Source: Alphaproteobacteria bacterium | GTDB lineage: Bacteria > Pseudomonadota > Alphaproteobacteria > UBA9219 | Direction: 5' to 3' | Length of the DNA stretch: 32,031 nucleotides | Assembly (NCBI GenBank): GCA_028866275.1 | Contig: JAGWIK010000022.1 | Span: 1 to 32,031 of the forward strand | Shown here: one piece after another, positions 1 to 32,031 of the stretch | Layout: each line of letters begins with the position of its first letter | How positions within the stretch are numbered: position 1 is the stretch's first letter | Notes under the pieces: model-generated | What the model was told of the DNA's origin: nothing | Seen by the model: only the letters and a program-made list of their open reading frames with translations | Databases searched by the model: none | Translations under genes and position numbers: made by a program

Positions 1-719
1 GCCAAATACTGCCCGCCATTGATAGTCAGGGTCGAACCGGTGATGAACGACGCCTGATTGGATGCCAGATATAAAACCGCCGCCGCGATTTCTTCCGGCT
101 TGCCCAGCCGTTTCAACGGAATTTTATCGACGATTTTCACCATGACTTCGGGCGACACGCCGTGCAGCAATTCGGTGTCGACATAGCCGGGCGCAATGGC
201 GTTGACCGTGATGCCCTTGCTTGCCGATTCCAGCGCCAGGGCTTTGGTGAAACCGATAATCGCCGCCTTGGCCGCCGAATAATTGGTCAGGCCGACCATG
301 CCCGACTGCGCATTGATCGAACTGACGCTGATAATGCGGCCAAAGCAACGTTCGCGCATGCCCTCGATCACAAGGCGCGACATGTTGAACACGGAATCCA
401 TATTGGTGCTCATCACTTCGCGCCATTGCTGCAACGTCATTTTGTGCAAAAACGAATCGCGCGAAATGCCGGCATTGTTGACCAGAACGTCGATATGGCC
501 GAAATCCGCGTTGATTTTCTCGACGCCTTCCTTGCAGGCGTCGAAATTGGCGACGTCGAATTTATAAGCCGGAATACCAGTCTTTTCCGTGAATTTCCTG
601 GCGGCGGCTTCGTTGCCGTAATAGGTCGCGGCAACCTTGTATTCCGCCTTCTGCAAGGTTTCGCAAATTGCCGCGCCAATTCCGCGCGTGCCGCCCGTGA
701 CCACTGCTATGCGTGCCAT
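1..719 (-). CDS. phaB: Acetoacetyl-CoA reductase (PhaB/PhbB), 3' end cut by window edge
   Basis: Short-chain dehydrogenase that reduces acetoacetyl-CoA to (R)-3-hydroxybutyryl-CoA with NADPH, the second step of polyhydroxybutyrate synthesis; cytoplasmic. The 239 visible residues start MARIAVVTGGTRGIG (the Rossmann TGGxxGIG motif), carry NNAG near residues 81-84, and have the catalytic triad Ser134, Tyr147 and Lys151 (YSAAK). The reading frame runs off position 1 at the motif NGGQYL, which is where family members usually end, so only one or two residues are probably missing. The start is supported by a GGGAG ribosome site about 8 bases upstream. It lies 49 bp downstream of phaA on the same strand, so the two are almost certainly co-transcribed. 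Other FabG-like reductases share the fold; the phaA neighbour makes PhaB the best call. Confidence 0.9.
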   Translation of the reverse strand, partial: MARIAVVTGGTRGIGAAICETLQKAEYKVAATYYGNEAAARKFTEKTGIPAYKFDVANFDACKEGVEKINADFGHIDVLVNNAGISRDSFLHKMTLQQWREVMSTNMDSVFNMSRLVIEGMRERCFGRIISVSSINAQSGMVGLTNYSAAKAAIIGFTKALALESASKGITVNAIAPGYVDTELLHGVSPEVMVKIVDKIPLKRLGKPEEIAAAVLYLASNQASFITGSTLTINGGQYL

Positions 720-768
720 TTACTTTCTCCCTTTGAAATATTCATTTCCAACCATCGATGCCGGTATT

Positions 769-1944
769 TTATCTTTCCACGCACATCGCAATACCCATCC
801 CGCCGCCGATACACAAGGTGGCGAGGCCTTTTTTGGCGTCGCGTTTCTGCATTTCATGCAGCAAGGTTACCAGAATGCGCGCGCCCGACGCGCCGATGGG
901 GTGGCCCAGCGCGACCGCGCCGCCATTGACATTGACCTTTGACGCGTCCCAGCCCAATTCCTTGCCGACGGCGCAGGACTGCGCCGCAAAGGCTTCGTTG
1001 GCCTCGATCAAATCGACATCGGCCAGTTTCCATCCCGCTTTTTCCAACGCCTTGCGGCTGGCGGTAACCGGGCCGATGCCCATGATGGCCGGATCGACGC
1101 CCACGGTCGCCCATGACGCGATGCGGGCCAGAGGCGCCACGCCGCGTTTGGCGGCGTCTTCTTCCGTCATCAACACAACGGCCGCCGCGCCATCGTTCAG
1201 CGTCGAGGCATTGCCCGCCGTGACCGTGCCGTCCTTGCTAAAGGCCGGGCGCAGTTTCGCCAGCGCATCCACAGTCGTTCCCGCGCGCACGCCTTCGTCG
1301 GTGTCGAAAGTCACATCGCCTTTTTTGTTCTTGATGATGACGGGAACGATTTCATCCTTGAACCGTCCGGCCTTGATCGCCGCTTCGGCCTTGTTCTGCG
1401 ACGCCACGGAAAACGCGTCCTGCATATCGCGCGTGATACCGAATTTGGCCGCGACATTTTCCGCCGTGATGCCCATATGGTAATCGTTGAAAATATCCCA
1501 CAACCCGTCCTTGATCATGGTGTCGACCAACGGCGTGTCGCCGAATTTGACGCCGCCGCGCATATGAACCGCATGCGGCGAAAGGCTCATGCTTTCCATG
1601 CCGCCCGCCACCACAATCGACGCGTCGCCGGATTTGATCGCCATATAGCCGTTGGCGACGGCGCGCAGGCCGGAACCGCAGATCTGGTTCACCGCATAGG
1701 CGGTTTTTTCCATCGGTATGCCGGCATTCATCGCCGCCTGACGGGCCGGCCCCTGCCCCTGCGCGGCGGCAAGAACATGCCCTAAAACGGTTTCCGACAC
1801 CTCGCCGGGCGCCGTTTTGGCGCGCGCCAGCGCTTCCTTGATGCAAATCGTCGCCAAAGCCGAAGCCGGTTGCGAGGCCAGCCCGCCGAGAAAAGAGCCG
1901 ATAGCGGTGCGGACGGCGCCGGCGATAACGATGGATGAAGACAT
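769..1944 (-). CDS. phaA: Acetyl-CoA acetyltransferase (beta-ketothiolase)
   Basis: Biosynthetic thiolase that condenses two acetyl-CoA into acetoacetyl-CoA, feeding PhaB for polyhydroxybutyrate; cytoplasmic, homotetrameric in the family. The protein has 391 residues, the normal family length. Cys89 in [10 protein letters not shown] is the acyl-accepting nucleophile, His348 lies in [12 protein letters not shown], and Cys378 in TLCIGGGMG is the general base; all three positions match classical PhaA numbering. A GCGAGGA ribosome site sits about 8 bases before the ATG. It is the first gene of the phaA-phaB operon, divergent from ihfA, with a candidate promoter at 1981-2009. The same enzyme could also work in degradation (AtoB-like), but pairing with a reductase favours the polymer pathway. 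Confidence 0.95.
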
Positions 1945-1980
1945 GGGAAATCCTCGCTGGGTTGAACAAAGAACACCGGC

Positions 1981-2009
1981 ACACTAGGCCGTGCCGCGCG
2001 GTGAATCAA
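1981..2009 (-). promoter_or_regulatory. Candidate sigma-70-type promoter for phaA-phaB
   Basis: Read on the minus strand, TTGATT (2009-2004) is followed by a 17-base spacer and TAGTGT (1986-1981). This would start transcription about 30 bases before the phaA ATG. The same TTGA..-N17-TAG..T arrangement is seen in front of the divergent ihfA gene. The -10 hexamer is a weak match, so the call rests on spacing and position. Confidence 0.4.
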
Positions 2010-2077
2010 GGCGGCGATGTAACAAAAAAGATAGTGCGACGCATATAAAACACGCCCCGCGCGAATCCCCAGAATGT

Positions 2078-2106
2078 TTGACCTAAGCCCTTAGCCATAT
2101 TAGGCT
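2078..2106 (+). promoter_or_regulatory. Candidate sigma-70-type promoter for ihfA
   Basis: TTGACC (2078-2083), a 17-base spacer and TAGGCT (2101-2106) lie about 50 bases before the ihfA start codon. The -35 hexamer is strong and the spacing ideal; the -10 hexamer shares only T, A and the final T with consensus. It mirrors the element in front of the divergent phaA. Confidence 0.45.
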
Positions 2107-2157
2107 TGCGGTGAAGAGATTCGCGCCTGCCGATTCCAGTATGTAAGGAGCCCCACG

Positions 2158-2499
2158 ATGGACACGACCGTAACCCGCGCTCAACTGGCCGAAGCCGTTT
2201 ATGCCGAAGTCGGTCTCTCGCGCAACGACTCGGCCCAGCTGGTCGACGAAATTCTCGAAGAAGTTAGCCTCGCCCTCATCAATGGCGGTTCGGTCAAACT
2301 GTCGTCCTTCGGCAGCTTTCAGGTGCGCAGCAAGGGCGAACGCATCGGCCGCAATCCGAAGACCGGCGAAGAAGTGCCGATCAAGCCGCGCCGCGTTTTG
2401 ATTTTCCGCGCCAGCCACGTGTTGAAAGACAAAATCAACCGTTCGCTTCTGGGCCCCAACGCCAAGCCATCAACCCCGGCAACGCAAGGTGATGCATGA
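2158..2499 (+). CDS. ihfA: Integration host factor alpha subunit
   Basis: DNA-bending nucleoid protein that works as a heterodimer with IhfB in transcription, replication and recombination. The 113 residues contain the complete HU/IHF fold, including [12 protein letters not shown] near residues 42-53 and the beta-arm with [11 protein letters not shown], whose proline intercalates into DNA. The stretch [19 protein letters not shown] is typical of alphaproteobacterial IhfA. A short Pro/Thr-rich tail extends it slightly beyond the usual ~100 residues. TAAGGAG lies 8 bases before the ATG. The stop overlaps the next start (ATGA), coupling it to the MerR gene; ihfA followed by a MerR gene is a common order in Alphaproteobacteria. 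Confidence 0.95.
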
Positions 2500-3023
2500 A
2501 CACAGGCATTCAGGAACATATTCCGGCGCATTCCGCTACGCCAAAATCCTCGTCTGCGCCTGCGTTGCAATCTTCCGAAATCAAATCGCCCACGGCATTC
2601 CGCACCATCAGCGAAGTCGCCGAGGATTTGCGCCTGCCCCAGCATGTCTTGCGCTTCTGGGAAAGCAAATTCCAGCAAATCCGCCCGTTGAAACGCGGCG
2701 GCGGGCGGCGTTATTACCGTCCCGAAGACGTCCAGATGATCCACGACATCAAGGATTTGCTGTATAACCAAGGCTTCACCATTCGCGGCGTGCAGAAATT
2801 GCTGCGCGAAAAAAATCAGGCGACATCCTATGCCCGTTCGATGGTGCCGCAGCCGCAATTGCCGGTAACGGTTCCGGTGCAATCCAAGGAACAGCCCGCA
2901 GCCCACGCGCCCGCCACGGCGCAGCCGCAACACCAGACCACTCCGATTCAACGCCGCGAGATCGAAAACGTGCTGGCGGAATTGAAGGCGATGCGGAAAT
3001 TGCTGCAACAAACAGGCATCTAG
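2496..3023 (+). CDS. MerR-family transcriptional regulator
   Basis: DNA-binding regulator of 175 residues. Residues 35-107 form a MerR-type winged helix: [22 protein letters not shown] contains the helix-turn-helix, and [12 protein letters not shown] the wing. The domain resembles the CarA/MlrA-type MerR group rather than metal sensors, and no metal-binding cysteines are present. The middle (110-150) is Pro/Gln/Ala-rich and likely disordered; the end ([17 protein letters not shown]) looks like a short dimerising helix. The start overlaps the ihfA stop by 4 bp, so expression is coupled to ihfA. The conserved ihfA-merR pairing suggests a housekeeping role, but the target and signal are unknown. 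Confidence 0.85.
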
Positions 3024-3028
3024 GGTCG

Positions 3029-3865
3029 GTGCCCGAACTTCCCGAAGTCGAAACCGTCTGTCGCGGGTTGCGCCCGCTGGTCGGCGCGCGCATAACCGCC
3101 GCCGCCGCCCATCGCGCCGATTTGCGCGCGCCCTTGCCGCGCAATCTGGGGAAAAGGCTGACGGGCCGCGCCATCACCGGCATCACGCGCCGCGCCAAAT
3201 ATATTCTGGTCGCGCTGGATGGCGGCGAAACCCTCTTGCTCCATCTCGGCATGTCGGGCCGCATGACCTTATCGCACGACAATGCGCCGTTGCAAAAACA
3301 CGACCATATCAGCCTTGCCACCGATAACGGTTTTTTCGTGCGGTTCAACGACCCGCGCCGTTTCGGTTATTGCGATCTTGTCGCCACCGACAAATTATCG
3401 AACCATAAATTGCTGCGCGGCCTCGGCATCGAACCGTTGAGCAAGGATTTTACGCCCGACGCGCTGGCCGCAATTTTAAAAAACCGCAACACCAGCATCA
3501 AGGCCGCGCTGCTCGACCAAAAACATGTCGTCGGCATCGGCAATATCTATGCCTGCGAAGCTTTGTTCCGCGCGGGCATCAATCCGTCGCGACCTGCGCA
3601 TAAAATAACCCGCGCGGAAATCGCCGCGCTGGCCGCCGCCATCCGCGACGTCTTGCGCGCCGCGATCAAGGCCGGCGGTTCCACCTTGCGCGATTATGTG
3701 CAGGCCGACGGCGAACTGGGCTATTTCCAGCATAACTTCGCCGTCTATGGCCGCGCGGGCCTGCCCTGCCCCGGCTGCACCTGCGACGTCACAAAGACCG
3801 GCGGCATCAAACGCATCGCGCAAAATGGCCGGTCGAGTTTTTATTGCGCGACGAAACAGAAATAA
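3029..3865 (+). CDS. mutM: Formamidopyrimidine-DNA glycosylase (Fpg/MutM)
   Basis: Base-excision repair enzyme that removes 8-oxoguanine and formamidopyrimidines and nicks the abasic site. The product of 278 residues begins MPELPEVETV from a GTG codon; Pro2 is the Schiff-base nucleophile and Glu3 the acid. Lys57 is at the classical position, and the H2TH region (about 140-225) includes VVGIGNIYACEALF. The C-terminal zinc finger is atypical: Cys247, Cys250, Cys252 and Cys273 are present, but the usual final CxxC cysteine is Lys276; Arg268 of the finger tip is kept. The start is fixed by the invariant PELPE terminus despite a poor ribosome site. It follows the MerR gene by 5 bp. Confidence 0.95.
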   Translation: MPELPEVETVCRGLRPLVGARITAAAAHRADLRAPLPRNLGKRLTGRAITGITRRAKYILVALDGGETLLLHLGMSGRMTLSHDNAPLQKHDHISLATDNGFFVRFNDPRRFGYCDLVATDKLSNHKLLRGLGIEPLSKDFTPDALAAILKNRNTSIKAALLDQKHVVGIGNIYACEALFRAGINPSRPAHKITRAEIAALAAAIRDVLRAAIKAGGSTLRDYVQADGELGYFQHNFAVYGRAGLPCPGCTCDVTKTGGIKRIAQNGRSSFYCATKQK

Positions 3866-3879
3866 CTTACGCTTGCCTT

Positions 3880-4296
3880 ATGATTTCAAGATTCGCCCTT
3901 CCCCTCGCCCTGCTTGCGCTGATGCCGTCCTTGCCGGCGCGGGCCGATGTCGACAACATCAATCGCGACGCCAACCTTGTCGATGAAGGGATAACGCCGC
4001 CCGCGATTCATTCAACGACCGTGCTTGACGGCATTCCCCTGATGGATGGATTGCAGCCTTATTCCGACGGCCCGTTGATCGACATCCTGCCCGACAGCCC
4101 CGCCCACAGCGCGGTTGCCGTCGGCGTCGTCGATGTCGACCAGACATATGATTATTACAAGAAAGCCCTGCCGCCGATGGGCTGGAAACCGGCCAGCGGC
4201 CGCGACTATTACCGCCAGGGCGAAACGCTGCATATCAATGTGCGCGGCGACGGCAAAACGACCACCGTGACATTCACCGAAAAAGGGTCTTCGTAA
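3880..4296 (+). CDS. Small secreted protein of unknown function
   Basis: I do not recognise the family. The product from the ATG at 3880 has 138 residues and begins MISRFALPLALLALMPSLPARA, a clear Sec signal peptide with cleavage after ARA. The mature part is acidic and compact; residues about 80-135 (DQTYDYYKKALPPMGWKP, then HINVRGDGKTTTVTFTEKG) resemble the short alpha/beta domain seen in many small periplasmic proteins in which a YY..LP.MGW segment precedes a beta hairpin. An upstream ATG at 3844 in the same frame would overlap mutM and hide the signal peptide, so it is not chosen. It is last in the ihfA-mutM run and ends at a strong terminator. It is likely periplasmic. Confidence 0.75.
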   Translation: MISRFALPLALLALMPSLPARADVDNINRDANLVDEGITPPAIHSTTVLDGIPLMDGLQPYSDGPLIDILPDSPAHSAVAVGVVDVDQTYDYYKKALPPMGWKPASGRDYYRQGETLHINVRGDGKTTTVTFTEKGSS

Positions 4297-4307
4297 GAAC
4301 CGGCCTA

Positions 4308-4333
4308 AAACCGGCGGGTCGCCCCGCCGGTTT
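4308..4333. terminator. Bidirectional rho-independent-like terminator
   Basis: A perfect 11-bp inverted repeat (4308-4318 with 4323-4333) is separated by a TCGC loop and flanked by A/T bases on both sides. It lies between the convergent secreted-protein gene (plus) and hsp20 (minus), so it can end both transcripts. The T-tract is short on either strand. Confidence 0.8.
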
Positions 4334-4363
4334 CTGTTCCCGCAATAACTCGATGCCGCAGAT

Positions 4364-4834
4364 TTACGAGGCTTTGATCTCGATCTTGCGCGCGCTGGCT
4401 TTCTCCTCGGCCAGCTTGGGCAAGGTCACGCTCAGCACGCCTTTGTCAAACCTCGCCTCGATAGCGTTGGCGTCTATCGCCGTCGCCAACGATAATTGCC
4501 GCGCGAAACTGCCCGACGACCGTTCGACGACGTGCCATGTGTCTTTCTTTTCATCGCGTTCGACTTTCTTTTCGCCGCGAATGGTCAACACGCCATCGTC
4601 AAAGGTGACGTCGACTTCCTTTTCGCTCAGGCCCGGTAAATCGGCCGTGACATGAAAGGCCTTGGCGTCTTCCCTGACATCAAGCCGCACCGGCAAAGCG
4701 GCGGCTTCAAGCGGCGCCGCAGGCATCCCGCGCCACACATCGTCAAGGCTGCGCTGCAACGCGCGCTGTACGGTTACAAACGGGTCTTCGCCGCCCAGAT
4801 AACGCGCGGCAGGCATAAAGGAACGAAGGGTCAT
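4364..4834 (-). CDS. Small heat shock protein, Hsp20/alpha-crystallin family
   Basis: ATP-independent holdase chaperone of 156 residues. The alpha-crystallin domain covers about residues 45-140: LPVRLDVREDAKAFHVTADLPGLSEKEVDV, then the DGVLTIRGEKK strand, and FDKGVLSVTLPKL, which contains the GVL signature. The N-terminal arm (1-44) has aromatic residues usual for substrate capture, and the C-terminal tail ends with an ARKIEIKAS stretch holding the IxI-type anchoring motif. AAAGGAG sits about 7 bases before the ATG. Bacterial members (IbpA or Hsp20 group) form large oligomers in the cytosol. Regulation by heat shock is likely from the family, but I could not assign a convincing RpoH promoter in 4835-4958. 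Confidence 0.92.
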   Translation of the reverse strand: MTLRSFMPAARYLGGEDPFVTVQRALQRSLDDVWRGMPAAPLEAAALPVRLDVREDAKAFHVTADLPGLSEKEVDVTFDDGVLTIRGEKKVERDEKKDTWHVVERSSGSFARQLSLATAIDANAIEARFDKGVLSVTLPKLAEEKASARKIEIKAS

Positions 4835-4958
4835 GGCAGTCTCCTTTTCTCTCCAGAGTTAACGTCTTACACTGTCGAGATAGGCACTGTTTCTTCGATG
4901 AAAAGCCCCCGAAAAATATATCTCCGCGCCCCTTGAAACCAGACGCGGCAGATCTACA

Positions 4959-5732
4959 TCAACCGGAATGGACAACCGACGCGGTCAGCGTTACGTCCGG
5001 CGAACCTTTGTACCGGTAATTGCCGTGATGGGTCAGAACCGTGCGCGGATCCAGCCAGATCTTGCCGCCGATCTGCCGCCAGCGGCGGCAGAAGGTAAAA
5101 TCCTCGCTCAGATAAATATTCGTGCCCGGCTCGATGATGCAATCGAACAGCGCATACTGGTTTTTGCTGCGTTCCCTGGGCACGGGATAAACATGGGCGA
5201 CATCGTATTTGGTATCGGGATAGGCGATAATCATGCGTTCAAGGCACGACCGGCGGATCAGCATAAACCCGGTTCCGGCATAAATGCCAGTGACGAAACC
5301 GTCGCGATGTTCGCGTTCCTTTTCCGCGCACGGCAGGCCGACGAAATGCAATCCGGCTTCGGCCATCTGTTCGACCGGCATGTCGGGCGTGATGCGCGTT
5401 TTGGCCTGTTCCCAGTCATAGCTTTTCAGCGGATAAAATCCCGCCACGACTTCGTGATTGAATTGCAGCATGCGATGCACGTCTTCGGGCCGGAACGAAA
5501 TATCGGCATCGATGAACATCAAATGCGTGGCGACCGGATTATCCAGAAACGTCGCCACCAGCTTGTTGCGGCTGCGCGTAATCAGCGAATCCCCGCCCAG
5601 CAAGGCAAGGCTGACATCGAAATCATGCGTGGCGGCATAGTTCATCAAATTAATGATGGACTCCATATATCCCTGCACGACAAGCCCGCCGTAACAGGGC
5701 GTGCCGATCACGATATGCGGTTTTGCCGTCAT
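4959..5732 (-). CDS. GT-A-fold glycosyltransferase-like protein
   Basis: Putative glycosyltransferase of 257 residues. The N-terminus KPHIVIGTPCYGG opens a nucleotide-sugar-binding fold; THLMFIDADISF (about residues 68-79) holds a DxD-type metal site, and SLITRSRNKLV resembles the donor-binding helix. Residues 145-165 (TGIYAGTGFMLIRRSCLERM) and the later EDFTFCRRWRQIGGKIWLD match the acceptor side of GT-A enzymes, where a conserved E-D is often the base. No membrane segment is seen, so it would act in the cytoplasm. Substrate cannot be inferred. Its ATG overlaps the maeB stop (ATGA), so it is translationally coupled to a central-metabolism gene with no obvious functional link. Confidence 0.7.
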   Translation of the reverse strand: MTAKPHIVIGTPCYGGLVVQGYMESIINLMNYAATHDFDVSLALLGGDSLITRSRNKLVATFLDNPVATHLMFIDADISFRPEDVHRMLQFNHEVVAGFYPLKSYDWEQAKTRITPDMPVEQMAEAGLHFVGLPCAEKEREHRDGFVTGIYAGTGFMLIRRSCLERMIIAYPDTKYDVAHVYPVPRERSKNQYALFDCIIEPGTNIYLSEDFTFCRRWRQIGGKIWLDPRTVLTHHGNYRYKGSPDVTLTASVVHSG

Positions 5733-7996
5733 TTAATCGCCTGATACGCGGCCATGACCGCCGTCGTGACGATATCGGAAACCGTCGCGCCCATGCGCAC
5801 GAACTGCGCGGGTTTTGCCAACCCGTTCATGATCGGCCCCAGAACGGTGACGCCGCCGATGCTCTGCAACAGCTTGGCCGCTATATTGGCCGCCTGCAAA
5901 TTCGGCATGACCAGCACGTTGGCCGGGCCGGTCAGACGGCAGAAGGGGTAAAGCCGCTTCATCAAATCATAGTCCAGCGCGACATCGACCGCCATTTCGC
6001 CGTCATATTCGAACGAAACCTGTTTTTCGTCCAGAATGTTCACGGCGCGGCGCACATGCTCGCCGTGCGACCGTTGCGGCTGGCCAAAACTGGCGAAAGA
6101 CAGCATCGCCACGCGCGGCGTGTGGCCCATGCGCCTGGCCCATTCGGCCGCATGTACGGCAATATCGGCCATTCTTTCCGGCGACGGTTCGATATGCACG
6201 GCGGTGTCGGCCAGAAACACCGTGCGTTCCTGTGAAATGGCGACCGACAGGCCGAACGCGCCGGAATCGCCTTCCGTATCGATAACGCGGCGGATATCGT
6301 CGTAATTGACGATAAAGCTGCGCGTCAAACCGGTGACCAGCGCGTCGGCGTCGCCCGTCGCCACCATCGTTGCGGCGAAAACGTTGCGGTTCTGGTTGAC
6401 CATGCGTTGGCAATCGCGCGCCATATAACCCTGGCGATGCAGACGGCCATACAGGTAATCGCGGTATTTTTCGTTATGCCGCGACAGCCGCGCATTGTGG
6501 ATTTCGACATGAACCTCTTCGGGCAAATTCATCGCCGCGATATGTTCCTGAATAACTTCCTCGCGGCCGACCAGAACCGGCACGCCGTACCCGCCCGCCT
6601 TGAATTGCAGCGCGGCGCGAATAACGCGGTCTTCCTCGCCTTCGGCAAAGACGATCTTGCGCGGGTTGCGTTTGACCGCTTCGAAAATAAGCTCGAGGCT
6701 GTCGGAAGTCGGGTCAAGCCGCGCGCGCAGGGATTTCTTATATGCCTCCATATCGGTGATCGGCTTGCGCGCCACGCCGGAATCCATCGCCGCCTGCGCG
6801 ACGGCCGCCGGAATGCGCACGATCAGGCGCGGGTCAAACGGCACGGGGATGATGTAGCCCGGCCCGTAACGCAGCCGCTGGCCGCCATAGGCGGCGTCGA
6901 CTTCGTCCGGCACGTCTTCGCGCGCCAGTTCGGCAATGGCGCGCGCAGCCGCCATTTTCATTTCGTCGTTGATCGTCGTGGCGCGGACATCCAGCGCGCC
7001 GCGGAAGATATAAGGAAAGCCCAGAACATTGTTGATCTGGTTCGGGTAATCCGACCGGCCCGTGGCGACAATAGCGTCGGGGCGCACGGCATAGACTTCT
7101 TCGGGCGTGATTTCGGGGTCGGGATTGGCCATCGCGAAAATGATCGGTTTTTTGGCCATCCCTTTGACCATTTCGCCGGTCGCCGCCCCTTTGGCCGACA
7201 GGCCCAGAAACATATCCGCGCCCTGCAACGCTTCGGTCAATGTGCGCGCGCCGGTTTCGACGGCATGGGCGGATTTCCACTGATTCATGCCTTCGGTGCG
7301 GCCCGTGTAGATAACGCCCTTCAGGTCGCACATCGTGACATTGTTATGCGGCACGCCCAAAGCCTTGATCAGCTCGACGCAGGCGATGGCCGAAGCCCCC
7401 GCGCCGTTGACGACGATTTTGATGTCCTTGATATTGCGCCCCGTCAGGTCGAGCGCGTTGATCAGCCCCGCCGCGGTGATGATGGCCGTGCCGTGCTGGT
7501 CGTCATGGAACACGGGGATGTCCATGACTTCGCGCAGGCGTTGTTCGATGATGAAGCATTCCGGCGATTTGATGTCTTCCAGATTGATGCCGCCGAATGA
7601 CGGGCCGAGAAAACGCACGCAATTGACGAATTCGTCGACATTCTTGGTGTCGATTTCCAGATCGATGCCGTCGACATCGGCAAAGCGTTTGAACAGCACC
7701 GCCTTGCCTTCCATGACGGGCTTGGACGCCAGCGCGCCCAGATCGCCCAGCCCCAGCACCGCCGTGCCGTTGGAAATGACCGCGACGACATTGCCGCGCG
7801 CCGTATAGTCATAGGCCGTGTCCGGGTTTTTTTCGATTTCAAGGCACGGCACCGCCACCCCCGGCGAATAGGCCAGCGACAAATCACGTTGCGTCACCAA
7901 AGGCTTGGTCGGGGTGATCTGCAATTTGCCCGGCCTGCCCTGGGCATGAAAGGCCAAGGCTTCTTCATCAGTGACGCGGGGGGTGGGTTTGCTCAT
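5729..7996 (-). CDS. maeB: NADP-dependent malic enzyme with phosphotransacetylase-like C-domain
   Basis: Oxidative decarboxylation of malate to pyruvate with NADPH formation, linking the TCA cycle to pyruvate and lipid or polyhydroxybutyrate precursors. The 755 residues have the long hybrid MaeB layout: malic N-domain (about 20-160, with SPGVAVPCLEI and the metal-binding FHDDQHGTA), an NAD(P)-binding domain (165-400, VVNGAGASAIA), and a phosphotransacetylase-like domain (430-755) that in the family is non-catalytic and senses acetyl-CoA. I chose the ATG at 7996 because CCGGAGAA lies about 8 bases upstream and the protein then starts MSKPTPRVTDEEAL like relatives; an upstream in-frame ATG at 8086 adds 30 unlike residues. 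It is the first gene of a pair with the glycosyltransferase. Confidence 0.95.
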   Translation of the reverse strand: MSKPTPRVTDEEALAFHAQGRPGKLQITPTKPLVTQRDLSLAYSPGVAVPCLEIEKNPDTAYDYTARGNVVAVISNGTAVLGLGDLGALASKPVMEGKAVLFKRFADVDGIDLEIDTKNVDEFVNCVRFLGPSFGGINLEDIKSPECFIIEQRLREVMDIPVFHDDQHGTAIITAAGLINALDLTGRNIKDIKIVVNGAGASAIACVELIKALGVPHNNVTMCDLKGVIYTGRTEGMNQWKSAHAVETGARTLTEALQGADMFLGLSAKGAATGEMVKGMAKKPIIFAMANPDPEITPEEVYAVRPDAIVATGRSDYPNQINNVLGFPYIFRGALDVRATTINDEMKMAAARAIAELAREDVPDEVDAAYGGQRLRYGPGYIIPVPFDPRLIVRIPAAVAQAAMDSGVARKPITDMEAYKKSLRARLDPTSDSLELIFEAVKRNPRKIVFAEGEEDRVIRAALQFKAGGYGVPVLVGREEVIQEHIAAMNLPEEVHVEIHNARLSRHNEKYRDYLYGRLHRQGYMARDCQRMVNQNRNVFAATMVATGDADALVTGLTRSFIVNYDDIRRVIDTEGDSGAFGLSVAISQERTVFLADTAVHIEPSPERMADIAVHAAEWARRMGHTPRVAMLSFASFGQPQRSHGEHVRRAVNILDEKQVSFEYDGEMAVDVALDYDLMKRLYPFCRLTGPANVLVMPNLQAANIAAKLLQSIGGVTVLGPIMNGLAKPAQFVRMGATVSDIVTTAVMAAYQAIK

Positions 7997-8088
7997 TCTG
8001 TTCTCCGGAAAGGCGAAAGACTCATGTGACGCCCGCCAATCGACGGGTTGCGCATAATTTAGTGTCTGGGGAACAAAATCAACCAAAA

Positions 8089-8104
8089 GTTAAAAATTTT
8101 TAAC
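8089..8104. promoter_or_regulatory. Perfect 16-bp AT-rich palindrome in divergent promoter region
   Basis: GTTAAAAATTTTTAAC is a perfect self-complementary sequence lying between divergent maeB (start 7996) and the sensor-kinase gene (start 8163). It contains two TTAA boxes separated by 6 bases, close to but not equal to the CtrA TTAA-N7-TTAA spacing. Placement suggests an operator; the binding protein is unknown. Confidence 0.4.
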
Positions 8105-8162
8105 GCATAAAGGATTATGAACGAAATGCGTCCCCTGTGAACCAACCGCCCCCAAGCCAGTA

Positions 8163-10850
8163 ATGCCTATGTTAAGAGCCTTTTTCCGGAATTATTGCGG
8201 CGCACCCTGCCTTGCCGCGGTTTTTCTCGTGATGGCTGTCATGTGCCCGCAGACGGCGGCCGCGCAGGGCATGGGCATACCGCTAAGCCGCGACAGCCAG
8301 CTGGCTATCCTGTTTTCGGGGCTTCTGATCGGCGTTGTCGTCGCGGCCACGGCCTATCTGTTTTTCATCTGGGTTGTTATCCGCGATCGCGGGCAGGTGT
8401 TTCTTTTGCTGTTTCTTTTGTGCCTTGGCGTCAATATTTGCAGCACCAGCGATCTTCTGATGGGCCATATGGGCGTGCATTACGCGATGGCGCGCGCCTT
8501 CATCACCAACGCCAGCATTATCTTTTCCTGGGTTTTCGGCCTTTTCTTCAGCTATTATTTTCTCGAACTGGATGTCTACAACCCCGGCTATACGCTGCCT
8601 TTTGCCGCATTGGCTTTATTGCTGCTGCTGGCATTGATCTATTCGCTGATCGACATGACCACCATAGGCTTTATCATGCCGATACTGGGCACCGTTACCG
8701 TGTCCGCCATTCTGGTCGCCGGCCTTTCAGGTCTGCGCAACGACACCAGCGGCAGCCTTGTCCACCTTATCGCCTTCACCTGCTTTCTGGGCGGTATTCT
8801 GGCCGGCCCCGCCTATGTCATGGGTTATATTCCGGCCTTCAGCGCGTCGCATAACGTCGCCTATATCGCCTTTGCCCTGTCGGCCATGACCTTTGCCATC
8901 GTCGTCGCCAACCAGTTCGCGGCGCGGCAGGACGAAAAGGAAAAAGCTCTGGCCATCAGCAACGAACGTTTCGTACTGGCGACGCGCGGCGCCAACGAAG
9001 GCCTGTTCGACTGGAATATGGCGAATGGCGAAATCTTCTTTTCCGACCAGTTTCGCAAAATCATCGGCATCCGGCTCGGCAATGACGCCGCCGGATTGAA
9101 AAAATGGGTGCGCCTGATCCTGCCCGCCGACCGGCGTGTCGTGATCGACGCGCTGCGCCGGTTCCGCCGCAACGCCAAAACCAACACCCTGAACGTCGAA
9201 TACCGCATCGTGCAGCAAGACGGGGAACGCCGCTGGCTGCATTCCAAGGCCGTCGCGATGCGCGACGGGGCCACGCATCGCATGCTGCGCCTTGTCGGTT
9301 CGACCAGCGACATCACCGCGCGCAAGCAAAGCGAAGTCGCGCTGCGCGCCAGCGAAACCCGGTTCCGCAGCATTACCGAAGCGCATCCCGTGCCCGTGCT
9401 GATCGTCAGCCTGAACACCGGGTTCGTTCTTTACGCGACGCCGGGGGCAGAAAAATTCCTCAACGCCCTGCAGCAGGATCTAACCCAGCAAAATATCGCG
9501 CGGTTTCTGCCCGATCAGGACAAACGCACGGCCTTGTGGAAAGATATCGCCGCAGGACGCGCCGTCGATCTGCTCGAGGCCGATATCACCCGCAATGACG
9601 GCCTGCGCATCCCTGCCGCCATATCGGCGCGGCGCATCAATTACCAGAACGAAGACGCCATGGTGATGGGCCTGTACGATCTGACCGAACGCCAGAAAGC
9701 CCAGGCCCAGATCGCCCAACAGCAGGAAGCCCTGCAACAAAGCGAAAAAATGGCGGCGCTGGGCGGATTGCTGGCCGGCGTCGCGCACGAACTGAACAAC
9801 CCCCTGTCGGTTGTGGTCGGACAGGCGACGCTTTTGATGGAAGGATCGCCGGAACCAAAAGTCGCGACGCGCGCCGAAAAGATATTCAAGGCCGCCGACA
9901 GATGTTCGCGCATCGTCAAAAGTTTTCTGGCGCTGGCGCGGCGCAAACCGCCCGAACGCAAAGCGGTCGAATTGAACCAGATCGTGCGTTCGTCGCTGGA
10001 ACTGCTGGGGTATCAGGTCAAAACGGGCGAAATCGACCTGCAGACGGACATCGATCCGCAACTGCCCGACATCACCGGCGACGGCGACCAGCTTACCCAG
10101 GTCGTCACCAACCTCGCCCTCAACGCGATGCAGGCGATGGACGGGTGGAAACAATCCAAACGCCTGCATGTTTCAACACGGCACGACGACAAATTCGCCT
10201 ATCTTTCCGTCGCCGACAGCGGCCCCGGCATTCCGGCCGAAATCCGCAACCGCATCTTCGAGCCTTTCTTTACGACCAAAGGCAGCAAAGGCGGCACGGG
10301 CGTCGGGCTGGCGCTGTGCCTCAACATCGTGGCGTCGCATGACGGCGAACTGCTGCTGGCCGACACGCCGGGCGGCGGCGCGACCTTTACCGTGAAATTC
10401 CCCATTGGCACGGCCAAGGCGCCCACCGCCGCCACGACAGGCGACGACGGTGCCGTCGACCTGCCGAAAATCCGCCTGCTTCTGGTCGACGACGAGGTCG
10501 AAATCGCGCAAACGCTGGCCGATTTGATGGAACCTGAAGGGCATCATATCGACATCGCCGCCAATGGGGCCATCGCCATGGAAAAACTGCGTAAAAACAC
10601 CTACGATGCCGTCATCAGCGATTTGCGCATGCCGGTGATGGACGGCCCGGCCCTGTACGAAGCGTTGAAGCGTGAATTGCCTTCCTATCTGAACAGGATT
10701 ATCTATGTCACCGGCGACACCCTGTCGACCCACGTGCAGGAATTCCTGAAAAACTATCCCGTTCCCGTTGTTGAAAAACCCTATCGCCTTAAGGATATCC
10801 GCCGCGCCTTAAGCGACCTGCTCACCGCCGCGGCCCAGAAAACAGGATAG
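8163..10850 (+). CDS. Hybrid sensor histidine kinase: 7TM, two PAS, HisKA, HATPase, REC
   Basis: Membrane sensor of 895 residues. After a signal peptide (1-35, ending TAAAQG) come about seven hydrophobic helices (about 46-255) resembling a 7TMR-DISM or MHYT-like sensory bundle. PAS1 (about 266-385, ending in a LVGSTSDITARKQ PAC motif) and PAS2 (about 395-510) follow, then a Gln-rich coiled coil. His542 in GVAHELNNPL is the phospho-accepting HisKA site. The HATPase shows LNAMQAM (N box), DSGPGIP (G1) and GGTGVGLAL (G2). The C-terminal receiver domain starts RLLLVDDEVE and has phospho-acceptor Asp820 and Lys in EKPYR. All catalytic residues are present. The signal is unknown. It lies 3 bp upstream of a REC-EAL gene, its probable output partner. 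Confidence 0.92.
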   Translation: MPMLRAFFRNYCGAPCLAAVFLVMAVMCPQTAAAQGMGIPLSRDSQLAILFSGLLIGVVVAATAYLFFIWVVIRDRGQVFLLLFLLCLGVNICSTSDLLMGHMGVHYAMARAFITNASIIFSWVFGLFFSYYFLELDVYNPGYTLPFAALALLLLLALIYSLIDMTTIGFIMPILGTVTVSAILVAGLSGLRNDTSGSLVHLIAFTCFLGGILAGPAYVMGYIPAFSASHNVAYIAFALSAMTFAIVVANQFAARQDEKEKALAISNERFVLATRGANEGLFDWNMANGEIFFSDQFRKIIGIRLGNDAAGLKKWVRLILPADRRVVIDALRRFRRNAKTNTLNVEYRIVQQDGERRWLHSKAVAMRDGATHRMLRLVGSTSDITARKQSEVALRASETRFRSITEAHPVPVLIVSLNTGFVLYATPGAEKFLNALQQDLTQQNIARFLPDQDKRTALWKDIAAGRAVDLLEADITRNDGLRIPAAISARRINYQNEDAMVMGLYDLTERQKAQAQIAQQQEALQQSEKMAALGGLLAGVAHELNNPLSVVVGQATLLMEGSPEPKVATRAEKIFKAADRCSRIVKSFLALARRKPPERKAVELNQIVRSSLELLGYQVKTGEIDLQTDIDPQLPDITGDGDQLTQVVTNLALNAMQAMDGWKQSKRLHVSTRHDDKFAYLSVADSGPGIPAEIRNRIFEPFFTTKGSKGGTGVGLALCLNIVASHDGELLLADTPGGGATFTVKFPIGTAKAPTAATTGDDGAVDLPKIRLLLVDDEVEIAQTLADLMEPEGHHIDIAANGAIAMEKLRKNTYDAVISDLRMPVMDGPALYEALKRELPSYLNRIIYVTGDTLSTHVQEFLKNYPVPVVEKPYRLKDIRRALSDLLTAAAQKTG

Positions 10851-10853
10851 CCC

Positions 10854-11990
10854 ATGCGTTTGTTGATCATCGACGACGAAGAAGACATCTGCGATCTGGT
10901 CGCGGAAATCGGCGAACGCCGCGGGTTGGAGGCGCGCACCACCAGCGACGCCGAAAATGTCCAGCAAATCCTGGGCGATTTCACCCCCGACATCATCATG
11001 ATGGATTTGATGATGCCCGGCATTGACGGCGTCGAATTGCTGCGCCTTCTGTCCGAAAAGGCCAAAAACGCCAAATTATGCCTGATCAGCGGCAGCGACT
11101 CCCGCGTGTTGAACAGCGCCCGCCGCCTAGGCAGCGCGCACGGGCTGGACGTTGTCGCCGCGTTGGAAAAACCGTTAAGCATCCAGACGCTGAACGGATT
11201 TTTCGATTCCGTCACCAATACCAATATGCAGGCGCCCGATCACGCCGCCGCCATCGCTTCGGGCCAGTTCACCCTTCATTACCAGCCAGTCATCGAAATA
11301 GCGACGCGGCGCGTCAAGGGCGTCGAAGCGCTGGCGCGCTGGCAACATCCGGAACGCGGCCTGTTGTTGCCCGACGAGTTTCTGGAACAGGTTACCAATG
11401 ACGGGCTGATGCAGAACCTGACCGACTTTGTCATCCAAACGTCGGTGCGTCAGGCGGCGGCATGGAACCAGATGGGTGAAAAGATGACCCTGGCCATGAA
11501 TGTTACCGCGTCGACGTTGCTGGATCTGGCCCTGCCCGACAAAATCGCGGAGTTATGCAAACAACACGGCGTGCCGCCGGAAATGCTGATTCTGGAAGTC
11601 ACCGAAACCGAGGCGATGCGCGACGTCACCCGCACGATGGATGTGTTGCTGCGCATGCGTTTGCGCAATATCGGGGTTTCCATCGACGATTTCGGCACGG
11701 GCCATTCGTCGTTGCGCGAGCTGCAACGCATGCCGTTCAGCGAGATGAAAATCGACAAAAGCTTTGTCATCGATATGGCGCGCAGCAAGGATTCCACCGT
11801 GATCGTCAATTCCATCATCGATCTGGGTCATAATCTGGGGCTGAAAGTCATCGCCGAAGGCGTCGAGGACGCCCGCGCGTGGGAAATGCTGCATGAAAAA
11901 GGGTGCGATTTCGCCCAAGGTTTTTATATGGGCCGCCCGATGACATCGGCCGAATTTTCCATATGGCTGGATAACTGGCGAAAAATATAA
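10854..11990 (+). CDS. REC-EAL response regulator, c-di-GMP phosphodiesterase
   Basis: Response regulator of 378 residues that probably hydrolyses cyclic di-GMP. The receiver domain (1-120) has the acidic pair in IIDDEED, phospho-acceptor Asp51 in MMDLMMPG and a Lys in EKPLS. The EAL domain (about 128-375) retains the catalytic set: EALARW, the Asn of AMNVTAS, Glu of LEVTET, the loop-6 motif DDFGTGHSSL, Lys in MKIDKSF, IAEGVED and QGFYMGRPM. This argues for an active phosphodiesterase rather than a degenerate one. It starts 3 bp after the hybrid kinase stop, so the two form an operon and likely a phosphorelay that lowers c-di-GMP. It is convergent with the pilus cluster, a process often controlled by c-di-GMP. 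Confidence 0.92.
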   Translation: MRLLIIDDEEDICDLVAEIGERRGLEARTTSDAENVQQILGDFTPDIIMMDLMMPGIDGVELLRLLSEKAKNAKLCLISGSDSRVLNSARRLGSAHGLDVVAALEKPLSIQTLNGFFDSVTNTNMQAPDHAAAIASGQFTLHYQPVIEIATRRVKGVEALARWQHPERGLLLPDEFLEQVTNDGLMQNLTDFVIQTSVRQAAAWNQMGEKMTLAMNVTASTLLDLALPDKIAELCKQHGVPPEMLILEVTETEAMRDVTRTMDVLLRMRLRNIGVSIDDFGTGHSSLRELQRMPFSEMKIDKSFVIDMARSKDSTVIVNSIIDLGHNLGLKVIAEGVEDARAWEMLHEKGCDFAQGFYMGRPMTSAEFSIWLDNWRKI

Positions 11991-12006
11991 TCACAGCCGG
12001 CAAGAA

Positions 12007-12033
12007 AAAAGGGAGGCCAAAAGCCTCCCTTTT
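12007..12033. terminator. Bidirectional rho-independent terminator
   Basis: An 11-bp perfect stem (12007-12017 pairing with 12023-12033) with a CAAAA loop and A-run/T-run flanks lies 16 bases after the EAL stop and 23 bases after the pilin-like stop on the other strand. It should end both convergent transcripts. Confidence 0.9.
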
Positions 12034-12056
12034 CATGTCACTCGATGCCTTATCGC

Positions 12057-12749
12057 CTATTGGATGGCGAGGACTTGATAGTAGTAATACCCTTTGCTGG
12101 CGGTATCCGTATTGTAAACGCAGCCCGTGGCGACGCCCACCAGATTGACGCCGTCGGAGGCGACCGTCGGCCAGGCGGTCAAAGTCGGTGCGCTGGTACC
12201 GGCGTCAGCCTTCGAGGTAAAATCGCCAAGATCGGCGCCCGTCGTTGGCGCAACGTCGTAGCCGGTGCTGCGGTTGTTGATTTCGGCGCAAACCCCTTCG
12301 GATACGCGCAGGACGGCCAGAACTTCGGATGCGGAGGTTCCAAACCCCGCAACCGGCGTTATCGGATAATACCAGATATCGGTCTGTGGATCGTTGGCCA
12401 TACCGACCGAGGGGGCAGTCACGCCGCCGCCCGACGGCGAAAACAGCGCATTGGACAGATTGGTATTCGCCGCATTGATGTCGACAACGGTGGGGCCAGC
12501 CGTGCCGGTCGGGCTCATGCCGCCTTCCATCGTGATGCGATCCATGCCGACTTTCAGATTTTCACCGATCTGGATAAGGGCCGATGCCTTTGTTTTATCG
12601 CTTTCCTGCGACGTGCCGGAGGTGAAGCTGCCGCTGCCCGCCGCGATGGCGGCCGCCAAAATCGCCAGAATGGCGATGATGAACAGAATTGGACCAATGG
12701 CAATGCCCGCGTTCGCATCGAACCGCCGGTTCATTTTCTGCCCCATCAT
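12057..12749 (-). CDS. Pilin-like protein with atypical type III signal sequence
   Basis: Probable major pilin or pseudopilin of the adjacent machine, 230 residues. The N-terminus MMGQKMNRRFDANAG is followed by IAIGPILFIIAILAILAAAIAAG, a hydrophobic helix (about 16-38) as in type IV pilins. Cleavage after Gly15 would leave a mature protein with Pro, not Glu, at position 5, which is unusual for bacteria. The rest is a Gly/Thr/Ser/Ala-rich extracellular-type domain with Cys residues in EGVCAEINN and ATGCVYNT that could form a C-terminal disulfide loop. GGGAGAG lies about 7 bases before the ATG. It is the last gene of the cluster, separated from the other six by 170 bp, as expected for a separately and strongly expressed pilin. 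Assignment rests on N-terminal architecture and context. Confidence 0.65.
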   Translation of the reverse strand: MMGQKMNRRFDANAGIAIGPILFIIAILAILAAAIAAGSGSFTSGTSQESDKTKASALIQIGENLKVGMDRITMEGGMSPTGTAGPTVVDINAANTNLSNALFSPSGGGVTAPSVGMANDPQTDIWYYPITPVAGFGTSASEVLAVLRVSEGVCAEINNRSTGYDVAPTTGADLGDFTSKADAGTSAPTLTAWPTVASDGVNLVGVATGCVYNTDTASKGYYYYQVLAIQ

Positions 12750-12851
12750 GCTTGCTCTCCCGCTTTATAATTTTAATGCACAACCCCGGCGAGACGGGCC
12801 GGGACGGCTGAAAGGAAAGGGCGCGCGAATCTGCGAACCCCTAGCCTTATC

Positions 12852-12880
12852 CATACAGCATTTTTTCGTATGACGGTCAA
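12852..12880 (-). promoter_or_regulatory. Candidate promoter for the pilin-like gene
   Basis: On the minus strand TTGACC (12880-12875), a 17-base spacer and TGTATG (12857-12852) occur about 100 bases before the pilin-like ATG, in the only sizeable gap of the cluster. The -35 is good, the -10 weak. An internal promoter would allow more pilin than machine components. Confidence 0.3.
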
Positions 12881-12919
12881 GAAGTTGCCCTGTTTGGCGA
12901 CAAAAAACCGGCGGCCGAA

Positions 12920-13435
12920 TCACTGCTTGGGCGGCGGCAGGTTGAAAACGACTCGCTCCCCGGTCACTTCGGCCTTCATCAAATCCGATCCCGCACATTT
13001 GCCGACGCAAAAAAACCGCAGCCTCCATTGATATTCCGGCGACAGGGTATCGAGATAAGCCAGCGCGTTGACCCATTCGTGGAATTGCGCGCCGTCATCG
13101 GATTTGATGATAACGGCGGGCGTTCCGTCCAGATCGAATTTGATATCGGGAAATTGATGCTGCAGACGGGCGACGATATCGCGGCCTTCCTTAACGTTGA
13201 TCTTGTTTTTGACCTCTTCCGGCAAGACCGGCGCCGCGACAATGGCCGCATCGGCCTGTTTTTTGGCATCCACCGACGCGTGGACGGCCAGCGACGCCGC
13301 CACCAGCGTCACCAGGGCAACACCCCAGCAGACCCCGACCACAATGGCGGTCGATTTATCCAGTGCCATAAGCGCCTTGGCGATCAGCCGCGGCGTCACA
13401 ATTTTGATCAGAAGGGATGACGAAAGATTTTTCAT
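12920..13435 (-). CDS. Inner-membrane pilus assembly protein, GspM/PilO-like by inference
   Basis: Protein of 171 residues with a short cytoplasmic N-terminus, one transmembrane helix (about 29-51, TAIVVGVCWGVALVTLVAASLAV... in outline) and a periplasmic domain. The domain has a beta-alpha-beta pattern (GTPAVIIKSDDGAQFHEWVNAL then YQWRLRFFCVG in outline) that recalls the ferredoxin-like fold of GspM/PilO alignment-complex proteins, in which a helix ending W..AL is preceded by an IxxxSDD strand. Two cysteines (FFCVGKCAG) could form a disulfide. No family is recognised by sequence. The 4-bp overlap (ATGA) with the preceding GspL-like gene and position before the pilin support a structural role in the machine's inner-membrane platform. 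Confidence 0.6.
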   Translation of the reverse strand: MKNLSSSLLIKIVTPRLIAKALMALDKSTAIVVGVCWGVALVTLVAASLAVHASVDAKKQADAAIVAAPVLPEEVKNKINVKEGRDIVARLQHQFPDIKFDLDGTPAVIIKSDDGAQFHEWVNALAYLDTLSPEYQWRLRFFCVGKCAGSDLMKAEVTGERVVFNLPPPKQ

Positions 13436-14481
13436 TTCTTTGTCGCCTCATAGAGAATCTCGGCCTGATTGCCGATCACAACCCCTTGATCGTTGGCTTC
13501 GATATTTTTGCCGCCGATGGCGGTAATGCGGTCGGCCGTGGCGCTGGGCGGCACCTGGGCGCGCCACCGCGCCTGACCGTTGGTGATGCTGTAAACGTTC
13601 AAAAAGCCGTTGAGATCCAAAAGCCCGTCATTGACGTCGAGAAATTGGCGGATTTGTTCGCGCAAGGGGCTGCGCCGCAATTCTTCGGCCTGCGTCATCA
13701 ACCGCATCGATTTGTCGCGCGTGCTGTCCAGCGCGGCGGACAGATCGTGCCGCGCCGCCAGCAACGACATATTGGCCAACAGCCAGACGACAAAAGAAAA
13801 ACCGGCTACGGCCAGGGAAACCATCACCGACAAGGTCGCCAGAATGCGCCGCGCCCGGTCTTCGAACAGGGATACCGAATACCACGACACGGGCGTCAGC
13901 TGTTCGACGCGGTCGGGATCAAGGTTGACGATGGGGGCCTGTCCCAATTCGCGCGACGTCCGTTCGGCCTTGGCGCGCACGACCGGCGACGTGCCGCGAA
14001 AAACCTGCAGCCCGTCTTCCGTCACGATCATCAGCACGGCGATTTCCTCGCCGAAATAAGTATAACAAACCGGCAGAGGCGCCGCGTCCTTCATCGACGG
14101 CAGCAACGACGCCAGCGGGCACCATGAATTGGGCTGCGACGCCAGTTCCGACGACCGCACGGCCAGATACCAGATGCGGTTGCCAGAGGCCTGCCACACG
14201 ACATGCACGCGTTCGGTGTCGCAGGCTTCGGCGGCGGCGTTCCAGACGATTTCTTCTTCCTGTCCCGCAATGCGCGGGCATGTGCCGCCGATAACTTCGG
14301 GAGGAAAATAAAAATCGCCGACGCCGCCGATGTTTCCGAACAACGGCTTGATCAGCGCGCTTGACGACTCGGTGCCGGCCCCGGCATCGCCGTCATGGCG
14401 CGACACGGGGCCAAGATCGTCGAGATCGCCGGTCTTTTGCCCCGCAAGGCCGAGACTCTTGAGAAGGAGTTCAATGTTCAT
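13432..14481 (-). CDS. Bitopic inner-membrane pilus assembly protein, GspL-like topology
   Basis: Protein of 349 residues not recognised by sequence. A large N-terminal part (1-215) without signal peptide is followed by one transmembrane helix (about 217-240, around LATLSVMVSLAVAGFSFVVW) and a periplasmic part with an alpha-helical stretch (245-280) and a final beta-rich domain (285-345). This cytoplasm-TM-periplasm layout is that of GspL, or of a PilM-PilN fusion, which link the ATPase to the pseudopilus. Six cysteines in the N-domain (e.g. GGTCPRI, EACDTER, SWCPLA, VCYTYF) are unusual for GspL. Its ATG directly abuts the stop of the GspF-like gene and its stop overlaps the next gene by 4 bp. 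Function is inferred from topology and operon position. Confidence 0.55.
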   Translation of the reverse strand: MNIELLLKSLGLAGQKTGDLDDLGPVSRHDGDAGAGTESSSALIKPLFGNIGGVGDFYFPPEVIGGTCPRIAGQEEEIVWNAAAEACDTERVHVVWQASGNRIWYLAVRSSELASQPNSWCPLASLLPSMKDAAPLPVCYTYFGEEIAVLMIVTEDGLQVFRGTSPVVRAKAERTSRELGQAPIVNLDPDRVEQLTPVSWYSVSLFEDRARRILATLSVMVSLAVAGFSFVVWLLANMSLLAARHDLSAALDSTRDKSMRLMTQAEELRRSPLREQIRQFLDVNDGLLDLNGFLNVYSITNGQARWRAQVPPSATADRITAIGGKNIEANDQGVVIGNQAEILYEATKK

Positions 14482-15702
14482 TTACTGGGACCGCAGATTC
14501 TTCAGGCTGTCGAGGAAGCTGTCGTTTTGAATGAGCAACAGATAGATCATCGTCAAAATCGTCGCGCCAGCCAGAACCATCATCGTGACCATCCCCATGA
14601 TGGCCAGCCGCCGCTGATCCGACTTTGCCATAAGTCCGCGTTCTTCGGCAATCGCGGTGTAGACTTCGGCCAATTGATCGACCGACTGGATGGTTGCGAT
14701 CTGGTCGCGTTCGCCTTTTTGCAACGGCCAGCGCGCCAGCGCGCGCGACGGGTCGACGCCGGCCATCACGCGGCTTTTGCTTTCCGCCCAGTAAAGCCGG
14801 GTCGACGGTTCGTAAACCCCGTCGATAATAATGTCCAGGGCGTCGGCCAACGGCACTTTGCCGTCCAGCAACCGCTGCATCAGCTTGCAGGTTTCCTTCA
14901 TGCTGACATTGCGCAAATAGGATGAAACGATGGGCGCGCGCATCAGGAATTTCGACGTGAAATGGTCGGCGCGATGACGGTTGGCCCAATAAAGCGCCGC
15001 AAAAGTGACGCCGGACACGAGCAACAGCATGATAAAAACCAGCAGGCTGCCATTGATCCATGTCGCGATTTTAATGGCGTGGTCGAATTTTTCCGCCGCG
15101 TGCGGATCGCTGGACTTCGTTCCCTGGCTCTTCAGATAGGGGATAAAGCCGAATTGCGCGCCCCACACCGTGCCGACAATGTTCACGATATCGAAAGACA
15201 GCCAGCTGAGCGCGGTGACGATCACCTTCATACCTTTGCCTTTTTCTTCGGTATGTTCGATGGCGTGCTGGATCACGCCTTTCAGATCGCCGGCGCGTTC
15301 GCCCGCGGTGATAATCGCCATGGTGGCCGCGTCGAACAGGCGCAACGCGCGCAAGGCTTCGGAAAACGCGCCGCCGCCCTTCAACACCGTGCGCGTCGGC
15401 AAAAAGGCCATGCGGCGTTTGGGGTCGGTTTCGCCTTCGATGATATTTAAAAGCGCGGTGCCCGCCGACGCCGTCGCGCCCTGAAACCGCAAGGCGCGCA
15501 GCAACTGGATTTGCCACGCCCGCGACCGCACATCGGCCCATTCCAGCAGCGGCGGCCTTTGTTCGTGGATGCGTATGGGCCAGAACCCGTTATTGCGCAG
15601 CTGGCGGCGGACGGAATGTTGATCCGGAAGATAGAAATCTTCTTCCCTGATATCGATCATGCCGTGGCGGACTTCGGCATATTTGGCGTGGAACAGTTTC
15701 AT
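14482..15702 (-). CDS. Type IV pilus / type II secretion inner-membrane platform protein, GspF/PilR-like
   Basis: Polytopic platform protein of 406 residues on which the ATPase acts during pilus assembly. Two T2SF-type helical repeats are visible: about 65-165 (LRALRFQGATASAG through TAGERAGDLKGVIQHAIEH, a hallmark of the family) and about 270-370 (KETCKLMQRLLDGKVPLADAL onward). Hydrophobic segments lie near 160-185, 212-240 and 370-393, the usual three-helix pattern. The protein resembles the R64 thin-pilus PilR / BfpE branch more than PilC. The ATG overlaps the ATPase stop by 4 bp. Fixed position after the ATPase gene is typical of the family (GspE-GspF, PilQ-PilR). Confidence 0.85.
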   Translation of the reverse strand: MKLFHAKYAEVRHGMIDIREEDFYLPDQHSVRRQLRNNGFWPIRIHEQRPPLLEWADVRSRAWQIQLLRALRFQGATASAGTALLNIIEGETDPKRRMAFLPTRTVLKGGGAFSEALRALRLFDAATMAIITAGERAGDLKGVIQHAIEHTEEKGKGMKVIVTALSWLSFDIVNIVGTVWGAQFGFIPYLKSQGTKSSDPHAAEKFDHAIKIATWINGSLLVFIMLLLVSGVTFAALYWANRHRADHFTSKFLMRAPIVSSYLRNVSMKETCKLMQRLLDGKVPLADALDIIIDGVYEPSTRLYWAESKSRVMAGVDPSRALARWPLQKGERDQIATIQSVDQLAEVYTAIAEERGLMAKSDQRRLAIMGMVTMMVLAGATILTMIYLLLIQNDSFLDSLKNLRSQ

Positions 15703-17456
15703 CCCCTGCTCCCGTGGCCGGACGCCGCTTCTTCGATCAGCATCGACGCGCCCATATTGGCGTCGATGGCATTGCGGCGTATCAAATCGATGATCGACTG
15801 GCGGCGCGGCATATAGATGGTACCGGGCACGTCGACGACCGACGCGCTGACATTCGATACCATCATTTCCGTGATGGCGCGGCGGCTGGCCTGGTCTTCA
15901 GGCGGGAACATGGCCTCCAACGCCAGCGTACGGCCCAGAAAGCCGCTGTGATTGCATAAATCGCAGCCTTCGCGGCGCGCCAGCGCCAGCGGATCGTCTT
16001 TACCGATGCCGATATCCACGCAGCGTTCTTCGCTTTCGAACACCGCGGAGGCTTTTTCCACCCGGTGGCAGGCGGGGCACACTGTTTTGACAAGACGCTG
16101 CGACAGGCTGGCGATCAGGGCGTGGCCCAGAATGTACAAACCGCTGGTGCGGTAGGCGGAGCTGAGAAAGCCGTCGATACGGTCGAGCGTATGCAAGGCG
16201 TCGACGGCGTGAACCGTCGTGATAACGGTATGGCCTGATTCCGTCGCGCGCAGGGCCGCTTCGACCGTGTCGCCGTCGCGCATTTCGCCGACGATGATAA
16301 AATTGGGATCGTGACGCATCAGGGCGCGAATGATGTCGGCGATGTTATTGGCGGAATTGTCGGTGACCGAGGTTTGGTCGACCAGCGGCATGTCATATTC
16401 GACCGGCGCTTCGACCGAATAGACGGCCTTCAGCGAGCGGTCGATTTCCTGAATGATGCCGTAAAGCGTGGTCGATTTACCCGAACCGGTCGGGCCGCTG
16501 ACGATGATCAGGCCGCCTTCCTTGGAATCGGCGGTAATGGCTTTGCGCAATTTGCCGGCCACCACGGGCGCATGCAAAAACAATTCGTCGAAAGAACGCA
16601 AATTTTCGCGGTCGAGCAGACGAAGGGTCAGTTTTTCGCCCGACGGGGCCACCGGCAAGGCGGCGCAACGCACGTCGATCATGCGGCCCTGCCATTCGAA
16701 CGCCAGACGGCCGTCCTGGGGATGCTGGCGATCCGCCGCGTCCATCTTGGCGTCGGTCTTGATGCGGGTCACGATGGGGGCCATGACGCGGTGCGGCACC
16801 AGATGTTTGTAGACAAGGTCGCCGTCGACGCGATAGCGGATCCAGCAGCGCGCGTCGTCTTCCTGCAGCGTCAGATGAATATCCGACGTGCGGCTTTGCA
16901 AGGCTTCGGCCAGAATGTCGTGCACCGCCTGTTCGACCAGCATGGCATCGTCGGGATCGCGCGACAGCCCCGCCAGAATACGCAGCAACCGGTCGCCCGC
17001 CATTTCGCTTTGCTCGCGCATCAGGCGGCCCAGCTCGGCGCGGTCCCATGGCTCGGCCTCGATATTGGCGACATCGTGATTGGCGCGGGCCAGGGATTCG
17101 GAAATGCGCAGCAAATCGGCGTCGTCGACGCGGTCGCCCACAGCGATGCGCAAAGTTCCCTGACGCAGTTCCAGAAGGCAAACCCCCATCGCGGCCTGCA
17201 CGGCGGACGGCACGTAAAGACGCAGGGCCTGCATGGTCAGGTCTTCGTTCTTCTTGCCCCCCGATTTTTTGCGTTCGCGTTCGTTGCCGCCAGCCCCGAA
17301 ACCGTTGCGCCGCAGGATTTCATCGATCGACATGGCGCGTCCGTTGGCGCGGCGCATCGCCTGTTCGGCCAAGGCGAGTTCATAATGCCGCGGCTTGATA
17401 TGCAAAGCCTCGGCCTGTGCGCGCATCATGTCGGAGGTTGTGGTGATCTCGCTCAT
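15699..17456 (-). CDS. Pilus assembly / secretion ATPase, GspE/PilQ (R64-type)-like
   Basis: Hexameric cytoplasmic motor of 585 residues. The Walker A motif GPTGSGKST has Lys327; Asp-box residues lie in the segment between; Walker B VGEMRD has Glu391; the His box has His409 and His416 (GHTVITTVH). A zinc-binding loop has Cys460, Cys463, Cys498 and Cys501 (CPAC, CDLC), typical of assembly ATPases of the GspE/PilB class rather than retraction PilT. The N-terminal about 70 residues are basic and replace the usual MshEN domain in a reduced form. The central N2 domain contains RTSDIHL and WIRYRVDGDL. Ends overlap both neighbours by 4 bp. Retraction would require another ATPase elsewhere. Confidence 0.93.
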   Translation of the reverse strand: MSEITTTSDMMRAQAEALHIKPRHYELALAEQAMRRANGRAMSIDEILRRNGFGAGGNERERKKSGGKKNEDLTMQALRLYVPSAVQAAMGVCLLELRQGTLRIAVGDRVDDADLLRISESLARANHDVANIEAEPWDRAELGRLMREQSEMAGDRLLRILAGLSRDPDDAMLVEQAVHDILAEALQSRTSDIHLTLQEDDARCWIRYRVDGDLVYKHLVPHRVMAPIVTRIKTDAKMDAADRQHPQDGRLAFEWQGRMIDVRCAALPVAPSGEKLTLRLLDRENLRSFDELFLHAPVVAGKLRKAITADSKEGGLIIVSGPTGSGKSTTLYGIIQEIDRSLKAVYSVEAPVEYDMPLVDQTSVTDNSANNIADIIRALMRHDPNFIIVGEMRDGDTVEAALRATESGHTVITTVHAVDALHTLDRIDGFLSSAYRTSGLYILGHALIASLSQRLVKTVCPACHRVEKASAVFESEERCVDIGIGKDDPLALARREGCDLCNHSGFLGRTLALEAMFPPEDQASRRAITEMMVSNVSASVVDVPGTIYMPRRQSIIDLIRRNAIDANMGASMLIEEAASGHGSRG

Positions 17457-18730
17457 TTGACGCCCAGTTTAACCGATCGCGGGGCATTGCCCGAAGACAT
17501 TGCCGACCCGTTCGCAGCATTCTGGGCCGACGACGCGTCGGCTTGCGCCTGCTTGCGCGCAGCATCGACAAGCGACTGCGCCGCTTCCAGAAGAAGCTGC
17601 TTTTTCTTGCCGCCAATATCGACCGTCGCGGCGCGCGCGTTGACGGACAGCAGTTTGGCCTGCTTTGCCCCCAGATCGAATTCCCCGCCTGCCGGCACGA
17701 CGACCGTATCTCCGTCCGGTTTCAGCAAAACAGCGCGATCGCCGACGGTGCCGATAAGATGAAGGGTGCCGTTGTCGGCCGAGGCCGCGGCGGCGGCACT
17801 GCCCAGATCCGCGCTGGAAACCGGCGCAATCTTGCCGGCCATGGCTTTTTCCAGTTCCTGCGCCGAGGGCGGCGGCGGCACGCTGCCATTATTCTTGCCG
17901 CCCTTGTCGGCGACATCGGTCTTGTCGCCCTTGGCCTTGCCGCGAATGGGAATGACGACAAACCCTAACGGCCCGCTGTCGCGAATGATAAGATCCGTCG
18001 AGACGGGGCCTGCGTCTTTGGGTTCCCACAACAACGTCACCGGACAGGATGCGCCGGGCGCGAGTTCCATATTGACGGCGCAGCCTTGATCCAGCCGCTG
18101 CAGCCCGTTATCGGCTTCGATAACATCGATGGAATAAAGCGTGATCGGTTCGGCGCTGTTGTTGACCATCAGGGTAGAGCGCACGATTTTGCCGTCGCCC
18201 ACGGTGACGTCGCCGAAATCGATCGGTTTGATATCCTTGGTGTTGACCGTCAGGCCGGAATCCTTGTTGTCGGCGGCGGTCGAACCGGAGGTTTTACCGG
18301 ACAAATGCGCCCGCGCGATGCGCCCCGCGCCATTATGCGTCATCAGCACATCGACGTTCCACGGCCCGGGGCTGATGGGCGTCACCGAAACTTCGACGCT
18401 GCAACGGCTGGACGGCGCGATTTCGCCTTGCTTGCTGCAATCGTCGGCGGAAGCGGCGGCCGTCACGTTGGCGTCGCCGTTGACGGTGACTTTTTCGATC
18501 TTGACCGTCTGGTTGCTTTCATTGTCGAAAAATACCGAGGTGCGCTTGGCGACGCCGACCGTCGTTTCGCCGATATCGATATCCGGCTTGGGATCGACTT
18601 TGACCGCTTCGTCGCTCGCGCCCGACCCGCCGCCGGGCTGGACAAAGGCGGCATCGCGGGCCTGCGCGCCACAGACGGGCGCAGCGACCATGGATAAAAA
18701 CGCGAGGGCAAGAACAAGGCGGCGCGTCAC
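17453..18730 (-). CDS. Periplasmic pilus protein: two ASH/Ig-like domains plus PilP/GspC-like domain
   Basis: Exported protein of 425 residues. Signal peptide 1-25 ends GAQA. Two similar Ig-like beta-sandwich domains follow (about 50-143 and 163-268): each begins with an I.(I/F)G..TVG pattern and has a Cys pair (DDCSK...SRCSV; QGCAV...ASCPV) like ASH/choice-of-anchor domains. A Pro/Ser/Ala-rich linker leads to about 325-388, LHLIGTVGDRAVLLKPDGDT and following strands, which has the spacing of the PilP/GspC homology-region fold that contacts the secretin N-domains. The last 35 residues are low-complexity. It lies between secretin and ATPase genes with 4-bp overlaps at both ends. I infer that it bridges the secretin and the inner-membrane platform; the Ig-like extension is not a standard part of PilP or GspC. 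Confidence 0.7.
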   Translation of the reverse strand: MTRRLVLALAFLSMVAAPVCGAQARDAAFVQPGGGSGASDEAVKVDPKPDIDIGETTVGVAKRTSVFFDNESNQTVKIEKVTVNGDANVTAAASADDCSKQGEIAPSSRCSVEVSVTPISPGPWNVDVLMTHNGAGRIARAHLSGKTSGSTAADNKDSGLTVNTKDIKPIDFGDVTVGDGKIVRSTLMVNNSAEPITLYSIDVIEADNGLQRLDQGCAVNMELAPGASCPVTLLWEPKDAGPVSTDLIIRDSGPLGFVVIPIRGKAKGDKTDVADKGGKNNGSVPPPPSAQELEKAMAGKIAPVSSADLGSAAAAASADNGTLHLIGTVGDRAVLLKPDGDTVVVPAGGEFDLGAKQAKLLSVNARAATVDIGGKKKQLLLEAAQSLVDAARKQAQADASSAQNAANGSAMSSGNAPRSVKLGVK

Positions 18731-20562
18731 GGCGAGCCTCCATCGGCAGGCGTGCCGTCCGGCTTCAGGAGCTGGTTATAGGCGCGCGAGAAGCCGCGCT
18801 GCATCAGTTGCTGATCCACGGGGGCCTGATCTCCGCCGGACGCAGGCGGTTCGGGCACAGGCGCAGCATTGGGTTCGCTGGCCATAAGTTCGGGCGAAAG
18901 GCTTTGCGGCGCGGCCGATGCCGCGGCAACAGGAATAGCGCGGGCTTGCGGCAGGGCGAGTTTATGCGCACCACGCGCGTCGATCACCACGGCATCGGGC
19001 AAGGGTTCCGCATTTTGTTTTTTCTGGGCTTCTTCAGACGCTTTCTTGTCGGAAAACAGGACAATCGAGGGGCGAACGATAATGACAAGTTCGCGATTCT
19101 GGCGTTGGTTGTCGCCATACATCGGCACCGTGGCGTCGCCGACGGGCAACCCCTGCCCCGCGTCGGTATCGGACGACGCGACCAGCCCCGCCAGCAACAG
19201 GCTGTCGCCCGGGCGCACGCGCAGTACGGTGTTCATGGTTTCGTCGCTGGTTTGCGGCAGGTCGATGGTGCCGCCGGAACTCGAGGTCGGGTTGAGGCTG
19301 ACAAGGTTCTTGAGCGCGATGCCGAGATTGGCGAAAACGACGTCGTTTTCATAACTGCCCGCGACATTGATCGTCAGGCCGGTATCGATGCTGCTGGTGC
19401 TGACGGTGTTGTTGCTGGTGTTGGAATTGTTGCCGCTGCTGGTGCCGCTGACATTGCTGGCCAGCAGCGTGCCGACCTGCGAGATGTAATTGATCGTGCC
19501 GCCGACTTTAAGCTGCGCGCTGGTTCCGGACACAAAGGTAATTTGCGGGTTGCTGATGGTCTGGACGCGCCCCTTGGTCGCCAGAAAGCTCGCCACCGCA
19601 TTGGCGGAGATAATGCCGCTGGTGACGGCGCCGAGGCTCATGCTGCCCGTCGTCGACGCCAGCGAATCCAGCTGGCTGGCTCCCGACAGGGTCAGCCCCT
19701 TGGTGATGGTTGAATTGCTGAGCTGGCTCCAGTTGATGCCTTCGGCATTTTCGCTGTTAAGCGTGACTTCCCAGATATACATCTGCAAAACGACCAGAGG
19801 GCGTCCGGTGCGCAATTGCGACAGATACTGGCTGACGCGGTCTTCGCCGTCCACCGTCGTGGTATAGACGATATCGCCGCCCTGCTGATCGACTTGGGCC
19901 TTGCCTTCGCCGATCAGGCTGTTGATAGCTTCGACCATGCTGTTGGAACCGGCGTCGCTGAAAGTCGCGGCGCCCGAAGAACCGGAACTGCTCGAACTGC
20001 CGCTGTTGCTGCTGCTATTGCTGCTGGAGCTGGTCGAGGCCGTAGAAGCGCTGGCTATTTTGGCCACCGGCGGCAGCGCGACGACAAAAGTTTCTTTTTC
20101 CGACAGGTTGATCGAGCCGTGGCGATAATCGCAGAACACTTCGGCGGCATCGCATATTTTTTCGACGACCTGCGGCAATGGGCCGCTGAGATTCATCACC
20201 GTGACCAGCCGCGAGCCCAAAGCCCCCGTGTTCCATGACAACGACACGTCCGTGCCCGCCAAGACCGCCTGCAACGCCGCGGTAATCGGCACGGCGTTAA
20301 GATTGGTGGTGGGGATGATGATGTTGCCGGGCAATTGCTGATTGTCCGACAACCGATGTTCATGCAACGTGGAATCGAGATCGAGCGTCACGATAGCGGG
20401 ATCGCCATCGCCGCGCACGGTTTCGTCTTTATCGGGAACTTCGGCAACCGTCGGGTTGCGGCCCGTGGTGGATTTGGCTTCGGGAATATCCAGATCGGCG
20501 CAGGCAGCGACCCCCAGCACAACCGCCAGAATCATCAGGGATTTAATAACGACTTTCGCCAC
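18727..20562 (-). CDS. Outer-membrane secretin, lipoprotein, type IVb pilus PilN-like
   Basis: Forms the outer-membrane channel of the pilus or secretion machine. I choose the GTG at 20562 because GGAAGGA lies about 9 bases before it and the product then begins VAKVVIKSLMILAVVLGVAAC, a lipoprotein signal with the lipobox Cys at residue 21; an upstream ATG (20631) would bury the signal. The 611-residue protein has an STN/N0-like domain (about 70-165), a Ser/Gly/Asn-rich linker (about 170-205), an N-domain (210-290) with GRPLVVLQMYIWEV, and the C-terminal secretin domain (about 325-500) with SNPQITFVSG and RVRPGDSLLLAGLV. A Pro/Ala-rich tail follows. The lipoprotein start and layout match R64 PilN / BfpB secretins. 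It is the first gene of the cluster. Confidence 0.9.
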   Translation of the reverse strand: MAKVVIKSLMILAVVLGVAACADLDIPEAKSTTGRNPTVAEVPDKDETVRGDGDPAIVTLDLDSTLHEHRLSDNQQLPGNIIIPTTNLNAVPITAALQAVLAGTDVSLSWNTGALGSRLVTVMNLSGPLPQVVEKICDAAEVFCDYRHGSINLSEKETFVVALPPVAKIASASTASTSSSSNSSSNSGSSSSSGSSGAATFSDAGSNSMVEAINSLIGEGKAQVDQQGGDIVYTTTVDGEDRVSQYLSQLRTGRPLVVLQMYIWEVTLNSENAEGINWSQLSNSTITKGLTLSGASQLDSLASTTGSMSLGAVTSGIISANAVASFLATKGRVQTISNPQITFVSGTSAQLKVGGTINYISQVGTLLASNVSGTSSGNNSNTSNNTVSTSSIDTGLTINVAGSYENDVVFANLGIALKNLVSLNPTSSSGGTIDLPQTSDETMNTVLRVRPGDSLLLAGLVASSDTDAGQGLPVGDATVPMYGDNQRQNRELVIIVRPSIVLFSDKKASEEAQKKQNAEPLPDAVVIDARGAHKLALPQARAIPVAAASAAPQSLSPELMASEPNAAPVPEPPASGGDQAPVDQQLMQRGFSRAYNQLLKPDGTPADGGSP

Positions 20563-20852
20563 GCGTTGGATTCCTTCCAGCGACAAAAAACACGCGCCCG
20601 AATCCAACTTTAAACTTGGTTTCAGCCGCATTAACTAATTTGCGAAATTCAGGTTTATTTTTGGTTAACTTGTTTAAACATCTGGAGATTGTTTCGGCTT
20701 CGGATCAAAGCATGCAAAATTTTGTTAACCCGTATTTAAGTAAAAAAAATTATAGTAAGAAAACAGAGATTGAGATTCGCCGCGAGACTGAATGCCCCAA
20801 GTGAGTTGATATCCATTGTCAGGGACGTTTTTTAAGAGGAGACAATATTATT
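20563..20852. other. AT-rich divergent intergenic region of the pilus operon
   Basis: This 290-bp stretch separates the secretin gene (minus) from the unknown gene at 20853 (plus). It is clearly more AT-rich than the flanking genes and holds several TTAA boxes, a CAAAATTTTG palindrome (20715-20724), the near-palindrome CCAACTTTAAACTTGG (20604-20619) and a TTAA-N7-TTAA site listed separately. A 62-codon open frame (20616-20804) has no ribosome site or family features and is not called. I take the stretch to be a bidirectional promoter. Confidence 0.6.
20725..20739. promoter_or_regulatory. CtrA-type binding site (TTAA-N7-TTAA)
   Basis: TTAACCCGTATTTAA matches exactly the full CtrA consensus of two TTAA boxes with a 7-base spacer. 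It lies 163 bp before the secretin start and 114 bp before the divergent gene. CtrA controls flagella, pili and cell-cycle genes in Alphaproteobacteria. The AT-rich setting raises the chance of a random match. Confidence 0.45.
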
Positions 20853-21521
20853 ATGTTACACGCCCAGAACGATGACCGCATGCGCCTTGCGCCGGATGAA
20901 GCCGAAGGGCTGCGCGCTGCAGCAGGACTCTCTGGATATCAGCCACGCAACCCCAACCGCGCGGCGCTTAATAACAAGGAAGTGCCCTCCCTCGCGGACA
21001 GGATGAAAAGCGACGGTTATACCAGCGAAATTCCTCTCTTGGGCCCGAATGCGACGCATCGCGCAACAGGCTGGGATCCGGCCAATAAAAACGTTCTGGT
21101 TTTCGAGGCTGATTATGCAGTCAAGGCGGATAGACGCATAAAGGTAGCACCCGGTCAGGATATACCCGAAGGCACGGAATCGGTATTAGAAAAAGTCACC
21201 TATCGCATGGCCCCCGACGATTTCGCCAATGCGGCCATGACGATCATCAGCAACTTTGACGAAGCACGGAAGAAGGCAGCCGAACTTGATCACATTCTGG
21301 GCAAAGTGGCGCAACATCCCGGTTCGCAAATTCCCGCCCAGATTTCCAGCCTGCAGAAAGAGCTGGATCGTATTGTCGTCTTTGCGGACAATAAAAAGCC
21401 CCATCTGTTAAGCGACAAGACCAGAAGCAGATATGGTGCGCTGTACCCCGCGAAAAGCTCCCAGACGCTGCAACAGAGAACGACAGCGCCCCGAACGGCG
21501 GCGGGCATGGCCCCGACCTGA
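20853..21521 (+). CDS. Conserved-looking cytoplasmic protein of unknown function
   Basis: I do not recognise this 222-residue product. It has no signal peptide or membrane segment. Residues about 75-125 (NKNVLVFEADYAVKADRRIKV, then EGTESVLEKVTYRMAP) look beta-rich; residues 125-180 (DDFANAAMTIISNFDEARKKAAELDHI, then QISSLQKELDRIVVF) look helical and coiled-coil-like. The last 35 residues are basic and rich in Ser, Thr, Gln and Ala, likely disordered. GAGGAGA lies about 10 bases before the ATG. It is divergent from the pilus operon and shares its promoter region, so it may be co-regulated, but nothing else ties it to the pilus. A terminator follows. Confidence 0.7.
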   Translation: MLHAQNDDRMRLAPDEAEGLRAAAGLSGYQPRNPNRAALNNKEVPSLADRMKSDGYTSEIPLLGPNATHRATGWDPANKNVLVFEADYAVKADRRIKVAPGQDIPEGTESVLEKVTYRMAPDDFANAAMTIISNFDEARKKAAELDHILGKVAQHPGSQIPAQISSLQKELDRIVVFADNKKPHLLSDKTRSRYGALYPAKSSQTLQQRTTAPRTAAGMAPT

Positions 21522-21555
21522 CCCATTGCCCAAAAAATAAAACCGGCTAGGCTGG

Positions 21556-21586
21556 GAGGGCGCTGTTCTCCCGCCCTCAGTTTTTT
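21556..21586 (+). terminator. Rho-independent terminator abutting the next start codon
   Basis: A GAGGGCG stem (21556-21562) pairs with CGCCCTC (21572-21578) around a 9-base loop and is followed by AG and six T (21581-21586). It ends the transcript of the unknown gene at 20853. The ATG of the transporter gene begins at the next base, so the hairpin occupies its ribosome-binding region. Confidence 0.7.
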
Positions 21587-22468
21587 ATGCATCCCTCGCT
21601 TCCCGGTATTTTGTTCAGCCTCGCGACCGGTTTCGCGATCGCGTGTTATTACACGCTCAATAAAAAAGTCACCCATGCGGGCAGCCCGCTGCAGATTATT
21701 TTCTGGATCTTCGCCGCGCATCTGCCGCCGCTGGCGATATGGGCCGCGCTGGCATGGCCTTTATCCTTCGACCGGTTTTACTTTTTGCCGGGGCTTGGCG
21801 TTCTGGCGCTGACGATATCGGGCAATCTGTTCGCCATTCGCGCTTTGTCATTGTCTCCTTTCAGCCTGATGATTCCCGTCATGAGCCTGAGCCCCGTCTT
21901 CACCAGCATGATCGGCATTCCGTTGCTGCAGGAATGGCCGTCATCGTCGCAATGGGCGGGCATCATCATGGCCGTATTCGGCGTGTTGTGGCTTTACGCC
22001 CCGCCTGAACAGCCGTGGAATATTTTTTCGTTCTGGCCGCAGTTTTTCCGCGAACGCGGCGCGGCCAGCATGGCGTTGTCGGCTTTATCGTGGTCGGTCT
22101 CGGCGCCGATGGACAGGCTGGCGCTGCGCCACGCCTCGCCGCCTTTTCATGCCTTGTTCGTGTTCAGCGGCTTGGTGATTTTTCTGTTTATCTGGCTGAC
22201 GCTGCGCGGCGAATGGAAAAACGCGCCCATCGCGCCGTCTTTCCGCGGTCTGATGCTGGCCACCGGCGCGGCCGGCGCGTCTGCCGACATGCTGCAATTG
22301 TTTTCGCTGCAACATATCGACGCCGGGCCGTTCGAGGCGATCAAGCGCGTCACCAGCCAGGTGATCGCGCTGATCATCGCCTATTTCCTGTTCGGCGAAC
22401 GCCTGACCACCCCGCGCATGATCGGCATAGGCATCATATGCATCGGCGTGCCGATGATCGTTCTGTAA
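21587..22468 (+). CDS. EamA/DMT-family membrane transporter
   Basis: Inner-membrane protein of 293 residues with about ten hydrophobic helices in two repeated halves, the layout of the drug/metabolite transporter superfamily. The first helix begins at residue 5 (LPGILFSLATGFAIACYYTLNKK), and the second half ends with RVTSQVIALIIAYFLFGERLTTPRMIGIG in outline, matching the conserved EamA end where a FGE.L motif precedes the last helix. The substrate is not predictable; relatives export amino acids, metabolites or drugs. The ATG at 21587 must be close to correct because the first helix starts almost at once, yet there is no Shine-Dalgarno sequence. It is convergent with the mannitol dehydrogenase-like genes, 12 bp away. 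Confidence 0.85.
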   Translation: MHPSLPGILFSLATGFAIACYYTLNKKVTHAGSPLQIIFWIFAAHLPPLAIWAALAWPLSFDRFYFLPGLGVLALTISGNLFAIRALSLSPFSLMIPVMSLSPVFTSMIGIPLLQEWPSSSQWAGIIMAVFGVLWLYAPPEQPWNIFSFWPQFFRERGAASMALSALSWSVSAPMDRLALRHASPPFHALFVFSGLVIFLFIWLTLRGEWKNAPIAPSFRGLMLATGAAGASADMLQLFSLQHIDAGPFEAIKRVTSQVIALIIAYFLFGERLTTPRMIGIGIICIGVPMIVL

Positions 22469-22480
22469 AGCTCGAGAAAG

Positions 22481-24001
22481 TCAGAACGACAATTCCGCCG
22501 CCGCCTTTTCCAGAGTCGCAAGACTGCCGATTTCATAAAGCGAAGCCAGATGTTTGGCCAGCGGCTTGGTCAATCGTTCGTCATGCCGCAAATCGCCGAA
22601 CAACTGGTCGATCGACAGCAAGGGCATGGGGTCGGAACCGCCCTCGATCGCTTTTGCTTTCAGCAAATCCGCCAAGGGATGGCGAACCTTGAATGCGGCG
22701 CCTTTTTCGTCGACGCCGCGCGCGCGCCGCAGCCACCCCGCCAAGGCCAGCGACAGCAGATCGACGCTCTGCCCCGCCTTGAGCCGGTCGCCGATGGATG
22801 CCAGAACAGTGTTCAGCGGCGCGTCGGTCGCGACCCGTTCGACCGTATCCTTGATGGCGGGATTGGCAAAACGCGCAATCAGCTTTTTCTTGTAAGCAGG
22901 CAAATCGATGCCGGGCACGGGGGCCAAGGTCGGGCCGGTTTCGCGATCCATCAACGCGGCCATGAAGCGCTGGAACAGCGGATTGGCCATCGTTTCGTCG
23001 ATCGTGACGTAACCCGCCATATCGCCAAGGCAGGCGATGGCCGAATGGCTGGCGTTCAGCAGGCGCAGCTTCATCACTTCATAGGGAGTCACGTCGGGCA
23101 CGAATTGCGCGCCGACTTTTTCCCATGCCGGGCGGCCGGCCACGAATTTGTCTTCGATCACCCATTGCGTGAAGGATTCGCACACGACCGGCCATTCGTC
23201 GGCCAGCCCGTATTGCGTTTCCAGATAGGCGATGTCCTGAGGTTTGGTCACCGGCGTGATGCGGTCGACCATCGTGTTGGGAAAAGACGCGTTCTTTTCG
23301 ATCCACGACGCCAGCGCCGGTTCCTGCATCGCGGCCAGCGTCAGCACCGCTTCGCGCAGAACATTGCCGTTATGCTGGATGTTATCACAGCTGAGCGCGG
23401 TAAAAGCGGGGGCGTTGCCGTCGCGGCGGCGGCGATAGGCTTCGACGATGACGCCGATAGCGCTGCGCGGGTTCGATGGCGTCGCCAGATCCTGTTTGAT
23501 CGACGGATGTTCGGGGTCGAGTTTTTTCGTCACGCCGTTCAGGCAGTACCCGTTTTCCGTCACCGTCAGGCTGACGATCTTCGTCGATGCCCTGCCGATG
23601 GCGTCCAACGCCGCCGCCGTGCTTTCTCCGGCGAAAATAATTTCCTTGATCGCGCCGATGACGGCGACATTTTCTTCGTCGCCTTCGCGGTCGACCAGCG
23701 TATACAGGCAATCCTGCGGCTGCAGGCTGTCCTGCATTTTCCTGTCGCCGGGCAAAAGGCCGACGCCGGCGATGCCCCATGCGCGCGCGGCGGCAAAATC
23801 CGCCTGCATCAGGTCATGCGTATAGCGCGCCATATGGGCGCGATGAAACCCACCCAGCCCCAGATGCACGATGCCGCTTTCGATCGCCGCGCGGTCATAG
23901 GCGGGACGTTTTACCCGAACGTCGATTTGGGGCAGGTTGCCTTGAGTCAATTTGACCGCGCTGTCTTTCAGCGCGACTGAGGCGTTGCGGGGTGCGTTCA
24001 T
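22481..24001 (-). CDS. Mannitol dehydrogenase / fructuronate reductase family protein
   Basis: NAD-dependent polyol or uronate oxidoreductase of 506 residues. The N-terminal Rossmann part has IVHLGLGGFHRAHMARYTHDLM in outline, with the family's GxGxFHRAH cofactor motif; VTENGYCL and SCDNIQHNG follow as substrate-side signatures. The catalytic signature KLRLLNASHS carries Lys, Asn and His at the family spacing, and the C-terminal helical domain (about 285-500) is complete. I choose the ATG at 24001 because CAGGAG lies 7 bases before it. The family includes mannitol 2-dehydrogenase, D-arabinitol dehydrogenase and UxuB; the substrate cannot be fixed. It is 138 bp downstream of a diverged paralog on the same strand. 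Confidence 0.85.
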   Translation of the reverse strand: MNAPRNASVALKDSAVKLTQGNLPQIDVRVKRPAYDRAAIESGIVHLGLGGFHRAHMARYTHDLMQADFAAARAWGIAGVGLLPGDRKMQDSLQPQDCLYTLVDREGDEENVAVIGAIKEIIFAGESTAAALDAIGRASTKIVSLTVTENGYCLNGVTKKLDPEHPSIKQDLATPSNPRSAIGVIVEAYRRRRDGNAPAFTALSCDNIQHNGNVLREAVLTLAAMQEPALASWIEKNASFPNTMVDRITPVTKPQDIAYLETQYGLADEWPVVCESFTQWVIEDKFVAGRPAWEKVGAQFVPDVTPYEVMKLRLLNASHSAIACLGDMAGYVTIDETMANPLFQRFMAALMDRETGPTLAPVPGIDLPAYKKKLIARFANPAIKDTVERVATDAPLNTVLASIGDRLKAGQSVDLLSLALAGWLRRARGVDEKGAAFKVRHPLADLLKAKAIEGGSDPMPLLSIDQLFGDLRHDERLTKPLAKHLASLYEIGSLATLEKAAAELSF

Positions 24002-24076
24002 AAGAGAACTCCTGTGATAAAGGAACGGGCATTTCCGGTTTTGCAGCGACACTAATCCCGTCCCCGTCCCGCCGTC

Positions 24077-24108
24077 CAGAGGGATTTTATCCCCCTGAAC
24101 GGTTCAGG
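24077..24108. promoter_or_regulatory. Two overlapping inverted repeats between dehydrogenase paralogs
   Basis: CCTGAAC-G-GTTCAGG (24094-24108) is a perfect 7-bp inverted repeat with a 1-base centre. It overlaps by 4 bases a second inverted repeat (24077-24085 with 24089-24097, one mismatch, TTT loop). Both lie upstream of the paralog starting at 24001. They could be an operator for a sugar-acid repressor, or alternative hairpins in the mRNA. Confidence 0.45.
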
Positions 24109-24139
24109 ACAGGCTGTTACGGGTAAGAGACGCTGGATA

Positions 24140-25705
24140 TTAATGCTTGCCCAAAACCGGCAGCACTGGCGCAGGCTGCCCGCCTTGCGCCGGACGCAGC
24201 CCGGCTTCGTTTTTGAGGGTGCTAAGGGCGCACATCATGGTAAGGGCAACCCCGCAATCCTCCAGAAGGTCCAGATAAATCGCGACAGTGTCGGCAAAAC
24301 GTTTATTTTGCCCGATAGAGCCGAAAACCTCCGTAACGCCGAACATCGCGGTGGGGTCGCTGCCGCCCGCCGCCGCTTTGGCTTTTAAAATATCGACCAT
24401 CGGATGTTCCGCCTTGATCTGGCCGCCTTGTTCGTTCGCCTCGACGCCAAAACGGCGCATCCATGCCGCCGTCGTCAGCGCCAGCAATTCGATGCAGCCC
24501 CCCGCGTTCAATTGGTCCTGCGCTGAATCCAGCACGACTTTCAACGGCGCGTCCCGGGCGACGCGGGCCGTGGTGTCCTTGACGGCGGTATTGGCGAAAC
24601 GCGCGACCAGTTCGTCCTTGTAGGCAGGCAAATCGATGCCCGGAACCGGCAACAAAGTCGGGCCTGTTTCATTTTCCATCAGTTCTTTCATGAAATTCCG
24701 AAACAAGGGATCCTGCATCGTTTCATCGATATGTTTATAGCCCATCAAATCGCCGAGATTGGCGATGGCCGCATGGCTGACATTCAGCAGGCGCAGCTTC
24801 ATTTTTTCATAGGGCAGCACATCGGCCACGACCTGCGCCGCACCGATTTTTTCCCATGCCGGACGGCCATTGGCGAATTTTTCCTCAATCACCCATGACC
24901 CGACTTTGGGCATCGGTTCCGCGGGAATGGCCGCGGCATCTATATAGGCGGCTTGCGCGGTGACATAGCGAACAAGTTCCGGCGTCGAGCCGGGCACGAT
25001 GCGGTCGACCATGCTGTTGGGGAAGATAATTTTCGCATCGAACGCCGCCAGCAAAGCGGGGTCATAGGCCGCGGTAAAGTCGCGCATCGCGCGACCCAGC
25101 ACATCGCCATTATGTTCCATATTGTCGAGATTCATGACGGTGAGGCCGGACAGGCCTTGCGCTTCGCGCTGTTGAACCCCGCGCACGATATAACCAAAAA
25201 TGGTCTTGGGCGGATTGGCGGGATCAAGATCGTTGGCGATATCGGGATGGGCCAGATTAAGGCCGCCATTGCCATCCATATAGGACTGATGCGTTTCCGG
25301 CCTGATCGTCATGCTGACGATGCGCGTATCGGCCGACGCGATCCGGTCGATGACGGCCCGCGGGTTTTCCGGCGCATACATGGCGCCGAGAACCGATCCT
25401 ACCACCGTCATCTTGTTGGTGCCCGACGGTTCCTGTTCGACCACGGTATAAAGCCCGTCTTGCGGCGTCAGTTGATCGCTGCGCCCCGGCGTTTGCAGGC
25501 TGACGCCGACGATGCCGTAATTCAGGGCGTCCGCGTCGCCGGACTGCATCAGGTCATGGGTTTTCTGGGCAATGTGGGCGAGCGGAAAATTGCCGGGGCC
25601 GATATGGACAATACCCGGTTTCAGCTTGCTGCGGTCATAGACCGGAATTTCTACCGAAGGGTTGGCGTCTTTGATGAGGGGTAATGTTGCATCCGACAAA
25701 CGCAT
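24140..25705 (-). CDS. Diverged mannitol dehydrogenase-family protein
   Basis: Paralog of the neighbouring gene, 521 residues. Much of the fold is kept: IVHIGPGNFPLAHIAQKTHDLM aligns with the cofactor motif, NSMVDRIVP, EKFANGRPAWEKIGA and the catalytic segment KLRLLNVSHAAIANLGDLMGY (in outline) keep Lys, Asn and His. However, FHRAH has become FPLAH, the usual EKGYC segment is replaced by a longer RPETHQSYMDGNGG, and SCDN is NLDN. The cofactor or substrate is therefore likely different from typical members. The ATG at 25705 is chosen because AAGAGG lies about 7 bases upstream. It is transcribed ahead of the canonical paralog and divergent from hpnA. Confidence 0.8.
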   Translation of the reverse strand: MRLSDATLPLIKDANPSVEIPVYDRSKLKPGIVHIGPGNFPLAHIAQKTHDLMQSGDADALNYGIVGVSLQTPGRSDQLTPQDGLYTVVEQEPSGTNKMTVVGSVLGAMYAPENPRAVIDRIASADTRIVSMTIRPETHQSYMDGNGGLNLAHPDIANDLDPANPPKTIFGYIVRGVQQREAQGLSGLTVMNLDNMEHNGDVLGRAMRDFTAAYDPALLAAFDAKIIFPNSMVDRIVPGSTPELVRYVTAQAAYIDAAAIPAEPMPKVGSWVIEEKFANGRPAWEKIGAAQVVADVLPYEKMKLRLLNVSHAAIANLGDLMGYKHIDETMQDPLFRNFMKELMENETGPTLLPVPGIDLPAYKDELVARFANTAVKDTTARVARDAPLKVVLDSAQDQLNAGGCIELLALTTAAWMRRFGVEANEQGGQIKAEHPMVDILKAKAAAGGSDPTAMFGVTEVFGSIGQNKRFADTVAIYLDLLEDCGVALTMMCALSTLKNEAGLRPAQGGQPAPVLPVLGKH

Positions 25706-25832
25706 AATAGACCTCTTAAAAATGATGGAAGCAAAATTCGTTTTTGCCATGGGCGGGAATATATTAACCGCCCACCTCCCTGTCCATCACATTCAATAGT
25801 TTCACCGCGAACACTATCAATATGGTTAATGT

Positions 25833-25862
25833 TTGCGCCGCCGTCCGGTTTTCGGGTACGAT
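25833..25862 (+). promoter_or_regulatory. Candidate promoter for hpnA
   Basis: TTGCGC (25833-25838), an 18-base spacer and TACGAT (25857-25862) precede the hpnA ATG by about 36 bases. The -10 is a good match and the -35 a poor one. Confidence 0.3.
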
Positions 25863-25898
25863 GGGGCAGCTTGTTCATCATCATTTCATGATTGTTCC

Positions 25899-26900
25899 AT
25901 GACCACTTTTCTGACCGGCGCGACAGGTTTTGTCGGCGCTTCCGTTGCCCGCCTTCTGGTTGCCAAGGGACATTCCCTGCGCGTGCTGTCGCGGCCCCGC
26001 AACGACCGCCGCAATCTGGACGGGCTGGAGGCCGAGATTGTCGAAGGCGATCTGGCGCGGCCGGAAACCTATCGCGATGCGTTGAAGGGGTGCCGTTATC
26101 TGTTCCATGTCGCGGCCGATTACCGCATTTGGGTTCCCGACGCCGCGGCCATGCATCGCGTCAATATCGACGGCACGCGGGCGTTGATGCTGGCGGCGAT
26201 GGATGCCGGGGTCGAGCGCGTGGTTTATACCAGTTCCGTTGCGACGTTGGGCATCAACAAGGACGGCACGCCGTCGCATGAAGACACGCCTGTGACCTAT
26301 GACGATATGGTCGGCGTTTATAAACAGTCGAAATTTCTGGCCGAGGAAGAAGTGCGGCGGCTTGTCCTGCATCACAACCTGCCCGCCGTGATCGTCAACC
26401 CGTCGACGCCCATCGGCCCGCGCGATATCAAGCCCACGCCGACGGGCCGCATTATCGTCGACGCCGTCAGCGGCCGCATGCCCGCCTATGTCGACACCGG
26501 TTTGAACATCGCGCATGTCGAGGATGTGGCGATGGGGCATTGGTTGGCGTTCGAACGCGGCAAAGTGGGCGAACGTTATATTCTGGGCGGCGAAAATCTG
26601 GCGCTGGGCGATATTCTTGCCATTATCGCCGATATCGTGGGCCGCCCTGCCCCGACGATTAAATTGCCGAGGGCGGCGATTTATCCCGTCGCGTTGGGGA
26701 TGGAAATGGCGGCGCGCGCGGCGGCGTTGGCTGGCGCGCATTGGGAACCGATGGTCACGCTGGACGCGTTGCGTATGGCGAAAAAGAAAATGTATTTTTC
26801 CACCGCCAAGGCCGAACGCGAGTTCGGTTATGCCGCGCGGCCCGCCCGCAACGCCATTCGCGATGCGATCGAATGGTTCAGGGCGAATAGGTATTGTTAG
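25899..26900 (+). CDS. hpnA: Hopanoid-associated sugar epimerase HpnA
   Basis: Extended SDR/NAD-dependent epimerase of 333 residues linked to hopanoid side-chain synthesis. The start MTTFLTGATGFVGASVARLL has the GxxGxxG cofactor motif (7-13); Ser in VVYTSSVATLG and Tyr141/Lys145 (YKQSK) are catalytic. Segments FHVAADYRIWVPD, VNPSTPIGPRDIKPTPTGR and ERYILGGENL are characteristic of HpnA rather than other epimerases. The ATG at 25899 is chosen because it directly precedes the Rossmann strand; the frame opens 22 codons earlier without family similarity. HpnA is usually within a hopanoid gene cluster; here no other hopanoid gene is adjacent, so the gene is detached or the cluster is elsewhere. 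Confidence 0.9.
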   Translation: MTTFLTGATGFVGASVARLLVAKGHSLRVLSRPRNDRRNLDGLEAEIVEGDLARPETYRDALKGCRYLFHVAADYRIWVPDAAAMHRVNIDGTRALMLAAMDAGVERVVYTSSVATLGINKDGTPSHEDTPVTYDDMVGVYKQSKFLAEEEVRRLVLHHNLPAVIVNPSTPIGPRDIKPTPTGRIIVDAVSGRMPAYVDTGLNIAHVEDVAMGHWLAFERGKVGERYILGGENLALGDILAIIADIVGRPAPTIKLPRAAIYPVALGMEMAARAAALAGAHWEPMVTLDALRMAKKKMYFSTAKAEREFGYAARPARNAIRDAIEWFRANRYC

Positions 26901-27027
26901 TTGACGAAAAACCATCGTCATCCAGGGTGTGCCCCAGGGTCTGGTCATTGCCCCCCCCCTAGACCATTTCCATCGCGATGCAATCATCGCTAGACGCACA
27001 GCATTTGAGGCATTAATAATACCAAGC
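26901..27027. other. Intergenic junction with direct repeats and C9 tract
   Basis: The stretch after hpnA holds two CCAGGGT copies (26922-26928, 26934-26940) and a run of nine C (26951-26959). An open frame could extend upstream through it from 26929, but its composition and lack of ribosome site argue for non-coding DNA. It marks the change from GC-rich to AT-rich sequence. Confidence 0.5.
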
Positions 27028-27630
27028 ATGAACGATCTTTTATCTGGTTTTGGCGGCGCGCTATTGGGTGCCTTTGCTGTCGTAATCTCTGGGTTGCTCG
27101 TAGAAAATTATAAGCAGCACCGTGATCGTTGTGCGGCAGCATCTGCCATTGCCGGCGAAATATTTTCTATTGTAGAGATGATCACAAGGCGTAACCATGT
27201 GGCCTTTTTTACTTGGTGCGCATCTCAACTAGATGATGGCCACGACGTAAAAATTACGAACACTGTTGGCCCCGGGCTTGCAAGCAGTCTAGACCCTGTG
27301 ATCGAAGCACATTTAAATCGTCTTGGATTATTGAATGGGAATGAACGACCTGAGCGCATTGTAAAATTTTATACGCACCTGCGGGGTATTAGAATTGACA
27401 TTGTGAATATGGCAAATGGAGTATTTGATACATCTCCCCAAGGTAATGCCAACACGATAAAGTCCAATATTATAAAAGAAGATCTTGCTATGTGGGAAGA
27501 AACAGAAAAGTTAGCGCATGAACTGCTCAAGGAATTGAAGGAAATTGCTAACGACCCTTGGTGGCTTAAAACCCGATGGGAACACGGCGTCATGCGGGCA
27601 AAACGACTTATATATTTCAATGGAAAATAA
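27028..27630 (+). CDS. Orphan single-pass membrane protein of unknown function
   Basis: Product of 200 residues, not recognised. MNDLLSGFGGALLGAFAVVISGLL forms an N-terminal membrane anchor (about 5-25, outline), followed by VENYKQHRDRCAAASAIAGEI and a mainly helical cytoplasmic-type domain with an acidic/basic coiled section near the end (EETEKLAHELLKELKEIA). The C-terminus is basic and aromatic. The layout resembles small DUF-type membrane-anchored helical proteins often carried on accessory islands. Codon use is strikingly AT-rich compared with hpnA and radA, suggesting horizontal transfer. No clear ribosome site precedes the ATG; a longer frame from 26929 is possible but less likely. Confidence 0.65.
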   Translation: MNDLLSGFGGALLGAFAVVISGLLVENYKQHRDRCAAASAIAGEIFSIVEMITRRNHVAFFTWCASQLDDGHDVKITNTVGPGLASSLDPVIEAHLNRLGLLNGNERPERIVKFYTHLRGIRIDIVNMANGVFDTSPQGNANTIKSNIIKEDLAMWEETEKLAHELLKELKEIANDPWWLKTRWEHGVMRAKRLIYFNGK

Positions 27631-27711
27631 TGTATGCCAAAGGAGATATTCACAGGGAAAGCGGACATCCAAAACAACCGGGCGCAATATAGACCAATCA
27701 ATTAATACTCC

Positions 27712-27945
27712 CTACCCCCGCACCCGCTCCACATATAAATCGACCAGCGACCGCAACATGCGCTGATACGGCACTTTGTTTTTTCTGGCTTCTTCTTTCA
27801 GAAAGTCGATGCTTGATCTGGTGAATTCCGATGTCACGCGTACCGTGTCTTCCCTGCGCACCAACTGTTCCGGCGGCGGCAAAAAATCTTTGATAATCGT
27901 CAACCTGCCCTTGGGGGCCGCATCAATCCTGTTGTGCTTTTTCAT
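27712..27945 (-). CDS. brnA: BrnA-like antitoxin, ribbon-helix-helix
   Basis: Antitoxin of 77 residues that should bind both BrnT and its own operator. The C-terminal half has a ribbon-helix-helix pattern: VRVTSEFTRSSIDFLKEEA as strand and helix, then KVPYQRMLRSLVDLYVER, the typical end of BrnA/CopG-type antitoxins. The N-terminal part (KKHNRIDAAPKGRLTIIKDFLPPPEQL) is Pro-rich and probably wraps the toxin. The gene overlaps the toxin gene by 23 bp and is the second gene of the pair, the usual BrnTA order. Confidence 0.85.
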   Translation of the reverse strand: MKKHNRIDAAPKGRLTIIKDFLPPPEQLVRREDTVRVTSEFTRSSIDFLKEEARKNKVPYQRMLRSLVDLYVERVRG

Positions 27946-28207
27946 AAAACTTCCTCCATTTTCTCCAATGCCCCGCGCCGATAATACGGATGCGATGCCC
28001 GCGAACGGTAAAGCGCACTGTTAAAATGCCTTTGGCCGTTTGACCTATACAAAACAGCCGCTCTTCTTTTTCCGAATGCATTTCATCATGCGCAATGATG
28101 CGGTTTTCGTCATAAAAAGCTTCCTGCGCGTCGGCAAACGCAACACCGTGCTGTTTCCGGTTCAGGGCATCCTTCTCATCATCCCATTCGAAGCTGTATT
28201 CTATCAT
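27923..28207 (-). CDS. brnT: BrnT-family toxin
   Basis: Type II toxin of 94 residues, a RelE-fold ribonuclease that blocks translation. MIEYSFEWDDEKDALNRKQHGV in outline carries the BrnT signature FEWDxxKxxxNxxxHGV, and FYDENRI, EERLFCIGQTAKGILTVRFTVRG and RIRIIGAGHWRKWR-like segments match the core strands and basic end. The ATG at 28207 is chosen over an in-frame GTG at 28219, because it gives the standard family start; neither has a strong ribosome site. It is transcribed ahead of brnA and preceded by inverted repeats that may be the autoregulatory operator. Confidence 0.88.
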   Translation of the reverse strand: MIEYSFEWDDEKDALNRKQHGVAFADAQEAFYDENRIIAHDEMHSEKEERLFCIGQTAKGILTVRFTVRGHRIRIIGAGHWRKWRKFYEKAQQD

Positions 28208-28216
28208 ACATAGATC

Positions 28217-28260
28217 CACATTTATATGTGTATATTTATGTGTATTTTATAACACATAAA
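28217..28260. promoter_or_regulatory. Inverted repeats upstream of brnTA, probable operator
   Basis: CACAT-TTAT-ATGTG (28217-28230) and TTTATGTGT-N8-ACACATAAA (28235-28243 with 28252-28260) are two inverted repeats sharing the half-site TTTAT(A)TGTG, placed just before the toxin gene. Type II systems autorepress through such repeats. The site overlaps the possible GTG start of brnT. Confidence 0.55.
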
Positions 28261-28290
28261 ACGGGCCGCAAGAGCTTCACAGAAAAACAT

Positions 28291-28305
28291 GTACAAAACA
28301 AGAAC
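28291..28305. promoter_or_regulatory. Near-match to alphaproteobacterial LexA box upstream of radA
   Basis: GTAC-N7-GAAC differs by one base from the direct-repeat GAAC-N7-GAAC LexA motif of Alphaproteobacteria and lies 18 bases before the radA start. A single degenerate copy in AT-rich DNA is weak evidence. Confidence 0.2.
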
Positions 28306-28323
28306 ATTTGTGTATAAAGCGGT

Positions 28324-29724
28324 ATGGCCAAATCTTCTTCCATCTTTGCCTGTCAGGCATGCGGCGCGAGTTATCCCAAATGGGCGGGCAAGTGCGAAGC
28401 GTGCGGCAGCTGGAATTCTCTGGTCGAGGAAAACGCCGCGTCCGGCCCGCCGAAAGGGTTGAATGACGGCAAGGCGCGCGGCAAATCCAACAAAATCGAT
28501 TTCGTGCCGTTGAAAAGCGACGGCGATCGCGTGTTGCCTCGCCGGCTGAGCCAGATCGGCGAATTCGACCGCGTGCTGGGCGGCGGGATGGTTCCCGGTT
28601 CGGCGACTTTGGTGGGCGGCGATCCAGGCATCGGCAAATCGACCCTTTTGTTACAAGTTGTGTGCCGGTTATCGCAGGGAAACAAGGTTGCCTATATTTC
28701 GGGCGAAGAGGCCATCGATCAGGTGCGGTTGCGCGCCGCGCGGTTGGGGTTGGCCGACGCCGCATGCATGCTGGCCAGCGAAACATCGATCCGCGACATT
28801 ATCGGCGCCATCGATCATAAGGATTCTCCAGACATTTTGATTATCGATTCCATCCAGACCATGTATGTCGACACGCTGGACAGCGCGCCGGGCACGGTGG
28901 CGCAGGTGCGCACATCGGCGCAGGAATTGATTCGCGTTGCCAAAAAACGCGGCATATCGCTGATCCTGGTCGGGCATGTCACCAAGGAAGGGACGATTGC
29001 CGGCCCGCGCGTGCTGGAACATATGGTCGACACGGTGTTGTATCTGGAAGGCGATCGCGGGCATCAATTCCGCGTGTTGCGCGGCGTTAAAAACCGTTTC
29101 GGCCCGACCGATGAAATCGGCGTGTTCGAAATGACCGATAAGGGATTGATGGAAGTGCAAAATCCGTCGGCCCTGTTTCTGGCCGACCGGCGCGACGACA
29201 TGTCGGGCGCGGCGGTGTTCGCGGGGCTGGAAGGCACGCGGCCTGTTTTAGTGGAAATTCAGGCGCTTGTCGCGCCGACTTCATACGGCACGCCAAGGCG
29301 CGCGGTGATCGGGTGGGATGCCGGCCGTTTGGCGATGATTCTGGCCGTTTTGGAGGCGCGGTGCGGCGTGGCGTTCGGCCAGCATGATGTTTATTTGAAT
29401 GTCGCGGGCGGTTTCCGCATTACCGAACCGGCGGCGGATCTGGCCGTCGCGGCGGCGTTGTTGTCTTCGCTGACGGGCGAGCCCGTGCCCGCCGCCTGTG
29501 TCGCGTTCGGCGAAATCGGGTTGTCGGGTGAAATTCGCCGCGTCAGCCAGCCCGATTTGCGTTTAAAGGAAGCCGTCAAATTGGGATTCGAGCAGGCCAT
29601 TATGCCGGAAAGCGACAAAGCGCGGAAAGCGGGGGCGACGGCCCTGCTCCGCGCTACCGAAATTAGGCAATTGAGCGAGTTATTGCCGTTGTTTCAGGCG
29701 GAACCTCAGGCGCGGCGCGCATAA
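28324..29724 (+). CDS. radA: DNA repair protein RadA (Sms)
   Basis: RecA-related helicase that promotes branch migration during recombinational repair, 466 residues. A C4 zinc finger (Cys10, Cys13, Cys24, Cys27) opens the protein; the RecA-like core has Walker A GDPGIGKST with Lys105 and Walker B in ILIIDSIQT; the RadA-specific KNRFG motif is at 256-260. The C-terminal Lon-protease-like domain (about 285-455) has GWDAGRLAMILAVLEARCGV and GEIGLSGEIRRV in outline. All diagnostic motifs are intact. The ribosome site is poor. The order radA-cvpA-purF is common in Alphaproteobacteria; a toxin-antitoxin pair now sits directly upstream. Confidence 0.96.
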   Translation: MAKSSSIFACQACGASYPKWAGKCEACGSWNSLVEENAASGPPKGLNDGKARGKSNKIDFVPLKSDGDRVLPRRLSQIGEFDRVLGGGMVPGSATLVGGDPGIGKSTLLLQVVCRLSQGNKVAYISGEEAIDQVRLRAARLGLADAACMLASETSIRDIIGAIDHKDSPDILIIDSIQTMYVDTLDSAPGTVAQVRTSAQELIRVAKKRGISLILVGHVTKEGTIAGPRVLEHMVDTVLYLEGDRGHQFRVLRGVKNRFGPTDEIGVFEMTDKGLMEVQNPSALFLADRRDDMSGAAVFAGLEGTRPVLVEIQALVAPTSYGTPRRAVIGWDAGRLAMILAVLEARCGVAFGQHDVYLNVAGGFRITEPAADLAVAAALLSSLTGEPVPAACVAFGEIGLSGEIRRVSQPDLRLKEAVKLGFEQAIMPESDKARKAGATALLRATEIRQLSELLPLFQAEPQARRA

Positions 29725-29806
29725 AATCGAATATTACCTGTCGAAGTTATTAACTTTCCTGTTTTTTGTGCTACATAGACGTACCGTCAAACTGTAAGGA
29801 TAATGC

Positions 29807-30586
29807 ATGGACCCCCAACAAGGCCTCAATGCCATTGATTATGGCGTTATTGTCATTGTTTTGCTTTCGGGCCTTTTGGCTTTGATACGCGGTTTTGTGC
29901 GGGAAATGTTTTCGCTGGTTACCTGGGTCGGCGCCTGTATCGTCGCCGCCAAATTTTATCCGCATGCCTTGCCGTGGGTGCATCATTACGTCAAGGCCGA
30001 CAAGCCCGCGCAGTGGGCCGCCGTGGGCGTGACTTTTTTGGGCGCGCTGATCGTGCTGGCTATTCTTGGCCATATCATCACGGGATTGGTCGTGCGCGGC
30101 AGCGCGATTACCGCCATAGACCGTTCATTGGGTTTTCTGTACGGGCTTTTGCGCGGCGCGGCGGTTGTGTCGTTGATTTATCTGGGCGCGGTGATGATTT
30201 TCTGGCCCGACATCGACAAGCCGCAGGCCGGGTCTGCGGCGACGACGACAGCGGCGGCGGTTGCGCCCAAACCCGACGCCAACGCGGATAAAGCCGCGCA
30301 GGAAAAAACCGACGACGCGCCGCCGGAATTGTTGATGCAGGCGCGGACGCGGCCTTTGATGGCTTATGGCGCGAAGGAGCTGGCGTCTTTGATCCCGAAG
30401 AAGATGATCGACCGCACGTTCCAGACATATACCGACCAGAAAAACAACGCGCAAAAGGCTATCGACCAGCGCGCGCTGGACATGCTGTCGACGCCGGAGC
30501 CCAAAGCGCAGCCCACGACGCCGACGAATAACGACGACCAGCATTTGGATGTAAACAAAATCATGAACCCGGAAGGCACGCCATGA
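29807..30586 (+). CDS. cvpA: CvpA-family membrane protein
   Basis: Inner-membrane protein of 259 residues named for colicin V production; the molecular role is not settled, with links to envelope homeostasis. Four hydrophobic helices cover about 10-165: NAIDYGVIVIVLLSGLLALIRGFVREMFSL is the conserved CvpA start (outline), and GFLYGLLRGAAVVSLIYLG the conserved last helix region. The periplasmic or cytoplasmic tail (165-259) is Ala/Pro/Asp-rich with LIPKKMID and ends in low-complexity sequence, longer than in E. coli CvpA as is common in Alphaproteobacteria. TAAGGA lies 6 bases before the ATG. The stop overlaps the purF start (ATGA). Confidence 0.93.
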   Translation: MDPQQGLNAIDYGVIVIVLLSGLLALIRGFVREMFSLVTWVGACIVAAKFYPHALPWVHHYVKADKPAQWAAVGVTFLGALIVLAILGHIITGLVVRGSAITAIDRSLGFLYGLLRGAAVVSLIYLGAVMIFWPDIDKPQAGSAATTTAAAVAPKPDANADKAAQEKTDDAPPELLMQARTRPLMAYGAKELASLIPKKMIDRTFQTYTDQKNNAQKAIDQRALDMLSTPEPKAQPTTPTNNDDQHLDVNKIMNPEGTP

Positions 30587-32031
30587 CCCCGACGACCAAT
30601 CCGTTTGACGACGACAAGCTGCGCGAGGAATGCGGCGTATTCGGCATTTTCGGGCGCGATTCCGCCGCCGCCATGACCGCGCTGGGGTTACATGCGTTGC
30701 AGCATCGCGGACAGGAAGCTGCCGGCATCGTCTGCACCGACGGCGAACAATTCAACGCGCATCACGCGCTGGGCCATGTCGGCGAAAATTTCAATGCCGA
30801 AAGCGTGGTGACGCGGTTGGTCGGCAATGCCGCCATCGGCCATACGCGTTACGCCACGACGGGCGAAACCGCGTTACGTAATGTCCAGCCTTTGTTTGCC
30901 GATTTCGATTTCGGCGGCTTTGCCATCGCCCATAACGGCAATCTGACCAACGCGCACACCATACGCAAGCAGCTGGTCAAGCGGGGTTGCCTGTTCCGGT
31001 CGTCCACCGACACCGAGACCTTTATTCATTTGATGGCCGTATCGAGCGCGGGCCGTCCGGTCGACCGGCTGATCGAGGCGTTGCGGCAGGTCGAAGGCGC
31101 CTATTCCCTGGTATGTCTGGGCAGCGATATGATGATCGGCGTGCGCGACCCGCATGGCGTGCGTCCCTTGGTTCTGGGCAAGATTGACGACGCGCATGTT
31201 CTGGCCAGCGAGACCTGCGCGCTCGACATCATCGGCGCGGAATTCGTGCGCGATATCGAACCCGGCGAAATGGTCGTGGTGACCAAGGATGGCGTGCAAT
31301 CGATGCGGCCCTTTGCCGCTGCGCCGCATAAATTCTGCATTTTCGAATATATCTATTTCGCGCGCCCCGATTCATCGGTCGAAGGCCGGTCTGTTTATGA
31401 AATGCGCAAGAATATCGGCGCGGAGCTGGCGCGCGAGTCCCATGTCGACGCCGACATCGTCGTGCCCGTGCCGGATTCGGGCGTGCCGTCGGCCATCGGT
31501 TATGCGGAAATCAGCAAGCTGCCTTTCGATCTGGGCATCATCCGCAACCATTATGTCGGCCGTACATTCATTCAACCCACCGACCGCATCCGCCATTTGG
31601 GCGTCAAGCTGAAGCACAACGCCAATCGCCGCTTTATCGAGGGCAAGCGCGTGGTGTTGGTCGACGATTCCATCGTGCGCGGCACGACATCGGTGAAAAT
31701 TGTCGAAATGTTGCGCGCCGCGGGCGCGCGCGAAGTGCATATGCGCATTTCGAGCCCTCCCACCAGCCACAGTTGTTTTTACGGCGTCGACACGCCGGAG
31801 GCCGACAAGCTTCTGGCGCATAAATACACTGTCGCGGAAATGTGCAAATTCATCGGGGCCGACAGTCTGGCTTTTATTTCGATGGACGGGTTGTACCGCG
31901 CCATGGGCGAGGCCAAGCGCAACGCGCAGATGCCGCAATTCTGCGACGCCTGTTTCAGCGGCGATTATCCTATCCAGCTGACCGACCTGAACGGCCAGAC
32001 GCCGACGGTTTCGGTTCTGGCGGGCGGGAAG
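30583..32031 (+). CDS. purF: Amidophosphoribosyltransferase, 3' end cut by window edge
   Basis: First committed step of purine synthesis, converting PRPP and glutamine to phosphoribosylamine. The 483 visible residues include Cys17 in EECGVFGIFG, the N-terminal nucleophile after propeptide removal, glutaminase motifs (HTRYATTGE, AHNGNLTNA, STDTET), and the phosphoribosyltransferase PRPP loop VVLVDDSIVRGTTS (about 360-373). Cysteines in SSPPTSHSCFYG and PQFCDACFSG match the iron-sulfur-cluster type of PurF. The start is coupled to cvpA by a 4-bp overlap. The family length is about 480-500 residues, so only a short tail should lie beyond the window. Confidence 0.96.
   Translation, partial: MTPTTNPFDDDKLREECGVFGIFGRDSAAAMTALGLHALQHRGQEAAGIVCTDGEQFNAHHALGHVGENFNAESVVTRLVGNAAIGHTRYATTGETALRNVQPLFADFDFGGFAIAHNGNLTNAHTIRKQLVKRGCLFRSSTDTETFIHLMAVSSAGRPVDRLIEALRQVEGAYSLVCLGSDMMIGVRDPHGVRPLVLGKIDDAHVLASETCALDIIGAEFVRDIEPGEMVVVTKDGVQSMRPFAAAPHKFCIFEYIYFARPDSSVEGRSVYEMRKNIGAELARESHVDADIVVPVPDSGVPSAIGYAEISKLPFDLGIIRNHYVGRTFIQPTDRIRHLGVKLKHNANRRFIEGKRVVLVDDSIVRGTTSVKIVEMLRAAGAREVHMRISSPPTSHSCFYGVDTPEADKLLAHKYTVAEMCKFIGADSLAFISMDGLYRAMGEAKRNAQMPQFCDACFSGDYPIQLTDLNGQTPTVSVLAGGK

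Follow-up and report, generated by a model that had tools for sequence, protein, structure and literature searches.

The secretin of the type IVb pili BFP, TCP and longus/CFA-III is a lipoprotein. The R64 thin pilus is recognized by the gene order PilN-O-P-Q-R-S-T-U-V with a PAP_PilO protein (PF06864), and the R64-type locus of Serratia plasmid p87710 is arranged as PilN-O2-P-ATPase-F-pilin-lytic transglycosylase-peptidase-PilV. In passages of PMC6668835 (Denise et al. 2019), type IVb systems are identified by pilA, pilB, pilC and pilQ occurring together with pilD anywhere, and MSH loci are noted to be without a peptidase. In passages of PMC5207764 Glu5 is described as an invariant pilin residue that efficient assembly requires. 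Passages of that paper and of PMC10191384 place the Glu5-less subunits of known systems at the tip, and the latter includes tip complexes capped by a subunit without Glu5.

The window, which is the whole 32,031-nucleotide stretch of alphaproteobacterial DNA that was analysed, carries seven genes on the minus strand (12057-20631) encoding a secretin, an ASH/PilP-like protein, a GspE-type ATPase, a GspF-type platform protein, the proteins L and M, and a pilin. All members of the streamlined set described by an earlier sequence-only reading were found, as were its five tight junctions: 4-bp overlaps join the secretin and PilP-like genes, the PilP-like and ATPase genes, the ATPase and GspF genes, and L and M, and GspF abuts L. 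M and the pilin gene are separated by a 170-bp gap. An Rfam search of the window, including this gap, returned no match and the gap folded no better than shuffled sequences (z 0.75), and a regulatory RNA or terminator was rejected as a candidate for it. Promoter-like sites in the 1-kb stretch scanned numbered 1 against 0.6 expected.

The seven genes shared one strand and the same arrangement in 17 of the 20 loci fetched from the window's taxonomic order, a count that takes in three loci (L073, L081 and L082) in each of which one gene was split or cut by a contig end. Two further loci (L077 and L083) were truncated by contig ends, with nothing in the visible part conflicting with the seven-gene order, and L078 had M without an adjoining pilin. 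The same arrangement occurred in four loci of other alphaproteobacterial families (L135, L137, L140 and L165). Six genes with no adjoining pilin were seen in L164 and L167, the pilins of L164 lying 2.7 kb away, L166 had no PilP match and no pilin before the contig end, and L148 and L168 were truncated by contig ends. The seven-gene order is beyond chance, and because 17 of 20 related loci retain all seven genes in order and other families do so as well, the set is not degenerate and is conserved across one alphaproteobacterial order and outside it. The different gene order proposed earlier was confirmed to be unlike that of R64 by comparison with p87710, but given this conservation it is not idiosyncratic.

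The L profile matched 28 of 33 genomes of the window's order and 15 of 385 genomes of the class, and the pilin profile matched 15 of the same 385. Machine and pilin co-occurred in 14 of these genomes (hypergeometric 1.6e-23, relatedness ignored). A narrower L profile matched 2 of 398 genomes in a phylum sample, both in the window's own order. A plasmid search with the window L gave a sole match at E 0.7 and one with the Rhodoferax L gave two records.

The secretin (18727..20631; PF00263 4.5e-14), which probably starts at the GTG at 20562, is a predicted lipoprotein with the lipobox ...VLGVAAC. A lipobox was present in 19 of the 21 secretins listed (12 by pattern and seven by eye), the N-terminus of the other two (L064 and L082) being missing from the frames used. 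The best NCBIfam score was to MshL (100 bits, cut-off 250) followed by PilN (67 bits, cut-off 288). The periplasmic PilP-like protein (17453..18730; PF15780 (ASH) 2.3e-12, NF012200 4.4e-15) has two ASH/choice-of-anchor-D stretches and then a C-terminal PilP/GspC-HR-like stretch with a weak likeness to R64-type PilP (hhalign prob 5.8%, E 0.0066). The GspE/PilB-type assembly ATPase (15699..17456; PF00437 (T2SSE) 8.6e-80) scored 246 bits against the GspE equivalog model with its cut-off of 630. Walker A was present in 30 of 30 ATPase family members inspected and a CxxC-x-CxxC motif in 28, the two without it being plasmid copies. The GspF/PilC-type platform protein (14482..15702; PF00482 (T2SSF) 1.1e-15) shares 55-80% identity within the window's order. 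The earlier view of a machine for a type IV filament with parts of T4b/GspL type, served by a peptidase encoded elsewhere, was supported.

L (13432..14481) had no NCBIfam match, and neither L nor M matched a Pfam family up to E 0.1. The predicted layout of L is an actin-like cytoplasmic domain, a membrane helix and a ferredoxin-like periplasmic domain. Its AF2 model (pLDDT 79.5, pTM 0.48) was aligned by VIA-align with PilO2Bp (Z 10.5), BfpC (Z 8.9), EpsL (Z 6.8, FtsA also reaching 6.9) and the PulL C-ter (Z 5.8 over 64 residues), and the best Foldseek match was EpsL at E 0.010, with none reaching E 0.001. As modelled, L folds like PilO2 and BfpC and stands as a GspL/BfpC/PilO2-type membrane protein in the PilM-N-O place, a trait of the T4b pilus class of Denise et al. 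(2019). No PilM-N-O-P genes of the type IVa set were named in the locus by Pfam, NCBIfam or the frames. M (12920..13435), which has no credible Pfam or NCBIfam match, is GspM-like in size, position and one membrane stretch seen by eye, with an hhalign prob of 2.5% against E. coli GspM. It comes after L in the loci of the order and of other families and has two nearly invariant cysteines (C143 and C147). Comparisons of the L and M profiles with single sequences of E. coli GspL and GspM and of R64-type or own-genome PilO were uninformative and show no absence, because single-sequence templates are weak. Profiles of L, M, the pilin and the PilP-like protein, run against PDB sequences, gave nothing below E 0.15.

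The prepilin (12057..12749) is predicted to be cleaved between DANAG and IAIGPILF, which would leave Pro at mature position +5 and no Glu5. Its sole Pfam match was archaeal Pilin_N, below threshold (E 0.062). A weakly T4b-like fold was predicted, with T4b pilins near the top of the matches at modest scores (9iuf Z 6.6, TcpA Z 5.5) and a best Foldseek E of 0.3. The Glu5 of T4b mature pilins was absent from all 58 pilin N-termini read, where the first acidic residue fell at +22 or later, the cleavage-site pattern having been written from N-termini already seen so that this is not a blind count. Automatic placement gave Glu within the first 12 residues in 0 of 52 rows. The pilins were gathered mostly with a profile seeded on the window family, and five second pilins were found by position. 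The same reading gave Glu5 in E. coli GspG, H, I, J and PpdD and none in GspK, and R64-type PilS has a Glu at about +6. A Glu5-type scan of the window matched a single unrelated plus-strand frame at 31066. That the pilins of a conserved machine, as far as their predicted N-termini were read, all lack Glu5 is new. Neither this absence nor the link to type IV secretion loci described below formed part of the sequence-only reading.

The nearest equals of the window operon are two unnamed operons on betaproteobacterial conjugative plasmids of Rhodoferax ferrireducens T118 and Methylibium petroleiphilum PM1, which have the same order of secretin-hypothetical-ATPase-GspF-L-M and homologues of the window L, M and pilin. 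They differ in that the ATPase is 33% identical to that of the window and without the CxxC pair motif, the protein in the PilP position is shorter (frames of 239 and 219 aa) and falls outside the window's PilP-like cluster, and the pilin lies behind a PPIase in one and upstream of the secretin in the other. The Rhodoferax operon has one extra secretin-domain gene. Had a well-known family shown this gene order, it would have spoken against the earlier reading; none was encountered. The literature covered, namely titles, abstract starts and passages of PMC5207764, PMC10191384, PMC6668835, PMC3189940, PMC9352585 and PMC10847448, contained no work dealing with this operon or with major pilins that lack Glu5. 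Type 4 pili are mentioned in deep Rickettsiales in passages of PMC9352585 and PMC10847448, and figures or supplements may show parts of this operon.

With BFP, TCP and longus/CFA-III the window shares a lipoprotein secretin, the predicted BfpC-like L fold and, weakly, a T4b-like pilin fold, but differs in having no Glu5 and no peptidase in the locus. All five kinds of the T4b set (pilA/B/C/Q/D) are present in the window's genome with the peptidase on other contigs, as judged by means other than the Denise HMMs themselves. Compared with the MSHA pilus, the window secretin scores best against MshL and neither locus has a peptidase, although the c-di-GMP-binding N-domain of MshE had no match in the window ATPase (15 Pfam families; best 25 of 26 in NCBIfam), and the ATPase on contig C38 of the same genome does match it. 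With the R64-type thin pilus of p87710 the shared kinds of parts are a PilN-type secretin, PilO2, PilP, PilQ, PilR, PilS and a peptidase. Membership of the R64/IncI family with rearranged genes would account for the lipoprotein secretin, the PilP-like stretch, the PilO2-like fold and the plasmid copies in Betaproteobacteria. However, in an ATPase tree that left out BFP and TCP ATPases, the window clade (92/97) stood apart from R64-type PilQ, GspE and HofB with moderate support, and R64-type PilQ grouped outside it with the PilQ of the genome's own contig C9 (100/98), both rows being long-branched. L has no PF06864 match whereas the C9 PilO has one, and the R64 gene order, lytic transglycosylase, peptidase and PilV are all absent from the locus. 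Such membership is therefore very unlikely.

The absence of a peptidase, minor pilin and PilT noted earlier holds for the locus and does not extend to the genome, which has A24 peptidases, another pilin of the Glu5-less kind and a PilT-family pair on other contigs. The suggested search for a GspO/PilD-type gene elsewhere found three A24 peptidases, none on the window's contig. A short one (C9:60979-61302) lies beside a second Glu5-less pilin, a homologue of the second operon pilin of other families (193 columns, prob 99.2, E 1.3e-19). An A24 match was within about 1 kb of the C9-type pilin in five of five genomes of the order in the class sample of 385. In L164, L137 and L165 the operon or its pilins have an A24 gene as a neighbour. 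The A24 genes of L137 and L165 were considered as Tad-locus members and rejected, their next genes being CoA-transferases. In other lineages the operon has homologues of both the absent peptidase and the second pilin nearby. A PilT-family pair is on contig C11, and because its orthologues directly follow the pilin gene in L067 (one of 20 order loci), a purely extending pilus is spoken against and the non-retractile option raised earlier was not supported.

We infer that the conserved machine encoded by the operon probably assembles a type IVb-like contact pilus, with subunits that dispense with the Glu5 charge pair in packing. An A24 peptidase, for which the short one on C9 is the likeliest candidate, would cut prepilins in the inner membrane behind the conserved Gly, and the ATPase would act through L and the GspF platform to push cut pilins out. 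M and the PilP-like protein would link to the lipoprotein secretin, where the filament would pass the outer membrane. The window pilin would form the filament body and the C9 pilin a minor or tip subunit. Since neither has Glu5, docking would probably proceed by hydrophobic packing without a salt bridge from Glu5 to the N-terminal amine. With no retraction motor in the locus, the C11 pair may serve. Its likely use is attachment between cells, as a surface or contact pilus, which in several relatives would operate together with a machine for type IV secretion or conjugation.

A type II secretion-like piston, in which a short periplasmic filament pushes folded exoproteins through the secretin, is unlikely. 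The window has GspD/E/F/L/M-like parts, the ATPase and platform score best against the GspE and GspF models, the layout of L resembles that of GspL, M is like GspM in its size and position, and Glu5-less subunits recall GspK; against this, scores fall far below the equivalog cut-offs, no GspG-K-like genes were found among the locus frames and L is nearer PilO2 and BfpC than EpsL. Nor was a shared exoprotein or any constant functional neighbour seen in the window's order, the eight neighbour clusters scanned being metabolic or protease genes (an epimerase, two squalene/phytoene synthases, an amine oxidase, COX1, a PDZ protease, an FAD flavoprotein and a QPRTase) and the rest judged by eye. We also think it improbable that the main subunit is really a Glu5 pilin from another place in the genome, with the window pilin confined to the tip in the manner of GspK or PilV. 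A borrowed Glu5 subunit is conceivable because a divergent Glu5-type pilin gene adjoins the operon in L068 and L071 and contig C38 encodes two Glu5-type prepilins, and the tip position of known Glu5-less subunits and the lack of Glu5 in R64-type PilV fit this reading. Such a neighbour is, however, limited to 2 of 20 order loci with one pattern, a single genome (G516, 10% contamination) has seven pilin-profile matches, and a recurring pair of Glu5-less pilin classes is found behind M in L135, L137, L140, L148 and L165.

The pilus operon comes immediately after virB8-virB9 in two alphaproteobacterial families, and it adjoins virB10, a virB11-type gene and virD4 in four families, these two included. 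In one of the virB8-virB9 families the pilins continue into virB10 and the virB11-type gene with virD4 close by. Both these vir-type neighbourhoods of the operon and the co-occurrence of machine and pilin are new. No VirB8, B9, B10 or D4 gene was present in the stretches fetched around the operon in the window's order. A VirD4-type family exceeded its cut-off in 16 of 33 genomes of the order, including the window's own (21.7 bits, cut-off 20.1), where the match is an 845-aa frame that may be a putative FtsK-like protein. A tentative and rather doubtful extension, drawn from the contiguity of virB8-virB9, pilus operon and virB10-virB11-type gene, is that this is a separate type IV filament class with Glu5-less pilins, physically built into type IV secretion machines now or at its origin. 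In these machines a T4b-like pilus would replace the conjugative VirB2 pilus as the target-reaching organ, and the window's order would keep the pilus without the secretion genes. The operon nested in vir-type loci offers a natural experiment in which type IV secretion target contact would be made via a different kind of pilus, and what drives the docking of pilin subunits becomes directly testable in a conserved machine whose pilins appear to be without Glu5.

The window is an entire contig (C17, 32,031 bases) of a 2.19-Mb genome assembled in 78 contigs, and its minus strand carries a seven-gene operon spanning 20631 (probable start 20562) to 12057. Transcription order is a lipoprotein secretin, an ASH-domain/PilP-like protein, a GspE-type ATPase, a GspF-type platform, a GspL/BfpC/PilO2-like protein (L), a small GspM-like protein (M) and a prepilin. 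The five overlapping or abutting junctions proposed from the sequence were confirmed as four 4-bp overlaps and one abutting pair, with a 170-bp gap ahead of the pilin gene. Positions 22481-25750 hold a tandem pair of mannitol dehydrogenase-family genes. Two genes at 8163-11990, for a PAS histidine kinase-receiver and a receiver-EAL protein, are convergent to the operon, as is such a pair in L064, L065, L066 and L082 (five fetched loci with the window), and a hybrid kinase adjoins the operon in L140; these genes are possible regulators.

Clustering of open frames showed an identical seven-gene order in 17 of 20 loci from the same order (UBA9219), and the full set was also present in order in four loci outside it (L135, L137, L140 and L165), so that the streamlined set with differing gene order described by the sequence-only reading is a shared arrangement. 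Contig ends interrupt the operon in L077 and L083, which hold nothing against the shared order, and in L078 no pilin adjoins M. Identity to the window among the order loci was 69-86% for the ATPase, 55-80% for GspF, 42-64% for L, 28-53% for M and 40-67% for full-length pilins. L was present in 28 of 33 order genomes, and two of the five without it (G001, G012) retain an ATPase orthologue fragment. Operon flanks varied and the eight neighbour clusters scanned were metabolic or protease genes, so no constant attached neighbour was seen. Scanning named genomes with a GspF profile gave 25 loci, every one from a metagenome-assembled genome, fifteen labelled "Alphaproteobacteria bacterium" and the others Rhodospirillales/Rhodospirillaceae, Micavibrio, Rickettsiales, (uncultured) proteobacterium and one Bacteroidia.

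A broader L profile matched 15 of 385 genomes of the class, including ten outside the order across six families, two of them weakly (G545, E 3e-10; G562, 3.4e-4). Fifteen genomes matched the pilin profile and fourteen, from eight families, matched both, a co-occurrence whose probability is inflated by the relatedness of the genomes; the exceptions were G545 (L only) and G608 (pilin match only, at 4.8e-4). Six genes without an adjoining pilin were found in L167 and in L164, where two pilins lie 2.7 kb further downstream. In L166 the PilP-like position is taken by a 164-aa frame that matched nothing, and the locus ends after M; contig ends interrupt L148 (L, M and two pilins) and L168 (L and M). 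Two betaproteobacterial plasmids typed as conjugative, from Rhodoferax ferrireducens T118 and Methylibium petroleiphilum PM1, keep genes one to six in the window's order; pilin genes follow a PPIase gene in Rhodoferax and lie upstream in Methylibium. A search of 72,556 plasmid records with the Rhodoferax L matched these two plasmids only. In Rhodoferax another secretin-domain gene precedes the operon, and the PPIase gene lies inside it (L022 3833-5248 and 12308-13132).

The identity of L was examined with an AF2 model (21 sequences, pLDDT 79.5, pTM 0.48). Best fold matches were PilO2Bp (Z 10.5, 3.3 A over 138) and BfpC (Z 8.9, 3.8 A over 136), followed by the cytoplasmic domains of EpsL and PulL (Z 6.8 and 6.9), with FtsA on par at 6.9. 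The periplasmic end matched the PulL C-terminus (Z 5.8, 2.3 A over 64), and Foldseek placed EpsL on top (E 0.010). The window pilin model (pLDDT 79.8, pTM 0.70) matched the ETEC T4b pilus (Z 6.6, 4.0 A over 154), C. difficile PilA1 (6.2) and TcpA (5.5) as against 2.8 for the T4a pilin 1ay2; Foldseek alone gave no significant match for it. In a 24-row ATPase tree (10 of 21 order ATPases, two beta- and three other alphaproteobacterial, own paralogues, one R64-type PilQ, E. coli GspE and HofB, and a second L135 ATPase; BFP, TCP and MSH ATPases and L164-L167 left out) the window family formed one clade at 92/97, slightly under the program's mark for firm support. The R64-type PilQ and the genome's own C9 PilQ joined outside it (100/98, long branches).

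The glutamate at mature position +5 (Glu5) was absent from all 58 pilins with a readable N-terminus (two fragments without one were omitted, and the site pattern was built from sequences already viewed). Position +5 was P in 34, L in 9, Y in 4, M in 3, A in 3, T in 2 and F, V or S in one each, and the first acidic residue lay at +22 or beyond, a typical cleavage region being DANAG|IAIGPILFIIAILAILAAAIAAGSGSF. Automatic site placement likewise found Glu within the first 12 residues in 0 of 52 rows. The same reading found Glu5 in E. coli GspG, H, I, J and PpdD, none in GspK and one R64-type PilV, and Glu at about +6 in the R64-type PilS. In published work, Glu5 is described as invariant and required for efficient assembly (PMC5207764), and a subunit without it as capping tip complexes (PMC10191384). 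Two genomes belonging to a single genus have a divergently oriented pilin gene of the Glu5 type beside the operon (L068 16341-16997, L071 14011-14562).

The absence of a prepilin peptidase and a minor pilin noted from the sequence holds for the locus and fails for the genome. On contig C9 a second Glu5-less pilin (L018 9396-10043) adjoins a short peptidase of the A24 family, 177 aa from its likely start and with no room for an added methylase domain. By coordinates, N-terminal pilin matches and A24 matches were about 1 kb or less apart in all five order genomes of the 385-genome sample (G000, G003, G013, G023 and G024; the G013 pair by coordinates only). The C9-type pilins (eight sequences, one close copy omitted) aligned over 193 columns (probability 99.2, E 1.3e-19) with the operon's second pilins from L135, L137, L140, L148 and L165 (five sequences, a further L135 pilin omitted); their alignment with the window pilin was limited to 44 N-terminal columns. 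C9-type pilins and peptidase lie downstream of the operon in L164, and both L137 and L165 have a divergent A24 gene beside the operon whose next gene encodes a CoA-transferase. We read C9:60.9-62.0 kb as a split-off remainder of the window machine. Minor pilins are always part of known filaments according to the review cited above (PMC10191384), and a second pilin occurs in this system as well. The pair may instead serve an R64-like machine elsewhere on C9, where a TcpQ-PilN-PilO-(PilP position)-PilQ-PilR set is encoded. Genes for a DotB-like ATPase (410 bits, cut-off 463), for DotD and for T4SS_TraI share the contig with this set (C9:1-9000, L021; C9:15000-34900, L017), making up an I-type secretion/thin-pilus locus whose host is apparently an alphaproteobacterium. 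Elsewhere, C38 (L015) encodes an MSH/T4a-like ATPase with a c-di-GMP-binding domain, an MshL-like secretin and two Glu5 prepilins, and C28 (L016) a putative Tad locus of secretin, ATPase and A24.

A PilT-family pair is located on C11 (L020). In L067 (3150-5256) its orthologues (75% and 69% identical) are the next genes after the pilin and share its strand, so a retraction motor for the window pilus is possible and the earlier suggestion of a non-retractile pilus was dropped. The remaining fetched loci held no further close copy of the pair.

Type IV secretion genes adjoin the operon in several lineages. In family f192, L166 encodes VirB8 (1.6e-23), VirB9/CagX (3.7e-27), secretin, ATPase, GspF, L and M, with the longest secretin frame overlapping virB9 by 14 bases, and in L143 of the same genome a VirB10 homologue comes after pilins. 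L135 (f192) encodes a VirB8 fragment, VirB9/CagX (5.1e-26), secretin, PilP-like protein, ATPase, GspF, L, M and three pilins, then VirB10/TrbI (1.8e-43), a 336-aa T2SSE-family ATPase called VirB11-type from its size and place, an opposite-strand GspE-type gene and VirD4 (2.8e-53). L167 (f107) has VirB8, VirB9, secretin, a weak PilP-like match, ATPase, GspF, L and M, after which VirD4, VirB11-type and VirB10 genes face the operon; the same three genes are faced by L and M in L168 (f206) and follow L, M and two pilins in L148 (f117) as VirB10, VirB11-type and VirD4. The VirB10/TrbI proteins of L135 (6760-8277) and L168 (1987-3726) gave weak HYDIN or DUF1573 Ig-like matches; domains of this kind are also present in the window PilP-like protein. 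Queries with these VirB8, B9, B10 and D4 proteins had no match in the 21 loci of the order, counting the window, nor in the six f209 loci or L164, in stretches of 20 kb or less except for the window. The partnership is therefore a trait of some lineages, and for the window it is inferred.

The best reading of the operon is a T4b-like contact pilus with its peptidase and second pilin supplied in trans and possible retraction, in which subunits would dock free of the Glu5 charge pair. The system would work like a T4b pilus, yet it is not filed as a T4b member, because Glu5 was looked for and is absent and the place of its ATPase among T4b pili is not fixed. It is a new variant within the type IV filament superfamily.
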